From assembly GCF_035920445.1 (NCBI RefSeq), contig NZ_CP109162.1:2480001-2544000 (forward strand): a stretch of 64,000 nt of DNA. The letters are read 5' to 3'. The translations under genes and the position numbers were made by a program. The notes beneath the pieces were generated by a model. That model made no database searches. It was not told the origin of the DNA and was given only the letters and a program-made list of their open reading frames with translations. Positions 1-64,000 of the stretch are shown here, piece by piece (position 1 is the first letter of the stretch; the number at the start of each line of letters is the position of its first letter). Source of the stretch: Nocardia sp. NBC_01730 (lineage in GTDB: Bacteria > Actinomycetota > Actinomycetes > Mycobacteriales > Mycobacteriaceae).

Positions 1-1
1 G

Positions 2-1117
2 GTCGTGCATCTGGGCGACTACATCTACGAGCGCGCCTGGATACACGGCCGCGAGGGAATCACGGTGGGACCACACTTTCGCGACGAAGCCGTCGATCTT
101 CCCGGCTACCGGCTGCGCTATGCGCTCTACAAGGCCGAGCAACCGTTGCGCGCCGCGCACGCCGCGTTTCCGTGGCTGGTCACCATGGACGATCACGAGG
201 TCGACAACAACTGGGCGGGTGACGCGCCCGGCGCTGGGTTCGATATCTCCCGTTTTCGCGCCCTGTTCCGCCGCCGCCGGGCCGCCGCCTTCCAAGCCAT
301 GTACGAACACCAGCCGCTGCGGATCGCGCAGCTGCCGTCCGGGCCGTCGGTACGTTTGCACCGCCGCTACCGGTTCGGCGACCTCGCGGAGATCACCATG
401 CTCGATACCCGGCAATATCGCACTCAGCAGGCGTGTGGCGGGACGGCCGGGCCCGACTGCGCCGACCGGTTCGCCACCGATCGCACGATATTGGGTGCAG
501 GGCAACGGGATTGGCTGATCGACGGCCTCGCCCACTCCCCAGCCCGCTGGCAGGTCATCGGCAACCAGGTGGGCATGAGCCAGAACGACAGCGACCCGGG
601 CCCCGGCGTCAGGGTGTCCACCGACTCCTGGGACGGCTATGTCGCCGACCGCAACACCGTGCTCGGAGCGGCCGCCGACCGAGGGGTCCGCAACCTGGTG
701 GTGATCACCGGCGACCGGCACGAGAACCACGCCGCCCACCTGCGCCGCGACTACGTCGATCCCGAATCACCCGTCGTGGCGGCGGAATTCACGGGAACGT
801 CGATCTCGAGCAACGGCGACGGAGCCGATCTCAACGACAAGGGGCGTCTGCTGCTGGCCGCCAATCCGGATCTCGAGTTCTTCAACGCGCAGCGCGGGTA
901 CGTACGCGTCGAGCTCGACCATCAGCTGTGGCGCAACGACTTCCGCGTCGTGCCCTACATCCGCCGCCCCGGCGCACCCATCCACACCCGCGCCAGCTAC
1001 GTCGTCCAAGACGGGGTGCCCGGGGTCACCGAGGCATGGCGGCCCGACAACTCGAGCGAGCCAGGATCCGCAGCCGATGCCACCGGACCGATCGACAGCA
1101 CCCGCGGTACCCGCTGA
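2..1117 (+). CDS. PhoD-like alkaline phosphatase/phosphodiesterase, 5' end outside window
   Basis: The reading frame is open at the first base, so the true start, with any Tat signal and N-terminal domain, lies upstream. The visible part is the metal-binding catalytic core of the PhoD family. HLGDYIYE gives the first Asp ligand, DDHEVDNNW is the central signature, and ITGDRHENH lies near the C-terminal side. Known PhoD enzymes are exported and release phosphate from organic esters using Ca and Fe. The C-terminus is complete and ends 19 bp before the convergent metallophosphoesterase gene. The family call is firm; the substrate is not visible from sequence. Confidence 0.85.
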   Translation, partial: VVHLGDYIYERAWIHGREGITVGPHFRDEAVDLPGYRLRYALYKAEQPLRAAHAAFPWLVTMDDHEVDNNWAGDAPGAGFDISRFRALFRRRRAAAFQAMYEHQPLRIAQLPSGPSVRLHRRYRFGDLAEITMLDTRQYRTQQACGGTAGPDCADRFATDRTILGAGQRDWLIDGLAHSPARWQVIGNQVGMSQNDSDPGPGVRVSTDSWDGYVADRNTVLGAAADRGVRNLVVITGDRHENHAAHLRRDYVDPESPVVAAEFTGTSISSNGDGADLNDKGRLLLAANPDLEFFNAQRGYVRVELDHQLWRNDFRVVPYIRRPGAPIHTRASYVVQDGVPGVTEAWRPDNSSEPGSAADATGPIDSTRGTR

Positions 1118-1136
1118 CACGTGTCCGACCGCGCCC

Positions 1137-2279
1137 TCAGCTGCTCGCCGACTCCGAACGCAGGACAAGAACGGTGATTTCACTCGGGGCGAAGACACGC
1201 AGTTGCGGTCCCCAGAAGCCGGTGCCGCGGCTGGTGTACAGCTGGGTACGTTCGCCGTGGCGGCTCAGGCCCGCGACGACGGGCTGGTCGAGGCGAACCA
1301 GGTAGTGGAAAGGCCAGATCTGGCCGCCATGGGTATGGCCGGAGATCTGCAGCGCTATGCCCGCCGCGGCGGCGTCGGTGATCTGTTTGGGTTGATGGGC
1401 GAGCAGGACGACCGGCGCGTGCGGGTCCGCACCCGCGAGTGCGGCGGGCAGGTCGGGGCCATGACCGGTCAGGCCGACGCCGGTGGGGTCGTCGATGCCC
1501 GCGATCACCAACTGGTCGTCGCCGCGGCGCACCGTCTCGTGCTGGTTGTGCAGCGGCTGCCAGCCGAGAGACGCCATGTGGTCGATCCAGCCCTGTGCGT
1601 CGCCGAAATACTCATGGTTGCCAGTGATGTAGAACCTGCCGAGTTCGGCCTCGACCTTGCCGAGCGGGTCGACCTGCGGGTGCCGCTTCGCCACCGAGCC
1701 ATCCGCGAGATCACCCGCGTGGCAGGCGATATCGGGGCGCTGCGCGTTCACGACTTCGACCACACGTTCCGACCAGCGCAACCGGTCGAGTGCGGCGAAG
1801 TGGGTGTCGGTGACAACCACCATGCGCAGGCCGTCCAGGGCAGGCCCGAGCCCCGGGATGACGACATCGACCGTGCGCACCCGGGGCACGCGACGCGCCT
1901 CGACCACTCCCCACACCACCAGGACGGTCGCGGCGGCGAGCACGCCCACCGCGACGACGCGGGAGCGAGCCGGATCGTCGACGCCCGCGACAGCCAACCC
2001 CATCCGCGCGAGGTTCCCGAACACCGACCAGGTGAACACCACCCACAGCACGCCCAGCAGCGTGTCGCCGACGATGGACGCGGCATCCGACTGCGCGGGC
2101 CCGTGTCCGAGGAACATCGCCGCAGGAAGGCAGACGAACCCGAGCAGGAACAGCGCGGAACCGATCCAGAACAGCGGCCCGGCTCCCTGAGCGGGCGCTT
2201 CCACCAAGGTCCACCAGGGAAGCAGGAACAACACTGCGGGAATCGCCAGAAACAGCATCAGGCGGGACACGTACTTCAA
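1137..2279 (-). CDS. Membrane-anchored metallophosphoesterase
   Basis: A 380-residue protein with several hydrophobic segments in the first ~130 residues, followed by a calcineurin-type phosphoesterase domain. Metal-binding signatures are visible in order: TDTHFAALD, HAGDLADG, ITGNHEY and SGHTHGGQIWP (GDLxDG, GNHE and GHxH classes). The arrangement matches YkuE/YaeI-like phosphoesterases, but the membrane part places the catalytic domain at the membrane. The start is a TTG preceded by a GAGGAT-type ribosome site; a GTG three codons later is an alternative. The gene is convergent with the PhoD-like gene, so no shared operon is implied. The substrate is unknown. Confidence 0.8.
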   Translation of the reverse strand: MKYVSRLMLFLAIPAVLFLLPWWTLVEAPAQGAGPLFWIGSALFLLGFVCLPAAMFLGHGPAQSDAASIVGDTLLGVLWVVFTWSVFGNLARMGLAVAGVDDPARSRVVAVGVLAAATVLVVWGVVEARRVPRVRTVDVVIPGLGPALDGLRMVVVTDTHFAALDRLRWSERVVEVVNAQRPDIACHAGDLADGSVAKRHPQVDPLGKVEAELGRFYITGNHEYFGDAQGWIDHMASLGWQPLHNQHETVRRGDDQLVIAGIDDPTGVGLTGHGPDLPAALAGADPHAPVVLLAHQPKQITDAAAAGIALQISGHTHGGQIWPFHYLVRLDQPVVAGLSRHGERTQLYTSRGTGFWGPQLRVFAPSEITVLVLRSESASS

Positions 2280-2478
2280 GTGGACTCATCCTCGTCGGCG
2301 CAGGTACAGCGCGCGGTCCCTCCCCCGGCGCCATGGGGCGCTATCGACGATAGCGTCCTGCTCCCGAGGCCGCAGATGGCCTGCGTGATACGTGGTGCGC
2401 AGCCCGCTGCGTCGCGGCCCGTCGAATCAGCGGAACCGAAATCGCGGCGCACTCTTCCGGACCGGACTCGTCAACCGT

Positions 2479-3720
2479 TCAGGACACCCCGAGCCGCTCG
2501 GCCAACACGGCGAGATCCTTGTCACCGCGGCCGGACAGGCACAGCACGATCAGCGAGTCGGCGGGAATCTCACCACGGTCACCCATTTCCAGCAGATGTC
2601 CGACGGCGTGAGCGGATTCGAGGGCGGCGAGGATGCCTTCGGTGTGGCTGAGCGCCTGCATTCCGCGCAGCGCGACGGCGTCGGTGGCCGCGCGGTAGGT
2701 CACCCGGCCGCTGTCCTTCAGATGACTGAGTTCGGGACCCACGCCCGGATAGTCCAACCCCGCCGCGATGCTGTGGGTCCGTGCGATCTGACCGTCCTCG
2801 TCCTGCAGGAGATAGCTGTAGGAGCCGTCGATCTCACCTGGGCTTCCCATGCAGAGGGTCGCCGCGTGATCGCCGGTCTCGACACCTCGTCCGGCCGCCT
2901 CGACGCCGATCAATCGCACCTCCGGATCACCCGCGAACGGATGGAAGACCCCGATGGCGTTGCTGCCGCCGCCCACACAGGCGAGGATGTAGTCGGGCAG
3001 TCTGCCTTCGGCTCGGACGATCTGGTTGCGGGTCTCCGCACCGATCATCGTCTGGAAATCGCGCACGATCCTCGGGTACGGCGCGGGCCCTGCCGCGGTG
3101 CCGAACAGGTAGTGGGTCGTGTCCAGGTTCGCCACCCAGTCGCGCACCGACTCACTGATCGCGTCCTTGAGCCGCCGCGAACCGCTGTCCACCGCGCGCA
3201 CCTCGGCGCCGAGCAGTTTCATGCGCACCACGTTGGACGCCTGACGGCGCATGTCGTCGGTCCCCATGTAGACGACGCAGGTCAGGCCGAGCATCGCGCA
3301 CACCGTAGCCACCGCGACGCCGTGCTGCCCTGCGCCGGTCTCGGCGACGATCCGTCGCTTGCCCATCCTTTTGGCCAGCAGCGCCTGTCCGAGCGCATTG
3401 TTGATCTTGTGTGCGCCGGTGTGCGTCATATCCTCACGTTTCAGATAGACGCGCGCCCCCGGCACTCTCAGCAACTCGGCGAACCGCCGCACCTGATGCA
3501 ACAGTGTGGGCCGCCCGACCCGGTCGCGCAGCAACTCGTGGTACTCGGCCACGAAGCTCGGATCCGCCTGCGCGAGTTGATAGTCCTGTTCGAGATCCAG
3601 CAGTGCGGCCATCAGACCTTCAGGGACGAATCTGCCTCCGAACACACCGTATCGTCCACGCTCGTCTGGAAACATTCCATGCCGGTACCCGCTCGCCGGC
3701 ACTTCGTGGTCAACCCTCAT
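2479..3720 (-). CDS. trpB: Orphan tryptophan synthase beta chain
   Basis: A PLP enzyme of 413 residues that condenses indole with serine. The PLP lysine motif THTGAHKINNA, the catalytic Glu region VAETGAGQHGVA, the phosphate-binding loop CVGGGSNAIG and the C-terminal LCLSGRGDKD are all present, so it should be active. No trpA, trpC or other trp gene is adjacent, so this is a stand-alone copy. It could salvage indole or serve specialised metabolism, or the genome may hold a second trpB in a normal trp operon. The ATG at 3720 is chosen over the TTG one codon upstream; no clear Shine-Dalgarno is seen. The leader contains a large inverted repeat. Confidence 0.9.
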   Translation of the reverse strand: MRVDHEVPASGYRHGMFPDERGRYGVFGGRFVPEGLMAALLDLEQDYQLAQADPSFVAEYHELLRDRVGRPTLLHQVRRFAELLRVPGARVYLKREDMTHTGAHKINNALGQALLAKRMGKRRIVAETGAGQHGVAVATVCAMLGLTCVVYMGTDDMRRQASNVVRMKLLGAEVRAVDSGSRRLKDAISESVRDWVANLDTTHYLFGTAAGPAPYPRIVRDFQTMIGAETRNQIVRAEGRLPDYILACVGGGSNAIGVFHPFAGDPEVRLIGVEAAGRGVETGDHAATLCMGSPGEIDGSYSYLLQDEDGQIARTHSIAAGLDYPGVGPELSHLKDSGRVTYRAATDAVALRGMQALSHTEGILAALESAHAVGHLLEMGDRGEIPADSLIVLCLSGRGDKDLAVLAERLGVS

Positions 3721-3759
3721 CAAACACCAACGCTTTCACCGCCGCAGATCCGACGGATC

Positions 3760-3819
3760 AGTCTGTTCTGCTCGTGCTAGCACAACACCACTGTTCGGCA
3801 ACAGCAGAGTTAACAGACT
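3760..3819 (-). promoter_or_regulatory. Dyad-rich leader upstream of trpB
   Basis: AGTCTGTT (3760-3767) and AACAGACT (3812-3819) are exact complements. Just inside them CTGCT (3768-3772) pairs with AGCAG (3803-3807). The perfect palindrome GTGCTAGCAC lies inside at 3774-3783. The element is 40-100 bp ahead of the trpB start, so it could be an operator or a leader RNA hairpin. I found no Trp-codon-rich leader peptide, so classical attenuation is not supported. The assignment to trpB control is inference from position. Confidence 0.45.
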
Positions 3820-3989
3820 AGATTTTTCGGATGGCTAACGTCTTCTCACTGCTGGAGGTGGTCGGCCATCGGGGTGTGCTTCGACTGCCGTCGGGCGCGC
3901 ATCACCATGCGCGCGGCCGACTCACCCGCTACGCGCCCTGGTGAGGTCCGAGCGACGGTGTCCGTGCGCAGGTCACGCTCATGTGGTGG

Positions 3990-5216
3990 TCACCGACGCT
4001 CGGCGACGACAGTGTCGGAGATCTGCGCGACCAGCTGCCATGGGCGCTTGGAGTCGGTCGTGGCCTTGCCGCTGGTGAGGATCGCACCGGACAACCCCCG
4101 CGCCGGGTCGGCCCAGCCGTACTGGGTGGTCAGTCCGCTGCGGCCGAAGTGCGCCGCGGTGTCGCGGCCGAACTTCGACCTCCGCCCGCCCAGCTCGAAA
4201 CCCGCGCGACTGACCCGTCCGGCCACGCCGGGCAGCCAGCGGGCGGGCCGCACCGCCTCGCGCAACGTCTCCGGCCGGATGATCCTGCGGCCGTCGGGTC
4301 CGCCGCGTGTGAGGATTTCATAGAAGCGCGACAGCTCGGACGCGGTGGTGATCAAATTGCCAGAGGGCAGCTCGGCGGTCAGGAACGCCTGGGTGGCCGA
4401 CCGGGATGCGCGGTCCATCCGTCCTCCGATCGCCTTGCTGGCCACATAAGTCGACATCCGCGAGGGCGCGGGACCGGTCTTGACGCTCGGTACGACCTTG
4501 TCGAGGTCCTCGGGGGGCACGCCGAACGTGGTCCACCGGAACCCGAACGGCTCCAGCACCTGTTCGGACAGATGCTCCCGCAACCGCTTTCCGGTCGCCC
4601 GCTGCACCAGAAGACGCACGATCAGACCGCTGGTCAGCGCGTGGTAGACCCGGAACCGGCCCGGCTTGCAACTCGGGACCAGATCGGCCAATCCGCGCAC
4701 GGCCAACTCCTCGTCGAGCACTAGATCGACCCCCCGGTACGGCGGCGTGACGAAGGGCACCCCCGCGGAGTGCGAGAGCACGTCGCCGATCGTGATGTCG
4801 GCCTTGCCGTTCGCGGCGAATTCCGGGATGAAGTCGCACACCGGGTCATCCAGCCCGAACGCGCCCTGTTCGATGAGCATGAACATGAGCGCGCCGGACA
4901 CTCCCTTCGCCGTCGAGAAGCCACAGAACGGTGTGTCCGGTGTCGCGAGCACTTTTTTCGCGGTCGGTCCATCGTGCGGCGCGTTGCCCCAACCGTGCCC
5001 GATGGTCCGATTCAGCGCGATCTTGCCGTTTCGCCGCAGACACACCTGGATGGCCGGGCTCGTGCCCACCCGGTACCACGCCCGCACCGACTCCCACAGC
5101 GTCTCGCGGTCTCCGCGGCTGAGTCCGGCCTCCGCCGGATCGTCCTCGTGGCCCACCGTGGTCACGGTGTCCAGGTCCTCGGCAATCGCCACTGATCCGG
5201 CCGTAAGCGTGCTCAT
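3990..5216 (-). CDS. Serine hydrolase of the beta-lactamase/EstB (LipE-like) family
   Basis: A 408-residue protein with the penicillin-binding/beta-lactamase fold (PF00144 type). The nucleophile motif SxxK is visible as FSTAKG, the second motif is read as RVYHALTSG (Tyr at the YxN position), and a late HFGRSG could supply the HxG-like element. Mycobacterial LipE and bacterial EstB esterases share this layout; they usually hydrolyse esters rather than beta-lactams. No signal peptide is obvious, so a cytoplasmic location is likely. The gene sits 269 bp upstream of trpB on the same strand with no evidence for co-transcription. Confidence 0.75.
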   Translation of the reverse strand: MSTLTAGSVAIAEDLDTVTTVGHEDDPAEAGLSRGDRETLWESVRAWYRVGTSPAIQVCLRRNGKIALNRTIGHGWGNAPHDGPTAKKVLATPDTPFCGFSTAKGVSGALMFMLIEQGAFGLDDPVCDFIPEFAANGKADITIGDVLSHSAGVPFVTPPYRGVDLVLDEELAVRGLADLVPSCKPGRFRVYHALTSGLIVRLLVQRATGKRLREHLSEQVLEPFGFRWTTFGVPPEDLDKVVPSVKTGPAPSRMSTYVASKAIGGRMDRASRSATQAFLTAELPSGNLITTASELSRFYEILTRGGPDGRRIIRPETLREAVRPARWLPGVAGRVSRAGFELGGRRSKFGRDTAAHFGRSGLTTQYGWADPARGLSGAILTSGKATTDSKRPWQLVAQISDTVVAERR

Positions 5217-5343
5217 TCGGCCAGCTTATCGACCACTGGCCGGGACTGGTTGTCCCGCTGTGCCCGCACGACCACGGGGTCGGTTACCCGCTGGTGGAGG
5301 CGGAGATTCATCGGGGAACAGCAGGCCCACCGATTCGACTGCC

Positions 5344-7890
5344 TCACGACCGCCGTGTGCGCTTCGGGCGGCGGGTGGCTTCCTCTGCCACCCGAGCCCG
5401 CTGGTCGGCGGGCACGAGGACGAGGATGTCCTCGCGCGAGCCGATCATCAGCTTCTGCAGGATCGCGGCCATCTGGGCGTCCACGGTCTTGAAGGAGCTG
5501 CCCCGTCGCGCGGCGATCGCGGTGTTGGTCCAGCCCGCCGCCGCCAAAGTCGCTACATCCTGCTCGGCGGTCGACAGATCCTGCCATCGGGATGGGCGCT
5601 GCTGCCGTACGGGGTGGTCCACCGGCAGGCGGTCCAGCGACAATGCGCCCAAGGCCAATTGGGCCACCTCACCGAGTTCGGGCCGCAGCAGCGAACCCTC
5701 GCGCTCGGCCGCCGCGAAGTCCGTCGCGCCGAGGACCTCACGGGCGACCGCGGCTGCGGCGGCGGTCTCGGTGGCGAACGGTCCCAGGTTCGCGATATCC
5801 ACGCCCAATCTCTGCCGCAAAGCGGCGACACCACCGATGAGCCGCGCGATGTCCAGCGCCCACTCGGTCACCTCACCGGAACGCTCGTCGCCTGCGTCGG
5901 CGATCAAACGTGCCAGGATCCACGCGTGGACGTGGATCCCCCACACCCCACCCCACTGATCGCGCATCGCCAGTTGGCTCGACAGCGTCGCACGCCCCAC
6001 CGCCAAGGCTTGCTTCGGGTCGCCATGTTTGGTCAGCGCGATCGCCCAGGCCAATTGGGCCCACGACTCGGCCCACTGCGCGCCGGACCGCTGCGCGTCG
6101 TCCAGGTGCCACCGGGTGATGTCGAGCGCCTGCGCCGCCGTACCCAGGAACGCGGCGGCGAGCGCCTCGAACAGCCCGCCCATCGCGGCGCCGCCGCGGT
6201 CGTCCCGCTCCACGGATTTCGCACGCGCACGGGCCAAGACACCGATCGCGCGCACATCGCACCGCACCAGCAGCAGCTCACTGCCTCTGGCGAATTCCAC
6301 CGGAGCGGGCAGACCCAAATCGCGTTCGGGGTGCTCGCGCCAGCCCGCGCGGGCCGCCGGATCCGGCACGCAGAGCGCGACGCAGTCGTCGAGCATGCGT
6401 TCGGCATCCTCGTGCGCGCCCTGGCACAAACTGATCCACCCGATCATCGACATCGCCGCGAGTTGCAGTTGAACCGGCTGCGGGTCGAGACCGCGGGTGG
6501 CGGCGAGGGTGCGCTCGGCCAAGCGGCGGGGCTCGCGCAGCGACCCCCTGAAGAACGGGGCGCGCAGCGCGATAAGCCCGGCCGCGATCTCCAGACCGAC
6601 GGCAGCCTCCCCCGGCGTGCTGAGGCTGCCGTCGATGGCGCACAGCAGGTTGTCCCAGGCCGCCCCGGCCCAGTCGAGTATGTCCTGTTCGGCCGGGCCG
6701 AACCATTCGACCTGTGCCGCGACGACCTTGTCGCGGTAGTAACTGCGGTGTCTGCGCGTCAAGCGAGCCCATTCGTCGCCGCGCTCGCGCAGTCGCTGCT
6801 GGGCGAACACGCGAAAACTCTCCAGCAGCGAGTAGCGCGCCGTGTCCGCGGTCAGGTGGACCGACACGAGCGATTGGTCCGCCAGCCGCTCGAGCAGATC
6901 CTCGATCTCGGCGCGGGCAAGACCGTCATCGTCCTCGTCGGAGCAGACCGCCTCGATCGCCTCGAGCTCGGCGCCCACATCGAGCCCGGACGCGCCCGCG
7001 TCCTCGTGGCCGACGTCGTATCCGGCCGCGAACACCGCCAACCGCTCGAAGAGCAGGCGCTCCTTGTCCCGGCACAGGTCGTAGGACCAGGCGATCACAT
7101 CGCGAATGCCCTGATGCCGTTCGTCGGCGCCGACGCGCGGACCATGCGACCAGCGCAGCCTCCGGTCGCTCACCTCCCCGCTGAGGTCACGCAGGATCAT
7201 CGCGAGCGGTTGGCGCAGCAGTCGCGCGGCGGCCAGCCGGATGTAGAGCGGGTGGTTGTGCACGTGCCCGCAGATCGCGACGGCATCCTCGACGTCGCGG
7301 TCGGCGATGGTGTGCCCGGTCAGATCCGCGCGTCGACGGAACAGGGTCAGCGCCTGTTCCTGGGACAGCGCGGGCACGGGCACGAGTTGCTCGTCGACCC
7401 AGCCGATCGCCTCGCGGCTGGTGGCCAGCACGGTGAGTCCGGGTACCGCGTCGAGCAGGTCGGCGATCACCCGGGCCGCCCCGTCCAGGACGTGTTCGCA
7501 GTTGTCCATCACGAGGATCGTCTGCACGGCGCGGCCCACAGCGTCGGTGCGACCGAGCGTACTCACCACCGCATCCCACGCTGACCGTCCGGAGAAGTCG
7601 GCGTCAACCAGCGACTGCGCGAGCTCCTCCTCGACGGCCGACGCGTCGGCGCCCTTCGCCAGCCGGGCCAGGCGCACCCAGTGCACCGGCACCCGCCGCG
7701 CCTTCTGGAATCGGTGCACGACTTCCGTCGCCAGACGAGTTTTCCCGATCCCGCCCACGCCGATCAAGGTGACCAGGCGGTTGGCGCCGAGCAATAGCAC
7801 CCCGACGTTTTCCAGCTCGCGTTCGCGACCGACGAAATCACTGGTGGCCGCCGGCGGGAAACCCGGACTCGGCGCACGACTTACCGACAC
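5344..7890 (-). CDS. Large ATP-binding LuxR-type transcriptional regulator
   Basis: An 848-residue protein. Residues ~18-320 form an NB-ARC/AAA-like NTPase with Walker A GVGGIGKT (44-51) and a Walker B-like ILVMDNCEH. A long helical middle region follows. The last ~80 residues carry a LuxR/GerE-type helix-turn-helix beginning LSTAEQDVATLAAAG. Related regulators (LAL-type and the AfsR/MalT class) sense a small molecule and often sit by secondary-metabolite genes. It starts with GTG and is divergent from the 8058 and 8390 genes, so those two are plausible targets. The effector and targets are inferred, not shown. Confidence 0.75.
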   Translation of the reverse strand: MSVSRAPSPGFPPAATSDFVGRERELENVGVLLLGANRLVTLIGVGGIGKTRLATEVVHRFQKARRVPVHWVRLARLAKGADASAVEEELAQSLVDADFSGRSAWDAVVSTLGRTDAVGRAVQTILVMDNCEHVLDGAARVIADLLDAVPGLTVLATSREAIGWVDEQLVPVPALSQEQALTLFRRRADLTGHTIADRDVEDAVAICGHVHNHPLYIRLAAARLLRQPLAMILRDLSGEVSDRRLRWSHGPRVGADERHQGIRDVIAWSYDLCRDKERLLFERLAVFAAGYDVGHEDAGASGLDVGAELEAIEAVCSDEDDDGLARAEIEDLLERLADQSLVSVHLTADTARYSLLESFRVFAQQRLRERGDEWARLTRRHRSYYRDKVVAAQVEWFGPAEQDILDWAGAAWDNLLCAIDGSLSTPGEAAVGLEIAAGLIALRAPFFRGSLREPRRLAERTLAATRGLDPQPVQLQLAAMSMIGWISLCQGAHEDAERMLDDCVALCVPDPAARAGWREHPERDLGLPAPVEFARGSELLLVRCDVRAIGVLARARAKSVERDDRGGAAMGGLFEALAAAFLGTAAQALDITRWHLDDAQRSGAQWAESWAQLAWAIALTKHGDPKQALAVGRATLSSQLAMRDQWGGVWGIHVHAWILARLIADAGDERSGEVTEWALDIARLIGGVAALRQRLGVDIANLGPFATETAAAAAVAREVLGATDFAAAEREGSLLRPELGEVAQLALGALSLDRLPVDHPVRQQRPSRWQDLSTAEQDVATLAAAGWTNTAIAARRGSSFKTVDAQMAAILQKLMIGSREDILVLVPADQRARVAEEATRRPKRTRRS

Positions 7891-8057
7891 ACCAAGGCAG
7901 CCTAGTCGGGTCTCGGCGACGGAAAGCCGAGAGGCATAGGTATTCGGCGGCAGATCGCGGCCGGGCCACCGATGCGCACGACCTACCTATCCGGCGATCC
8001 TGATAAGTCACCGCGGCGCAGAACCGGCGCCGCGGACGAACTGAGCACAGGAAAACG

Positions 8058-8288
8058 ATGTCTGCACCGGAGCGCCGGGACACCGCCGATGGACGACACC
8101 AGCGTAGAGATTGGTGCCGGATCCACGTGCGGTTCGAACACCCACCGATCGAGCTGGACTATCGGGACGCGAGCATCATTGCCCGGCAATTCGCCGCGGC
8201 CGCCACCAGGATCGGTGCGGTCGTCACCATCGACCACGATCTTCGCGGCGACCTGCCGCCGTTGCCGTGCCGGAGTTTGTGGACCTGA
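8058..8288 (+). CDS. Small hypothetical protein
   Basis: A 76-codon frame preceded by AGGA about 5 bases before the ATG. The product has an Arg/Asp-rich N-terminus and then a more protein-like stretch (residues ~23-65) with alternating hydrophobic residues. I do not recognise a family. It lies between the divergent LuxR-type regulator and the flavin monooxygenase gene, 101 bp ahead of the latter, and could be co-transcribed with it. Overlapping frames exist here, so the call is tentative. Confidence 0.4.
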   Translation: MSAPERRDTADGRHQRRDWCRIHVRFEHPPIELDYRDASIIARQFAAAATRIGAVVTIDHDLRGDLPPLPCRSLWT

Positions 8289-8389
8289 GCGCCGATGCCG
8301 ACGGTCCCTACCGATGTGGCTTACCCACCTATTCGCCAACGATCTCACTATCGACCCGCAGTCGATCTTCACCACCGAAAGGACGCGCA

Positions 8390-9589
8390 GTGGGACAGAT
8401 ACAGGTACTCGGAGCAGGCGAATGCGGATTGCCCCTCGCCCATCGGCTCCTGCGAGGCGGCAAGTCGGTCACCCTGGTGGCCGACCGCGACGCCGACGCC
8501 GTCCTCGCGGGCACAGTGACCAGCACGCAGGTCAAGTTCTCGCCCACCCTGGACCTCGAATCGGATGCGGGGCTCGGTTTCTGGCAGTCGACCGCGCCGA
8601 ACATCGAGGGCATCCGCCTCAGCATGGTCGTCGACCGCACGGTGGTGGTCGGCTGGTCCGGGCACCTCACCCGACCGGCACAGAGCGTGGACCAGCGGAC
8701 CGTATTCGCGCGCTGGCTCAGCGAGTTCGTAGCCGAGGGCGGAGACCTGCGGATCGCCGACCCGTCGGTGGCGGAACTCGATCGCCGGGCCGCCGACTAC
8801 GACCTGACCGTCGTCACCCGCGCCTCGCGCGAACTCGCCGCGTGTTTCGAGGCCGACCCGACGTGGACCGTTCCCGCCGAACCCCTGCGACGCCTCGCGG
8901 TGTTGTATCTCGACGGCGTCCAACCGGACCCGGACAACCTGGGCACCTACATCTCCCTGCCCGGACACGGCGAAGTGATCTCGTACCCCGGACTGACCGG
9001 CCGCCCCGGACAGGAACGCCGGTGCGAGATGGTCCTCTTCGAGGCGCGGTCCGGCGGTGCGCTGGACGTGTTCGATTCGCACAGCACGCCGACCGAACGC
9101 GTCCGGCAGGCGAAAGAGCTGCTCGATCACCTCCTGCCCGCCGAGCTCGCCGACCGGTATCGCGCCGCCGAACCGACCGATGCCGGGGCGACCCTCGTCG
9201 GCGCCGTGACACCGGCCATGCGCAAGCCGGTGGGCACCCTGCCGTCCGGCACGCCCGTGCTCGGCGGCGGCGACGTCGTCTGCCGGATGGACCCGGGCGG
9301 CGCGCAGGGCGCCAACAACGCCGTCCAGTGCGCGATCCGCTACAGCGAGGCGATCCTGCACAATCCCGGCGGCCCTTACGACCGGGCCTGGATGGAATGG
9401 GCCGCCGCGCCGTGGCTCACCGGCGTCGCGCACCCCGCTGCGCTGTGGACCGCGACGGTGCTCGACCCCCCTCCCGCGATGCAGGAGCTGATGCTCGCCG
9501 CGCAGCACGACCCGACGCTGGCCGACGCGTTCACCGACACCTTCGCGCGACCCGCGAACATGGCCCAGTTCGCGGGGTCCCCGACGTGA
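8390..9589 (+). CDS. Styrene/indole monooxygenase (StyA)-like FAD-dependent oxygenase
   Basis: A 399-residue protein starting at a GTG six bases after a GAAAGGA ribosome site; a longer upstream frame does not look like protein. The N-terminus VLGAGECGLPLAHRLL is a Rossmann FAD-binding GxGxxG motif. The sequence through FSPTLDLES and GGDVVCRMDPGGAQGAN resembles StyA-type two-component epoxidases (group E flavoproteins). Those use FADH2 supplied by a separate reductase (StyB); none is nearby. Family members epoxidise styrenes or indole, but substrate range cannot be read here. It is convergent with the P450 gene, only 19 bp away. Confidence 0.75.
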   Translation: MGQIQVLGAGECGLPLAHRLLRGGKSVTLVADRDADAVLAGTVTSTQVKFSPTLDLESDAGLGFWQSTAPNIEGIRLSMVVDRTVVVGWSGHLTRPAQSVDQRTVFARWLSEFVAEGGDLRIADPSVAELDRRAADYDLTVVTRASRELAACFEADPTWTVPAEPLRRLAVLYLDGVQPDPDNLGTYISLPGHGEVISYPGLTGRPGQERRCEMVLFEARSGGALDVFDSHSTPTERVRQAKELLDHLLPAELADRYRAAEPTDAGATLVGAVTPAMRKPVGTLPSGTPVLGGGDVVCRMDPGGAQGANNAVQCAIRYSEAILHNPGGPYDRAWMEWAAAPWLTGVAHPAALWTATVLDPPPAMQELMLAAQHDPTLADAFTDTFARPANMAQFAGSPT

Positions 9590-9608
9590 GCGGCGAACGC
9601 CCCGGATA

Positions 9609-10871
9609 TCACGAATCCCAAGGCGGAGTCGGGGGGAAGACGACCGGCAGCGCGGCGAGGGCTCGATGGAAAGGCCCTGGCCGCCAGGACAATTCTTCTA
9701 CCGCGACGGCAGGCTGCAGTTCGGGCAGCGCGTCGAGCAGCTGGTCGATCGCGTCTTGGACGATCAGGTAGGCCGGGCTCCTTGCGGGGCAGGCGTGTGG
9801 CCCCAGGCCCCACGCCAGATGCGACCGGTTGCCGCTGTGGTCGGCGGCGCTGATCGCCGGGTCGTTGTTGCAGCCCGCCATGCTGATGACGACGGGTTGG
9901 TGCGCGGGCAGCCAGACATTGTCGATCAGGATCGGCTGGCGCGGGTAGCTGACGCTGAAGTTCGCCATCGGTGGGTCGGTGAACAGCACCTCGTCGAGAG
10001 CGTCGCGGGTGGACAGGCTGCCGCCGAGGACGTGACCGCCGAAGCGGTCGTCGGTGAGGATCAGCACGAGACTGTTGATGATCAGATTCCGCAGCGGTTC
10101 GATCCCGCCGTAGAGAACGACGAGCTGGTGGATCAGCTCCGCATCATCGAGGTTCGCCGGGTGCTGGAGCAGCCGCGTCGTGATGTCGACGCCCGGCTCG
10201 GCGCGTTTGAGTTCGACCAGCCGCAGCAGCGCCTCGCTGAGCATCCGGTTGCCCTCCTCGGCGTCGATGCCGTCGAAGACCGCGGCGGTCGCGGCGGCGA
10301 CCTGCTGCCCGATATCCGGCGGGCAACCCAGCATCGCGTTGATCGCCTCGAAGGCGAGCGGGAGGGCGTATCGGGTCACCAGGTCGGCCGTACCTGCCGC
10401 ACAGAAGGAGTTGATCAGCGGGACGGCGATCCGCTCAACCGTGCGGTGCAGGGCGTGCAGGTCTACTGCGTTGATGCTCGCGGTGTTGGCCTGCCGGTAG
10501 CGAAGGTGCTCATTTCCTGCGCTGCGCAGGGCGTTCGGACGCCACTCCAGGACCGGCAGCACTGGACAGTCGGCGGGGATGTTCGCCTGCCAGACGCGGG
10601 GGTCGGCCGGGAAGTGCGCCGGATCGTGCAGGATTCGCACCGCGGCGTGATAGCCGATCACCAGCGTCGCGGGCACCCCCGGCGCCAGCTCGACCGGCAC
10701 CATCGAACCGTAGCGGTCCCGCATGTCCCGGTAGGCGCGGTGCGGATCGGCCGCGAACTCGGCGGAATACAGCGACACACGTTCGGCACCGGTCTCGACC
10801 GGAGAACCATGGTGTGCGCCAAGGCTGTTCGCTGGGGGGACAAACTCTCGGGACACTGCACACTCCCACAT
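9609..10871 (-). CDS. CYP157-like cytochrome P450 lacking the EXXR arginine
   Basis: About 420 residues when started at the ATG at 10871; an in-frame start at 10961 would add 30 atypical residues. The haem-thiolate loop reads LAWGLGPHACPARSPA, giving the Cys ligand but Pro instead of the usual following residue. The I-helix reads YGGIEPLRN, without the acid-Thr proton relay. The K-helix reads DEVLFTDPP, where the EXXR Arg is replaced by Phe. This combination, and the C-terminal LSWRPGPFHRALAALPV, recalls the CYP157 family of actinobacterial conservons, which also lack EXXR. No conservon genes (CvnA-D) are seen here. Catalytic role is unknown. Confidence 0.8.
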   Translation of the reverse strand: MWECAVSREFVPPANSLGAHHGSPVETGAERVSLYSAEFAADPHRAYRDMRDRYGSMVPVELAPGVPATLVIGYHAAVRILHDPAHFPADPRVWQANIPADCPVLPVLEWRPNALRSAGNEHLRYRQANTASINAVDLHALHRTVERIAVPLINSFCAAGTADLVTRYALPLAFEAINAMLGCPPDIGQQVAAATAAVFDGIDAEEGNRMLSEALLRLVELKRAEPGVDITTRLLQHPANLDDAELIHQLVVLYGGIEPLRNLIINSLVLILTDDRFGGHVLGGSLSTRDALDEVLFTDPPMANFSVSYPRQPILIDNVWLPAHQPVVISMAGCNNDPAISAADHSGNRSHLAWGLGPHACPARSPAYLIVQDAIDQLLDALPELQPAVAVEELSWRPGPFHRALAALPVVFPPTPPWDS

Positions 10872-11449
10872 CAGAACGACTTCGACGAATGCGAGCCAGG
10901 AAACGGCGGCGTGGACCACCGCGCGGCTAAACCTCGCTGTCGTCCAGTCCATTCGGCGCACCGTGGCACCGCGTCACCCAGACCAACGGGCGGATCGACA
11001 CACAGGATGGTCCGGTAGGTAGGTCGCTGACATCGGTAGACCCGTGTGACCTGGGCCGATCCCCCTTTTGACCGGATCCCTTTCAGCCGAAGGTCGATCA
11101 GCGGTTCCCTGTGTGATGCATGCACTTCCGAGGAGGCATCAGCTAGAACGCCTGCGCGGCCGAGGTTTATGGTGTGACTCGAACTCTCGATGTCCGCGAA
11201 AATGTTTCGTTTCGCGTCGAGCCCGACCCGATGCTCGGTAATATCGCCGGTTCGCTGTATGAGGTACACCTGGCGCCCAGGGGATGCCGCATGCGGGAAA
11301 TGGTGGCCAGTGGTCAGGCGGGCTGGAATGATGGCGGGGCGGGTCCGGCGCTCGTATCGACGGGGACACAACGAATTCGGTGCGCGCGCGGCTGGTGTAT
11401 AACAACCATCGGCCCGGCCGACTCCACCGACAAGCGATAGCGAGACACG
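10872..11449. other. Gene-free interval between P450 and membrane protein
   Basis: About 580 bp. It must hold the divergent promoters of the P450 gene and the 11450 gene. Short open frames exist on both strands, but none has a convincing ribosome site together with protein-like composition. No tRNA, transposase or strong hairpin was noticed. Confidence 0.5.
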
Positions 11450-11872
11450 ATGCACGGTTACCTGAACCAGGTGTCCCAAGGCGCAACCCCTTCCGGCTAT
11501 CCGACGCGCGAGAGTTCCGGCTATCCGACGCGTGAGAGCCGTGACGCCCGCCCGGTCGAACCACCGAGCAATGCGGACCTGATCGTGAGTGCGTTGCTGT
11601 GGTTCCTGCCCGCGTCGCTGGCCATGATGTCGGCGATCATCGCGCCGTGGTTTCTGATGGCAGGCGGTGTGTGTGACGCCAAACCGGCCTGCCATGTCGA
11701 CACGAGCGCGGGCGCGTGGGTGATGATCGGCGGCGGAATCGTGGGATTCGTCGTCGGCGCGGTGATGTCGGGCATGGCGGCCAAGCAGGGACGAGCACTG
11801 TTTCCCGGCGCGGCGCTCGGCGCCGCGCTGGTGCTTCTGGCCTGGTTCGCGGGCTCGTTCCTGCTGGGTTAG
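11450..11872 (+). CDS. Small membrane protein with repeated N-terminal tail
   Basis: A 140-residue protein. Residues 1-45 are polar and include two tandem copies of SGYPTRES. Three or so hydrophobic segments follow: around IVSALLWFLPASLAMM, VMIGGGIVGFVVGAV, and the C-terminal ALGAALVLLAWFAGS. Two cysteines (VCDAKPACHVD) lie in the loop after the first segment and could form a disulfide outside the membrane. I do not recognise the family; similar small multi-span proteins are common in Nocardia. It stands alone, 256 bp before the TPP riboswitch. Confidence 0.65.
   Translation: MHGYLNQVSQGATPSGYPTRESSGYPTRESRDARPVEPPSNADLIVSALLWFLPASLAMMSAIIAPWFLMAGGVCDAKPACHVDTSAGAWVMIGGGIVGFVVGAVMSGMAAKQGRALFPGAALGAALVLLAWFAGSFLLG
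11492..11539 (+). repeat. 24-bp tandem repeat (2 copies) inside the small membrane protein
   Basis: Two adjacent 24-bp units, 11492-11515 and 11516-11539, differ at two third-codon positions and encode SGYPTRES twice. This looks like an in-frame slippage duplication in a disordered N-terminal tail. Confidence 0.85.
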
Positions 11873-12127
11873 TCACCCAGGGAGACGAAGGCGACTCCTG
11901 CGAATCACACAGTGCCACAAGCCGTTTCGGCCCATGGGGTCCCGATCGATTTCCGAGAAGTCAGTGCGCGTCGTAGATGCCCTGGTAGTTGGCCGGGGCG
12001 GTACGGCGGACCGGTGTCGAAGCGGTTCGAGGCAAGACGAGCCGGGTCACCGAGGTGCCATCACGTCGCGCCCTCGCTGTTGTCTCGGTCGCCAGGACGG
12101 GTGCGGGTGTACGATTCGCCGGAATCA

Positions 12128-12222
12128 CCCCACCGCGGGAGCTCGGGCACGGCCGGGCTGAGAGGGCGGACCCTGCGTCGCCGACCGCATGAACCTGTCC
12201 GGGTAATGCCGGCGTAGGGAGC
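12128..12222 (+). promoter_or_regulatory. TPP riboswitch (THI element)
   Basis: The conserved thi-box blocks appear in order and spacing: CGCGGGAGCTCGGGC, then GGCTGAGAGGG, then GACCC, then a variable arm, then CATGAACCTG and GGGTAATGCCGGCGTAGGGAG-like sequence. The last block ends about 9 bases before the ATG at 12231. It contains the only purine-rich ribosome site (AGGGAG), so the aptamer's 3' strand overlaps the Shine-Dalgarno. This favours control of translation by thiamine pyrophosphate. It also tells that the downstream permease takes up a thiamine-related compound. Confidence 0.93.
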
Positions 12223-12230
12223 TTTCCGCC

Positions 12231-13598
12231 ATGTCGTCATCGACCTTGGACAAAGCCGGGCGCGAAGCGCCGCTTACGCTCGACGAGCCCGCGCCGAAGG
12301 TCCTGTCGTTCTGGGACCAAAGCGCGTTCTGGGCCAACCTCGGCGTCAGCCTCTTCGCGTTCTCCGGTGCGTACACGGTGCTCGCGCCGAATACGCAGGG
12401 CACCGCGCAGATCTCGATCGCGGCGGGCATTCTCGCAACGATCATCGGAACCGTGGTGGGCGGGTTGATGCTCGGTGCGGCAGCCGTCCCCGGTGCGCGG
12501 ACCGGCAAGCCCGCGATGATGCTGCTGCGTGGTCTGTTCGGCGGGAAGCTCAGCTACCTGCCGACGGTGCTCAACATCGCGCAGCTGATCGGCTGGGGGA
12601 CCTTCGAGCTGATCGTGATCGGCGACGCGGCCGACGAGCTGTTCCACGGCGGCCCGCACTGGCTCTATGTGGTGGCCGCTGGCGTGCTCACGACCATCCT
12701 GACGATCTGGCCGCTCGGGTCGGTCCGGCTGCTGCGCCGGTTCGTGACGGTCGGCGTCGTCATCGCACTGATCTGGTTCTATGTCCAGTTCTTCCGGGCC
12801 AGCCTGCCCGACCTGCGGAGCAATCCCGGTCCGCGCGGAGGCGGCCCGTTCGGGGTGGACTGGAATCTCTTCTGGATCGCGACCGACGCCGCGCTGGCCG
12901 TCTCGATCTCCTGGGTGCCGGTCGCCGCCGACTACACCCGCCATGCCCGCAGCGCCCGCTCGGCGTTCGGGGCAGCCAGCGGGGCGTACGCGGTCACCCA
13001 GATCGTCGCCTACGTCCTCGGGCTGTTCGCGCTGGCGCTCGCGACCGGCGACGGTGGCCCCTACGCCCCGTTCCTCCAGGCGAGCCTCGGCGCACTGTTC
13101 TTCTTCGTCTTCGTAGTGCGCGAGACCGATCAGTCGTTCGCCAACGTCTACTCCACCGCCGTCTCGATCCAGAACCTGGCGCCGCGAATCGACCGCCGTA
13201 TCCTCTCGATCGGTCTCGGCATCCTGATCACGCTGCTCGCGCTGCGATTGAATATGGCCAACTACTTCGGCTTCCTCGGGCTGATCGGGTCGGTGTTCGT
13301 GCCACTGCTCGGTGTGCTGGTAGCCGACTTCTTCCTGCGGGCGAAAGGCAAGTGGAACACTGGGCAGGACGCGCCCTCACGCTGGGGAATGGTCTTCGCC
13401 TGGCTGCTGGGCCTTTCGGTATATCAGCTGGTCAACCCCGGTGATGCGGGTGTGTGGACCGACTTCTGGGTACGGGTTCGGGACACCTTGCATTTCACCG
13501 AGCAACCGTGGATGAGTGCGTCACTGCTGTCGTTTCTCGCCGCGGTGCTGGTGGCATGGCTGGTCGGACGGGTCGCAGCGCTACGGAAGCCGACGTAG
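12231..13598 (+). CDS. CytX-like NCS1 permease, TPP-riboswitch controlled
   Basis: A 455-residue protein with about 12 hydrophobic segments and the fold of the nucleobase:cation symporter-1 family (purine-cytosine permease type). Characteristic parts are FWANLGVSLFAFSGAY near the N-terminus and ISWVPVAADYTRHARS in the middle. CytX transporters under thi-box control are believed to import the pyrimidine precursor of thiamine (HMP) or related pyrimidines. The riboswitch directly upstream supports that role here. The gene ends 20 bp before the DUF72 gene, with which it could share a transcript. Confidence 0.85.
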   Translation: MSSSTLDKAGREAPLTLDEPAPKVLSFWDQSAFWANLGVSLFAFSGAYTVLAPNTQGTAQISIAAGILATIIGTVVGGLMLGAAAVPGARTGKPAMMLLRGLFGGKLSYLPTVLNIAQLIGWGTFELIVIGDAADELFHGGPHWLYVVAAGVLTTILTIWPLGSVRLLRRFVTVGVVIALIWFYVQFFRASLPDLRSNPGPRGGGPFGVDWNLFWIATDAALAVSISWVPVAADYTRHARSARSAFGAASGAYAVTQIVAYVLGLFALALATGDGGPYAPFLQASLGALFFFVFVVRETDQSFANVYSTAVSIQNLAPRIDRRILSIGLGILITLLALRLNMANYFGFLGLIGSVFVPLLGVLVADFFLRAKGKWNTGQDAPSRWGMVFAWLLGLSVYQLVNPGDAGVWTDFWVRVRDTLHFTEQPWMSASLLSFLAAVLVAWLVGRVAALRKPT

Positions 13599-13618
13599 CC
13601 GTTTGCCACCATGGAGGG

Positions 13619-14428
13619 ATGGGCCAGATTCGAGTCGGCACATCGGGATGGGTGTATCCGCCCTGGCGCGGGGTGTTCTACCCCGCAGGGCTGGCGCAGA
13701 AGCGTGAACTGGCCTACCTGTCCGAGCGGCTCGACAGCGTCGAGATCAACGGGTCCTTCTATTCGCTACAACGTCCGTCGAGCTATCAGATGTGGGCCGA
13801 GCAGACCCCGGACGACTTCGTGTTCGCGGTGAAGGGCAGCAGATTCATTACCCACATCAAGCGGCTCCGCGACGGCGACACGCTGCTGGCGAACTTCCTC
13901 GCGTCCGGACCGCTCGCGCTCGGGCCGAAGCTGGGCCCGATCCTCTGGCAGCTGCCACCGAACTTCTCATTCGACGCGCAGGTGCTCGACGCGTTCCTCG
14001 CCCACCTCCCCCGCACCACCGCGCAAGCCGTCGAGGTCGCGCAGCGACACGACTACCGGGTCGATCCCGCACATACGACGACCGACGCCGACCGCCCGAT
14101 GCGGTATGCGATGGAGATCCGGCACGACAGCTTCGCGACGCCGAGGTTCACCGAATTGCTCACGCGGCACGGCGTCGCGCTGGTGGTCGCCGACTCGGCG
14201 GGCAAGTATCCGCTGCTCGAGGAGGTCACCGCGGACTTCGTGTACATCCGGTTGCACGGGCACGACGAGCTCTACGTCAGCGGGTACACCGACGACGACC
14301 TGGACACGTGGGCCGCGAAGATCCGCGGGTGGGCCGAATCCTGCGATGCATACGCCTATTTCGACAACGACGCGAAGGTGATGGCGCCACGCGACGCCAT
14401 CGCTCTACGGACCCGGCTCGTGGCCTAG
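13619..14428 (+). CDS. DUF72 family protein
   Basis: A 269-residue protein typical in length for DUF72 (YecE-like). The hallmark N-terminus IRVGTSGWVYPPWRGVFYP, then VEINGSFYSLQRPSSY and FAVKGSRFITHIKRL, then EIRHDSF and YIRLHGHDELY, follow the family pattern of a TIM-barrel. The biochemical function is not established. The chosen ATG follows a GGAGGG stretch with no spacer, which is unusual; translation may be coupled to the upstream permease, which ends 20 bp earlier. Confidence 0.9.
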   Translation: MGQIRVGTSGWVYPPWRGVFYPAGLAQKRELAYLSERLDSVEINGSFYSLQRPSSYQMWAEQTPDDFVFAVKGSRFITHIKRLRDGDTLLANFLASGPLALGPKLGPILWQLPPNFSFDAQVLDAFLAHLPRTTAQAVEVAQRHDYRVDPAHTTTDADRPMRYAMEIRHDSFATPRFTELLTRHGVALVVADSAGKYPLLEEVTADFVYIRLHGHDELYVSGYTDDDLDTWAAKIRGWAESCDAYAYFDNDAKVMAPRDAIALRTRLVA

Positions 14429-14568
14429 TTGTCCGGTGACCGGTCCGCACATGTGCTCCGCAGCAGCTCCGGAGCGATCGTCACGCTCGAATTGCTCCGC
14501 GCCCGGCCGGAACCGGTGCGCACACCGGCTCGATCGGATTCTGCTCCGCAGGTGGCGCGCGGAGTCCG

Positions 14569-14892
14569 CTACGCCGACTGTGGCAGCGGGTGCAGGGCGG
14601 CGAGGGCGCGCAAAGCGTCGGCGCGGGAGATGGGCTGGTCGTTCTCCAGGGCGGCCAGTTCCAGCTCGATCCAGTCGCGGATGAGCGCGGACATGGTGAC
14701 GTTGCGCTGTTCGGCGGCCTTCTTGACCCGCTGGTGCAGATCGAGCGGAATGCGCAGGGACGTGGTGACGGTGACCGCGTCCTCGGCACGCAGCGGCGGC
14801 GGCACGTCGGCCGGTGCCACCGGCGCGTCGGAGTATTCGAGGACGGATAGGAAGTCCTGGACGTCATTCGGATTTGTCGGGTAGTCAGTCAT
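14569..14892 (-). CDS. Ribbon-helix-helix antitoxin-like protein (BrnA-like position)
   Basis: A 107-residue acidic protein. A central stretch reads TTSLRIPLDLHQRVKKAAEQ followed by RNVTMSALIRDWIELELA, which is the beta-strand plus two-helix pattern of ribbon-helix-helix DNA-binding antitoxins. Its start overlaps the end of the upstream toxin-like gene by 8 bp, the toxin-first order known for BrnTA modules. It probably represses the shared promoter and neutralises the partner. The specific family is inferred. Confidence 0.65.
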   Translation of the reverse strand: MTDYPTNPNDVQDFLSVLEYSDAPVAPADVPPPLRAEDAVTVTTSLRIPLDLHQRVKKAAEQRNVTMSALIRDWIELELAALENDQPISRADALRALAALHPLPQSA

Positions 14893-15163
14893 CGGCGTGC
14901 TCCCAGCGCTCGAGTTCGGCCACCTGGGCGGCGGTCATCTCGACCGCCCCAAGGATGTCCCACTGCCAGCCTTCGGTGCGGCGGACAGCGACGATGAGTG
15001 GCCGACCGGTGTCGGTGCGGCCCCACACCGTCAGGACCGCCAGCTCGTTTCGGCCACGCGCCCGTCGAGGCCATCGGCGGGCACCCATGAGCACCTGCGC
15101 CACCTCGCGAGGGTCGATCCCCACCAGCGACAACAATGCCCACTCAGGCCAGTTATAACCCAC
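14885..15163 (-). CDS. BrnT-like toxin candidate
   Basis: A 92-residue protein. The layout is a short helical N-terminus (IDPREVAQVLMGARRW), a basic segment, a strand pair (LAVLTVWGRTDTGRPLIVAVRRT), and a C-terminal motif DILGAVEMTAAQVAELERWE. This resembles BrnT ribonuclease toxins (RelE-like fold), where GRT.DGR..VV and ..I.AR.MT..E..RY are typical. The usual catalytic set cannot be confirmed by eye. It lies first in a two-gene unit with the ribbon-helix-helix gene. Confidence 0.55.
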   Translation of the reverse strand: MGYNWPEWALLSLVGIDPREVAQVLMGARRWPRRARGRNELAVLTVWGRTDTGRPLIVAVRRTEGWQWDILGAVEMTAAQVAELERWEHADD

Positions 15164-15208
15164 GATCAGCGATAATACAAGCGTATTGCGTGGCCGATCG
15201 TCCGCTGA

Positions 15209-17050
15209 CTAGCGCGCGTTCGCGCGGGAGCGGTTCCAACTCTGCCAGCTGTCCTCCTCGAGGTCGGCACGCAGCCGGGCACGCAGGTCGGTGCGCAGCG
15301 GCTCGGGGAGGCGATCGGTCGCGGGAAGGATGTCCGGCGAGAGGGTGCCGAGATAGTCGGCGTCGAACGACCTGCCCTGTTGCCAGCGGTCGATGTTCTT
15401 GTCGGCGATCAGCCGTTCCGGGTCGAGGACCGCGAGGGCGAGCACCGTGACCATGGCGGAGCCGAGCACAGCACGCGGCAGCCACGAGCGTTCCAAACGC
15501 GCTACTGCCACCAGGACCTGGAGGTAGACCAGGCCGAGCCACAATTCGCAGACCTCAACCACCAGGCGAAGGACCGTGAAGCCATAGGCCTGCTGGTAGG
15601 TCCACATCCGGCCGAGGGCCGAGGCGACGATGATCAGCGCGAGCACGCTCACCGCCGTGAGCAGCCCGCGCAGCCACAGCCGGTCGACGGCGGTGTCCTG
15701 GGCAGCCCAGCGCAGCACGAGCATGAGCACCGCCAGGGTCAGGACGGTGACCGCCGACAGTTGCCAGAACCCGCTGCGGGCGTACTCGGCGTAGGTCAGG
15801 CCCGCGGTGCGCCGGACGTATCCATCGCCGCCGAAGAGGGCGACGAACTGTGCGACCACGAACGCGGCGAACAGGACCGCCAGCGCGCCGACCGGCAGCG
15901 CCCACTCCGGGCGCCGCAAACTCTGGCCGCTTCCTGCCGAGGCGGCGGGCAGCGGCGGCCCGGCGAGCACGAACATCGCCCCCAGCGCACCGAGCGTGAC
16001 CACCGCGAAAAGGACGATCCACCGTGCCACCGATGGCGCGTCGAGGTCCGGCGTCACCGTCGCGAGCAAGGTCGCGAACGTCGCGTCGGCACTGCCGAGC
16101 AGCGGCACGAATACCGCAAGCAGCGCGACGGTCACCACCAGCGACAGCCCGAACCGCCACTCCCGCTTCGCCTTACTCGCGTGCACCCGGCTCATGCCCG
16201 CGTACACCCACGGGACCGCGGCCAATGCCTCGAGCGGAACCGCGATCGTGTCGTAGAGGACGCCGTTCGCCGACCGGCGTCCGACGACGGCCAGCGAACC
16301 GGCCACACACGCCGCGACGACACACAGCGCGAACAGCCAGCCCGCGGCCCGGAACGCCCCGACCGCTAGCAGGGCGAGCGCGAGCGTTGTCCACCAGGCC
16401 CTTTCCGCGTTCTCCCGGCGCTGGACTACTGCTGGCTCGGGTCCGCCGTGTCGTAGTACTACGCGATCACCATGTCCGACGCAGCGGGCACGGCCGGACG
16501 GACCTCGCAGGCGCCGGATGAGTCCGGGCACGGCCTGCCGTTCGGTCTTCGGTTCCCGCGCAGTACCTTCCGCGGTTCCAGGCTCGACGGTCAAGTCCAC
16601 GGCACTCCTGCGGGCGTTGCGGTCGACGAGGAAGACCGCCATCGCGGCCACGGCGCCTGCGAGGACCCAGCCGATTCCCGGGCGGTCCCCCGGGACCAGA
16701 ATCGCGGCAGCCAGCCCGGAGACCAGCGCGGCGGGCACCACTCCAGGAGGACAGGCGACTCGTCGCCACTTCGGTGGCGGCATTCGGATCAGCGGAGTCG
16801 GCTGAGCGGCTGTGCGGGACATCGGCGCGGCGTCCCCCCGGGCTTTCGGTTCGGCGCTGCCAAAGGCTTCGCCCCCGGGACCCTTTCTCAGCGGCGCAGT
16901 CACATCCGGTACCGAAGCAGGTCGCACGGCAGTCTCTCGCTCCGACTCGGCGGCCGATTCGAGGGATTCCGACGTCGAATCACGGGGGATGCCAGCCTCT
17001 GGTAAGGACGATGTTTCTGTACTCGGCTCGGGTTCAGGCGTTTCGGTCAT
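15209..17050 (-). CDS. DUF4173/DUF4153 multispanning membrane protein
   Basis: 613 residues from the ATG at 17050, which has a GGAGGG ribosome site about 8 bases upstream. Residues 1-~100 are Pro/Glu/Ser-rich and probably cytoplasmic. After them come at least ten hydrophobic segments. The C-terminal tail DPERLIADKNIDRW and DADYLGTLSPDILPATD matches the conserved end of DUF4173 proteins. Function is unknown. It follows the kinase gene by 74 bp on the same strand, so it is probably the third gene of the response regulator-kinase operon. The context suggests a membrane or envelope stress output, by inference only. Confidence 0.75.
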   Translation of the reverse strand: MTETPEPEPSTETSSLPEAGIPRDSTSESLESAAESERETAVRPASVPDVTAPLRKGPGGEAFGSAEPKARGDAAPMSRTAAQPTPLIRMPPPKWRRVACPPGVVPAALVSGLAAAILVPGDRPGIGWVLAGAVAAMAVFLVDRNARRSAVDLTVEPGTAEGTAREPKTERQAVPGLIRRLRGPSGRARCVGHGDRVVLRHGGPEPAVVQRRENAERAWWTTLALALLAVGAFRAAGWLFALCVVAACVAGSLAVVGRRSANGVLYDTIAVPLEALAAVPWVYAGMSRVHASKAKREWRFGLSLVVTVALLAVFVPLLGSADATFATLLATVTPDLDAPSVARWIVLFAVVTLGALGAMFVLAGPPLPAASAGSGQSLRRPEWALPVGALAVLFAAFVVAQFVALFGGDGYVRRTAGLTYAEYARSGFWQLSAVTVLTLAVLMLVLRWAAQDTAVDRLWLRGLLTAVSVLALIIVASALGRMWTYQQAYGFTVLRLVVEVCELWLGLVYLQVLVAVARLERSWLPRAVLGSAMVTVLALAVLDPERLIADKNIDRWQQGRSFDADYLGTLSPDILPATDRLPEPLRTDLRARLRADLEEDSWQSWNRSRANAR

Positions 17051-17124
17051 GATTGTTCCCTCCTCGGGGTGTACGGCATCGCCCCGGGACCCTCGTGGCG
17101 GTCCGGGTTGTCTGGTGCGGTAGG

Positions 17125-18189
17125 TCAGGGATTCGGCAGAACCACTCGAATGCGGGAGCCGGGGTCGGCGACGGCGATGGTCCCGCCATGCAGGTCGACC
17201 ACCCAGCGGGAGATGGCAAGACCCAGGCCGGTGCCGCCGTCCGCGGTGCGGCCGCCGCGGGTGAAACGGTCGAAGACAGTGGCGCGCTCGGCGGGCGGAA
17301 TGCCGGGCCCTTCGTCCTGCACGTCGATGACGACCTCGCCCGGGGACGCCCGTGCGGCGACGCGGACTTCGCCACCCGCGGGGCCGTGCCGCGCGGCGTT
17401 GTCGAGCAGGTTGAGCAGCACCTGATGTAAACGCGCACGGTCCGCGTACATGCGAGCGGCGCCGGGTAGCACGTCGGTGTGGAAGCGCACGCCGCGTCCG
17501 AGCGCGGCTGTCATGACCTCGGCCTCGGCGACGACCTCGGCCAGCAGGGGCGCGATAGGAAAATCTTCGCGGTCGAGCGCGAAGGCGCCCGCTTCGATGC
17601 TGGACAGGTCCAGCAGTTCGGAGACCAGCAGGCTCAGCCGCTCGGTCTGGGCCAGTGCTGTGCGCAGCGTCGTCGGATCGGGTACGGAGACGCCGTCGAC
17701 CAGATTCTCCAGCACCGCGCGCAAGGCCGTGATGGGCGTGCGCAGTTCGTGTGAGACATTCGCGATGAGGTCGCGGCGTTGCTGGTCGGCCGCAGCCAAG
17801 TCGGCGGCCATCTGGTTGAACGCCACCGCCAGCTGCCCGACCTCGTCGCGTGAGCTCGCCCGCACCCGACGGGTGTAGTCGCCGTGTGCCATCCGCTTGG
17901 CCGCCGCCGTCATTTCGCGCAGCGGCCTGGTGATGCCGTGCGCGAGGAACTGCGAAGTCACCAGCGCGATCACCACCGCGGTGATCGTCGTTCGCGGCGG
18001 CAGCCATCCGATCTTGAACCGGAAGAAACCGAACGCGACTCCACCCGAGCACAGCATGAGGATCGCCAACTTCAGCTTGATCGACTGCACCGGATCCAGC
18101 GGCCGTGGCAACGCCTCGGCCACCCGATCGCCCATTCGGCGGACCCACCGCCGAGCGACGATCGCCGAAGCAGCTATACCCGGATTCAC
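17125..18189 (-). CDS. HAMP-domain sensor histidine kinase
   Basis: 354 residues from a GTG that overlaps the regulator's stop codon (GTGA). There is a short N-terminus, two hydrophobic segments with almost no extracellular loop between them, then a HAMP domain around GITRPLREMTAAAKRMAHGDY. The phosphoacceptor box is NVSHELRTPITALRAVLEN, the N box NLLDNAARHG, and the ATP-lid motifs DEGPGIP and GTGLGLAIS. All catalytic boxes are intact. The tiny sensor loop suggests an intramembrane-sensing type. Translational coupling with the regulator indicates a cognate pair. Confidence 0.9.
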   Translation of the reverse strand: MNPGIAASAIVARRWVRRMGDRVAEALPRPLDPVQSIKLKLAILMLCSGGVAFGFFRFKIGWLPPRTTITAVVIALVTSQFLAHGITRPLREMTAAAKRMAHGDYTRRVRASSRDEVGQLAVAFNQMAADLAAADQQRRDLIANVSHELRTPITALRAVLENLVDGVSVPDPTTLRTALAQTERLSLLVSELLDLSSIEAGAFALDREDFPIAPLLAEVVAEAEVMTAALGRGVRFHTDVLPGAARMYADRARLHQVLLNLLDNAARHGPAGGEVRVAARASPGEVVIDVQDEGPGIPPAERATVFDRFTRGGRTADGGTGLGLAISRWVVDLHGGTIAVADPGSRIRVVLPNP

Positions 18190-18878
18190 CGGGTCTCCAG
18201 CGCGTAACCGACACCGTGCACGGTCCGGATCAGGTCGGCGCCGAGCTTGCGGCGCAACGCTTTGACGTGACTGTCGACCGCGCGGCTGCCTGCGGCGTCC
18301 GCCCAGTCCCAGACTTCTTCGAGCAGCCGCTCGCGCGCGAGCACGACGCGCGGGCGACGGGCGAGGCGGGCGAGGAGGTCGAATTCGAGCGGCGTCAGTT
18401 TCGCCTCGACGTCGGCGCGCCACACGCGACGCTGGTCGACATCGATGCGCAGATCACCGACGAGGATCGTGGTGCCGTCGCGGTCGGCGGCGCGATCCAC
18501 CCGGCGCAGCAGCGCATGCACCCTGGCCGCGAGCACCCGCAGCGAGAACGGTTTGGTGAGATAGTCGTCCGCGCCGACACCGAGGCCGACGAGCTGGTCG
18601 GTTTCGTCGGTGCGCGCGGTGAGCATGAGCACCGGAACCGGGCGGCCCGCCTGGACGCGGCGGCACACCTCGAGCCCGTCGAACCCTGGCAGCATGACGT
18701 CGAGCACCACCAGGTCGGGCTCGATGCGCTCGACGGCGGCGACCGCGGAAGGACCGTCGTGCGCCACGTCGACGGTGAAACCCTCGGACCGAAGGCGCGC
18801 CGCGACGGATTCCGCGATCGTCACCTCATCGTCTACCACGAGAATCCGTCGCGATGCGGGCGGTGCGCTCTGGTCCAT
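18186..18878 (-). CDS. OmpR/PhoB-type response regulator
   Basis: 230 residues from the ATG at 18878. Receiver domain: ILVVDDE at the N-terminus, phosphoacceptor Asp in DLVVLDVMLPGFDG, Thr in MLTARTD and Lys in YLTKPF. The C-terminal winged helix includes LTPLEFDLLARLARRP and the recognition region SRAVDSHVKALRRKLG, ending GVGYALETR. It is the first gene of the regulator-kinase-DUF4173 operon. The upstream 580-bp intergenic region holds tandem palindromes that may control it. Confidence 0.92.
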   Translation of the reverse strand: MDQSAPPASRRILVVDDEVTIAESVAARLRSEGFTVDVAHDGPSAVAAVERIEPDLVVLDVMLPGFDGLEVCRRVQAGRPVPVLMLTARTDETDQLVGLGVGADDYLTKPFSLRVLAARVHALLRRVDRAADRDGTTILVGDLRIDVDQRRVWRADVEAKLTPLEFDLLARLARRPRVVLARERLLEEVWDWADAAGSRAVDSHVKALRRKLGADLIRTVHGVGYALETR

Positions 18879-19455
18879 GAACGGAACCCTAGCCACCCGC
18901 TGTGGAGAGATCCGTCGTCGATTGTGGAGATTCCGTGTGCATTCGGGCGAGCGTCGGCGGAGCCCCCGCACAGCAGGCCTGCGTGCCGCCTGAGCAGCAT
19001 GGTCTCGAACTCCACGAAGGATATGGGTTTGTCCACTCCACGCTCCTGCCCATACGCGCTCGCGGACCATGGGCTCGTCCACCACACATCTACTGCATAG
19101 CCATTATTCAGCTAATTTGCATAGTGCAATCACTGTGCATAACACAATCCATATGTGCTGTACACAATCGAGTCCTCGACAATAGGCGGCGGCGCAGTGC
19201 TCGCCACACTCCTCGCGCTCGCCATCCCGATCCGCCGGTCTGCAACGCCGACAGCGGAATCGGAGACTCCGGAGCCCGCAGCAGTGCACGCCTGAGCGTC
19301 AGGTTCTTTCTCGGGGCGTCCCGACATTGCCCGACGGGCGCCGCTGAGCAACTCCTGGTCCGCACGCGCAGGCATCGAGCCAGACACCCGCGCACCAGGA
19401 GACCCGGTCGCCCGACAGGCTGCGGGAGAGCGTGATCGACCGACTGCGATTTCAC
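18879..19455. other. Gene-free interval upstream of the response regulator operon
   Basis: About 580 bp between the regulator start and the 3' end of the lipase gene, both on the minus strand. An open frame spans much of it on the plus strand, but its composition is not protein-like. The central part (19100-19170) is clearly AT-richer than the surroundings and contains three palindromes, annotated separately. Confidence 0.6.
19116..19165. promoter_or_regulatory. Three tandem palindromes, probable operators
   Basis: The first is TTGCATAGTGCAA (19116-19128), perfect around a 3-bp centre. The next two share the form TGTG-N5-CACAAT: TGTG at 19133 and again at 19153, exactly 20 bp apart, that is two helical turns. 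They sit about 240-290 bp upstream of the response regulator start in a locally AT-rich stretch. The regular phasing suggests cooperative binding of a dimeric regulator. Which protein binds is unknown. Confidence 0.5.
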
Positions 19456-20571
19456 TCAGGCGAACAGGCGCGCGACGAACGGGATACTGTCGGGCAGGGA
19501 CGCGTCCATGGTGCCGCTGTGGTCCTTACCCGGGTAGACGTGCACCTCGGGCCGAACGCTGTTGAGTTCCAGGTCGGCGACCAGTTTCGCGGTCAACGGG
19601 GCAGGGACGTCCAGGTCGTTGGTGCCCTGGCCGATGAACAGTGGGCGGTCGTAGCCGGTGACCGGAACATCCAGCACCGGGCGGGCAGTGCTGACGAAAT
19701 CACCGTCGGACAGCGGGCGGGAGAACAGCTGGTCGACCGAGATACCCTCGGCGCGGGCGGCCATCGATGCGAAACACTGCGTCTCCGCGGCCGTGGTCAG
19801 TTGCTTGCCGAGCGGGGTGAGGTAGCTGTCCCGGTCGAAGTCGGGGCGGGCGGCCTTCAAGCCGTTCATCACATAGGTGAGGTAGACGGTGAGGTGCAGG
19901 GACTTGATCGCGGGCGTGCCGGGGCCGACCAGTGCAACCGTCTCCACGACGTTGGACGCCGGACCGGTGGCGACCGCGCCCCGGTAGTCGAGTTCCGGCG
20001 CGTATTTCGTGGCCAGCGATGCGGTGAAAACCGCCGCGCCGCCGCCCTGCGACTGACCGATGGCAACCCACTTCGACGACAGCGACTCGTCCACGGCGCG
20101 GGCGGCACGCACCATGTCGATCGCCGCGTGCGCCTCGGCCCGGCCGTCCAGGTAGGCATGCGGCTCCGGGGTGCCGAGCCCGATGTAGTCGGTAGCAACG
20201 ACGGCATACCCCTGCTTCATCCAGGTGGCGAGGTAGTCCAGGTCGCGCTTGCTGCGTCCCACGGTGGAGGGTGCGCACTCGTCGCCGGTGCCGACCGTGC
20301 CGTGTTCCCAGGACATCACCGGCCAGCCACCGCTCGGCGGAGTTCCTGCGGGAGTGAAGACGGCGCCGGTGGACAGCACCGATCGATTGTCGGAGGTGCG
20401 GGTCCAGTAGGTCACCCGACGCGCTGTTCCGGTGCCCGCCACCCACGGCTGTTCTGGCAGCGCCTCGTTGCGCACGACCGTGCCCGGCGCCCCCTCCCCC
20501 GGCTCTGCGTGCGCGTTACCCACCATGAGCAGCGTCACTGCCACGGCCATGGTGATTGCTGCGCGTCGCAT
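19456..20571 (-). CDS. Secreted lipase (LIP family)
   Basis: 371 residues from the ATG at 20571. A Sec signal peptide is evident (RR, hydrophobic core AITMAVAVTLLMVG, cleavage near NAHA-EP). The alpha/beta-hydrolase nucleophile elbow is GQSQGGG, with acid candidates around NDLDVP and the catalytic His in GKDHSGTMD. The MSWEHGTVGTGDECAPS segment is typical of the secretory lipase family (PF03583) of Nocardia and mycobacteria. The product would act outside the cell on lipids or esters. A long in-frame extension upstream is not protein-like and is excluded. Confidence 0.85.
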   Translation of the reverse strand: MRRAAITMAVAVTLLMVGNAHAEPGEGAPGTVVRNEALPEQPWVAGTGTARRVTYWTRTSDNRSVLSTGAVFTPAGTPPSGGWPVMSWEHGTVGTGDECAPSTVGRSKRDLDYLATWMKQGYAVVATDYIGLGTPEPHAYLDGRAEAHAAIDMVRAARAVDESLSSKWVAIGQSQGGGAAVFTASLATKYAPELDYRGAVATGPASNVVETVALVGPGTPAIKSLHLTVYLTYVMNGLKAARPDFDRDSYLTPLGKQLTTAAETQCFASMAARAEGISVDQLFSRPLSDGDFVSTARPVLDVPVTGYDRPLFIGQGTNDLDVPAPLTAKLVADLELNSVRPEVHVYPGKDHSGTMDASLPDSIPFVARLFA

Positions 20572-20659
20572 CAGCACGGGTGCCCGCCTCTCGTTCACGG
20601 ATCGGCACGGTCTACCGACGAGACACACTGTAGCTACCGGCTGACCTGTCGCATTGAGA

Positions 20660-20854
20660 CACCGGTGGGCGGGACCGGGAGGCTGCGAGTACAGGGCACA
20701 GCTGCTCGCCGCCGCCGCGTGTTTCGCCGCCGTCGACGTCGGGCTCGACCACCGGATGCTCGGCACCGACCACTCGACCACCGCGCTGCACCGCATCCTC
20801 GATCGCATGGTGCCCGTATTGCAGCATGGCATCGACATCCCCGTCGAGAGCTGA
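20660..20854 (+). pseudogene. Possible TetR-regulator C-terminal remnant
   Basis: The frame reads GGCEYRAQLLAAAACFAA, then GLDHRMLGTD, then ALHRILDRMVPVLQHGID before its stop. This is the usual tail of a TetR-family ligand-binding domain. No helix-turn-helix half exists upstream, because the lipase promoter lies there, so it would be a 5'-truncated remnant. The match is by eye and weak. Confidence 0.3.
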
Positions 20855-20989
20855 CCGAACCCGCTGCCCCGCAACGATATCGGGCAATATTTACCTTGAC
20901 GGCCCCGGTGCCGACCGTCTGACCGGCAGCACTGGAGGACCCTTCCCGCTTCGCCCGATCGACGACGGCCGGTTGCACAGTGAGTCGAG

Positions 20990-21349
20990 GTCGGCCGCTG
21001 GTCGGGTGTACCCTGCAAACGTGGGCGCGGCAACTGCGACCGCATGTTGTCGAACCCGATCGGCCGGCTGATGATGCCGACCCACCGACGGGCGGCCGAC
21101 CAAGTGCACGCGGAGAAATCCGCGGCGCCGACTACGGCCACACCCCTCGGCCGGAACCACGACATCGTCGCCGAAGCGTCACCCACCGCTCCGACGAACA
21201 ATCCTGGTGGAATGCCTGGGCACGCTCGCCGAGGTCCAGCAGCAGGCGGTGGCGCACCACCTCGCCGTCCCACTACCCACTGGAAGAGCCGTATCGGAGA
21301 CGGCTTCGAACGGCTCCAGATCTGTCCGACAGGAAGTGACCGGCAATGA
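20990..21349 (+). pseudogene. Decayed ECF sigma factor (sigK-like)
   Basis: Pieces of a SigK-type sigma factor appear in order but in different frames. RVYPANV matches the sigma-2 start. HRRAADQVHAEKSA and GRNHDIVAEA match the HRRAVDRVR..KSA..R..DIVAE linker. ECLGTLAEVQQQAV matches the sigma-4 start. THWKSRIGDGFERLQ matches the recognition helix LGTVKSRIRDGLERLR. At least two frameshifts separate them, so no full protein can be made. It is directly followed by an anti-sigma remnant, the gene order of intact sigK-rskA operons. Confidence 0.6.
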
Positions 21350-22065
21350 TGGAGACCGAGCAGTCCCGTGCGGACCTGCTCGATCTGGCCTACCCCTACG
21401 CGATGGACGCGGTAGCCGAGATCGAACGCCGCAGTATCGAAAACCATCTGGCCGAGGCGGATCCCCGCACCGCCGCAGCGTTCGCAAGCATCGTGCGCGG
21501 GATCAGGGAGACGCTGGCGGCGCTGACCGTGGTCGATGCGGTGAATCCGCCGCCGACACTGGAGGCGCAGATCCTCCGGTCCCTCAACGAGTTGCCCAGC
21601 CGTGTGCGACCTGACCGGCGCGGTGTCCGGTCGGCGCTCAGGCGGGTGCCGCGGCCGGCCCGGCTCGCCTTCGCCGCCGTGATCGCCGCGGCCGGAGCGG
21701 GAGGGGTGGTGATCGCCGAGCGGATCATTGCCTCAGCCCGCCGAGCGGATCACCGTCGAACAGGTACTCGGGTAAACGGATTCGTGATCCCGCGTCACCG
21801 AATCGCCCATCGGGCGCATGCTCCTGGTAATCACCTCGGCGCGGCCCTTGGCCGTCGTGGCGACGTCCGACGCGGTACCCGCGGCGCCTCCCCTGCGGAC
21901 ACAGCGACTCCGACCGGTCTCCGCCGGTGGGGTCCCGCGCAGAGCTCGAGCCATTCGACGACCAGTGCGGGCACGAGTCCGGCCCGGAGCGGGAAGTGAC
22001 AATGTCGATGGGCGCATGACGGGGCGCGCTGACGAGTCGTCAATGCCCTTGGCGAGCGCCTGCCG
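21346..22065 (+). pseudogene. Decayed anti-sigma K factor (rskA-like)
   Basis: From the ATG, with AGGAAG upstream, about 130 residues read as an anti-sigma-K N-terminus: LLDLAYPYAMDAVAEIERRS, RETLAALTVVDA, and a membrane helix AFAAVIAAAGAGGVVIAERI. A single extra base near 21732 then throws the frame. The expected QPAERITVEQVLG follows in another frame and ends at a stop. Further downstream, LLVITSARPLAVVATSDAVP and VSAGGVP recall the extracytoplasmic anti-sigma domain in yet another frame. The gene is therefore broken in several places; the N-terminal half could still be translated. Confidence 0.6.
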
Positions 22066-22977
22066 ATGCCGACGGGGCCTGTGCGATGTCGCCGATCGAT
22101 GCGGGCGATATTGCGGCACTTCAGTCGAGAGTGGTCGATATCGGGGTAATCACAAGTTGTTTGAATCGGGATGCGGTCAACAATTCGCGGTGGCCGGCGG
22201 TTCGCCATCGCGCTGACACTGACCTTTGACGCGAGCGATTGACTCGGCTACTACGGCGACTCCTTTAACCAAAGGGATGCGAACCCATTCGATAAATCGA
22301 AAGCCCTTTTCAGAACACATCCGAAGGTTGCGGAAGGACAATAATAATACGCAGCACACAACGCTGACGACAGAAGCAAGGAAACGCGATTCCGACACCA
22401 CGCACGAGCCGAAGCCAATACCTGCGGACAACACCCAGAAGAACGACCGCGCCATCATCGAATACGGACAATGATACACAACGTCAAGTAAGAGGCGCTT
22501 GGCCTGCACTTATGTCCGAACAGGACAGTTGAGCCACTAGGACTCGAACCTCGTGTCGCCCTTCCGAACAGCTGATGCCTCACCACCCGCCTCAACAGGC
22601 GGGCAAGCTCTCGACAAGCATTTCAGACCACTCAGGTGCACTTCACGACGCAACGACGAGTCATCCCATTACGCCGTCAATGCGCAAGTCGTGGCAGCAA
22701 CCGTCCTCGCCGTTTGCAGCTGACGGACCGACGGCCGATCGCGGGTATCAGGCGCGGAAACAAGGACATCGAGGTTTCGAGTCCGGGCGGATGATTTCAG
22801 AATCAAAACAGGGTAGCTATTCGGTTGCCCGATGCACCTCAGCGATCCACTTCTAGATGTCGAATATCACTTTCGTGAATGAGAAAATTCCCCGGCGAGA
22901 ATCGTGGATCGGGGTGTACACAAACGAACCAGTCGGCTTACACTGATCGTGGTCGGGTCTGGAGGCAAAGGCAAGTG
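22066..22977. other. Long gene-free, locally AT-rich region upstream of the NRPS
   Basis: About 900 bp without a convincing gene. The part 22240-22500 is markedly richer in A and T than the rest of the window and has short A and T runs. A perfect 7-bp stem with a 4-base loop (CCCGCCT/AGGCGGG, 22586-22603) lies in the middle. A tRNA T-arm-like string (GGTTCGAGTCC on the minus strand, near 22540-22550) lies close by but does not fold into a full tRNA. A minus-strand frame ending at 22177 could encode a small hydrophobic protein but lacks a ribosome site. No iron box was found before the NRPS. Confidence 0.5.
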
Positions 22978-25900
22978 ATGACCGTTCCGCGACCGCAGCT
23001 CCATCCCGATCGGGGGTTGGACGCCGCACCGGACGTGTCAGCAACACAGCCAGTGCCGCTGTCTGCCGGGCAGCGGGGGCTGTGGCTGGCACAGCAGTTT
23101 CGTCCGGACGTACCGATATGTGAGGCGCAGTACATCGAGTTGCGTGGGGATCTGGATGTCGATCTGCTGCGTAAGACGACGATTCAAGCAGGTCTCGAGT
23201 TCCAGTCGGGGTACTTGCGGCTGGTAGAGCTCGACGGTGAGCCGCACCAGTTGTTCGACCCGTCGCTGGAATCGGCGGGGCCAGTGATCGATATGCGTGC
23301 CGAACCCGATTCCATGGCGGCGGCCTTGCAGTGGATGCATCGGGAGTACACCGCACCGTTGAATATGACCCGGGACCGGTTGGTCGCATCGGCGATTGTG
23401 CAGGTCGGGGATCGGCATTTCCTGTTGTACAGCAGGATTCACCATGTCGCCTTGGACGGCTACGCCGCGATGACGATAGTGAATCGGATAGCCGCGCTGT
23501 ACACGGCTGCGGTGCAGGGGCGGACAGCAGAGCCGAGCCGGGCAGCGGACCTGCGCACTCTTTACGAGGCCGACCGCAGCTATCGGGAGTCGCAGCGGTT
23601 CACCAACGACAAGGCGTACTGGGTGAACAGGCTCACCGATCTCGGGGAAGAATCCAGCCTGGTCGCCGGGTACGCGCCCCCGCGTGCGGACAGCGTGGTC
23701 GCCATCGCCGAACTGTCGACGGTGACGGTAGGGCGGATCACTGATTCCGCGAAAGCGTTCGACGCGAGCCCGGCCGCGGTGGTGATCGCCGCATTCGGAT
23801 GCTATCTGGCGCGAATGACCGGCCGGGACGACGTCCTTGTCAATATTCCGATGTCTGGTCGCACCACCGCCGTACTGCGTCGGTCCGGAGGAGTGTTCGT
23901 CAATCTCGCGCCACTCCCGGTCGCGCTCGGTACCGGGGACACGGTCGCCACGCTGACGCGGCGCGTGCAGTCCGATCTGGTGGGCGCGTTGCGACACCAG
24001 CGATGCGACCTCACCGACATTCGCGCCGCCGCAGGAGGCAACGGCAACGGTCAGCGGCTTTTCGCAGGCCCGATGGTGAATGCCATGTTCTTCTCCCAGG
24101 AGATCCGGTTCGGGTCGATGACCGGAGAGTTCCATATCCTCAGCTCCGGGCCGGTCGAGGATTTGCTGGTGGACCTGTATCAGACCGGAGACCCGCCACG
24201 GACGATCCTCCACTTCATGGCCAATCCGACTCTCTATACCGGCCCCGAACTGTCTGCGCACCACACCAGATTCGTGGAATTCCTCGACGCGTTCGCCGCC
24301 GCACCGGGCACCGATCTCGGGCAGGTCCACCCCGACAGCGTCCGCGACGGCGCCCGGATCCGGCGCCGCCGCGAGAACCTGGCGTTCTGGCAGGCCACGC
24401 TCGCGGACCTTCCCGAAGAACTTCGTTTGCCGGTTGACCGGCCGCGGCCTGCCGTGGCGTCGAATCGGGGTGCCACCACCCATTACATGGTGGATGCTGA
24501 GTTGATCCGGGCGCTGGAAGGGTTCGCGCGGCAACATAATTCGTCACTGTTCATGGTGATCCACGGCACCCTGTCAGTCCTGCTCGCCCGGTTGAGCGGC
24601 ACCACCGACATCCCGATCGGCACACCGATCGCCGGGCGCGGCGCAGCCGCACTCGACGACACGATCGGCATGTTCGTCAACACTCTGGTGCTGCGAACCG
24701 ACATCGATCCCGACGAACCGTTCACCGACCTGCTCACCCGGATCAGACAGATCGACCTGGACGCCTTCGGACACGCTGACGTCCCGTTCGAACAACTGGT
24801 GGACCAACTCGCCCCGCAGCGGTCCCAGGCCCGCCACCCACTGTTCCAGGTGATGCTTGCATTCCAGAACCTGGAACCGGTGAAACTCGAACTACCCGGC
24901 CTCGACGTGTCGGTGCTCGATCTCCCCAACGAAGTGTCCCGCTTCGACCTACAGCTCATGCTGTCGGACAACCACGACAGCGGCGATATGACGGTAGCGG
25001 TCACCTACGCCACAGACCTGTTCGACGCCACGACAATCGACTCCCTCACACACCGGTGGATTCGGATACTCGAGTCGGTAGCCGCCGACCCAACACTTCC
25101 GGTCGGGACGATCGAGATACTCGAGCCCGCCGAACGAACCGATCTACTGACACGCGCAGGCCCACCCACAACAGTGCCGCCCACCACACTGGCCGACCTA
25201 CTGACCACAGCAGCCACACAGAACCCCGACGCCACCGCGATCGTCTTCGACACGCGACAACTGAGCTACCGAGAACTGGACGAACGTTCAAACCACTTGG
25301 CGCGCCTGCTCATCCAACGAGGCATCGGCCCGGAAGACGTCGTCGCCATCGCCATACCACGCTCCCCCGAGTCCGTACTCGCAGTATGGGCAGTCACCAA
25401 AACAGGAGCGGCTTTCCTGCCGATCGACCCGACCTACCCCACCGAACGCATCACCCACATCACGACCGACTCCACAACAGCCATCGGCCTGACCACCACC
25501 TCCCTACCCACACAGCTACCCGACACCATCAACTGGCTGACACTCGACAACCTCGACGAAGCCGACAACCGCCCGGTCACCGACCGTGACCGAGTACGCC
25601 CACTGCGGCCGCAACACCCGGCTTACCTGATCTATACCTCCGGCTCAACGGGTGTGCCGAAGGGCGTGACCGTGACGCACGCCGGGTTGGCCGCGCTCAG
25701 TTCCGAACAGCGGGAACGCTATGCGGTGACTGCGGTTTCGCGGGCCCTGCATTTCGCGTCGCCGAGCTTCGATGCCTCGGTCTGGGAGTTGCTGCTTGCG
25801 GTGGGTGCCTGCGCCACGATGGTGATCGTCGTGCCCGGCACCTACGGTGGCGCGGCGCTGGCCGAGTTGCTGCGCCGTGAGCGGGTGACCCATGCGGTGA

Positions 25901-28900
25901 TCACGCCGGCGGCGTTGACTTCGGTGGATCCGGTCGGGCTCGACAACTTGCGGGTCGTCGTTGCTGCCGGTGACGTTTGCCCGCCGGAACTGGTGCGGCG
26001 CTGGATGGCCGACGGTCGTGAGTTCTTTAATGCTTACGGCCCGACCGAGGCCACGATCATGGCCAACCAGAGCACTCCGTTGGCGGCGGGTGCGCTGGTC
26101 ACGATCGGTGGCCCGATTCGCGGTGTCTCGGAATGGGTATTGGATCAGCGGCTGCAACCCGTACCAGTCGGCGTGGCAGGTGAGTTGTATATCGCAGGTC
26201 CGCTACTGGCCCGCGGATACCATCACCGGGCGGGCCTGACGGCCGAGCGTTTTGTAGCGTGCCCTTGGATGCCCGGTGGGCGGATGTACCGTACCGGTGA
26301 CGTGGTCCGGTGGACAGCCGACGGAGCGGTCCAGCATCTCGGCCGTTCCGACTTCCAGGTGAAGATTCGTGGTCTTCGTATCGAACTCGGCGAGATCGAT
26401 ACGACACTCGCCACCCACGAGACTGTCGGTTTCGCCACCACCATCGGCCACCGCAACGGTTCCGGGACCGAGTCCCTGGTCTCGTATGTCGTTGCCGCGC
26501 CTGACCGCTCGATCGATACCACGACCCTGACCGAGCACCTCACCAACCGGTTACCGTCCTACATGGTCCCGTCCTCGATCATGGTGCTGGACCGCATCCC
26601 GTTGACACCGGTCGGCAAACTCGACCGCAAAGCACTACCGGATCCGATATTCACCGACAACAAGGCGTTCCGGGCACCCGAGACACCGATCGAACACATG
26701 ATCGCCACATCGTTCGCCGATGTATTAGGTATCGACACGGTCGGTCTCGACGATTCATTCTTCGCCCTCGGGGGCGACAGCTTGGGCGCGATCCGGGTTG
26801 CCGCGCGACTCGGGGCAGCGCTGGATACCGAGATTCCGGTCCAGCTGTTGTTCGAGGCACCCACGGTGGCGGAGATCGCGCCCCGTATTGAGCGGCATGC
26901 CGGTACGGGGCGGCGACGCCCACCCCTGATCGCCGGGCCCCGTCCCGATCTGGTGCCGTTGGCACCAGCCCAGCAGCGGATGTGGTTCTTCAACCAGTAC
27001 GACACCAGTTCCGGGGCATACAATATTCCGATCGCCATCCGGCTACGTGGCGAGTTGAACGTCGACGCCGTGCGATCGGCCATGGTTGACGTGCTGCGCA
27101 GACACGAGTCTTTACGAACGCGGTACCCGGATCATGACGGGACGCTGATCCAGCTGATCGAACCCGCCGACGACATAGACCACGACCTGACCCCGGTACC
27201 GGTTCCGCCGAGCCAGTTGGTCGCAATGTTGACCGAATTCGTCACCGCAGGCTTCGATGTGAGCACCGAGGTTCCGGTGCGTGCTCGGTTGTTCCGCGTT
27301 ACCGGCGGCGAGGAACCTGAATACGTGTTGGCCCTGGTGGTGCACCACATCGCCGCGGACGGCTTCTCCATGACTCCGCTGGCCCGCGACGTGACGACTG
27401 CGTACGCCACACGGATCTGCGGAGAAGTCCCGTCGTGGACGCCGCTACCTGTCCAGTACGCGGACTACGCACTGTGGCAACAAGCTGCCCTCGGCTCGCC
27501 CGACGATCCGGAATCGCTGTGCGCCCGGCAGATCCGATATTGGACCGAGACTCTGGACGGAGTTGCCGAAGAACTTCGTTTGCCGGTTGACCGGCCGCGG
27601 CCTGCCGTGGCGTCGAATCGGGGTGCCACCACCCATTACATGGTGGATGCTGAGTTGATCCGGGCGCTGGAAGGGTTCGCGCGGCAACATAATTCGTCAC
27701 TGTTCATGGTGATCCACGGCACCCTGTCAGTCCTGCTCGCCCGGTTGAGCGGCACCACCGACATCCCGATCGGCACACCGATCGCCGGGCGCGGCGCAGC
27801 CGCACTCGACGACACGATCGGCATGTTCGTCAACACTCTGGTGCTGCGAACCGACATCGATCCCGACGAACCGTTCACCGACCTGCTCACCCGGATCAGA
27901 CAGATCGACCTGGACGCCTTCGGACACGCTGACGTCCCGTTCGAACAACTGGTGGACCAACTCGCCCCGCAGCGGTCCCAGGCCCGCCACCCACTGTTCC
28001 AGGTGATGCTTGCATTCCAGAACCTGGAACCGGTGAAACTCGAACTACCCGGCCTCGACGTGTCGGTGCTCGATCTCCCCAACGAAGTGTCCCGCTTCGA
28101 CCTACAGCTCATGCTGTCGGACAACCACGACAGCGGCGATATGACGGTAGCGGTCACCTACGCCACAGACCTGTTCGACGCCACGACAATCGACTCCCTC
28201 ACACACCGGTGGATTCGGATACTCGAGTCGGTAGCCGCCGACCCAACACTTCCGGTCGGGACGATCGAGATACTCGAGCCCGCCGAACGAACCGATCTAC
28301 TGACACGCGCAGGCCCACCCACAACAGTGCCGCCCACCACACTGGCCGACCTACTGACCACAGCAGCCACACAGAACCCCGACGCCACCGCGATCGTCTT
28401 CGACACGCGACAACTGAGCTACCGAGAACTGGACGAACGTTCAAACCACTTGGCGCGCCTGCTCATCCAACGAGGCATCGGCCCGGAAGACGTCGTCGCC
28501 ATCGCCATACCACGCTCCCCCGAGTCCGTACTCGCAGTATGGGCAGTCACCAAAACAGGAGCGGCTTTCCTGCCGATCGACCCGACCTACCCCACCGAAC
28601 GCATCACCCACATCACGACCGACTCCACAACAGCCATCGGCCTGACCACCACCTCCCTACCCACACAGCTACCCGACACCATCAACTGGCTGACACTCGA
28701 CAACCTCGACGAAGCCGACAACCGCCCGGTCACCGACCGTGACCGAGTACGCCCGCTGCGCATCGACGACATCGCCTACGTCATCTACACCTCCGGCTCG
28801 ACCGGGCTACCCAAGGGCGTCGCGGTCACCCACCGCGGACTCTGCAACTGCGCCACCGAGCAACGGATTGCCATGCGCATCGAATCTGATTCTCGTACTT

Positions 28901-31900
28901 TGCATTCAGCTTCGCCGAGCTTCGACGTGTCGGTACTGGAATTGCTGTCGGCGCTGTCCGCGGGCGCGACCATGGTCATCGCACCCAGCGACGTCTACGG
29001 CGGCGACGAACTCGGCGAATTGCTCGACCGCGAGCAGGTCAGCCACGTCTTCATCACACCTGCCGCGTTGTCCACCATCGACCATGCCCGTTGGCCGCTA
29101 CCGGATTTGGGATATTTGGTAATCGGTGGCGAGGACTACAGCACCGAGCTGGTCGAGCGCTGGAGCGGCGGCCCCGACATATTCAACGAGTATGGCCCGA
29201 CCGAGGCCACGATCATGGCCAACCAGAGCACTCCGTTGGTGGCGGGTGCGCTGGTCACGATCGGTGGCCCGATTCGCGGTGTCTCGGAATGGGTGCTGGA
29301 TCAACGGCTGCAACCCGTACCAGTCGGCGTCGCAGGTGAGTTGTACATCGCGGGCCCCCTACTCGCCCGCGGATACCACCACCGGCCAGGCCCGACCGCC
29401 GAGCGATTCACAGCATGCCCCTGGATACCAGGAGCACGCATGTACCGCACCGGGGACATGGTCCGATGGACAACCGACGGAACGATCCAACATCTCGGCC
29501 GATCCGACTTCCAGGTCAAGATTCGTGGCCTCCGCATCGAACTCGGCGAGATCGATGCCACCCTCGCCACCCACGAGACCGTCGGTTTCGCCACCACCAT
29601 CGGCCACCACAACGACTCCGGCGCCCAGTCGCTGGTCTCGTATGTCGTTGCCGCACCCGGCAGCTCGATCGACACCACAACCCTGACCGAACACCTCACC
29701 GACCGGCTACCGTCCTACATGGTCCCCTCCTCGATCATGGTGCTGGACCGCATCCCACTGACACCGGTCGGCAAACTCGACCGCAAAGCACTACCAGAGC
29801 CGATATTCACCGACAACAAACCCTTCCGAGCACCCACGACACCGATCGAACACACCATCGCCACATCATTCGCCGACGTATTAGGTATCGACACAGTCGG
29901 TCTCGACGACTCGTTCTTCGCCCTCGGGGGCGACAGCATCATGTCGATCCAGTTGGTGACTCGGGCCAGGGCGGCGGGGGTGGTGTTCTCGGCGCGCGAG
30001 GTGTTCGAACGCAAAACGGTTGCCGGGCTGACCCAGATCGCCGTCTACGACGACAGCGCCGCGGCGACCTCCCTTCTCCCGGAACTGCCTGGCGGGGGTG
30101 TGGGGCCGATACCGCTGACCCCGATCATGCGATGGCTGCTCGAGCGGGCGGAGTCGGGGGTCGGCCGCTTCTCGCAGGCAGTGCTGCTCGGTCTACCTGC
30201 GGGGATCGACCAGCAGACACTGGCGGGCACGGTGCAGGCAGTGCTCGATCGGCACGACATGCTGCGCGCGCGGCTGCGCCCGGCCGCCGATGGGAGCTGG
30301 ACGTGGGAGGTCCTGCCGGTCGGGGCGATTCGAGCCGACGACGTCATCCACCGGGTGGCGATGGCGGGGAAGCCGGGAAGCGTCGAGTTCCGTGCGTCAG
30401 CCGCGGCAGAGTTGGATGCCGCCGCTGACCGTCTCGATCCGGGCGCCGGGATCGTGGTGCAGGCGGTCTGGTTCGACCCGCAAGACGCGGCGGAGCCGGG
30501 CAGGGTGCTGATGCTGGTGCACCATACGGCGATCGACGGGGTGTCCTGGCGGGTGCTGGTTCCGGACCTCGCGTCCGCTTGGGCGCGGATCGAGTCCGGC
30601 CAGCCACCCGATCTGGCCCCGGTCGGGACATCGATGCGCAGGTGGGCGCACGGGCTGGTCGAGGCTGCCCAACGCCAGGAGCGGGCCGCCGAGCTCGACT
30701 TGTGGCAAGCGATGGCCATCGCGGGCGATCCGGTAATCGGGTCGCGGCCACTCGACCCCGCGATCGACGTGGCTGCCACCACCCGCACGGTCGAGGTCGA
30801 AGTGTCCCCCGAGGTGACCGAGGCGCTGCTGACGACAGTTCCCGAGGTGTTCCACGGCAGTGTGGGCGATGGACTGCTGGCCGCGCTGGCGGTGGCGGTG
30901 ACGAAGTGGCAGCGCGAGCATGCGACGGAGGCCTCCCGCGGCCCTCTCACGGACGTGGTGATCGGTCTCGAAGGGCACGGCCGTGAGGAAGGCGCCGTCC
31001 CGGGCTCGGATCTGACCCGGACAGTCGGCTGGTTCTCCACGAGTTCTCCGATACGCCTTGATCTGTCGGGCATCGATCTCGACGACGCGTGCGCGGGTGG
31101 GCCTGCTATCGGGGTAGCGGTCAAGTCCGTCAAGGAACAACTCCTCGCAGTCCCGGACCATGGGATCGGCTACGGCTTGCTGCGGTATCTCAACGAGGAC
31201 ACCGGACCGATACTCGGGACTCTTCCGACGCCGCAGATCGGGTTCAACTACCTCGGTCGCGTCTCCACGGGGATTCCCGAAGGGATGCCGGCGGTCGGAT
31301 GGATGCCGGTGGACGACGATGGTGACCTCTCTGGTGTCGAGTTCGCCGGTGCGCGGAATCCGGATATGCCGGTGTCGGCGGCGCTCGACATCAATGCCCT
31401 CACCCGCGACGACGGGGGCCTGCCGCGGTTGCGGGCGATCTGGTCGTATCCCGCTGGGGTGCTCACCGCCGACGAGGTGCGCGCGGTGGCGGAGTCGTGG
31501 TGCCGGGTATTGACCGCGTTGGCGACCCATGCGCGCCGTACCGGGGCGGGGGGACGTACGCCGTCGGATCTGGATCTGGTCAGCCTCGAGCAGTCCGAGA
31601 TCGAGCGCTTGGAGGACAGGTATCCGGCGTTGAGCGACGTCTGGCCATTGACTCCGTTGCAGCAGGGGTTGCTGTTCCATGCGCTGGTGGCCGAGGAGTC
31701 GGTGGATGCCTATCTGGTTCAGCTGGTCCTCGAGCTGCGTGGACAGGTAGATCCGAAGCGGCTGCGCCGAGCCGGGCAGATGCTTCTCAACCGCCATGCG
31801 AATCTGCGCGCCGCGTTCGTCACCGAGGCCGGACCGGTTCAGGTGGTCTGTGAAGACCTCGACGCGCCATGGTCGGAGCTCGATCTGTCCGGGCTGGATG

Positions 31901-34900
31901 CGGGTGCACGGAATGGCGAGTGGGATCGACTGATGGCCACGGACCGCACGACCCGGTTCGACCCGGCTCGTGCCCCGCTGCTGCGCTGGATGCTGGTCAC
32001 CATGGGGCCGGAGCACTACCGGCTGGTGCTGACCAATCATCATCTGCTGCTGGACGGCTGGTCGACGCCGCTGCTGGTGAAGGAGTTGCTGGTGCTCTAT
32101 GCCACCGACGGCGACGCCTCGATGCTGCCTCGTGTCCGTCCCTATCGGGACTTCTTGGCGTGGATCGCCGGGCAGGACCCGGCTGCGTCGCTGGCGGCCT
32201 GGGCCCGCGCGTTCGACGGCGCCGACGAGCCGACCGTGGTGGCTCCGGCGGATCCCCGCCGCCGATACACCGAATCACGTGATGTGTTCGGCGAACTGAC
32301 CGAGGAACAGACCGCGGCCCTGACAGACCTCGCACGGGCACGCGGAGTCACCCTCAACACCGTGATCCAGATGGCATGGGCGATCGTGCTGGGCACGTTG
32401 ACATCCAGGGAGGACGTCACGTTCGGGGCAATGGTCTCCGGGCGGCCCCCGCAGATCGCGGGCATCGAATCGATGATCGGGCTGTTCGTCAACACGCTGC
32501 CGGTGCGCGTCCGTCTCGACACGACCGAGAGTCTGGGGCAGCTCGTCGACCGGATCCAGGCAGAGCAGGCCGCGCTGCTCGATTGCCACTACGTGGGTCT
32601 GACCGACATCGAGCGTGCGGCCGGGCCGGGGACGGTGTTCGACACGATGACGGTGTTCGAGTCCTATCCGGTCGATCGTGGTGGACTGACCGCGGACACC
32701 GATATCGCCGGCATGCGGGTGGTCGACGTGACCGGCACCGACGCCGCGCACTACCCGCTGGGAGTGGTCGCGCATGTCGACACGCGACTGCACCTCACAA
32801 TCAAGTACCTGCCCGAACTCTTCGACCACGACACGATGGATGCGACCCTGTATCGGGTCCTGCACGTGCTCAGCGCCGTTGCCGCCGACCCTGATCTACC
32901 GCTGGCCCGACTGGATCTGCTCTCGCCCGCGGAATACCAGGAGTTGACGCCGGTATCGGGTGATCCGGCAGTGCCGGGGCGGGTGTTGCCCGAGTTGTTG
33001 GCGGCGACGGTGGCGAAAGATCCTGGTTCGGTCGCGGTGGTGTGCGGGGACCGCCGGTGGACGTACGGCGAGCTGGATGCGGAGTCGAATCGGTTGGCAC
33101 GCGTGTTGATCGGTCGGGGCGTGGGGCCGGAAGCTGGTGTCGCGGTGGGGTTGCCGCGGTCGGTCGAGTCGGTGCTGGCGGTATGGGCGGTGGCGAAGTC
33201 GGGGGCAGCGTTCGTGCCGGTGGACCCCAAGTACCCGGCCGGCCGCGTCGCGCACATGCTCGACGATTCGGGTGTGGCGGTGGGAATCACACTGTCGGAG
33301 TGGCGCGATCGGCTCCCAGGGTCGGTGCAGTGGTTGCTCCTCGACGAGTCGGCGGTCGAAGCGGAGGTTGCGGGGTCGCCGGCGGTGCCGGTGACCGATG
33401 CGGAGCGAACACTGCCGGTGCGGGGCGACCATGTGGCGTACGTGATCTACACGTCCGGGTCGACGGGTGTGCCGAAGGGGGTGATGGTTTCGCATCAGGG
33501 GTTGGCGAATCTGGTGGCCGAACAATGTTCGCGGTTCGGCATCGGGCCGGGCGCGCGGGTGCTGCATGTCGCGTCTCCTAGTTTCGATGCGGCGGTCCTG
33601 GAATATCTCTGGGCGTTCGCGACGGGTGGGCAGCTGGTGATTGCGCCGCCGACCGTCTACGGCGGGATCGAGCTGGCACAGATCCTGTTGCGGGAGAAGG
33701 TGTCTCATGCCGCGATGACGCCCGCGGCCTTGGCGACGGTCGATCCGGCCGGGCTCAGGGACCTCGGGACCGTCGTGGTCGGCGGCGAGGCGCCCCCACC
33801 GGAATTGGTGTCGCGGTGGGCGCCGGGCCGGAGATTGTTCAACACCTACGGCCCCGCCGAGGCCACGATCCAGACCGATGCCGGTGCACCGATGGTGGCA
33901 GGTGAGGCGGTGGTGACCGGTAGCCCGCTCCGCGGGGTCGCGCAGGTCGTGCTCGACGCGCGGCTGCGACCGGTGCCGGTCGGAGTCGTGGGCGAGTTGT
34001 ATCTTGCGGGTCCGGGTCTGGCCCGTGGGTACCGCAACCGGGTGGGTTTGACGGCGTCGCGGTTCGTCGCCGATCCGTTCGCTGGGCCGGGGCAGCGGAT
34101 GTATCGGACCGGGGACCTGGTGCGGTGGCTGCGGTTATCGGAGGGGGGATTAACGCTCGACTATGTGGGCCGGACGGATTTCCAGGTGAAGATTCGTGGT
34201 TTCCGTATCGAGCTCGGCGAGGTCGAATCGACCCTGCTGGCCTGTGCAGGTGTGGCGCGTGCGGTGGCGACCGTGCACCGGGGTGTGACCACCGGCAACC
34301 GGTTGATCGGGTACGTGGTGCCCGAGTCCGGTGCGGACCTCGACACAGCCGCGGTCCTCGCGTTCGCCGGGGAGCGGTTGGCCCCGCACATGGTGCCCGC
34401 GACCGTGGTGGTGCTCGACGCGCTGCCGGTGACGGCAAACGGCAAGCTCGACCGCAGCGCGCTACCCGAGCCGGACTTCACCGCGCGCACCGAATCCCGG
34501 GCACCGGCCACCGAGATGGAGACGGTGCTGGCGAAACTGTTCGCGGAGGTGCTTGGACTCGACCAGGTGGGGGCGGAGGATTCGTTCTTCGCGCTCGGCG
34601 GTGACAGCATCATGTCGATCCAGCTGGTGACTCGGGCCAGGGCGGCGGGGGTGGTGTTCTCCACACGCGACGTGTTCGACCGCAAAACGGTCGCCGGGCT
34701 GGCACAGATCGCCGTCCGCGACAGCACCGCGGCAACCACCTTGCCGACGGAACTGCCGGGCGGGGGCGTTGGGCCGATACCGGTGACCCCGATCATGTGT
34801 TGGATGTTCGAGCGCGGCGGCTTCGACCGTTTCTGCCAGTGGGTCATGCTCACTCTGCCGACCGGCATCGACACGACCGGGATCAGTGCGACCGTCCAAG

Positions 34901-37900
34901 CGGTGATCGATCACCACGACATGCTGCGGGCCCGACTACACCCGGAACCCACGCACAGGTCGGGCTGGGCACTCCAGGTACAGCCGACCGCGGGATCCGC
35001 CGCCGGACTGATCCGGCGCGTGCCGGTGGACGCGGCACCGGACAGCGACGCCTTCGCCGCGATCGCCGACGCCGAGGCGAACGCGGCCGCCGAGCGCCTC
35101 GACCCCGCCGCGGGAGTCATGCTGCAACTGGTCTGGTTCGACTGGCCCGGACAGCAGGGAAGGTTGCTCGTCGTCGCGCATCACTTGGTAATCGACGGCG
35201 TGTCGTGGCGGATCCTTGTTCCCGACCTCGCTGCCGCATGGGCCCAGGTGAGTGCCGGCCAACGGCCGCGGCTCGCGCGTGTCGGTACCTCGATGCGACG
35301 CTGGGCGCATGCTCTGAACACCGCCGCGGGGAACCTCGACGAACTCGACTGGTGGCGGTCCACGCTCAGCGCTGCCGATCCACCGATCGGTGCCCGCCCG
35401 GTCGACCCAGCCGTGGACGTGCAGGCTACCGTCGCCAGTGTCGAGGTGACGCTGCCTACCACGGTGACCCAGGCCGTACTGACCACCCTGCCCCGGGCGT
35501 TCCACGGCAACGTGGACGACGCCCTCATCGCTGGGCTCGCCCTGGCGCTGACTCGGTGGCGGCGCCGCCACGGCCACACCGTTGATGAGACGCTGCTCAC
35601 CCTCGAAAGCCACGGCCGCCACGACACGGTGCTGCCCGGTGCCGACCTCACCCGCACCGTCGGATGGTTCACCACCACCTACCCGGTCCGGCTCGACCTG
35701 GCCGACATCGACATCGACGACGCGTTCGCCGCCGGGGCTGCCGCCGGAGCGGTCATCAAATCGGTCAAGGAACAACTCCGACAGGTCCCCGGCAATGGGA
35801 TCGGCTATGGGTTGCTGCGGTACCTCGACGCCGATACCGCCCGCATTCTGGGTGCGTTGCCCGCTCCTCAGGTGAGCTTCAACTATCTCGGCCGGTTCGA
35901 CACCATTCCGGAAGCGTTGCGCGACAGCGGGTGGATGCCCGCCGGCGGCGACACCAGCGGCGGCGGTGTGCAGAACCCCGACGCGTCCGTAGCAGCCCTG
36001 CTCGGCGTCAACGCGGTCACCATGGACACATCGGACGGGCCTACCCTTACCGCCGCCTGGGATTACCCGACCGGTCTGCTCACCTCCGCCGAGGTCACCG
36101 AGCTCGCGGAACTGTGGCGCGACGCCGTGACGGCTCTGGCCGCCCACGCGTCCCGGCCCGGTATCGGCGGGCTGACTCCCTCCGACGTCGGCCTCGTCGA
36201 CCTCGACCAGGACACGATCGACCGGCTCGAGACCCGACACCCGACACTCGACGACATCTGGCCGCTCACGCCGCTGCAGAAGGGATTGCTATTCCACGCC
36301 CAGCTCGCCGACGGCACCCTTGATGCCTACATCGTGCAACTCTGTATGGAACTCGGCGGGCGCGTCGACGCGGACCGGCTGCGCCGCGCCGCGCAGACAC
36401 TCGTCGGACGGCACCCGAACCTGCGGACCGCGTTCGTGCGCGACGGCGCCAGCGCAGCGGTCCAGGTGGTGCACCAGCGCGTCGAGGTGCCGTTCACCCG
36501 GATCGACCTGGCCGAGTGCGTCGACACCGCGGCCACGCTCGAACAGCTCATGGACACCGACCGCCGCACCCGCTTCGACGTGACCGCGGCGCCGCTGCTG
36601 CGACTGACGCTGATCAGCACCGCCCCCCAGCGGCACCGACTGCTGTTGAGCATGCATCACATCCTGATAGACGGCTGGTCCACGCCACTGCTGATCCGGG
36701 AACTGCTGACCCTCTACGCCTGCGACAGCGACCCCACGGCACTAGCCCCGGTGCGTCCCTACCGCGACTACCTGACGTGGCTGGACAGCCAGGACCAGGA
36801 TGCGGCGGAGGCGTCATGGGCACGGACACTCGAGGGCACAGCGGAGCCGACTCTGCTGGCGCCCGCGGACCGCGGCCGCCAGCAAACCACCGCCGCGCGC
36901 GAAGTCCGGGTGCGGTTGAGCGAACACCGCACCGCGGCCCTTGTCACGGTGGCCCACCAGCAAGAGACCACCCTCAACACCCTCATCCAAGCCGCCTGGG
37001 CGATCGTGCTCGCCACTGTGACCGCCCGCGAGGACGTAGTTTTCGGCACCACCGTCTCCGGGCGCCCCCCACAGATCTCCGGCATCGAATCGATGATCGG
37101 GCTGTTCGTCAACACCGTGCCTGTGCGGGTCCGGCTCGACCACCGCGAAAGCCTCGCCCAACTGCTACGGCGAATCCACACCGAGCAAGCCACGCTGCTC
37201 GACTATCACCACCTGGGACTCGCCCGCATCCAACAGATGGCCGGTCCGGGCGCGATGTTCGACACCGTGACGGTCTTCGAGTCCTACCCGATCGACTCGA
37301 CGGGGCTGTCCGAAGACACCGACATCGCAGGAATGCATGTCCTCGACGTGCACGGCCGTGACGCCGCGCACTATCCGCTCGGCCTGGTCATCCAGCACGA
37401 CACCCGACTGCACCTGACTTTCAAATACCTGCCCGAACTGTTCACACGGCACCAGATCGACGCCATTGCCGACCGAGTGCGGCGCGTGCTCGACACCATC
37501 GTCGAAGACATCGACCTGCCCCTCAACCGACTACAGCTGCTATCGCCGGTCGAGCGAGCAGCGCTGGTACCCGTGCACGGTCCTCCCGGCGAGGCGATGT
37601 CGGTGTTGCCGCAGGTGTTGACGGCCGCGATGACGCTGGACACCGAAGCGGTGGTATGCAGCGGCACACGACTGTCCTACCGCGAACTCGAGGAAACCTC
37701 GAACCGGTGGGCGCGGGTATTGATCAATGCCGGGATAGGACCGGAATCGTTCGTGGCCGTGGCGTTGCCGCGCTCCATCGAGGCCATGATCGCCGTATGG
37801 GCGGTCGCCAAGACCGGCGGCGCGTTCGTTCAAATCGACCCCGCCCATCCGCACGACCGGATCACCAGCATTCTGACCGATTCCGGTGCCGCCGTCGGGC

Positions 37901-40194
37901 TGACACTGGGGGCCCACCGAGACCAGCTACCGGACACCGCCAGATGGCTCGTCCTCGACGACCCCTCCTTCGCCGCGGCGACAGCGTCGGCGTCCCCTGC
38001 CGCGGTCACCGACGCCGAACGCACAACCACGCTGCGACCGCAGCACCCGGCGTACCTGATCTACACCTCGGGCTCCACCGGGACCCCGAAAGGGGTCGTG
38101 GTCACCCACACCGGGATAGCGAACCTGGCCGCCGACATACGGGAACGGTTCGGCCTCACCCCGACCTCCCGAATGCTGGCGGCTGCCGCACCGAGCTTCG
38201 ACGTCTCGATCCTCGAATGGCTCAGCGCCGCCGCCGCCGGAGCCACCCTGGTTCTCGCCCCTCCACCAGTAGTCGGCGGCCCCGAACTGGCCGGGGTGAT
38301 CAACACCGAACGCGTCACCCATGCCGCGATGACCCCGACAGTGCTCGCATCGATGCACCCCGACGGACTCGTCGACACCCTCGGCACCCTGGTCCTCGGC
38401 GGCGAGACATGCCCACCAGACCTGGCAGCACAGTGGGCACCGGGCCGCACAGTGATCAGCTGCTACGGGGCTACCGAAACCACGATCACGAGCTGCGCGG
38501 ACACTCCCTCGACCACGATCACAGACAGCCCGATGGCAATCGGGGGCCCGGTCCGCGGATTCACCGCCGTCGTACTCGACCGCAGACTGCGCCCCGTCCC
38601 ACCCGGAGTAGTGGGCGAACTGTATCTGTCCGGACCAGGCCTGGCCCGCGGCTACCACAAGCAACCCGTGACGACAGCAGCCCGATTCGTCCCCGACCCG
38701 TACGGGCCGGCCGGAACACGGATGTATCGCACCGGCGACTTGGTCGCCTGGACCGCCGACCGAACACTGCACTACAAAGGCCGCAGTGACCGACAACTCG
38801 AGATCCAGGGCAACCGCGTCGAACCCGGCGAGATCGAAGCCACGCTACGCAGCTACCCGGACGTCACCCACGCAGCCGTCACAGTCCACACCCGACCCAA
38901 TGGAATCAACCAACTCACCGGCTACGTCGTACCCACCCCCGACACCACACCCGACACCACCGCACTGATCACCCACCTCGCAACCCGACTACCCGCCCAC
39001 ATGATCCCGTCCTCGATCATGGTGCTGGACCGAATCCCTCGCACCGCCACCGGCAAACTCGACTACAAAGCCCTACCCCCACCCGACCGGCGTCCCGCCC
39101 GCTTCCGGGCACCGTCCACGCCACTCGAGGCCACCGTCTGCGACGCCTTCACCCAGACCCTCGACATCGATCGTGCCGGTGTCGACGACGGCTTCTTCAC
39201 TCTCGGCGGCAACTCGCTGGCTGCCACCCAACTGGTGGCGCGGCTGGCGGAGTCGACCGGTGTCGACGTGCCGCTTCCGTGGATCTTCACCGACCCGACA
39301 CCGCAGTCGCTGGCCCGCCGCATCGACACCCGACTCCGCGGCCTCGATGAGCAGGACCCCGATGACGCACTCTCGGTCATGCTCCCGCTGCGCGCTGCCG
39401 GAACCGGCCCGCCACTGTTCTGCGTCCATCCAGCCATCGGATTGGCTTGGGGTTTCAGCGGACTCGTGCAGCACCTCGACCCCGACCGTCCCGTCCACGG
39501 GCTGCAATCCCCTGCGCTGACCGACCCCACCGCACGGTTCGACACGCTCGACCAACTCGCCGCCCGCTACGTCCGGGAGATCCGGTCCGTCCAGCCGCAC
39601 GGCCCTTACCATTTGCTCGGCTACTCGCTCGGCGGCACCATCGCCCACGCGATCGCCGTCCAACTCCGCAGCGAAGGCGACCCTGTCGCCACCCTGGCCA
39701 TGATGGACACCCGCGTCGTCACCGCCCGCAGCGTCCGCGCTCCCACGCCGACCATCGCGGACGTGCTCGCCGAGTTCGGCGGCCTCGCCGTTCCGCAGGA
39801 CCCCGCCGACCTCACCATGGAGACCGTTGCCGAGTTACTGCACCGGCAAGGCGGACTCTTCACCGCCGTGACCCCCGAACATCTCGTGATCCTGCAGGAC
39901 GACTACACCCGGCTCGTCGACCTCACCTGGAACCACCGGCCGGCATCCTTCGACGGTGACCTGATCTACTTCAGCGCCACCACCGGCCACGCAGACGACG
40001 GCGCCTCTCCCGCTCTGGCATGGAACGACCACGTCACCGGCCGCATCACCGAACACCACATTCCCACCCGGCACGAACGGATGACCGACCCCGACGCACT
40101 CCGCGCCATCGGACACGTTCTCACCGAGCACTTCCGCGACACCCTCACCCCCGCACCGGAGCCCCCCACCTCAGCAAGGACAAGCCGATCATGA
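22978..40194 (+). CDS. Four-module nonribosomal peptide synthetase with starter C and TE
   Basis: 5,738 residues; the GTG just before the ATG is an alternative start behind GGAGG. Domains by residue: EntF-like starter C (~25-450, HHVALDG 155-161); an extra C-terminal half of a condensation domain (~462-710); A1 (~730-1235); T1 (Ser1268); C2 (~1325-1760, HHIAADG 1456); A2 (~1780-2290); T2 (Ser2320); E1 (HHTAIDG 2515); C3 (HHLLLDG 3021); A3 (~3325-3835); T3 (Ser3877); E2 (HHLVIDG 4068); C4 (HHILIDG 4560); A4 (~4870-5370); T4 (GGNS, Ser5413); TE (GYSLGG, Ser5550). All core motifs look intact. Predicted product: an N-capped tetrapeptide with residues 2 and 3 epimerised to D, released by TE. Hand-read pocket residues (positions 235-331, GrsA numbering) are A1 DAWVVAAIM, A2 DVLFVGEIM, A3 DALAVGTIQ, A4 DVLAVGCIT; all begin with Asp, so alpha-amino acids are expected. 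I cannot assign substrates. No MbtH gene or regulator is adjacent. Confidence 0.95.
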   Translation: MTVPRPQLHPDRGLDAAPDVSATQPVPLSAGQRGLWLAQQFRPDVPICEAQYIELRGDLDVDLLRKTTIQAGLEFQSGYLRLVELDGEPHQLFDPSLESAGPVIDMRAEPDSMAAALQWMHREYTAPLNMTRDRLVASAIVQVGDRHFLLYSRIHHVALDGYAAMTIVNRIAALYTAAVQGRTAEPSRAADLRTLYEADRSYRESQRFTNDKAYWVNRLTDLGEESSLVAGYAPPRADSVVAIAELSTVTVGRITDSAKAFDASPAAVVIAAFGCYLARMTGRDDVLVNIPMSGRTTAVLRRSGGVFVNLAPLPVALGTGDTVATLTRRVQSDLVGALRHQRCDLTDIRAAAGGNGNGQRLFAGPMVNAMFFSQEIRFGSMTGEFHILSSGPVEDLLVDLYQTGDPPRTILHFMANPTLYTGPELSAHHTRFVEFLDAFAAAPGTDLGQVHPDSVRDGARIRRRRENLAFWQATLADLPEELRLPVDRPRPAVASNRGATTHYMVDAELIRALEGFARQHNSSLFMVIHGTLSVLLARLSGTTDIPIGTPIAGRGAAALDDTIGMFVNTLVLRTDIDPDEPFTDLLTRIRQIDLDAFGHADVPFEQLVDQLAPQRSQARHPLFQVMLAFQNLEPVKLELPGLDVSVLDLPNEVSRFDLQLMLSDNHDSGDMTVAVTYATDLFDATTIDSLTHRWIRILESVAADPTLPVGTIEILEPAERTDLLTRAGPPTTVPPTTLADLLTTAATQNPDATAIVFDTRQLSYRELDERSNHLARLLIQRGIGPEDVVAIAIPRSPESVLAVWAVTKTGAAFLPIDPTYPTERITHITTDSTTAIGLTTTSLPTQLPDTINWLTLDNLDEADNRPVTDRDRVRPLRPQHPAYLIYTSGSTGVPKGVTVTHAGLAALSSEQRERYAVTAVSRALHFASPSFDASVWELLLAVGACATMVIVVPGTYGGAALAELLRRERVTHAVITPAALTSVDPVGLDNLRVVVAAGDVCPPELVRRWMADGREFFNAYGPTEATIMANQSTPLAAGALVTIGGPIRGVSEWVLDQRLQPVPVGVAGELYIAGPLLARGYHHRAGLTAERFVACPWMPGGRMYRTGDVVRWTADGAVQHLGRSDFQVKIRGLRIELGEIDTTLATHETVGFATTIGHRNGSGTESLVSYVVAAPDRSIDTTTLTEHLTNRLPSYMVPSSIMVLDRIPLTPVGKLDRKALPDPIFTDNKAFRAPETPIEHMIATSFADVLGIDTVGLDDSFFALGGDSLGAIRVAARLGAALDTEIPVQLLFEAPTVAEIAPRIERHAGTGRRRPPLIAGPRPDLVPLAPAQQRMWFFNQYDTSSGAYNIPIAIRLRGELNVDAVRSAMVDVLRRHESLRTRYPDHDGTLIQLIEPADDIDHDLTPVPVPPSQLVAMLTEFVTAGFDVSTEVPVRARLFRVTGGEEPEYVLALVVHHIAADGFSMTPLARDVTTAYATRICGEVPSWTPLPVQYADYALWQQAALGSPDDPESLCARQIRYWTETLDGVAEELRLPVDRPRPAVASNRGATTHYMVDAELIRALEGFARQHNSSLFMVIHGTLSVLLARLSGTTDIPIGTPIAGRGAAALDDTIGMFVNTLVLRTDIDPDEPFTDLLTRIRQIDLDAFGHADVPFEQLVDQLAPQRSQARHPLFQVMLAFQNLEPVKLELPGLDVSVLDLPNEVSRFDLQLMLSDNHDSGDMTVAVTYATDLFDATTIDSLTHRWIRILESVAADPTLPVGTIEILEPAERTDLLTRAGPPTTVPPTTLADLLTTAATQNPDATAIVFDTRQLSYRELDERSNHLARLLIQRGIGPEDVVAIAIPRSPESVLAVWAVTKTGAAFLPIDPTYPTERITHITTDSTTAIGLTTTSLPTQLPDTINWLTLDNLDEADNRPVTDRDRVRPLRIDDIAYVIYTSGSTGLPKGVAVTHRGLCNCATEQRIAMRIESDSRTLHSASPSFDVSVLELLSALSAGATMVIAPSDVYGGDELGELLDREQVSHVFITPAALSTIDHARWPLPDLGYLVIGGEDYSTELVERWSGGPDIFNEYGPTEATIMANQSTPLVAGALVTIGGPIRGVSEWVLDQRLQPVPVGVAGELYIAGPLLARGYHHRPGPTAERFTACPWIPGARMYRTGDMVRWTTDGTIQHLGRSDFQVKIRGLRIELGEIDATLATHETVGFATTIGHHNDSGAQSLVSYVVAAPGSSIDTTTLTEHLTDRLPSYMVPSSIMVLDRIPLTPVGKLDRKALPEPIFTDNKPFRAPTTPIEHTIATSFADVLGIDTVGLDDSFFALGGDSIMSIQLVTRARAAGVVFSAREVFERKTVAGLTQIAVYDDSAAATSLLPELPGGGVGPIPLTPIMRWLLERAESGVGRFSQAVLLGLPAGIDQQTLAGTVQAVLDRHDMLRARLRPAADGSWTWEVLPVGAIRADDVIHRVAMAGKPGSVEFRASAAAELDAAADRLDPGAGIVVQAVWFDPQDAAEPGRVLMLVHHTAIDGVSWRVLVPDLASAWARIESGQPPDLAPVGTSMRRWAHGLVEAAQRQERAAELDLWQAMAIAGDPVIGSRPLDPAIDVAATTRTVEVEVSPEVTEALLTTVPEVFHGSVGDGLLAALAVAVTKWQREHATEASRGPLTDVVIGLEGHGREEGAVPGSDLTRTVGWFSTSSPIRLDLSGIDLDDACAGGPAIGVAVKSVKEQLLAVPDHGIGYGLLRYLNEDTGPILGTLPTPQIGFNYLGRVSTGIPEGMPAVGWMPVDDDGDLSGVEFAGARNPDMPVSAALDINALTRDDGGLPRLRAIWSYPAGVLTADEVRAVAESWCRVLTALATHARRTGAGGRTPSDLDLVSLEQSEIERLEDRYPALSDVWPLTPLQQGLLFHALVAEESVDAYLVQLVLELRGQVDPKRLRRAGQMLLNRHANLRAAFVTEAGPVQVVCEDLDAPWSELDLSGLDAGARNGEWDRLMATDRTTRFDPARAPLLRWMLVTMGPEHYRLVLTNHHLLLDGWSTPLLVKELLVLYATDGDASMLPRVRPYRDFLAWIAGQDPAASLAAWARAFDGADEPTVVAPADPRRRYTESRDVFGELTEEQTAALTDLARARGVTLNTVIQMAWAIVLGTLTSREDVTFGAMVSGRPPQIAGIESMIGLFVNTLPVRVRLDTTESLGQLVDRIQAEQAALLDCHYVGLTDIERAAGPGTVFDTMTVFESYPVDRGGLTADTDIAGMRVVDVTGTDAAHYPLGVVAHVDTRLHLTIKYLPELFDHDTMDATLYRVLHVLSAVAADPDLPLARLDLLSPAEYQELTPVSGDPAVPGRVLPELLAATVAKDPGSVAVVCGDRRWTYGELDAESNRLARVLIGRGVGPEAGVAVGLPRSVESVLAVWAVAKSGAAFVPVDPKYPAGRVAHMLDDSGVAVGITLSEWRDRLPGSVQWLLLDESAVEAEVAGSPAVPVTDAERTLPVRGDHVAYVIYTSGSTGVPKGVMVSHQGLANLVAEQCSRFGIGPGARVLHVASPSFDAAVLEYLWAFATGGQLVIAPPTVYGGIELAQILLREKVSHAAMTPAALATVDPAGLRDLGTVVVGGEAPPPELVSRWAPGRRLFNTYGPAEATIQTDAGAPMVAGEAVVTGSPLRGVAQVVLDARLRPVPVGVVGELYLAGPGLARGYRNRVGLTASRFVADPFAGPGQRMYRTGDLVRWLRLSEGGLTLDYVGRTDFQVKIRGFRIELGEVESTLLACAGVARAVATVHRGVTTGNRLIGYVVPESGADLDTAAVLAFAGERLAPHMVPATVVVLDALPVTANGKLDRSALPEPDFTARTESRAPATEMETVLAKLFAEVLGLDQVGAEDSFFALGGDSIMSIQLVTRARAAGVVFSTRDVFDRKTVAGLAQIAVRDSTAATTLPTELPGGGVGPIPVTPIMCWMFERGGFDRFCQWVMLTLPTGIDTTGISATVQAVIDHHDMLRARLHPEPTHRSGWALQVQPTAGSAAGLIRRVPVDAAPDSDAFAAIADAEANAAAERLDPAAGVMLQLVWFDWPGQQGRLLVVAHHLVIDGVSWRILVPDLAAAWAQVSAGQRPRLARVGTSMRRWAHALNTAAGNLDELDWWRSTLSAADPPIGARPVDPAVDVQATVASVEVTLPTTVTQAVLTTLPRAFHGNVDDALIAGLALALTRWRRRHGHTVDETLLTLESHGRHDTVLPGADLTRTVGWFTTTYPVRLDLADIDIDDAFAAGAAAGAVIKSVKEQLRQVPGNGIGYGLLRYLDADTARILGALPAPQVSFNYLGRFDTIPEALRDSGWMPAGGDTSGGGVQNPDASVAALLGVNAVTMDTSDGPTLTAAWDYPTGLLTSAEVTELAELWRDAVTALAAHASRPGIGGLTPSDVGLVDLDQDTIDRLETRHPTLDDIWPLTPLQKGLLFHAQLADGTLDAYIVQLCMELGGRVDADRLRRAAQTLVGRHPNLRTAFVRDGASAAVQVVHQRVEVPFTRIDLAECVDTAATLEQLMDTDRRTRFDVTAAPLLRLTLISTAPQRHRLLLSMHHILIDGWSTPLLIRELLTLYACDSDPTALAPVRPYRDYLTWLDSQDQDAAEASWARTLEGTAEPTLLAPADRGRQQTTAAREVRVRLSEHRTAALVTVAHQQETTLNTLIQAAWAIVLATVTAREDVVFGTTVSGRPPQISGIESMIGLFVNTVPVRVRLDHRESLAQLLRRIHTEQATLLDYHHLGLARIQQMAGPGAMFDTVTVFESYPIDSTGLSEDTDIAGMHVLDVHGRDAAHYPLGLVIQHDTRLHLTFKYLPELFTRHQIDAIADRVRRVLDTIVEDIDLPLNRLQLLSPVERAALVPVHGPPGEAMSVLPQVLTAAMTLDTEAVVCSGTRLSYRELEETSNRWARVLINAGIGPESFVAVALPRSIEAMIAVWAVAKTGGAFVQIDPAHPHDRITSILTDSGAAVGLTLGAHRDQLPDTARWLVLDDPSFAAATASASPAAVTDAERTTTLRPQHPAYLIYTSGSTGTPKGVVVTHTGIANLAADIRERFGLTPTSRMLAAAAPSFDVSILEWLSAAAAGATLVLAPPPVVGGPELAGVINTERVTHAAMTPTVLASMHPDGLVDTLGTLVLGGETCPPDLAAQWAPGRTVISCYGATETTITSCADTPSTTITDSPMAIGGPVRGFTAVVLDRRLRPVPPGVVGELYLSGPGLARGYHKQPVTTAARFVPDPYGPAGTRMYRTGDLVAWTADRTLHYKGRSDRQLEIQGNRVEPGEIEATLRSYPDVTHAAVTVHTRPNGINQLTGYVVPTPDTTPDTTALITHLATRLPAHMIPSSIMVLDRIPRTATGKLDYKALPPPDRRPARFRAPSTPLEATVCDAFTQTLDIDRAGVDDGFFTLGGNSLAATQLVARLAESTGVDVPLPWIFTDPTPQSLARRIDTRLRGLDEQDPDDALSVMLPLRAAGTGPPLFCVHPAIGLAWGFSGLVQHLDPDRPVHGLQSPALTDPTARFDTLDQLAARYVREIRSVQPHGPYHLLGYSLGGTIAHAIAVQLRSEGDPVATLAMMDTRVVTARSVRAPTPTIADVLAEFGGLAVPQDPADLTMETVAELLHRQGGLFTAVTPEHLVILQDDYTRLVDLTWNHRPASFDGDLIYFSATTGHADDGASPALAWNDHVTGRITEHHIPTRHERMTDPDALRAIGHVLTEHFRDTLTPAPEPPTSARTSRS
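24413..25601 (+). repeat. 1,189-bp direct repeat, copy 1 (half C + A1 N-terminus)
   Basis: This block, from the EELRLPVD segment of the half-condensation domain to just before the A1 core A3 motif, matches 27566-28754 base for base wherever I compared, at a constant offset of 3,153 bp. Even third-codon positions agree, which means very recent duplication or gene conversion. Identity ends abruptly at 25602. Confidence 0.93.
27566..28754 (+). repeat. 1,189-bp direct repeat, copy 2 (C2 second half + A2 N-terminus)
   Basis: Second copy of the 24413-25601 block, here forming the C-terminal half of the complete C2 domain and the first part of A2. The upstream sequence (the N-lobe with HHIAADG) has no counterpart in module 1. 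Confidence 0.93.
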
Positions 40195-40865
40195 ACACCG
40201 ACCGAATCGTCGGGACACGCTCGGGCGTCGAGCCAGCCAACCTATTCGACCCCGACCCGGCAACTCGTATCGCCGCGCACCCCCATGCTGCCGAACTACG
40301 CCGGTGGACTCGCGAATACCTCTGCCGACCCCACCCGGATCTCGGCCGACGCGGCCCTGTCTGCCCCTACACCAGCCACGCCATCGCAGGCCGATACCTG
40401 TGGGCCGCATTCTTCGATGGTCGCGACATCGACGCTCGGCGCATCACCGCAATCGTCGACGACGTGTACGACCTGTTCCCCGCCCTGCCACCCCGTGACC
40501 CACCCGATTCTCTGTTCAAGGCCGTCCTCGCGGTCTTTCCCGACCTCACCGAATACGCCGATATCGACACTGTTCAACATGACCAGAAAACCCGGTTCGT
40601 CGACAAAGGACTGATGCTCGGCCAGTTCTATCCGGGTTGCACCACTCCCGGACTGCACAACCCGGCATTCCCGGCACTCGACGCGCCTCTGCCTATCCTT
40701 GCCGTACGCCACATGGCCCCCACCGACTTCCCATTCCTCAAATCTCGCCACGAATGGATCGACACCTACTTCAAAATCTTTGCCCCCACGATCCCCGGGT
40801 TCATCACCACAGCCATGTCCGACAGACTCGTACAAACGCCCGACGCCCCGGAAGGATCTCCTTGA
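40191..40865 (+). CDS. NRPS-coupled protein of unknown function (DUF6875-like)
   Basis: A 224-residue protein whose ATG overlaps the NRPS stop codon (ATGA), with AAGGA ten bases upstream. It is therefore translated together with the synthetase. It has no signal peptide or membrane segment. Noticeable parts are CRPHPDLGRRGPVCPYT near residue 45, FPDLTEYADIDTVQHDQK, GLMLGQFYPGC and PLPILAVRHMAPTDFPFL. From memory this resembles a domain catalogued as DUF6875 that occurs beside actinobacterial biosynthetic genes; I am not certain. The paired Cys/His (CRPHP, VCPY) could bind a metal. A tailoring or accessory role for the NRPS product is inferred from coupling. Confidence 0.7.
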   Translation: MNTDRIVGTRSGVEPANLFDPDPATRIAAHPHAAELRRWTREYLCRPHPDLGRRGPVCPYTSHAIAGRYLWAAFFDGRDIDARRITAIVDDVYDLFPALPPRDPPDSLFKAVLAVFPDLTEYADIDTVQHDQKTRFVDKGLMLGQFYPGCTTPGLHNPAFPALDAPLPILAVRHMAPTDFPFLKSRHEWIDTYFKIFAPTIPGFITTAMSDRLVQTPDAPEGSP

Positions 40866-41012
40866 GGTCGAGTCCGGCCACCGCAACCGAGCCGGTCTCG
40901 GCGACAGCAGCGTCCGCGAGGTCGAACGCAGGCATCCGAGAGATGGCGGCCTCACCGTACGGCCGTACAGCTCAGTGCGATCAGCGGAAATGAGTGTCCT
41001 ACCATCGCGAAG

Positions 41013-41726
41013 GTGATCACAGTCGCCACTTGGAACGTTCTGCATCGTGTCCACGCCGAGAATTGGTATGAGGACGTGGCAGCTCGATGGCCGGACGAGG
41101 GCGCGCGGATCGCCGCGGTCACCGCGCGGGTGACAGAACGGACCGAGCAGGTTATCGCGCTGCAGGAAGTCAGCGGGGATCAGTTGGCCAGCCTGCGACT
41201 GGCATTGCCGGATCGGACCTTTCAGGCCATGCGGTATCAGCGTCTTCCGACTCCGCGCCGCGTACCGAGTTCCCTGCTCGACGGCGGTGAATACCTCGTG
41301 GTGCTCACCGACGAGCCGAGCAGGGAACTCGAAGCGGAGTCGTTCGCGCAGGACCCCGGCAAGGGCGCGCTCGTCGTCGACGCCGCCGGGCTCGTCGTGA
41401 TCGCCACCCATGTGACCGGCGACCGGCGACGCGCCGCCCAATTCGCCCGGCTGACCGAACTGGTAAGCGCCACAACGGCACACGCCACCGTCCTGCTCGG
41501 CGACTTCAACACCGACCGCGCTTCCGTCGCCGCCGGTCTCGGCGACGGTTTCGTCGTGGCCGAGGGCGTCACCGGCGGACTCCCGACCCGCCCACGCGAG
41601 TCCGGTGCGAAGTCTCAGCACATCGATCACGTGGCCGTCCGCGGCGCCCACATCACCGATCTGACCGTCGACGACATGGGCGGGGTATCGGACCACAACC
41701 TCGTCCACGCGGCCGTCACCGTGTGA
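41013..41726 (+). CDS. Endonuclease/exonuclease/phosphatase (EEP) family hydrolase
   Basis: A 237-residue protein beginning at GTG. EEP-fold motifs are visible in order: VATWNVLHR at the N-terminus, IALQEVSG with the metal-binding Glu, ATHVTGD, LLGDFNTD with the catalytic Asp/Asn, and SDHNLVHAAV at the C-terminus with the catalytic Asp-His. All catalytic residues appear intact. Family members cleave nucleic acids, phosphoinositides or other phosphodiesters. No targeting signal is seen. It is not obviously linked to the NRPS, which ends about 150 bp upstream of it with its companion gene. Confidence 0.85.
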   Translation: MITVATWNVLHRVHAENWYEDVAARWPDEGARIAAVTARVTERTEQVIALQEVSGDQLASLRLALPDRTFQAMRYQRLPTPRRVPSSLLDGGEYLVVLTDEPSRELEAESFAQDPGKGALVVDAAGLVVIATHVTGDRRRAAQFARLTELVSATTAHATVLLGDFNTDRASVAAGLGDGFVVAEGVTGGLPTRPRESGAKSQHIDHVAVRGAHITDLTVDDMGGVSDHNLVHAAVTV

Positions 41727-41797
41727 ATCGCCCACCATCGAGCAGACCACGGCGGCCACCGCGGCGCACACGGCGGGCTCGGTAGGCTTGCCGCGAC

Positions 41798-42499
41798 ATG
41801 AGCGTTGAACCGACACCGGCCCAGGTGGTCTCCGTCCGCATGATCGGCCTCCCCGCCGGGGAGATCGTGCTGCGCGACGAAAGCAAGAAGACGAATCGAC
41901 CGGTCGAGGTGGCCGCGTTCGACCTGGCGCCCTACCCCGTGACCCACGAACTCTTCGCCGCGGTAGGCGGCGCCGCGCCGACTGACGCCGCGGCCATCAG
42001 CACACCGGTAACCGATGTCTCGTGGACCGAGGCCGTCCGGTTCTGCAACCTCCTCTCCGACGCCGCCGGGCTCAACCGCTGCTACACGATCGGTGCTGAT
42101 CTCGACGCGCGAGACGTGGTCTGCGACCACGCAGCCGACGGCTACCGCCTCCCCTCCGAGGCCGAATGGGAATACGCCTGTCGCGCGGGCACTTCCGACG
42201 TGCGGTACGGGGATCTCGACGAAATCGCCTGGTACCGGGATAATTCTGGCGGTGCCGTGCAGGACGTGGCCACCAAAGCGCCGAACGCATGGGGGCTCTA
42301 CGACATGATCGGCAATGTCTGGGAATGGTGCTGGGATGTCTACGATCCCGAGGTCTACGGTCCGTACCGGGTGTTCCGCGGCGGCGGTGCGTTCGACCTA
42401 CCCCGCAGCTGCCGCGCCTCGTGCCGTCGTAAAAGTCACCCGACCTTCCGCATCGACGACCTCGGGTTCCGTCTGGCCCGAAGCCGTCCCGGGCGATAG
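41798..42499 (+). CDS. SUMF1/formylglycine-generating-enzyme-like protein
   Basis: A 233-residue protein of the FGE-sulfatase domain family: TPVTDVSWTEAVRFCN, YRLPSEAEWEYACRAG, GLYDMIGNVWEWCWDVYD, VFRGGGAF and IDDLGFRLARS follow the family order. True formylglycine-generating enzymes carry two cysteines five residues apart before the LGFR end. Here two Cys occur (RSCRASCRRK) but spaced four apart and closer to LGFR than expected. It may therefore not be a sulfatase activator but one of the many SUMF1-fold proteins with other roles. No sulfatase gene is nearby. Confidence 0.8.
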   Translation: MSVEPTPAQVVSVRMIGLPAGEIVLRDESKKTNRPVEVAAFDLAPYPVTHELFAAVGGAAPTDAAAISTPVTDVSWTEAVRFCNLLSDAAGLNRCYTIGADLDARDVVCDHAADGYRLPSEAEWEYACRAGTSDVRYGDLDEIAWYRDNSGGAVQDVATKAPNAWGLYDMIGNVWEWCWDVYDPEVYGPYRVFRGGGAFDLPRSCRASCRRKSHPTFRIDDLGFRLARSRPGR

Positions 42500-42649
42500 C
42501 AGCATGCCGCCGCGTTCAGAGCGGTGCCGAATCGGCCATGCGGTTCGCCGCGCTCGGGCAGTGCGCGCTCGATCGACCGTAACCGGGAAACACAGTCGCA
42601 CATTCGATCCGGCGCGGACGGCTACTACGACAGCCAGTAGTATGGACCG

Positions 42650-43234
42650 GTGCGAAATCCGATCGACGTGGCGGCGCGGCTGCGCGGCGCGTTCGTCGGA
42701 TCAGCGTCCGGTGCCATGAGCATCGCCGCGCACGCCCTCGGCGGCGGAGCGTTCTCCCCTGGTGCGTCCTCGACCGCATTGCTGATCGCCGCATGTACCG
42801 CGGTGGGGGTGCTGGTTGCTGCCCGACCGAACCGGCACCGGCCCGGCGAGGTCATGGCGATGCTGGCGATCGGGCAGACCGTCGCGCACATCGCGCTGAC
42901 CCTGTCCGCCGGACATCAGCACGACGCGGGCACGCCGACGGTGCTGCTCGGTGCCCACCTCACGGCCGTCCCGGTCGGCGCACTGCTCATCCGAACCGCC
43001 GAACACGCGGCGCTGCGGGCGGCGTCCGACCTGCGGCGCACGGTGCGAATCCTGTCCGACGGTCCCACCGCGTTCCTCCGGATCTGCTCGCCCGCGATCG
43101 GCCGCCCTCGCCCGGGTCCGCGGCGCCTGCTGGTCTGTTCGGGCTTCGGCCTACGGGGCCCACCGACCCGGCACCGACCTTCTTCCTGTCATCCGCGAAC
43201 ACCGGCTGCCCCTGCCGCGCGGAACTTTTCGTAG
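42650..43234 (+). CDS. Membrane protein in the PCuAC-Dyp gene group
   Basis: A 194-residue protein from GTG. The first ~130 residues contain about four hydrophobic segments with His-containing loops (AAHALGGG, TVAHIALTLSAGHQHDAGT, GAHLTA, TAEHAAL). The last ~60 residues are Pro/Arg-rich. Such proteins commonly precede a PCuAC copper chaperone and a Dyp peroxidase in Nocardia-like genomes, so a role in copper or haem-linked envelope metabolism is inferred. I cannot name a defined family. Confidence 0.6.
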   Translation: MRNPIDVAARLRGAFVGSASGAMSIAAHALGGGAFSPGASSTALLIAACTAVGVLVAARPNRHRPGEVMAMLAIGQTVAHIALTLSAGHQHDAGTPTVLLGAHLTAVPVGALLIRTAEHAALRAASDLRRTVRILSDGPTAFLRICSPAIGRPRPGPRRLLVCSGFGLRGPPTRHRPSSCHPRTPAAPAARNFS

Positions 43235-43538
43235 TCCGGGCCACGCACGGATCGCTCCACTGTGGATCGCCGATGCCCGCCCGGACCGCGCCCGCGTCGT
43301 TCAAGTGCGGAGATCGACCTGCCACCGTGCCGCGGGAAGACCTTGCTGGACTTCACAACATCGCCGCAGATCGGCGATCCTGTCACGACGCCTCGGGGTG
43401 TACCACCGCGATCAGGCCCGCGCACGCCGAGCGGTCCGAAGGAACGTCCGGCTGTCCGACGAGCCGGGACCGCTCGGACCACTGTCCGGACACCACCCTC
43501 GCGACCGAACCAACAAACCTCACATAATCGGAGCTTGC
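43235..43538. other. Interval before the PCuAC gene
   Basis: Just over 300 bp without a supported gene. Frames cross it on the plus strand but lack protein-like composition. It likely holds the promoter or leader of the PCuAC gene; I see no clear operator or hairpin. Confidence 0.45.
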
Positions 43539-44123
43539 ATGCGTATCACCACTTTTCCATCGCCCCGCGCGGGTTCGCGCACCTCTCGCGTCCTGCGCGG
43601 CGCGGCAGCCGCCGCAGCGGTGCCCTTCCTCCTGGTCGCCTGCTCGTCGAACGACAAGCCGGATACCTCGAAGTCCGCGGACGCGGTGACCATCACCGAC
43701 CAGTGGGTCAAGGCGGCCGACAGCGGAATGTCGGCCGCGTTCGGCGATCTGAGCAATGGCAGCGACACACCGCGCACGGTGGTGTCGGCATCAAGCCCCG
43801 CCTCCAGCCGCATCGAGTTGCACGAGGTGGTCGCCGACGCGAACGGAACGAAAGCAATGCGCCCCAAGCCGGGCGGCTTCGTGATCCCCGCACACGGCAC
43901 GACCCGGCTGCGGCCAGGCGGCGACCACATCATGTTCATGGGTTTGAACGGACCGCTGCGCACGGGATCCGAAACGCCGGTCACACTCACCTTCGATGAC
44001 GGCTCGACCACGACGTTCACCGCCCAGGTGCGCGACTTCTCCGGCAACCAGGAGAACTACGTGCCCGACCACGCGAGCGGCGAGCACGGCACCGGAGCGC
44101 AGACCCCCGCGCACAGTGGCTGA
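43539..44123 (+). CDS. PCuAC-type copper chaperone lipoprotein
   Basis: 194 residues from the ATG at 43539. A lipoprotein signal is clear: basic N-terminus, hydrophobic core AAAAAAVPFLLVA, lipobox LLVAC. The mature part has the PCuAC (DUF461) beta-sandwich with Cu ligands in the expected order: ELHEVV, then Met in TKAMRP, then DHIMFMGL (H-x-M). Homologues hand Cu(I) to extracytoplasmic targets such as cytochrome oxidase. It would be anchored outside the membrane. The gene overlaps the Dyp peroxidase start by 8 bp, so the two are translationally coupled. Confidence 0.88.
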   Translation: MRITTFPSPRAGSRTSRVLRGAAAAAAVPFLLVACSSNDKPDTSKSADAVTITDQWVKAADSGMSAAFGDLSNGSDTPRTVVSASSPASSRIELHEVVADANGTKAMRPKPGGFVIPAHGTTRLRPGGDHIMFMGLNGPLRTGSETPVTLTFDDGSTTTFTAQVRDFSGNQENYVPDHASGEHGTGAQTPAHSG

Positions 44124-45321
44124 GCAGACCGGACCTCGACCTGCACGGATCAACCGGCGACGTCTGCTCGGCGGCGGTACCGCCGCTGCGGGCGCTGCGG
44201 GCATCGGGCTGGGCGCGGTCACGCTGACCGGACGGCACGAATCCGGAACGTCACAGGCGACGGTGCCGTTCTACGGACCGCACCAGGCGGGCGTCGCCAC
44301 CGCCCCGCAGTCGCACGCGGCCTTCGTCGCGTTCGATCTGAGGTCGGGCACGGACCGCGACGACCTCGTCGGCGTGCTGAAGATCTGGACCGACGACGCC
44401 GCCAGGCTCACCCAGGGTCGCCCCGCGCTCGCGGATACCGAACCCGAGCTCACGCGGCGCCCGGCTCGGCTGACGGTCACACTGGGCCTCGGACCCGCCG
44501 CGTTCACAGTTGCGGGCCTCGAGCACCGCAGGCCGTCCTGGTTGCGCGCGTTGCCGCCATTCGACATCGATCGGCTCGAACCGGCCTGGACCGGCGGCGA
44601 CCTGCTGCTGCAGGTCTGCGCCGACGAGGCGACCTCGGTGTCGCACGCGGTACGTGTGCTGTGCCGGAGTGTGTCCTCGCTGGTCACCGTGCGATGGATG
44701 CAGCGCGGGTTCCGCGACGCCGCCCCGGGAACGACGCCGCGCAATCTGATGGGTCAGGTCGACGGCACCGTGAATCTCACGCCCGATACCCCGGATTTCG
44801 CCCGCCTGGTGTGGGACGACGGCAGTGTCCAGTCGTGGTTGGCGGGCGGCACCTCGTGTGTGCTGCGGCGGATCGCGATGGCTCTGGACACCTGGGACGA
44901 AATCGACCGAGAGGGACGGGAACTCACCATTGGACGCACCCTCGCCAACGGTGCGCCCCTGACGGGGGCGGATGAGTTCGACGAGCCGGATTTCGCGGCG
45001 GCCGACGCGACCGGCATCCCGATCATCCCGCAGTCCTCGCACATCGCACGTGCCCATCACGCACACGACGGCGAACGGTTTCTGCGACGGGGCTACAACT
45101 ACGACGACGCACCGGCACCCGGCCGGACCTCGAACTCGGGTCTGCTCTTCGCCGCCTATCAACGCGACGTGGACGCCCAGTTCCTCCCGATCCAGCGCCG
45201 CCTCGCGGAGTTCGACGCGCTCAACGTGTGGACGACACCGATCGGGTCCGCGGTGTTCGTCCTCCCGCCCGGGGTGTCGGCGCCGGGAGGTTACCTCGGG
45301 CAGTCGCTGTTCGAGGCCTGA
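44116..45321 (+). CDS. Tat-exported Dyp-type haem peroxidase
   Basis: 401 residues from a GTG overlapping the PCuAC gene. A twin-arginine signal is present (RINRRRLLGGG followed by an Ala/Gly-rich core). The Dyp GxxDG motif is read as GQVDGT, providing the distal Asp. The proximal His and conserved tail lie in SSHIARAHHAH and RRGYNYDDA. The family uses H2O2 to oxidise dyes and phenolics; EfeB members also act on haem or iron. Folded export through Tat fits a haem-loaded enzyme. The coupling with a copper chaperone gene is a recurrent actinobacterial arrangement. Confidence 0.92.
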   Translation: MAEQTGPRPARINRRRLLGGGTAAAGAAGIGLGAVTLTGRHESGTSQATVPFYGPHQAGVATAPQSHAAFVAFDLRSGTDRDDLVGVLKIWTDDAARLTQGRPALADTEPELTRRPARLTVTLGLGPAAFTVAGLEHRRPSWLRALPPFDIDRLEPAWTGGDLLLQVCADEATSVSHAVRVLCRSVSSLVTVRWMQRGFRDAAPGTTPRNLMGQVDGTVNLTPDTPDFARLVWDDGSVQSWLAGGTSCVLRRIAMALDTWDEIDREGRELTIGRTLANGAPLTGADEFDEPDFAAADATGIPIIPQSSHIARAHHAHDGERFLRRGYNYDDAPAPGRTSNSGLLFAAYQRDVDAQFLPIQRRLAEFDALNVWTTPIGSAVFVLPPGVSAPGGYLGQSLFEA

Positions 45322-45330
45322 CGACCTCGA

Positions 45331-46362
45331 TCAACGGTCCGCGACAGCCCGCGCGATTGCCTGGAACACCTGCTGTCGAACTCGCCGCCTCGCCCGGGTC
45401 AGCGGTGACGACTCGGGCGACGACGATGCGACCCCGAACCTGGAAAACAACGCCGTCGCATTCGACCGCTCGATACCACGGCGGGTGTTCGCGTCGACGT
45501 CCCGGTAGCTGTCGAGTCCGGCGTTGAAATAGTGGACCGCCGGTTCAGGGGCGAACGGCCAGTCGCTGCCGTAGAGGACGTGGCCCGGTTCGGCGAACGC
45601 GAGCAGCGTCGGCAACGACGCCGCACTCGAAGACAGCGCGGTGTCGAAGTAGAACCCGGCGAAGTCGTCGAGGATGTCGACCGGGCTGCGACCCGTTTGG
45701 GTGAAGATGCTCAAGGCCATGCGGTGCGAGGCATAAGGTACGAATCCACCGGCGTGGCTGAGAATGAAGCGGATCTTCGGGTATCGACGACGAATACCAT
45801 TTCGAACCAGCAGATATGCCGCCCTGGTCGTGTCGAGGAGGAAGTCGGCGGCGAAGGGTGGAACGCCGGGCACGGCCGGCGAAGGCAGCTCAGCGGGATG
45901 GACGAGTGCGACGGCCGACCGCTCATCGAGGACACCGAACAGCTCGTCCTGACCTTCTTCCCCCAGGTAGGTGCCGCGGGAGTTGCCGAGCAGGACAACA
46001 CCGTCGGCATGGAGTACGTCGAGGGCTCGTTCGGCCTCGACGGCGGACGCGGTCACGTCGGGCAGCGGGACGGTGGCGAAGAATCCGAACCGGCCGGAAT
46101 CATTACCGGCCAGCTCAGCCGCGTAGTCGTTGACCGAACGGGCAAGCGCCGCTGCTTCGCCAGATTCTGTCAGGAAAGTCGTGCCGGGAGTCGAGACCGA
46201 CAGAACGGCCGAGGCGATACCTGCCTCCGCCATGAACCGCCGCGCCGCATCCGCACTCCACTCGGGCAGGTCGCGCCCACCAGCCGCGGTGATGCCATGC
46301 GTTCGCAAGGCTTCGCGATAATCCGGCGGGATCAGGTGTTGATGCACGTCGATACGGTCCAT
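45331..46362 (-). CDS. Amidohydrolase of the ACMSD family
   Basis: A 343-residue TIM-barrel metal hydrolase. DVHQHLIPPDYR gives the HxH metal site, HPAEL the mid-barrel His, ILSHAGGF the next His, and YGSDWPFAPE the conserved Asp. Family members decarboxylate or hydrolyse aromatic ring-cleavage products (ACMSD, OMPDC, resorcylate decarboxylase). Its place in an island of aromatic-degradation genes fits that role. A truncated Tat-exported relative lies at 48676-49164. It starts three bases after the stop of the aldolase remnant. Confidence 0.85.
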   Translation of the reverse strand: MDRIDVHQHLIPPDYREALRTHGITAAGGRDLPEWSADAARRFMAEAGIASAVLSVSTPGTTFLTESGEAAALARSVNDYAAELAGNDSGRFGFFATVPLPDVTASAVEAERALDVLHADGVVLLGNSRGTYLGEEGQDELFGVLDERSAVALVHPAELPSPAVPGVPPFAADFLLDTTRAAYLLVRNGIRRRYPKIRFILSHAGGFVPYASHRMALSIFTQTGRSPVDILDDFAGFYFDTALSSSAASLPTLLAFAEPGHVLYGSDWPFAPEPAVHYFNAGLDSYRDVDANTRRGIERSNATALFSRFGVASSSPESSPLTRARRRVRQQVFQAIARAVADR

Positions 46363-46365
46363 CGG

Positions 46366-46575
46366 TCACACCGTAGCCTCGCGAGCCTCGCGAGCCTCGC
46401 GACGAGCACCGATGTCGAGCGCGATGTCGACGATCATGTTCTCCTGCCGGCCGACCATACCGCCACGCTCGCCAACGACCTCAACGGCGACAACGGCGAT
46501 CTTGTGACGCGACTCCTCGCCGTTGACCCGGCGGCGCCGGAGTTTCATCCGGTCGGCCATTGACTCTCTCCACAC
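46366..46575 (-). pseudogene. Remnant tail of a 4-hydroxy-2-oxovalerate aldolase-like gene
   Basis: The C-terminal two thirds read EVVGERGGMVGRQENMIVDIALDI. This strongly recalls the C-terminus of DmpG/HsaF/MhpE aldolases (GRRGMVGGQEDMIVDVALDL). The rest of the ~340-residue enzyme is missing. The first 25 codons have a different, basic composition and may come from the deletion junction. The aldolase normally ends a meta-cleavage pathway, so the remnant supports past loss of pathway genes here. A 9-bp triplication marks its end. Confidence 0.5.
46376..46402. repeat. Three tandem 9-bp units
   Basis: GCCTCGCGA is repeated three times head to tail, encoding the Ala-Arg-Glu run at the end of the aldolase remnant. 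This is typical replication slippage. Confidence 0.8.
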
Positions 46576-46588
46576 TCTTGATGATTCA

Positions 46589-46617
46589 TTGACGTTCTGA
46601 TGAAATAATCATACTGT
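46589..46617 (+). promoter_or_regulatory. Sigma-70-type promoter with operator in the spacer, upstream of the hydroxylase
   Basis: TTGACG (46589-46594) and TACTGT (46612-46617) are separated by 17 bp, a canonical housekeeping promoter. The spacer contains CTGATGAAATAATCA (46597-46611), a near-palindrome that recurs at 52107 upstream of the hydrolase gene. A repressor bound here would block RNA polymerase. Transcription would begin near 46624, which rules out the earliest in-frame start codon of the hydroxylase at 46616. Confidence 0.6.
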
Positions 46618-46690
46618 GGTGGCCGCTCCGGGAACAACCCCCAAGGTTTGCCATCCGGGTCGACAACCCCCAATGACGAGAGGTCTCGAC

Positions 46691-48265
46691 GTGACCGTCC
46701 AGCACTCCTACGATGTCGCGATCGTCGGCTACGGCCCGGCCGGCGTGACTGCCGCGAATTTCCTCGGCCAACTGGGCGTCGAGGTCGTCGTTATCGAACG
46801 AGACGCGTCCATCTACAGCCGGGCCCGAGCGATCGCGACCGACGAGGAAGTCATCCGCATCTGGCAGCGGCTCGGTGTGGCGGAGCGCCTCAAACAGGAC
46901 ATGCTGACGGAAAAACCGCTCGAGTTCGTCGACCACACGGGCCGATCGTTCCTGAATTTCCTTCCCGCGCCGCGCGGCAACGGTCACCCCACGCAGTTGT
47001 TCATATACCAACCCGCACTCGAGCAGGTGCTCCGTGATGGAGTCGACCGGTGTCCGAACGTGGAAGTCCTTCTACAACATGAATGCCTGCGCACTCGTCA
47101 GGACGATAACGGTGTCGAATTGCTCATCGCCGACCTGGGTGTGGACGCCTTCAAGCGCGTTCGCGCGTCGTATGTGATCGCCGCCGACGGCGGCTCTAGC
47201 CCGACCCGAGGCCTGCTCGGGATCGGTTTCGAGGGCCGGACCTATGAGGACCGCTGGGTCGTCATCGACACCGAGGTCATCAACGAATGGCCCACCCACG
47301 ATCGACTGCGCTTTCATTGCAACCCCGAACGGCCTGCCGTGGACTGCCCCACCCCACTCGGTCATCACCGCTGGGAGTTCCCCGTCCTGCCCGGTGAAGA
47401 CGAAAAGGAACTCGTCACCGACACCGCCGTGTGGCGACTGCTCAACGCCCAGGGCATCACCGCCGATGAAGTCGAAATTCTGCGGGCCGTCGTCTACAGC
47501 CATCACGTCCGGTTCGCCGACCGGTGGCGCGTAGGCCGCATCTTTCTGGCCGGAGACGCCGCGCACGTCATGCCGCCGTGGATCGGGCAAGGCATGGCCG
47601 CCGGGGTTCGCGACGTGGCGAACCTGTGTTGGAAGATCGCCGCAGTGGTCACCGGTTCGCTACCCGAGAGCGTCCTCGACAGCTACGAGGTAGAGCGTCA
47701 ACCGCACGTCCGCAAGGTGACCGAAGCAGCCGTTTTCTTCGGTCGCGTCATCACCGAGCGGCGTCGGCCGGTGACCGCCGCACGAAATGCCTCCTTCCGC
47801 ATAGCCTTGCGGCTTCCTTTCGTCGGCGACTACCTACGCAGCGCCAAATGGTTTCCCCCCGCCCACTATGCGAAGGGGTTCCTTTCTCCGTCGAAGCATG
47901 CGGCGGTGGGGCATTTGCCGCCGCAGCCCTGGGTGCTGGATGAGGTCGGCGACCGTGGGCGACTCGACGATGTGACCGGGTCGAGGTGGCTGTTGATCCA
48001 GGTCGGAGCAGCTCGCCCCTGGCCGGAGTGGGCCGCCGCCGGCGTAGCCACGATGGAGCTCCGACCTGCGGGAATGTCGATATCCACCGGAGCCGCCGTC
48101 GATATCGACAACACCCTGATCACCTGGATGCGCCAGCACGGCGCAACAGTTCTCGCTCTGCGGCCCGACGGGTTCGTCTACGCCGCCGCCGGTGCGAACG
48201 AGATGTTGGCGCCGCCACCCGAGAGGCTGCGCGCGGCAGCTGAAATACACCGCCCAACAGCCTGA
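46691..48265 (+). CDS. MhpA-type FAD-dependent aromatic hydroxylase
   Basis: 524 residues from the GTG at 46691, which has GAGAGG seven bases upstream; earlier in-frame starts lie at or before the promoter's start point or lack a ribosome site. The FAD-binding GxGxxG is IVGYGPAGVTAA near residue 15. DGGSSPTR is the DG motif, and GRIFLAGDAAHVMPPWIGQG is the GD motif, all as in group A flavoprotein hydroxylases. Overall layout matches 3-(3-hydroxyphenyl)propionate hydroxylase, which ortho-hydroxylates phenols with NAD(P)H before ring cleavage. It is transcribed apart from the dioxygenase operon but has a related operator. Confidence 0.85.
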   Translation: MTVQHSYDVAIVGYGPAGVTAANFLGQLGVEVVVIERDASIYSRARAIATDEEVIRIWQRLGVAERLKQDMLTEKPLEFVDHTGRSFLNFLPAPRGNGHPTQLFIYQPALEQVLRDGVDRCPNVEVLLQHECLRTRQDDNGVELLIADLGVDAFKRVRASYVIAADGGSSPTRGLLGIGFEGRTYEDRWVVIDTEVINEWPTHDRLRFHCNPERPAVDCPTPLGHHRWEFPVLPGEDEKELVTDTAVWRLLNAQGITADEVEILRAVVYSHHVRFADRWRVGRIFLAGDAAHVMPPWIGQGMAAGVRDVANLCWKIAAVVTGSLPESVLDSYEVERQPHVRKVTEAAVFFGRVITERRRPVTAARNASFRIALRLPFVGDYLRSAKWFPPAHYAKGFLSPSKHAAVGHLPPQPWVLDEVGDRGRLDDVTGSRWLLIQVGAARPWPEWAAAGVATMELRPAGMSISTGAAVDIDNTLITWMRQHGATVLALRPDGFVYAAAGANEMLAPPPERLRAAAEIHRPTA

Positions 48266-48304
48266 TTCACCCAATCCACCGACAAGGGCGCGGCGGACAG
48301 ATGC

Positions 48305-48652
48305 TCACCGGCAGCATGCCCAACCACAACCTGCCGCTCGCCGCGAACGCCGGGCACTGCATGTTGTCGGCATCTCATCGAGAACCGATACCGAGATGGG
48401 CATGCCCAGAATTGTTGCGACGACGAGGATTATCGCGGAGACGATAGGGGCGGTGACTGCGACGATGCCCCATTTCCTCAACAGTGTGCGCAGTCGCGAA
48501 ATCGGACTGGGGGGATAATGCACATACCAGGGGCCGTACTCGGTCGGAGTGAATCCGAGCGCCGCATCCACCATGCTGTGGATGATCATGGCGCCAGTGA
48601 ACCCGGCCAGCAGCACCGGACAGGTACTCACCCGCCTGGTTTTCGCTGCCAT
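48305..48652 (-). CDS. Small two-span membrane protein, unknown
   Basis: 115 residues from an ATG that has GAGAGGAG eight bases upstream, a good ribosome site. Two hydrophobic segments are visible: LLAGFTGAMIIHSMVDAAL and VAVTAPIVSAIILVVATIL. Between them lies a conserved-looking loop GFTPTEYGPWYVHYPPSP. No family recognised. It follows the truncated amidohydrolase gene by 23 bp on the same strand, so the two may once have formed an operon. Confidence 0.5.
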   Translation of the reverse strand: MAAKTRRVSTCPVLLAGFTGAMIIHSMVDAALGFTPTEYGPWYVHYPPSPISRLRTLLRKWGIVAVTAPIVSAIILVVATILGMPISVSVLDEMPTTCSARRSRRAAGCGWACCR

Positions 48653-48675
48653 TGGACAAGCTCCTCTCACAACGG

Positions 48676-49164
48676 TTATCCGAGAACTATTCGGCGGTTG
48701 CGTGTTTGGTTGTCGGGCTCGATCTGCATGATGACCCGGATACGGTCAGCGAACTCCGCGGCACTCTCGTCCGAACCGGCCGACATCGCCGGCAGGACCG
48801 CAGTCCGGAGTTTTGGTCGGCAACGGTAGATATGGGAGTAATCCTGCCACTCCGACCGTGAGCCGCCGTAATAGTCCATGAATGCCAGTGCCTGCTCCGG
48901 CGACCAGTCGGGTGTCGGGTACCCGCCGATGGTGAAATGGCCGTGGTCCAGCAGCGCGGCCCGGTAGTCCGGAGGCAAGAAATGCGCGTGCAGGTCGATC
49001 CGGTACGTACCGGAGGGCGCTGGCTGCCGAGTTCGCGCGGGAGTGGCCTCGGCGATCGGCGCCGACGTTGCCGAAGCCGAGAGGCCGAGAGTTCCGGCGG
49101 CGGCACTGCCCAGAATTCGACGTCGACTCATCGTCGGGGAAGGCTGCGAAGGGAAGGCGTTCAC
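48676..49164 (-). pseudogene. Truncated Tat-exported amidohydrolase
   Basis: The first ~95 residues comprise a Tat signal (MSRRRILGS plus hydrophobic stretch) and the start of an ACMSD-family barrel: IDLHAHFLPPDYRAALLDHG, then PDWSPEQALAFMD. This aligns well with the intact amidohydrolase at 45331-46362. After FMD the similarity stops; the remaining ~65 residues have no counterpart and the frame ends. Only the first metal motif (HAH) is left, so no activity is expected. A fusion joint or deletion is the simplest explanation. Confidence 0.6.
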
Positions 49165-49307
49165 AAAGTCTCACTTTCAAAATCCGGGAAACGGTGTGGA
49201 GAGGCCGAAGGACTGGCCGATCTCAGCGGGGTGCGGCGGACTGAGTCGACAGTGCGAGACAAGACGAAGCCGACTGTTGCGAAGACCACATCGGCCCACA
49301 GAGCGCT

Positions 49308-49331
49308 GTATCTGATAGTTTCCTCAGATAC
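49308..49331. promoter_or_regulatory. Perfect inverted repeat upstream of the TetR gene
   Basis: GTATCTGA (49308-49315) and TCAGATAC (49324-49331) are exact complements separated by 8 bp. The site lies 36 bp before the TetR start, between divergent genes. TetR regulators typically bind such dyads and autoregulate, so this is the best operator candidate. Confidence 0.6.
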
Positions 49332-49366
49332 GATTTTCGTAACGATTTCGAATGGAAGAGGGACCG

Positions 49367-50005
49367 ATGACCGCCGAACCCGTCACGCGCAACCGCATCG
49401 ACCGGCGCCGCGAGCGCACCCGCAACGCGCTGCTGGCGGCGGCGCGTGGGTTCTTGGCGGAGGGGCGTTCCGCGGTGAGCATCCAGGAGATCACCGACGC
49501 GGCGGATGTCGGTTTCGGTTCCTTCTACAACCACTTCGAGTCCAAGGAGCAGTTGTTCGACGCGGCGGTGCGCTCGGCGCTGCAGGTCTACAGCGAGATG
49601 CGCGATGCCATCGTGGCGCTGTACGACGACCCGGCCGAGGTGTTCGCGGTCAGCTTCCGCATGACCGGCCGCCTGCAGCGGCAGGTTCCGGAGATCGTGC
49701 GGGTGGTGCTCAACTCCGGCATGTCGGTCATGCTGCGCGATGAGGGCTTGGCCCCGCGCGCCCGCCGCGACATCATGGCCGCCCAGGAAGCCGGCCGGTT
49801 CGAGCCGATGGACCCGGACATGGCGATGATGGCCGCAGGCGGGGCCCTGCTGGGGCTGCTGCAGCTGCTGGATGCCCGTCCGGACGCCGACGCCGACGCT
49901 CTGTCGGACGAGATGACCTTCCACGTGCTGCGCATGTTCGGCATGAACAAGCGGTCCGCGCAGAAGCTGACCTCCGGACCGGTGCCCCCGCAGCCGCAGT
50001 TGTGA
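49367..50005 (+). CDS. TetR/AcrR family transcriptional regulator
   Basis: 212 residues from the ATG at 49367, behind a GAAGAGGGA ribosome site. The DNA-binding domain is typical: RTRNALLAAARGFLAEG, SIQEITDAADVGFGSFYNHF, ESKEQLF. The C-terminal ligand-binding half is helical with Met/Ala-rich segments. It is convergent with the dioxygenase/hydrolase operon and adjacent to it, a common place for its repressor. A strong palindrome, a likely terminator, separates them. Confidence 0.9.
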   Translation: MTAEPVTRNRIDRRRERTRNALLAAARGFLAEGRSAVSIQEITDAADVGFGSFYNHFESKEQLFDAAVRSALQVYSEMRDAIVALYDDPAEVFAVSFRMTGRLQRQVPEIVRVVLNSGMSVMLRDEGLAPRARRDIMAAQEAGRFEPMDPDMAMMAAGGALLGLLQLLDARPDADADALSDEMTFHVLRMFGMNKRSAQKLTSGPVPPQPQL

Positions 50006-50007
50006 CC

Positions 50008-50041
50008 GACTGTCCATCACCGGATCCGGTGATGGACAGTC
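50008..50041. terminator. 34-bp perfect palindrome between convergent genes
   Basis: The 17 bases from 50008 are exactly complementary to the 17 that follow, centred on CGGATCCG. It starts 2 bp after the TetR stop and lies 20 bp beyond the hydroxylase remnant on the other strand. It could terminate both transcripts, although no long T-run follows. Confidence 0.75.
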
Positions 50042-50061
50042 CTTCGTCTCGGTCACCGTCA

Positions 50062-50181
50062 CTACTTCGGTTCGCGTTCCAGCACCAGCACGCTCACCCC
50101 ACGCCGCCCCAGCAGATTCGCGAGGGTGAGCCCGGTGGGGCCGAGGCCGACGACCACCACGTCGTAGTCCGCATCGTTCAT
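50062..50181 (-). pseudogene. N-terminal remnant of an MhpA-type hydroxylase
   Basis: A 39-codon frame whose ATG overlaps the dioxygenase stop (ATGA). It reads DVVVVGLGPTGLTLANLLG and RRGVSVLVLERE, the FAD-binding start of an aromatic hydroxylase, then stops. The other ~500 residues are gone. The overlap shows that an intact hydroxylase gene was once the next gene of this operon. The complete hydroxylase at 46691 is a different locus. Confidence 0.75.
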
Positions 50182-51206
50182 CGCGATAGTCCCCCCGCGA
50201 GCTGAGGAACAGTGATCTCCGGCGCCGCCGCGGCACGAACCGCCTGGCGGAATTGGGCGAACTTGTCCAGCACGGTCTCCCCCACGGTGGTGTGACCCCA
50301 GATGCTGATGTCCTGGTAGGTACTCGGCTCCCAAGTGGATTCGAGCTCGGGGCCGATGACCACCGGGTTCCAGCCGACCTCGAGCTCGAACCCGGACGGG
50401 GTCACGCAGTAGTAGGACAGTTCACGGTCATTGGTGTGCTGTCCGACCGACCACGCCATACGGAAACCGAGGTCGGTAACCCGCCCGAAAGAGGCGAGCA
50501 TGTCGTCCAACGTCGCGGACTGGATGTTGATGTGCTGTACCCGGGTTCGGATCGGATCGATCTTGATCCCGCGGAGGTTGGCGATGGCGCTCGAGTGATG
50601 GCGCTCGTTGACCCGCAGGAACCGGATCTTCATCGTCAACCCGGAGACATTCTCATCGATATAGTCCGTCAGACGCGAATCGAACACAGTGTGGTAATAA
50701 CCGCGCATCGCCTCCGGCTCGCGGGACAGGATCGCGACATGCCCCATACCCGCCTCGCCGGTTACCCACCCCGAGCTGAGCATTCGTAGCGGCTCGGGCG
50801 TGGTCACCGGAACGGTGAAGATTTCCTGCGCGATACCCTTCGGCCCAGGAAACCGCCACAACCGCTCCACGCCACGCAGGGCGGCCTCTTCCCGAGCACC
50901 TTCGATGAGCGGGACGCCACGGTCGACGATCCGGGCGACGACGCGGTCGAAGGTGTCATGGTCGTCTACATGCCAACCCAGGGCCATGACGTCCTCGGCG
51001 GAGCCGCGCTGGATGAGGAATCGGCAAGCACGGTCGTCCAATCGGAAACGCAGGCCGTCGGCCCCGAGCTCGTCCACATGCAGCCCGATGGCCTCGGCCC
51101 CGAACCGTCGCCAGTCGGTCAGCCGCGCCGACTGCGCCACGACATAGCCCAGGTGGACCGCGCCGAAGACCGATTCGCCGGTGTTGGGCCGCAGAAAGCC
51201 GTTCAT
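50178..51206 (-). CDS. Type I extradiol (catechol meta-cleavage) dioxygenase
   Basis: 342 residues from the ATG at 51206. Two tandem vicinal-oxygen-chelate halves. The Fe(II) ligands can be read as His156 (GMGHVAIL), His225 (RVQHINIQ) and Glu276 (PSGFELEVGWNP). The N-terminal half LGYVVAQSARLTDWRRF is typical of BphC/HsaC/MhpB-like enzymes acting on bicyclic or substituted catechols. It overlaps the hydrolase end by 4 bp and the hydroxylase remnant start by 4 bp, a tight operon. It should open catechol rings to give a meta-cleavage product for the neighbouring hydrolase, which is now broken. Confidence 0.88.
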   Translation of the reverse strand: MNGFLRPNTGESVFGAVHLGYVVAQSARLTDWRRFGAEAIGLHVDELGADGLRFRLDDRACRFLIQRGSAEDVMALGWHVDDHDTFDRVVARIVDRGVPLIEGAREEAALRGVERLWRFPGPKGIAQEIFTVPVTTPEPLRMLSSGWVTGEAGMGHVAILSREPEAMRGYYHTVFDSRLTDYIDENVSGLTMKIRFLRVNERHHSSAIANLRGIKIDPIRTRVQHINIQSATLDDMLASFGRVTDLGFRMAWSVGQHTNDRELSYYCVTPSGFELEVGWNPVVIGPELESTWEPSTYQDISIWGHTTVGETVLDKFAQFRQAVRAAAAPEITVPQLAGGLSR

Positions 51207-52083
51207 GACCTCGTCGCCAGAAACGTGGTGGCCAGCGAGTTGAACAAGTCCGCACGCTCCCACTGCACCCAGTGGCCGGTGTTGGCCACCGAGTACAGGT
51301 CGCAGTTCGGCATCGCGTCCGCGAGCATGCGGCCCCCCTCCGGCCGATTCACCTTGTCCTCGGCCCCCCAGATCACCAGCGTGGGATGGGTGACCTTGCG
51401 CAGGCGCGAGTCGCGGGTGAAGTCCATCCGCCACACCGTGCGCAGGGCGAGCGGCCCGGACGGACGACGCAGCGGCGGATTCGCCACCACGTCGGGGTCG
51501 AGGCTGGCGCGGTAGCGTTCGTCGATGATCTCGTCGGTGATCGCACTCGCGTCGAACACCAGATAGTCCCTGATGAACCGCGGATGAACCGCGCGATTTT
51601 GTCCCGGCTCGGGCCGCTGTCACCGTAGTAGGCCAGCAGCTCCCGCAGGCCTTTCGTCGGCAACGCGCGGGTGGTGCCGATCCCGCCCGGCCCCATCAGG
51701 ATCATGCGATCCACCTTCTCCGGCCGATCCATCGCCAGCCGCAGCGCCGCCGCACCACCGTAGGAATTGCCGACCAGATGTGCCGAGGCGACGCCGAGTT
51801 CGTCCAACAAGCCACCGACCGCCCGCGCGAGATCACCGAACGGATCGGACTGATCGATGTGTTTCGTCGACCGCCCGTAGCCGGGCAGGTCCGGCGCGAT
51901 CACGCGGAAATGCTGCGCCAGCGCGTCGAGGTTGCGCGAATAGTTCGACAGGCCGGACGCGCCCGGCCCACCACCGTGCAGCAACACCACCGCTGGACCG
52001 GATCCGGTCGCACTGAAGAAGATCTCACGCGCGCCGACCCGGACCATCCGTCCGGCCACGACGCCCTTGTCGATGCTTGTCAC
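51203..52083 (-). pseudogene. Meta-cleavage product hydrolase (MhpC/HsaD-like), frameshifted
   Basis: From a GTG with GGAGG eight bases upstream. The first half reads VVLLHGGGPGASG (oxyanion hole) and LVGNSYGGAAAL (nucleophile Ser). The second half, in another frame, reads TLVIWGAEDKVN (Asp) and ANTGHWVQWE (His). The break is an 11-bp tandem duplication, 51572-51582 and 51583-51593. Removing one copy restores an uninterrupted protein through KIARFIRDYLVFDASAIT. As it stands the product stops early and lacks the Asp and His of the triad. Confidence 0.88.
51572..51593 (-). repeat. 11-bp tandem duplication that breaks the hydrolase gene
   Basis: GATGAACCGCG occurs twice head to tail. Eleven extra bases shift the frame by two. 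Slippage could create or reverse it, so the gene may be switchable or freshly inactivated. Confidence 0.92.
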
Positions 52084-52105
52084 AGCCACTACCTCCACGA
52101 TCTAT

Positions 52106-52166
52106 ACTGATTAAATCATCAGTTACGATCGAACAATCCGTCAAGCAAAAATGATGAAAATGTCAG
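52106..52166 (-). promoter_or_regulatory. Operators upstream of the hydrolase-dioxygenase operon
   Basis: ACTGAT (52106-52111) and ATCAGT (52118-52123) form a perfect dyad around TAAATC. The core CTGATnAAATnATCA equals the motif in the hydroxylase promoter at 46597. A weaker version, TGATGAAAATGTCAG, lies at 52152-52166. The dyad is 22 bp before the hydrolase GTG, so it should act as a repressor site or lie in the 5' leader. Confidence 0.6.
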
Positions 52167-52314
52167 AATGTGGCGTCGGTGGTGACACAGAAGAAGAGCA
52201 ATCGCAAGACGGCTGATCGGTTCGGCGCACATCGATCTTGTTCTCGGCCGGTTCTATTCCCCTGCCGCAATCCGGCTCAGTCAGCCTCACTCAGCGGGCC
52301 GGCACGCCGCTGGT

Positions 52315-53799
52315 TCACGCATTGCTCGGGAACCCCAGGTCGATCTGGCTTTCCGAGGCGTCCGGCCAGCGGGTCGTGACGACCTTGCTGCGCGTGTAGA
52401 AGTGGATGCTCTCGGGACCGTAGATGTGCGAGTCGCCGAACAGCGACTTCTTCCAGCCGCCGAACGAGTAGGCGCCGACCGGCACCGGAATGGGCACGTT
52501 GACGCCGACCATACCGACCTCGATGTCGAATTCGAACTCGCGGGCGGACTTGCCATCTCGAGTAAAGATCGCGACACCATTGCCGTAGGGGTTGGCATTG
52601 GTGAGCTCGACGGCATCCTCATAGGTGCCGACCCGTACCACCGAAAGGACGGGACCGAAGATCTCGTCGTCGTATACCTTCATGCCGGGCCGGACGTCGT
52701 CGATCAGGCTCACCCCGATGAAGAAGCCGTCGGAGTCGAATACCTGCTCGCGTCCGTCCACGACGACGCTCGCGCCTTCGGCGGCCGCACCGGCGACATA
52801 GGACGTAACCCGGTCCCTGGCCTCTTTACTGATCAGCGGACCCATCTCGGAGTTCGGGTCGGTGCCCGCCCCGATGCGGAGTGCACCGAGCCGCTCGGTG
52901 ACCTTGCTGATCAAGCTGTCGGCGATATCGCCGACCGCCACCAGCACCGACACCGCCATGCAGCGCTCACCGGCGGATCCATAGGCCGCGGAGACGGCGG
53001 CATCGGCTGCGGCATCGAGGTCGGCGTCGGGCATGACCACCATGTGGTTCTTCGCTCCGCCGAGAGCCTGCACCCGCTTGCCGTTGCTGCTCGCACGCTG
53101 GTAGATCGCTTCCGCGATCGGGGTCGAGCCGACGAAGCTCACTGCGGCGACTTCTTTGTCGTCGATCAGCGCGTCGACAGCTTCCTTGTCGCCGTGAACC
53201 ACATTGAGTACACCGTCGGGCAGACCGGCCGCACTGAATAATTCGGCAATGAAGACCGCCGCGGACGGGTCCTTCTCGCTCGGCTTGAGGATGACGGTAT
53301 TGCCACAGGCGATCGCCGAGGAGACCATCCACAGCGGCACCATAGCCGGAAAATTGAACGGCGTGATACACGCGACCACACCGACGGGCTGCTTGACCTG
53401 ATGAACATCGATTCCGCGCGAAACCTGCTCGGAATGCTCACCTTTCAGCAGATGTATCAACCCTGCGACGAACTCGACGTTTTCCATGCCGCGCGCGATC
53501 TCCCCCGCGGCATCGTCGAGCACCTTGCCGTGTTCGGCAGTGATGATGCGGGCCAACTCCTCCCGCCGCTCCGTCAGCAGGTGCCGGAGCCGGAAGAAGA
53601 CATCCGATCGACGAGCGAGACTGGTTGCCCGCCAGGATGATCGGGCGCCCCTGGCGACCTGGACGACGTCGGCGACCTCGGCGGCCGACGCCAATCCCAC
53701 CTCGGCCGTGACCGCTCCGGTGGCCGGGTCGAAGACCGGACCGGTGCGAACGCTGGAATCGACGCGTTTGCCGTTGATGTAGTGCGGAATTCGAGTCAT
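52315..53799 (-). CDS. mmsA: Methylmalonate-semialdehyde dehydrogenase (CoA-acylating)
   Basis: 494 residues, the usual length. The N-terminal YINGKRVDSS, the NAD-binding PFNFPAMVPLWM and VGSTPIAE, the catalytic Cys in YGSAGERCMA and the C-terminal SFGGWKKSLFGD are all MmsA hallmarks; the ERCMA context is specific for this subfamily. It converts (methyl)malonate semialdehyde to propionyl- or acetyl-CoA in valine, inositol or aromatic side-chain breakdown. It follows mmsB by 23 bp, forming an operon. Confidence 0.92.
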   Translation of the reverse strand: MTRIPHYINGKRVDSSVRTGPVFDPATGAVTAEVGLASAAEVADVVQVARGARSSWRATSLARRSDVFFRLRHLLTERREELARIITAEHGKVLDDAAGEIARGMENVEFVAGLIHLLKGEHSEQVSRGIDVHQVKQPVGVVACITPFNFPAMVPLWMVSSAIACGNTVILKPSEKDPSAAVFIAELFSAAGLPDGVLNVVHGDKEAVDALIDDKEVAAVSFVGSTPIAEAIYQRASSNGKRVQALGGAKNHMVVMPDADLDAAADAAVSAAYGSAGERCMAVSVLVAVGDIADSLISKVTERLGALRIGAGTDPNSEMGPLISKEARDRVTSYVAGAAAEGASVVVDGREQVFDSDGFFIGVSLIDDVRPGMKVYDDEIFGPVLSVVRVGTYEDAVELTNANPYGNGVAIFTRDGKSAREFEFDIEVGMVGVNVPIPVPVGAYSFGGWKKSLFGDSHIYGPESIHFYTRSKVVTTRWPDASESQIDLGFPSNA

Positions 53800-53822
53800 G
53801 CTCGGTGCCTTTCGGATTCGAT

Positions 53823-54716
53823 TCAGCCGACGGCCGGGTCGATGTGCTTGATGATCAGCGAGCAGTCACGGCCGCCTAGTCCGGTGTCGATGAGCTCCTG
53901 GAGTTGGGCCGCGACGATGGTCGCGGTGGGCAGCGGGGTGTTGGTCGACTCCCCGGCCCGCAGCGCGAGGCCGATGTCCTTGTTGGCCAGGTCTGCGGTG
54001 AAGGTGGGCGCGAATCCATTATTGGCAGCGGAGGTTTCGACGATCCCGGGAACCGGATACCAGGTGCGCAGCGCCCACGAATCAGCGGAGGAGACCGACG
54101 CCACCTTCCAGAACACCTTCGGATCCAGACCGAGGCGACCGGCGAGCACCGCACCCTCGGAGCAGGCCGCGAGGTTGATCAGCAGCATCATGTTGTTGCA
54201 GATCTTCGCGGCCTGACCGGAGGTGGCGCGGCCGGTGCGAATGATATTGCCGCTCATCGCTTCGATGATTCCGGCGGCCGTGTCCACGGCGTCCGGCTCA
54301 CCACCGATCATAAAAGTCAGAGTGCCCAGCGCGGCCCCGCTGGTACCCCCGGACACCGGCGCGTCCACGAACCGGAAGCCACGCTCGCGGGCGGAGGAGT
54401 GCAGTAGCGCGGCCGAATCCATATCGATGGTCGAGCTGTCCACCAGTAGGGTCGAGGTCTCGGCATGAGCGAAAACGCCGTCCGCGCCCTGATACACGGC
54501 GAGGACGTGTTCGCCCTTGGGCAGCATGGTGAACACCGCATCCGCCCCACGCACGGCCTCGGCGATCGACGCGACGGGTATGACGCCATGTGCCGCGGCC
54601 AGGTCGAGCGCTTCGGGGTTCAAGTCATAGCCGTGGACTGTGTGCCCGTTCTTGATGAGATTCGCCGTCATCGGGGTGCCCATATGCCCGAGACCGATCC
54701 ACGCGACTGTCGCCAT
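53823..54716 (-). CDS. mmsB: 3-hydroxyisobutyrate dehydrogenase
   Basis: 297 residues from the ATG at 54716, with GGAG seven bases upstream. The N-terminal Rossmann motif is WIGLGHMGTPMTANLIKNGH. The family signature DAPVSGGTSGA and the catalytic Lys in GQAAKICNNMML are present. The enzyme oxidises 3-hydroxyisobutyrate to methylmalonate semialdehyde, the substrate of the next gene. The intergenic region upstream is shared with a divergent LysR gene and contains its likely operator. Confidence 0.92.
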   Translation of the reverse strand: MATVAWIGLGHMGTPMTANLIKNGHTVHGYDLNPEALDLAAAHGVIPVASIAEAVRGADAVFTMLPKGEHVLAVYQGADGVFAHAETSTLLVDSSTIDMDSAALLHSSARERGFRFVDAPVSGGTSGAALGTLTFMIGGEPDAVDTAAGIIEAMSGNIIRTGRATSGQAAKICNNMMLLINLAACSEGAVLAGRLGLDPKVFWKVASVSSADSWALRTWYPVPGIVETSAANNGFAPTFTADLANKDIGLALRAGESTNTPLPTATIVAAQLQELIDTGLGGRDCSLIIKHIDPAVG

Positions 54717-54812
54717 CGCGGTGCTCCATCCTGATTCGAAGGGGAATTCTGACGTGATGTGAGCCACGCTATGGACCAGTTCAGTGAAGATCAATGCAGT
54801 TCAGCGCCCAGT

Positions 54813-54840
54813 TTTGCAGCAATGTGCTGCAAATTTGCAG
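54813..54840. promoter_or_regulatory. LysR-type operator between mmsB and the LysR gene
   Basis: TTTGCAGCA (54813-54821) is followed after three bases by its exact complement (54825-54833), and a further half-site TTTGCAG comes next (54834-54840). It fits the T-N11-A dyad of LysR regulators, with an extra activation half-site. Its position in the divergent intergenic region suggests control of both lysR and mmsBA. Confidence 0.65.
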
Positions 54841-54860
54841 GCATTGTGGTGAGGTTGCGC

Positions 54861-55817
54861 ATGCCCATCACACGCAGCGCCCCGATCACCGGCCAACCCA
54901 GTCCCGACGATCTGCTGGTACTGCTGGCGGTGGCCCGGCTCGGCAAATTCTCGGCCGCGGCCGATGCGCTCGGGGTGAACTCGACGACCGCGTCGCGGCG
55001 CATCGCCGCACTCGAGAAGATCATCGGCGGGCGGGTGCTGGTGCGCGGATCCGGAGGCTGGGAGTTGACCGAACTCGGACGCGGCGCACTGGTGGTGGCC
55101 GAGGAAATCGAGAAGTCGCTGCAGCAACTGGCGACCCCGCTGCAGGCGCGCCGCGAGGGGGTCGGCGGACTGGTGCGTATCGCCGCTTCGGACGGGTTCG
55201 CCGCACATTTCGCGGTGCCCGCCCTGGCGCGGCTGCAGGAGGCCTATCCCCGGCTGTCGATCGAACTGATCAGCGCGACGCGACGCGTCCAGCAGAACAG
55301 GTCCGGCGTCGACCTCGAGATCGTCGTCGGGCGGCCGAATGTCCACCGTGCGATCGCCCGCCATCTCACCGACTACTACCTCGGTCTCTACGCGAGCGAC
55401 GAATACCTCGCGCGCCACGGCAATCCGGGCAGCCTCGCCGACCTGGCCGAGCATCGCCTCGTCTACTACATCGAATCCGCGCTGCAGATCGACGAACTGG
55501 ATCTGGCCGCGAAATTGCTGCCGCATCCGATGACCAGCATGCGTTCGACCAGTGTCTTCGCCCATGTCGAAGCTACCGTCGCGGCGACCGGTGTCGGCAT
55601 TCTTCCGGTCTATCTGGCCGACCGGCGCCCGCAGTTACGCCGGCTGCTGCCGACCGAATTCAACGAGCGCATCTCCTACTGGACAGTGGCACGGGAGGAA
55701 GCGCTGCGCAGCAATGCCGTCCGAGCGGTGCTGGAGGCGCTGCGTGCGGAGGTCCGCACCCGCAGCCGCGAATTGCAGGGGCCCACGAAAAGTCACAACG
55801 CCACACCCAGCATGTGA
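54861..55817 (+). CDS. LysR-family transcriptional regulator
   Basis: 318 residues from the ATG at 54861; an earlier in-frame ATG would place the operator inside the gene. Winged-helix N-terminus: DDLLVLLAVARLGKFSAAA, LGVNSTTASRRIAALE, LTELGRGALV. The rest is a periplasmic-binding-like inducer domain. Divergent from mmsBA with a perfect dyad between them, it is most likely their inducer-responsive regulator. It is not adjacent to the ring-cleavage genes, which appear to use a different operator. Confidence 0.9.
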   Translation: MPITRSAPITGQPSPDDLLVLLAVARLGKFSAAADALGVNSTTASRRIAALEKIIGGRVLVRGSGGWELTELGRGALVVAEEIEKSLQQLATPLQARREGVGGLVRIAASDGFAAHFAVPALARLQEAYPRLSIELISATRRVQQNRSGVDLEIVVGRPNVHRAIARHLTDYYLGLYASDEYLARHGNPGSLADLAEHRLVYYIESALQIDELDLAAKLLPHPMTSMRSTSVFAHVEATVAATGVGILPVYLADRRPQLRRLLPTEFNERISYWTVAREEALRSNAVRAVLEALRAEVRTRSRELQGPTKSHNATPSM

Positions 55818-55921
55818 ACTCGTGCGCCTTCCGCCCTGGGCCGACAGTCCCGTGGACAATTCCGAAGTCAGCCAAACGGCCTGTCGGACCCCGGCGTAGG
55901 CGCTCCCCCACATCCCTTCTG

Positions 55922-56500
55922 TCAGGCGGCGTGGATCGCTTTGGCGTCCTTACGCACTCCGAACGCGACGATGACCTCCACGATGCCGAGCACGATCAGC
56001 CATACCCCCGCGACCAGGGTCAGCGTTGCCACCGAGCGCACCGGCCAGATGATCAGCACGACACCGGCGATCGCGGTCAGCACGCCCAAGAACGCCTCCC
56101 ACCACCGGCCCGGCAACCCGGGCTCGGAGATCGCGGCCATCAGCAGCGCCACACCGCGGAACAGCCAGCCGATCCCGATCCACAGACCGAGCAGCAGGAT
56201 CGAGGTCAACTCGTCGCGGAAACAGAACACGCCGATCACGATCGACAGGACACCGCTGATGAACGCCAGCACCCTGAGCCCGGCACCGGCCGGGGCACCG
56301 AAGGCCGCCACCAGCTGCAGAAAGCCGAAAACCACCAGGTAGATACCGAAGAGAATGCCCGCGGCCACCAGCGTCGGCCCCGGCCACGCCAGAATCAGGA
56401 TGCCAAGGATCACCGCCAGGATGCCGCTGACCAGAATGGATTGCCACGCACTGCGGACAAGGGACTGCAGAGGACCCTCTAGCACGCTGTTCGTCGTCAT
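55922..56500 (-). CDS. HdeD/DUF308 family membrane protein
   Basis: A 192-residue protein with six hydrophobic segments arranged as three repeated pairs, for example ILVSGILAVILGILILAWP and FLGVLTAIAGVVLIIWP, the Gly-rich short-repeat pattern of DUF308 (HdeD). HdeD is linked to acid resistance in enterobacteria; the actinobacterial role is unknown. It stands alone. Confidence 0.82.
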   Translation of the reverse strand: MTTNSVLEGPLQSLVRSAWQSILVSGILAVILGILILAWPGPTLVAAGILFGIYLVVFGFLQLVAAFGAPAGAGLRVLAFISGVLSIVIGVFCFRDELTSILLLGLWIGIGWLFRGVALLMAAISEPGLPGRWWEAFLGVLTAIAGVVLIIWPVRSVATLTLVAGVWLIVLGIVEVIVAFGVRKDAKAIHAA

Positions 56501-56780
56501 AACCTGATGCTATGCCGCATCACCCGAGTTTACTGGAAATTTGCTATCAAGAATGTGGGTGCTGTGTCGCGACTGCTGCACGGCAAACGCGGTCGAGCAT
56601 CGCGGTCGGTGATGCCGCGGCGGAGATGATCGACGCGGAGATGATCGGATAATGCCTTCGCGTCCACGTTTACCGCCCGACTGGTCGGGTAGTCATCCCT
56701 CAGTGACTCTCGTCGTGTGCGCCTCTGGTGTGAAAGCGGGTGGGTCGGGTTGATGAGGCTCGGGTGGCTAGGAGAAGAGG

Positions 56781-57767
56781 GTGGCGGTTCTGCTCGTGCT
56801 ACAGGCACGCGGGCTCGGTGATCTACTCACCGCGGTCCCAGCCTTACGCGCCCTGCGCCGCGCCAAGCCGCACGACCGCATCCTCTTGGCCGCCCCGCAG
56901 CGGCTCAAGCCCGTCGTGGACTTGATCGCGTCGGTGGACACCCTGGTGCCCACCGCCGAGCTCGGCAGTCTGCGCTGGCACGAGCCCGCACCCGAACTCG
57001 CCGTCAACCTGCACGGCCCGAGCGCCGAGAGCATTGTCGCGCTGGCCAAAACGCAGCCGAAACGCGTGCTCACCTACCACAACTCGGCCTTCCCCGAGCT
57101 TCCCGGCCCCGAGTGGCAGACCGACATGCACGACGTGGACCGCTGGTGTCATCTGCTCGAATCCGACGGCATCGTCGCCGACCGCCGCAACCTCGGGCTA
57201 CTCCCGCCGGTATCGACAACCAGCCGCCGCGACTGTGTTGTTGTGCACGTCGGCGCAGGGGCCCCGGCCCGCCGCTGGCCGCCGGACCGGTTCGCCGCGG
57301 TCGTCCGGCACCTACTGGTGCTCGGTCGCGAAGTCGTGCTCACCGGAGACGAGTACGAACGCGAGCTGGCGCTGAGCATCGCCGCGCGCGCCGGACTGCC
57401 CGTCAGCCGGGTACTCGCAGGCGAGCAGAACCTCATCGAGCTAGCCGCCACCATCGCCGAGGCCGCGCTGGTGATCTGCGGCGACACCGGCGTCGCGCAC
57501 CTGGCCACCGCGTTCGGCACCCGCACGGTCCTGCTGTTCGGCCCGACCCCGCCGCGCTGGGGCGGGCCACCCCCGCATCTGCTGGGCAGGCACGCCGTGC
57601 TGTGGGCGGGCCAGGTCGGCGACCCGGACGCCGATACCCCCGACCCGGGCCTGCTGCGGATCGGCGTGACCGAGGTGATCACAGCGGTCGACAAGCAGCT
57701 GAACCAACGGAACATATCGAGCACGGGCGGCGACGGCCGCAGGGCGGCATATCGTCGCGTGGGGTGA
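56781..57767 (+). CDS. Glycosyltransferase family 9 (heptosyltransferase-like)
   Basis: 328 residues from a GTG with GGAG six bases upstream. The N-terminus LLVLQARGLGDLLTAVPALR is the GT9 hallmark. The C-terminal donor-binding part contains VVHVGAGAPARRWPPDRF and ICGDTGVAHLATAFGTRTV and LFGPTPPRWGGPP. In Gram-negatives GT9 adds heptose to LPS. Actinobacterial members presumably modify other glycans; the acceptor is not known. No neighbouring cell-wall cluster. Confidence 0.85.
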   Translation: MAVLLVLQARGLGDLLTAVPALRALRRAKPHDRILLAAPQRLKPVVDLIASVDTLVPTAELGSLRWHEPAPELAVNLHGPSAESIVALAKTQPKRVLTYHNSAFPELPGPEWQTDMHDVDRWCHLLESDGIVADRRNLGLLPPVSTTSRRDCVVVHVGAGAPARRWPPDRFAAVVRHLLVLGREVVLTGDEYERELALSIAARAGLPVSRVLAGEQNLIELAATIAEAALVICGDTGVAHLATAFGTRTVLLFGPTPPRWGGPPPHLLGRHAVLWAGQVGDPDADTPDPGLLRIGVTEVITAVDKQLNQRNISSTGGDGRRAAYRRVG

Positions 57768-57872
57768 CCGCGCCGCCTCTCCGATGCCCCGGGATGACGG
57801 CTCGTTCGCGGGCCGGCGGACGTCGGTGCGACAGAGGTATCGTGCCCGGCTCGCGGCGAGGACCGAGGACGG

Positions 57873-58193
57873 TCAGGCTGTCTGATCCTCTGCAGTCTGC
57901 AGCGCCGCGGAATACGCGGCGATCGCGCTCGGCCAGAACTGTTCGAAATAGTCGCGGGCGTCGGCGAGTCCGCGCGGATCCAGGGAGTACAGCCTGCGGT
58001 TGCCATCGGGCCGCATCATGACCAGCCGGGCCGCGCGCAACACGCGCAGATGCTGCGAGACCGCGGAACCGCTCACGCCGACCACCTCCGCGAGGTCGCC
58101 GACCGAACGCGGGGCATGCGGCAGCGCTTCGAAAATCGCGCGACGGGTCGGGTCCGCCAGCGCCGAAATGGCGCGAACTCCATTAGTCGCCAC
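57873..58193 (-). CDS. ArsR/SmtB-type transcriptional regulator
   Basis: 106 residues from GTG. The winged helix reads ALADPTRRAIFEAL, SVGDLAEVVGVSGSAVSQHL, RAARLVMMRPDGNRRLYSLD. It belongs to the ArsR group whose C-terminal ..YFEQFW follows the wing. No CxC or His metal site is visible, so metal sensing is unlikely. The target may be itself or the divergent peptidase gene, but no operator was identified. Confidence 0.88.
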   Translation of the reverse strand: MATNGVRAISALADPTRRAIFEALPHAPRSVGDLAEVVGVSGSAVSQHLRVLRAARLVMMRPDGNRRLYSLDPRGLADARDYFEQFWPSAIAAYSAALQTAEDQTA

Positions 58194-58377
58194 TCATATA
58201 GTCTGATCAGCCAGCGTTCCGTCGGTCAACTCGGCCAGTTACGGGGTTTCCCCAGTTCGCCGTGGGAGTCGAGCTCCATCGTTACCTTCTCGTCATGCAC
58301 GAACCGGGCCCTTCTCCGCCCGTGACGGTTGCCACAGGATTGCGGCACCCGCATGAGGCTCCCGTACGTTCGTTCCC

Positions 58378-59091
58378 ATGTCCGTGACCGTTCCGTTACC
58401 TTTCCGTCGCGGCGCGCCCCGGCTCCGCCGCTACCGTGCCGTCACCCGTGTGGTTGCTGTGTCCGCAGTCGTCAGCGCCTCGATCGGCATCCTCGCCGCG
58501 GCCGAAGAGCACAAGAACGCCGACCCGTCCGCTCGCCTCGTCGCGGGCGAACTCTCCGTGGGAGAGCTCGACACCGCCGCGGGCCAGTTCCGGTCCACCG
58601 CGCTGACCCAGCGCGAAGCGCAGATGCCGCCGACGGTGCTGGACCCGGTGCTCGCGGAGCAGCACCGCATCGCGCAGGAAGCCGCCCGCCCGAAGACCGT
58701 CCGGCCCGTCGGCGGCATTCTCACCTCGAACTTCGGCACGCGCTGGGGCGCGATGCACGCCGGCCTGGACTTCGGTGACCCGCTCGGCGCACCCATCGCC
58801 TCGGTCACCGACGGCGTCGTCATCGAGGCGGGGCCCGCCTCCGGCTTCGGCCTGTGGGTGCGAGTGCAGCAGGACGACGGCACCGTGGGCGTTTACGGTC
58901 ACGTCAACGACATCCTCGCGTCCGTCGGCCAGCAGGTCCGGGCGGGCGACACCATCGCGACCGTCGGCAACCGCGGCTACTCCACTGGCCCGCATCTGCA
59001 CTACGAGGTCCATCTGCCCGGCAGCCAACCGATCGACCCGATGTCCTGGCTCGCCGACCGCGGCGTCGACATCCTGCGCTACCCGGCTTGA
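58378..59091 (+). CDS. Secreted M23 (LytM) family peptidase
   Basis: 237 residues. A basic start and hydrophobic segment (VVAVSAVVSASIGILAAA) direct export. The C-terminal LytM domain has the Zn ligands in order: TRWGAMHAGLDFG (H and D) and GPHLHYEVH (HxH). VYGHVND supplies the conserved catalytic His. It should cleave peptidoglycan cross-links or regulate another hydrolase at the wall. Two strong hairpins follow the gene. Confidence 0.9.
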   Translation: MSVTVPLPFRRGAPRLRRYRAVTRVVAVSAVVSASIGILAAAEEHKNADPSARLVAGELSVGELDTAAGQFRSTALTQREAQMPPTVLDPVLAEQHRIAQEAARPKTVRPVGGILTSNFGTRWGAMHAGLDFGDPLGAPIASVTDGVVIEAGPASGFGLWVRVQQDDGTVGVYGHVNDILASVGQQVRAGDTIATVGNRGYSTGPHLHYEVHLPGSQPIDPMSWLADRGVDILRYPA

Positions 59092-59098
59092 CCCGAGC

Positions 59099-59131
59099 GC
59101 ATTCGCGGGGCGATGAGGGGCCCGCGAATGC
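59099..59131 (+). terminator. Hairpin after the M23 peptidase gene
   Basis: GCATTCGCGGG (59099-59109) pairs perfectly with CCCGCGAATGC (59121-59131) across an 11-base loop. It begins 7 bp after the stop codon. No T-run follows, as usual for actinobacterial terminators. Confidence 0.65.
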
Positions 59132-59168
59132 CCTCGGCAGACCGGCGACGGATACGTCGCCATCGTCG

Positions 59169-59198
59169 GGCCGCGAACGCAACGGCGCGTTCGCGGCC
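59169..59198. terminator. Second hairpin in the same intergenic region
   Basis: GGCCGCGAACGC (59169-59180) pairs exactly with GCGTTCGCGGCC (59187-59198) over a 6-base loop. The stem is 12 bp and very GC-rich. It may reinforce termination after the M23 gene. Confidence 0.55.
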
Positions 59199-59369
59199 TG
59201 ACCGGTGTCCGAGGCCGGCGGTGTCGCGGTACGACCATGGGCGCCACTCGGATCGGTGACGATGCGGCACGAGGGTAGCTACCGCCGCTCGCACCGATAC
59301 CCGAGTACTAGACACGAATAGTGCTGCGGCGGGACGCCTTCTCCGGGCGCCGATTCCTAGTTTCGGTCT

Positions 59370-60449
59370 ATGCCCACAACACATTTCGCCGCCGCGCTGC
59401 AGAACCGGCCGTCGGCGCCGCGGCAGCGCGCGACCGCCGCGCTCCTGGGAAAGGCGACGCAGCTGCACCGCCCGCTGATGGGGACCGTGACCGCGATGGC
59501 CGCGTTGGTGCTGTTCTCGATCGCCGCGATGATGGTCGACGACCGCACGCTGCTCGGCGAGTCGGTCTGGCTCAAGCCGATGAAGTTCGGCCTGGCGTTC
59601 TTCCTCTACAGCCTCACCCTTGCCTGGCTACTGTCGTTGCCGCACAAGGGAAATCGCGCAACATGGTGGCTCGGCACGATCTTCGCCGTGACCGGGTTCG
59701 TCGACGTCGGCTTCATCGTCCTACAGGCCGCGCGCGGCACCTTCAGCCACTTCAACACCGAGGACGACCCGGTGAATTCGATCGGTCAGCTGGTGTTCGC
59801 CTCCGGCGTGCCCGGCCTGTTCGCAGCCAACCTGGGCATCGTGCTGATCCTGTCCTGGCAGCGACTGCTGGACCGGCCCACGGCACGGGCCATCCACACC
59901 GGACTGTTGCTGGCCGTCGGCGGCATGGGGCTGGGCTACCTGATGGGCTTCACCGGCAAGCAGCTCGTCCGGGACAGCGACGGCCGGGTCGTGAAGCTGG
60001 CCGCGGGCCACACGGTCGTGCCCGACTCCTCCGACCTCGCACCGCGCGACGCCGCAGGCATGCCGATCACACACTGGAGCACTGTCGGCGGCGATCTGCG
60101 CGTTCCGCACTTCGTGGGGCTGCACGCCATCCAGGTGATGCTGCTGGCGGCCGTCGGGCTCGCCTGGCTGGCACCGCGGTACCGCTGGCTCGGCGCCGAG
60201 CGAGCCGGCGCGGCGGTTGTCGGCGTGTTGGCCCTGGGTTACACCGGTCTACTCGCCATCGTGTTCTGGCAGGCGATGCGCGCGCAACCGCTGGTCCATC
60301 CCGACGGCGCCACATGGGCGGCGTTCGGTGGACTCGTCGCAACCGTCGCGGTGTTGCTCGGTGCGGTGTACCTGTGCCACCGCGACACCGAAGCCGAGCA
60401 CCATCCCACGCCGGGCACGCTCAGCGCAGGCGCTCCGCGTCGCGGGTGA
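59370..60449 (+). CDS. Polytopic membrane protein, unknown
   Basis: A 359-residue protein with about eight hydrophobic segments, for example ALVLFSIAAMMV, FGLAFFLYSLTLAWLLSL and VMLLAAVGLAWLAP. A polar extramembrane loop of ~60 residues (around GKQLVRDSDGR to GGDLRVPHF) lies in the middle. Trp-Leu-Lys-Pro-Met-Lys-Phe (WLKPMKF) near residue 70 looks conserved-like. I do not recognise a family. Its 3' end overlaps the convergent CxxC gene by 29 bp. Confidence 0.75.
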   Translation: MPTTHFAAALQNRPSAPRQRATAALLGKATQLHRPLMGTVTAMAALVLFSIAAMMVDDRTLLGESVWLKPMKFGLAFFLYSLTLAWLLSLPHKGNRATWWLGTIFAVTGFVDVGFIVLQAARGTFSHFNTEDDPVNSIGQLVFASGVPGLFAANLGIVLILSWQRLLDRPTARAIHTGLLLAVGGMGLGYLMGFTGKQLVRDSDGRVVKLAAGHTVVPDSSDLAPRDAAGMPITHWSTVGGDLRVPHFVGLHAIQVMLLAAVGLAWLAPRYRWLGAERAGAAVVGVLALGYTGLLAIVFWQAMRAQPLVHPDGATWAAFGGLVATVAVLLGAVYLCHRDTEAEHHPTPGTLSAGAPRRG

Positions 60450-60741
60450 GTTCGACCAGCGTCTTGCCGAGCATCGCCAGCTCGTCCGGCGTCGCGCCCT
60501 CGGCAATGGCGGTGGCGACGTCCTCGGCGGCGCAGCGAGCGGCGAACCAGCGGTCGGCCAGACCGGCGGCCTCCTGGGCGCTGAGCACCACGGAATCGTG
60601 GGGAATCCCGGTTCCCTTCAAGCTGCTGCGGTGTTCGTAGGCACGTTGGCGACAGGACTGGCGGCAGTACCGGCGACGACGGCCGGCCTCCGACTCCACG
60701 ATCTCCCGCCCACACCACAGGCAGGACAAGCGGCGCGACAT
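60421..60741 (-). CDS. Small CxxC protein upstream of rbpA
   Basis: 106 residues from the ATG at 60741. The N-terminus LSCLWCGREIVESEAG and RRRRYCRQSCRQRAYEHR contains two cysteine pairs (CLWC, CRQSC) that could bind zinc. The rest is helical and acidic. Such a gene next to rbpA recurs in Nocardia and mycobacterial genomes, from memory. It is divergent from rbpA. A nucleic-acid-binding or regulatory role is possible but unproven. Confidence 0.65.
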   Translation of the reverse strand: MSRRLSCLWCGREIVESEAGRRRRYCRQSCRQRAYEHRSSLKGTGIPHDSVVLSAQEAAGLADRWFAARCAAEDVATAIAEGATPDELAMLGKTLVELTRDAERLR

Positions 60742-60868
60742 GACGCAGAACATTAGTGGCTCACGGCCCGTGATCGGCTCAGTGACCCCCGGGAACCGCC
60801 GCGTACCGGGCGTGGCGGGCCCAGCACGCCGGTACCACTACAATGGAACGGTTGACCGCGGCCGCGTC

Positions 60869-60896
60869 GGGAACTATCGGCGCAGGCCCGATCGTT
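60869..60896 (+). promoter_or_regulatory. SigR/SigH-like promoter of rbpA
   Basis: GGGAAC (60869-60874) and GTT (60894-60896) are 19 bp apart. This matches the GGGAAT-N18/19-GTT consensus of thiol-stress sigma factors (SigR in Streptomyces, SigH in mycobacteria). In Streptomyces rbpA is a known SigR target. The site is 86 bp before the start codon. Confidence 0.5.
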
Positions 60897-60981
60897 AGAC
60901 ATAAGGTCCAGCGAGCGCGTTGCACTCGTCCTGACAAGGTCGCAGCGCACAAAGACTCGAGTACACAGGGAGAGGCACACC

Positions 60982-61317
60982 ATGGCAGATCGCGTACTCC
61001 GGGGCAGTCGGCTCGGAGCGGTGAGCTACGAGACCGATCGCGACCACGACCTGGCTCCGCGGCGGATTGCCCGGTACCGGACCGACAACGGTGAAGAGTT
61101 CGACGTCCCGTTCGCCGACGATGCCGAGATCCCGCCGACATGGTTGTGCCGCAACGGTCAGGAGGGCATCCTGCTCGAAGGCACCAGCCAGGAGACCAAG
61201 AAGGTCAAGCCGCCCCGCACCCACTGGGACATGTTGCTGGAGCGCCGCAGCAAGGACGAGCTCGAGGAACTGCTCAAGGAACGCCTCGAACTGCTCAAGA
61301 CCCGCCGCCGCGCCTGA
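60982..61317 (+). CDS. rbpA: RNA polymerase-binding protein RbpA
   Basis: A 111-residue actinobacterial RNA polymerase accessory factor. The core domain around RYRTDNGEEFDVPFADDAEIP is followed by a basic linker (KKVKPPRTHWDMLLERR) and the C-terminal sigma-interaction helix (SKDELEELLKERLELL). These are diagnostic. It stabilises open complexes with SigA/SigB and affects rifampicin tolerance. A GGGAGAGG-like ribosome site precedes the ATG. A strong terminator follows. Confidence 0.95.
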   Translation: MADRVLRGSRLGAVSYETDRDHDLAPRRIARYRTDNGEEFDVPFADDAEIPPTWLCRNGQEGILLEGTSQETKKVKPPRTHWDMLLERRSKDELEELLKERLELLKTRRRA

Positions 61318-61333
61318 CTTGGTCCGCCGACAC

Positions 61334-61377
61334 CGAACGGCCGCCGCGTCTTTCGATGCGGCGGCCGTTCGCTTTTC
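61334..61377 (+). terminator. Strong intrinsic terminator after rbpA
   Basis: CGAACGGCCGCCGC (61334-61347) is exactly complementary to GCGGCGGCCGTTCG (61358-61371), with a 10-base loop and CTTTTC after the stem. It can also serve the ABC permease gene that ends just beyond on the other strand. Confidence 0.9.
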
Positions 61378-61395
61378 GTTGTCCTCATGCCGAGG

Positions 61396-62271
61396 TCAGC
61401 GACTGGCGACCTTGCGGTAGCGCAGCAGCGCCAGCGGCACGACCAGCGCGAGGATTGCCACCGAGCAGGCCACCGCGTATTCGATGCAGTGCTCGGCCGC
61501 CCAGCCGGTCGGCGGGACGAAGGTGGGTGGAGCACCATTGTCGAACAGCTTGCGGCCCGCGGCCGAGACCGCGGTGATCGGATTCCATTCGGCGATCGTG
61601 CGCAGCGGGCCCGGCAGCGTCTCGGCCGAGATGAAGGCCGACGAGATGAACGTCAGCGGGAACAGCCAGATCAGTCCGGCGCTCTGCGCCACCTCGACGG
61701 TCGGCGACACCAGGCCGGTGAGCGCGCCGACCCACGACATCGCGAACGCGAACAGCAGGATCACCGCGAACGCCAGCACGGCGGCGGCGACACCGCCGTT
61801 GATCCGCCAGCCGACGACGTACCCGCACCCGACCATCACGGCCAGGCTGAGGATGTTGACCACCAGATCCGACAGCGTGCGACCCATCAGCACGGCCAGC
61901 CGCGACATCGGCAGCGCCCGCATCCGGTCGATGATGCCCTTCTGCAGATCCCCTGCCAGGCCGACCGTGGTGAACGCCGCGTTGAACGCCACCGTCTGTG
62001 TAAAGATGCCGGCCAGCAGGAACTCACGGTACTGGCTGCCGCCCAGCGACGCGCCGAAGATGTAGGCGAACAGGAACACGAACATCAGGGGCTGGATCGT
62101 CGCGGTCACCAGCAAGGTGGGAACGCGCAGGATGGTCAGCAGGTTGCGATGGGCGACGATCGCGCTGTCGCGGAACATCCGCAGTCGTGGGCCCGAGTCC
62201 GGTGGCGCCGCAGCCGTTTTCGACTCCGCCCCCACCTGCGGGGTTTCTTCCCCGACCACTGCCGTACTCAC
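61396..62271 (-). CDS. ABC-2 type exporter permease (DrrB-like)
   Basis: A 291-residue protein with a ~35-residue polar N-terminus and six hydrophobic segments. ILRVPTLLVTATIQPLMF, the short motif DLQKGIIDRMRALPMSRLAV and FISSAFISAETLPGPLRTI are typical of daunorubicin-type ABC-2 permeases. It overlaps the ATPase gene by 4 bp (ATGA). With the ATPase it should export a hydrophobic natural product or lipid, probably the product of the upstream NRPS. Confidence 0.88.
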   Translation of the reverse strand: MSTAVVGEETPQVGAESKTAAAPPDSGPRLRMFRDSAIVAHRNLLTILRVPTLLVTATIQPLMFVFLFAYIFGASLGGSQYREFLLAGIFTQTVAFNAAFTTVGLAGDLQKGIIDRMRALPMSRLAVLMGRTLSDLVVNILSLAVMVGCGYVVGWRINGGVAAAVLAFAVILLFAFAMSWVGALTGLVSPTVEVAQSAGLIWLFPLTFISSAFISAETLPGPLRTIAEWNPITAVSAAGRKLFDNGAPPTFVPPTGWAAEHCIEYAVACSVAILALVVPLALLRYRKVASR

Positions 62272-63260
62272 GACATGATCTCCTCTTGGACGTCGTCGGT
62301 TTCCGGCTCCAAGACAGGCCCGCTGCCCGTTTTGCCGGTGAGGGAAAGGAATACATCGTCGAGACTGGGCCGATGCACGCTCGCGTCGACCACGCAGACA
62401 CCTGCGTCGTCGAGCCTGCGTAGCGCTTCGACCATGCTGCGTGAGCCGTCGCCGACGACCACTGATACCTCGTCGGCGCCCGCCTCATGCATCGGCTCGC
62501 CGACGCCGACCTGCGCCAGCACCGCGAGCGCGGACTCGGCGTCCTGGCCCGCGGCCAGCACGACGGTGAGCCGATCACCGCCGATGGAGGTCTTCAGCTC
62601 GTCGGCCGAGCCGCGGGCGATGACCCGCCCGTGGTCGATGACCGTGATCCGGTCGGCGAGCAAATCGGCCTCTTCCAAATACTGGGTGGTGAGCAGCACC
62701 GTGGTGCCGTCGTCGACCAGATCGCCGATGACGCGCCACATGTCGAGCCGGCCGCGCGGGTCCAGACCGGTCGTCGGCTCATCCAGCACCACCACGGCGG
62801 GCCGGGCGACCAGCGCACCCGCGAGGTCGAGCCGCCGCGCCATACCACCGGAGTAGGTGCCCGCCCTGCGGTGCGCGGCATGGTCCAGCCCGAGCACGCC
62901 GAGCAGTTCGGCCGCCCTGGCCGCCGCCTGACGGGACGACATCCCGTACAACCGGGCCACCATACGCAGGTTCTCGTATCCGGACAGGTTGGCGTCGACG
63001 GCGGCGTACTGGCCGGACAGGCCGATCCGCCGCCGCGCCGCCGCGGGATCGCGCAGCACATCGATGCCTGCCACCCGCACCGATCCGGCGCACGGCTTCA
63101 ACAGCGTTGTCACGATTCGGACCGTCGTCGTCTTGCCCGCTCCGTTCGGGCCGAGCAGGCCCATCACCGTTCCGGTGGGGATCCGCAGGTCGATCTCGTC
63201 CAGTACGCGGACCCGGCCGTAGTTCTTGACCAGACCCCTCAACTCCACTGCCAAGCTCAC
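62268..63260 (-). CDS. ABC exporter ATPase (DrrA-like)
   Basis: 330 residues from the GTG at 63260, which overlaps the NRPS stop (GTGA) and has GGAG upstream; an earlier in-frame start would overlap the NRPS more. Walker A GLLGPNGAGKTTT, signature YSGGMARRLDLA, Walker B VVVLDEPTTGLDP and the switch His region LLTTQYLEEADLL are all present. The C-terminal ~100-residue extension is typical of DrrA. Coupled on both sides, it forms an NRPS-drrA-drrB operon. Confidence 0.92.
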   Translation of the reverse strand: MSLAVELRGLVKNYGRVRVLDEIDLRIPTGTVMGLLGPNGAGKTTTVRIVTTLLKPCAGSVRVAGIDVLRDPAAARRRIGLSGQYAAVDANLSGYENLRMVARLYGMSSRQAAARAAELLGVLGLDHAAHRRAGTYSGGMARRLDLAGALVARPAVVVLDEPTTGLDPRGRLDMWRVIGDLVDDGTTVLLTTQYLEEADLLADRITVIDHGRVIARGSADELKTSIGGDRLTVVLAAGQDAESALAVLAQVGVGEPMHEAGADEVSVVVGDGSRSMVEALRRLDDAGVCVVDASVHRPSLDDVFLSLTGKTGSGPVLEPETDDVQEEIMS

Positions 63261-64000
63261 CTGTGCGTCTCCTTCGTTTCCAGCCACGCCCGCAGCACCG
63301 GCCCGATGACCGCCAGCCCATCCGGCGTCGTCATCGCAGAGTGCCTGCAGCGCAACTCGTGATCGTGGATGTCACCGGTGACGAACGGTTGCCAGGAGCC
63401 TGCGCGCCGGTCCGGGTCGGACTGGTTGATCTCGTCGTCGCCTGCGGTGAAAAACAGCAGATCGCCGTCGAAGAGGCGCGGCCGGAAGCCGTGCGCGAGC
63501 ACGGCGCCGTTGGCGTACCCGGCGTAGAGCCGCTCGAGATGCTCGATGGTGAGCGCCGCGAACGGTCCGGGCCGCGAGCGCAGCAACTCGGCCGCGTCGC
63601 GCAGGGTCAACGTAGGATCGATCTCCGCGCCGCCGAGCTCGTCGCTGCCGAACTCGCCGATGATCTCGGCGACGCTCGGGATCGCATGCTCGAGCCATTC
63701 GTCGGAGAGCTGGTAGCTGTCCATCATCGACAGGAGCGCGACCTCGTCACCCGCCTCCTGCAGCTGCACCGCGACCTCATGCGCGATCAAGCCGCCGAGC
63801 GACCAGCCCAGCAGATGGTACGGCCCTTGCGGCTGGATCGCCTTGATATCGGCCACGTAGTGGCCCGCCGCCTCGGCGATCGAGTCGTAGTCGTCCTCCC
63901 CCGCGACGTGCGGGGCCTGCAGCCCGTACAACGGGCGGTCCGGCGCGAGGTGCGCGAGCAGCCCCGAGTAGCACCAGGCCAGACCGATCGCCGGGTGGAT
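63257..64000 (-). CDS. 3' end of a second NRPS: thioesterase domain (partial)
   Basis: The frame is open to the window end, so the main part of the gene is outside. The ~247 visible residues are a type I thioesterase: HPAIGLAWCYSGLLAHLAPD, nucleophile GWSLGGLIAHE, acid region MMDSYQLSDEW, and the C-terminal region ending in LRAWLETKETHR. It resembles the TE of the 22978-40194 NRPS (HPAIGLAWGFSGLVQHLDPD), so the two synthetases may be related or jointly involved. It is coupled to the DrrAB exporter. Confidence 0.88.
   Translation of the reverse strand: MHPAIGLAWCYSGLLAHLAPDRPLYGLQAPHVAGEDDYDSIAEAAGHYVADIKAIQPQGPYHLLGWSLGGLIAHEVAVQLQEAGDEVALLSMMDSYQLSDEWLEHAIPSVAEIIGEFGSDELGGAEIDPTLTLRDAAELLRSRPGPFAALTIEHLERLYAGYANGAVLAHGFRPRLFDGDLLFFTAGDDEINQSDPDRRAGSWQPFVTGDIHDHELRCRHSAMTTPDGLAVIGPVLRAWLETKETHR

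Follow-up and report, generated by a model that had tools for sequence, protein, structure and literature searches.

An old substrate-pocket difference between two modules of a Nocardia NRPS, with flanks that appear to have been homogenised recently

Introduction

Modules 1 and 2 of an NRPS of Nocardia sp. NBC_01730 share a long identical tract and then differ strongly in the pocket of the A domain, which raises the question of whether the pocket was replaced in one of two otherwise intact duplicates, as a sequence-only reading of this DNA had proposed, or whether the flanks were made alike around an older pocket difference. Here, "the window" means the whole stretch of DNA analyzed (64,000 nucleotides; contig NZ_CP109162.1, positions 2,480,001 to 2,544,000), and all positions below are counted from its first letter.

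The kind of event is already known, as concerted evolution and as exchange of A-core subdomains. NRPS and PKS domains were reported to be in concerted evolution through internal recombination, and the model offered in that context has duplicated modules trapped in homogenisation while functionally diverged parts are protected (Medema et al., 2014; PMC4256081). A-core subdomain exchange was described as one of the main ways in which NRPs diversify (Baunach et al., 2021; PMC8097286), and intragenomic A-domain recombination was described for wollamide/desotamide (Booth et al., 2022; PMC9205934).

Sample and Methods

The starter condensation (C) domain was searched in 150 genomes (E < 1e-140; about 10 candidates scored per genome), and at least 40 places in at least 34 genomes were obtained, the window included. 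Thirty-four of the 40 were read, namely 32 besides the window and its paralogue; two regions in G107 and one each in G105, G007, G026, and G015 were left out as regions, with short pieces of some of them seen. Both modules were typed in 30 of these 34 genes, including the window and its paralogue, while L068 and L069 are without module 2 and L071 and L072 are cut by contig ends. For L070, module 2 was typed on the first 31 pocket residues, and the gene was omitted from the module 1 and 2 trees; L061 and L067, each split over two reading frames, were each counted once. Because column-based pocket codes are off at two positions in beta rows, and perhaps in modules 3 and 4, only those of alpha rows were used.

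Results

The NRPS gene and its second copy

The gene (22879..40194, + strand, as are all features below) is an open reading frame for a four-module NRPS of 5771 aa, recognized by Pfam matches to Condensation, AMP-binding, PP-binding, and Thioesterase and by the positions of the HHxxxDG and A3 motifs. Its domain order is starter C, half C, A1-T, C-A2-T-E, C-A3-T-E, C-A4-T-TE, in which the E domains were called from motif position and from what we take to be the order of domains in such enzymes. The product is predicted to be an acyl-tetrapeptide. The first condensation domain (23050..24318; PF00668 profile 4-441 of 456, nearly full) is presumably a starter domain, judging from its N-terminal place. 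The second, belonging to module 1 (24367..25149; profile 191-456 of 456), is a half domain that by its Pfam profile comprises the C-terminal lobe without the HHxxxDG lobe; the distance between HHxxxDG and A3 is alike among family members, as it is in three Rhodococcus genes. A second copy of the NRPS (in L098) lies about 1.7 Mb off in the same genome and shares with the window an exact run of 1,764 bp in the module 4 region (37510..39273). A search of a plasmid collection matched 430 records, the best of the 20 listed being Nocardia farcinica NZ_LN868939.1 (94% query coverage, 68.9%). A module 1-3 fusion was seen in two family genes.

A sharply bounded pocket between shared flanks

The tract comprises the half-C lobe, the C-A linker, and A1 to just short of A3 in copy 1 (24413..25601), and the C-terminal lobe of C2, the linker, and A2 to just short of A3 in copy 2 (27566..28754); the two copies are identical over 1,189 bp at an offset of 3153. 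The repeat upstream of the pocket is thus exact, as had been claimed, but its start lies within a condensation domain (C-terminal lobe) rather than within the A domain. Across the 27 family members profiled, modules 1 and 2 become similar at nearly the same point (within ~20 codons), and the left border is therefore not specific to this strain.

Directly after the tract come the pocket islands, defined by binned identity and by the tree: type alpha in A1 (25602..26037; code DAWVVAAIM) and type beta in A2 (28755..29193; code DVLFVGEIM). The residue positions behind both codes are our assumption, the beta code being the one first given for this locus and read again at what we take to be the GrsA positions. 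The islands are 48-72% identical per 50-nt bin, and 77 of 147 aligned positions agree in the protein; they start ~10 codons ahead of the A3 motif and end at the A5 core, with conserved flanks. The proposal that an island covering the A3-A5 specificity pocket interrupts otherwise matching modules was therefore well founded, and the sharp drop of identity in the 50-nt bins rules out an A domain that diverged gradually over its whole length.

The match restarts at 26038/29194 with an offset of 3156 and runs from A5 into part of the T domain (26038..26790 in module 1, 29194..29946 in module 2), as had been noted. It is, however, clearly weaker than the match upstream, at 88.8% (84 differences in 753 bp) against 100%; the codon differences are 48 synonymous and 25 non-synonymous, and the match fades near 26790 in the T domain, with background identity past there. 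Were the 84 differences spread over all 1,942 flank bases, the probability that every one avoided the 1,189-bp side would be ~1e-36. An independent case is L046, with an upstream flank of mostly 73-100%, a pocket of 47-67%, and a downstream flank of 80-97%.

A perfect match of 1,189 bp, together with the perfect 1,764-bp tract common to a distant paralogue, might make one suspect an artefact of assembly or polishing in which differing real upstream copies were collapsed. We consider this most improbable because the copies lie 3.15 kb apart on a single 8.68-Mb contig, the tract ends coincide with biological homology borders, and strong flank homogenisation also occurs in the independent assemblies of L046 and L043.

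Both pockets have counterparts at the same positions in other genes

At modules 1 and 2, 16 of the 30 typed genes, the window among them, are alpha-beta, 11 are beta-beta, and three are alpha-alpha. The alpha clade holds 22 rows (19 from module 1, three from module 2; support 100/99) and the beta clade 36 (26 from module 2, 10 from module 1; support 100/100). The nearest pocket to that of window A1 is module 1 of L041 (92%), while window A2 reaches a top identity of 86% (module 1 of L044 and module 2 of L043). In the 15 other alpha-beta genes, the window module 1 pocket is 78-92% identical to module 1 and 53-59% to module 2, and the window module 2 pocket is 71-84% identical to module 2 and 57-61% to module 1. 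Judging from these identities and clades, each of the two window pockets is orthologous to the pockets at the same position in those 15 genes, so no pocket would have been replaced recently in the window. Forcing the two window pockets together was rejected by the AU test (p = 1e-50), and a cherry of module 1 and module 2 pockets from the same gene was found in two of 29 genes (L043 and L048), the two in which pocket copying inside a single gene is seen directly.

This is where the proposal of a pocket replaced in an otherwise intact duplicate failed: A1 goes with A1, and A2 with A2, of other species, which rules out a fresh swap in the window strain. More generally, duplication of one of the two modules to give the other, followed by a pocket swap somewhere in the window lineage, would account for identical flanks around a sharply bounded different pocket, and for alpha resembling another NRPS more than it resembles beta. 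Such a recent replacement nevertheless has very little probability in our judgment, for it would need an independent origin of the alpha-beta genes of other species, the shared unit of modules 1 and 2 is present in all 27 members profiled, and the tract starts at about the family-wide border.

On a rooted protein tree of the starter C domain, the root state is alpha at module 1 and beta at module 2, with five and one changes, respectively; four and one changes were counted on two unrooted reference trees. Alpha-beta would thus be the ancestral arrangement, as read from single-gene trees in which the three Rhodococcus outgroups are just 49-52% identical to the window starter C. These outgroups root the starter C tree, while their own pockets leave module 1 undecided between alpha and beta. 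In the three alpha-alpha genes, the module 2 alpha pockets group with module 1 pockets of the window, L041, L045, and L046 and not with those of their own module 1; some exchange across genes or species may thus be involved. Alpha and beta pockets presumably select different amino acids. Replacement of the module 3 pocket was seen in five family genes.

The flanks follow a different history

The tract is 100% identical between the window's own modules 1 and 2 and at most 82% identical to any module of 28 other genes. Copies within a gene are thus closer to each other than to orthologous copies for the tract, and in part across the family: modules 1 and 2 of the same gene form a cherry in the upstream flank of four of 29 genes and in the downstream flank of six of 29 (the window weakly, 87/41). 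Forcing the alpha-bearing modules together was rejected for the flank upstream of the pocket (p = 2e-6, in a test that placed no constraint on the window's identical pair) and for the one downstream (p = 1e-63). Recent homogenisation of the flanks, with the pocket difference already old, accounts better for the perfect 1,189-bp match than does replacement of a pocket. By rounded identities, the tract is nearer to module 2 in 25 of 28 genes and nearer to module 1 in two, with one tie; conversion perhaps ran from module 2 onto module 1, but the bias toward module 2 could alternatively reflect faster evolution of module 1.

GRINS, attributed to Nivina et al. in 2021, are said to be skewed repeats tied to gene conversion in PKSs. 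As defined in the relevant parts of PMC9899208 and PMC10394414 (the latter for the 25% skew figure), they resemble the window in having a repeat of ~1 kb that is >80% identical and skewed. Mean absolute GC and TA skews of the 1,189-bp tract are 0.225 and 0.207, values attained by 2.2% of window stretches of that length, and both copies pass a rule of repeat plus 0.15 skew; the passing stretch includes the pocket because identity is scored per BLAST piece. Unlike GRINS, these skews are below the 0.25 of PMC10394414, and the gene is an NRPS, not an assembly-line PKS. The 0.15 skew rule was passed by two of the 32 family genes scanned; as 30 fail the rule of repeat plus skew, GRINS were set aside as the main explanation.

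Where alpha and beta came from

The alpha pocket matches a pocket of a different NRPS of this genome at 72%, and beta at 53%. The flanks show the reverse: their A part is 49-64% identical to that other NRPS, and between modules 1 and 2 they are 90-100% identical. By identity, island and flanks therefore appear to have different closest relatives, as the sequence-only reading had anticipated. Upstream, the A flanks of both modules lie at the same distance (49%) from that NRPS. Pocket and flank identities to L099-L101 are reversed in this way, and the reversal recurs in L049, L055, and L065. Among own-genome matches, beta ranks 33rd of 99 for alpha, and alpha 23rd of 97 for beta. The island covers the specificity pocket, and the linker, A-sub, and T flanks are kept, as in A-core exchange; the pockets are shared with 15 other alpha-beta genes, and an exchange would not fall on the window's own recent lineage. 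The pocket thus likely has a history apart from that of its flanks, consistent with an ancient pocket exchange.

The AU test did not reject a single clade of all module 1 and 2 pockets (p = 0.36 and 0.10; one of these tests of a single origin used 8 outside domains), and an ancient swap is therefore not proven. The duplicated pockets might instead have diverged in the ordinary manner, escaping conversion under substrate selection with no subdomain exchange, and the model of Medema et al. (2014; PMC4256081), in the part that concerns us, gives such a break-out route. The closeness of alpha to an unrelated NRPS pocket, the repeated reversal, and the low mutual ranks all speak against ordinary divergence alone, which we regard as unlikely.

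Discussion

An old pocket difference between modules 1 and 2, around which the flanks were recently homogenised, is, with good confidence, the best explanation of this locus. The duplicated unit common to both modules starts in the C-terminal condensation lobe and reaches the T domain, and its part ahead of the pocket would have been equalised recently by intragenic recombination (gene conversion) in the window's Nocardia lineage. The conversion tract would run from the start of homology to where the pockets are too unlike to pair, so that it could end at the A3 edge without precise cutting. The tract, the two alleles and their distribution, and the discordant trees are observed directly, and gene conversion accounts most simply for the identity of the tract; a double crossover would fit that identity equally, as would a second, recent duplication of the upstream part, and identity alone does not tell these apart. 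Alpha and beta are two old alleles, in place at these two modules ahead of the split of the sampled Nocardia genes, and because their nearest outside relatives differ, at least one probably arrived when an A subdomain was exchanged long ago. Copying would have extended to the pocket in other species, yielding the beta-beta and alpha-alpha enzymes.

More tentatively, modules 1 and 2 may be viewed as a pair of slots that carry two ancient pocket cassettes, with interchangeable flanks, borders at A3 and A5, and selection that keeps both. Repeated conversion would keep the flanks interchangeable, so that a pocket could be copied from slot to slot, with some four or five changes of alpha into beta at module 1 and a single change of beta into alpha at module 2. 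The conserved A3 and A5 motifs would serve as natural borders at which conversion starts or stops, and selection would retain both cassettes across the genus.

As in the cases treated by Medema et al. (2014; PMC4256081), modules of the same gene are closer than orthologous modules; unlike what that account describes in the part relevant to this case, protection concerns a 145-residue pocket within an otherwise homogenised A domain, typed in 30 genes. The unit lies inside the A-core, with the C-A linker, A-sub, and T interface retained, as described by Baunach et al. (2021; PMC8097286), but recombination hits the A-core in their account, whereas the recent event in the window left the pocket as it was and overwrote the flank ahead of it. 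Like the case of Booth et al. (2022; PMC9205934), an inner A-domain segment appears by identity to have closest relatives other than those of its flanks, with a candidate donor in the same genome. Their segment spans A2 to A5/A6, changed a copy of the ornithine module to glycine, and was biochemically tested; the exchange in the window would be ancient.

Near-identical flanks around a different pocket look like a swap but can equally be produced by copying of flanks around an old pocket; since the one mimics the other, orthologues are needed to separate them. The 30 genes, with two pocket types, two slots, three arrangements, and borders mapped to ~20 codons, are a resource in this respect. 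The mapped borders are natural joining points of A domains, which bears on the building of working NRPS chimeras.

Modules 1 and 2 of the NRPS Gene

The NRPS gene, located at 22879-40194 on the forward strand of the window, which belongs to a single-contig genome of 8.68 Mb, encodes a four-module protein of 5771 aa (starter C, half C, A1-T, C-A2-T-E, C-A3-T-E, C-A4-T-TE; these domain-order names, like the positions of the pocket residues, are those that we take to apply). Module 1 is exactly identical to module 2 across 1,189 bp (24413-25601 and 27566-28754). Identity then drops to 48-72% per 50-nt bin in the pocket islands (25602-26037 vs. 28755-29193), in which about 52-53% of aligned positions are the same, and returns to 88.8% over 753 bp downstream, stopping near 26790. 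The binned identity and the exact-match run thus confirm the sequence-only reading that A1 and A2 carry different A3-A5 pockets between nearly identical flanks. A second, half condensation domain (24367-25149; profile positions 191-456 only) follows the starter C domain in module 1; the spacing is similar elsewhere in the family and in three Rhodococcus genes. A gene for a DUF6875 protein (40191-40865) lies immediately 3' of the NRPS gene.

The NRPS Family and Its Two Pocket Types

Queried with the starter C domain, 150 Nocardia genomes gave strong matches (71-100% identity, E below 1e-140) at no fewer than 40 places, spread over 34 genomes and with the window among them. Of the matches listed, those ranking next had 43-48% identity. 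Regions were read for 34 of 40 places. In the 27 family genes first profiled, one of which (L070) stops within module 2, a single duplicated unit is common to modules 1 and 2. It extends from the C domain's C-terminal lobe as far as the T domain, and its left and right borders lie approximately where they do in the window. Two family members, L061 and L067, are each broken into a pair of reading frames, both roughly half as long as usual.

The pockets fall into two types, alpha (resembling HPAYLIYTSG...FDASVWELL) and beta (resembling DIAYVIYTSG...FDVSVLELL), which form separate clades in the pocket tree: alpha with 19 module 1 and 3 module 2 rows (support 100/99), and beta with 26 module 2 and 10 module 1 rows (support 100/100). 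Both modules could be typed in 30 genes: 16 alpha-beta (alpha at module 1, beta at module 2), 11 beta-beta, and three alpha-alpha. The window's own genome has a second copy of the gene, ~1.7 Mb off, which belongs to the alpha-alpha group.

The Pocket Difference Is Old

The sequence-only reading had also proposed that the pocket was replaced by recombination; a fresh swap in this strain was not borne out. Against the 15 other alpha-beta genes, the window's A1 pocket shows 78-92% identity with A1 pockets and 53-59% with A2 pockets, and its A2 pocket 71-84% with A2 and 57-61% with A1; both are therefore orthologous to those of the 15 genes. Constraining the window's two pockets together was rejected by the AU test (p = 1e-50), as was constraining the alpha-bearing modules together in the upstream flank (p = 2e-6, the identical pair of the window being left unconstrained) and in the downstream flank (p = 1e-63). 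Two reference trees from outside modules 1 and 2 gave four allele changes at module 1 and one at module 2; a tree of starter-C protein sequences, with three Rhodococcus genes as outgroup, gave five and one, with alpha at module 1 and beta at module 2 as the root state. A fresh swap was rejected on this root state, the pocket orthology, and the AU tests. No module in the 28 other genes compared exceeds 82% identity to the 1,189-bp tract itself. Judging from these comparisons, the break from orthology is in the flank, not in the pocket.

As to the origin of the two pockets, the identities agree with the claim that island and flank have different nearest relatives, but the trees do not reject a common origin. 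Outside the family, alpha's top match in its own genome reaches 72%, in a pair of NRPS domains near 6.79 and 6.80 Mb; beta ranks only 33rd of 99 matches to alpha, at 53%; the top match of beta besides itself is 60% (an NRPS just past the right end of the window), and alpha ranks 23rd of 97. Measured against the alpha-like domain, both modules have flanks at the same distance, with 49% identity upstream and 63-64% downstream. This reversal of pocket and flank identity, also present in three other family genes (L049, L055, and L065), favors an ancient pocket exchange. Because trees with all module 1 and module 2 pockets as one group were not rejected (p = 0.36; p = 0.10 with eight outside domains), we consider such an exchange no more than the likely source of the alpha/beta difference.

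Probable Gene Conversion in the Flank

Gene conversion inside the NRPS gene would be the simplest account of the identity of modules 1 and 2, the tract beginning at the onset of homology and ending at the point where the pockets cease to match. The tract is nearer module 2 in 25 of 28 other genes and nearer module 1 in two, with one tie, which hints at module 2 as the donor; this nearness may instead reflect faster evolution of module 1. By the GRINS criteria in PMC9899208 and PMC10394414, the tract exceeds the skew threshold of 0.15 but falls short of 0.25. Concerted evolution has been described in NRPSs, together with a model that allows parts that have diverged to escape it (Medema et al., 2014, PMC4256081); recombination has been shown to aim mostly at the A-core, with linker and A-sub retained (Baunach et al., 2021, PMC8097286); and an intragenomic exchange has been proven biochemically (Booth et al., 2022, PMC9205934). 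Among the papers listed on assembly-line recombination and on Nocardia lipopeptide NRPSs, mainly open literature and mostly at the level of titles and abstract openings, none was recognised as a description of the window's enzyme.

In trees of 29 genes, modules 1 and 2 of the same gene pair as a cherry in four genes for the upstream flank and in six for the downstream flank (the window's gene with weak support); for the pocket, two genes show this pairing, L043 and L048. Comparable homogenisation is seen in L046, where a pocket of 47-67% stands between flanks of mostly 80-100%. Modules 1 and 2 of L043 are identical from just upstream of A3 across most of the pocket, indicating that there the pocket itself was copied. 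In the remaining beta-beta genes and in all three alpha-alpha genes, the pocket does not pair with that of the gene's own other module, so these genes may owe their arrangement to copying at an earlier time, or to exchange among genes or species. Two stretches of the window gene (37510-39273, part of module 4, 1,764 bp; and 39526-39751, 226 bp) are identical to the second NRPS copy (L098), ~1.7 Mb off; elsewhere identity between the two is mostly 75-92% and falls to 57-75% in some parts of modules 1 to 3.

Exchanges in Other Modules and Genes

Five family genes (L045, L046, L039, L057, and L060) carry a module 3 pocket of a different type, while their flanks stay grouped with other module 3 copies. 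In three pairs profiled with L045 and L046, this segment, from ~60 codons upstream of the A3 motif to ~155 downstream, is 45-75% identical to the usual genes, against 73-96% in the flanks. The module 3 case is an A-subdomain or pocket replacement between orthologous modules and shows the form that a true swap takes. L068 and L069 (3105 and 3171 aa) have module 1 joined to module 3 around the A3 motif, without module 2.

The first and third A domains of L090 from Rhodococcus sp. IEGM 1381 (ORF residues 858 and 3008) have identical A3-A5 protein segments, by which we judge it an independent instance of inter-module copying. Other NRPS genes of the window's own genome have equal-scoring A-domain matches (e.g., 6787385/6799909, whose pockets are identical; 3892761/3900813; and 6790556/6803080/6806284), and these sets suggest recent copying among other modules of this genome.
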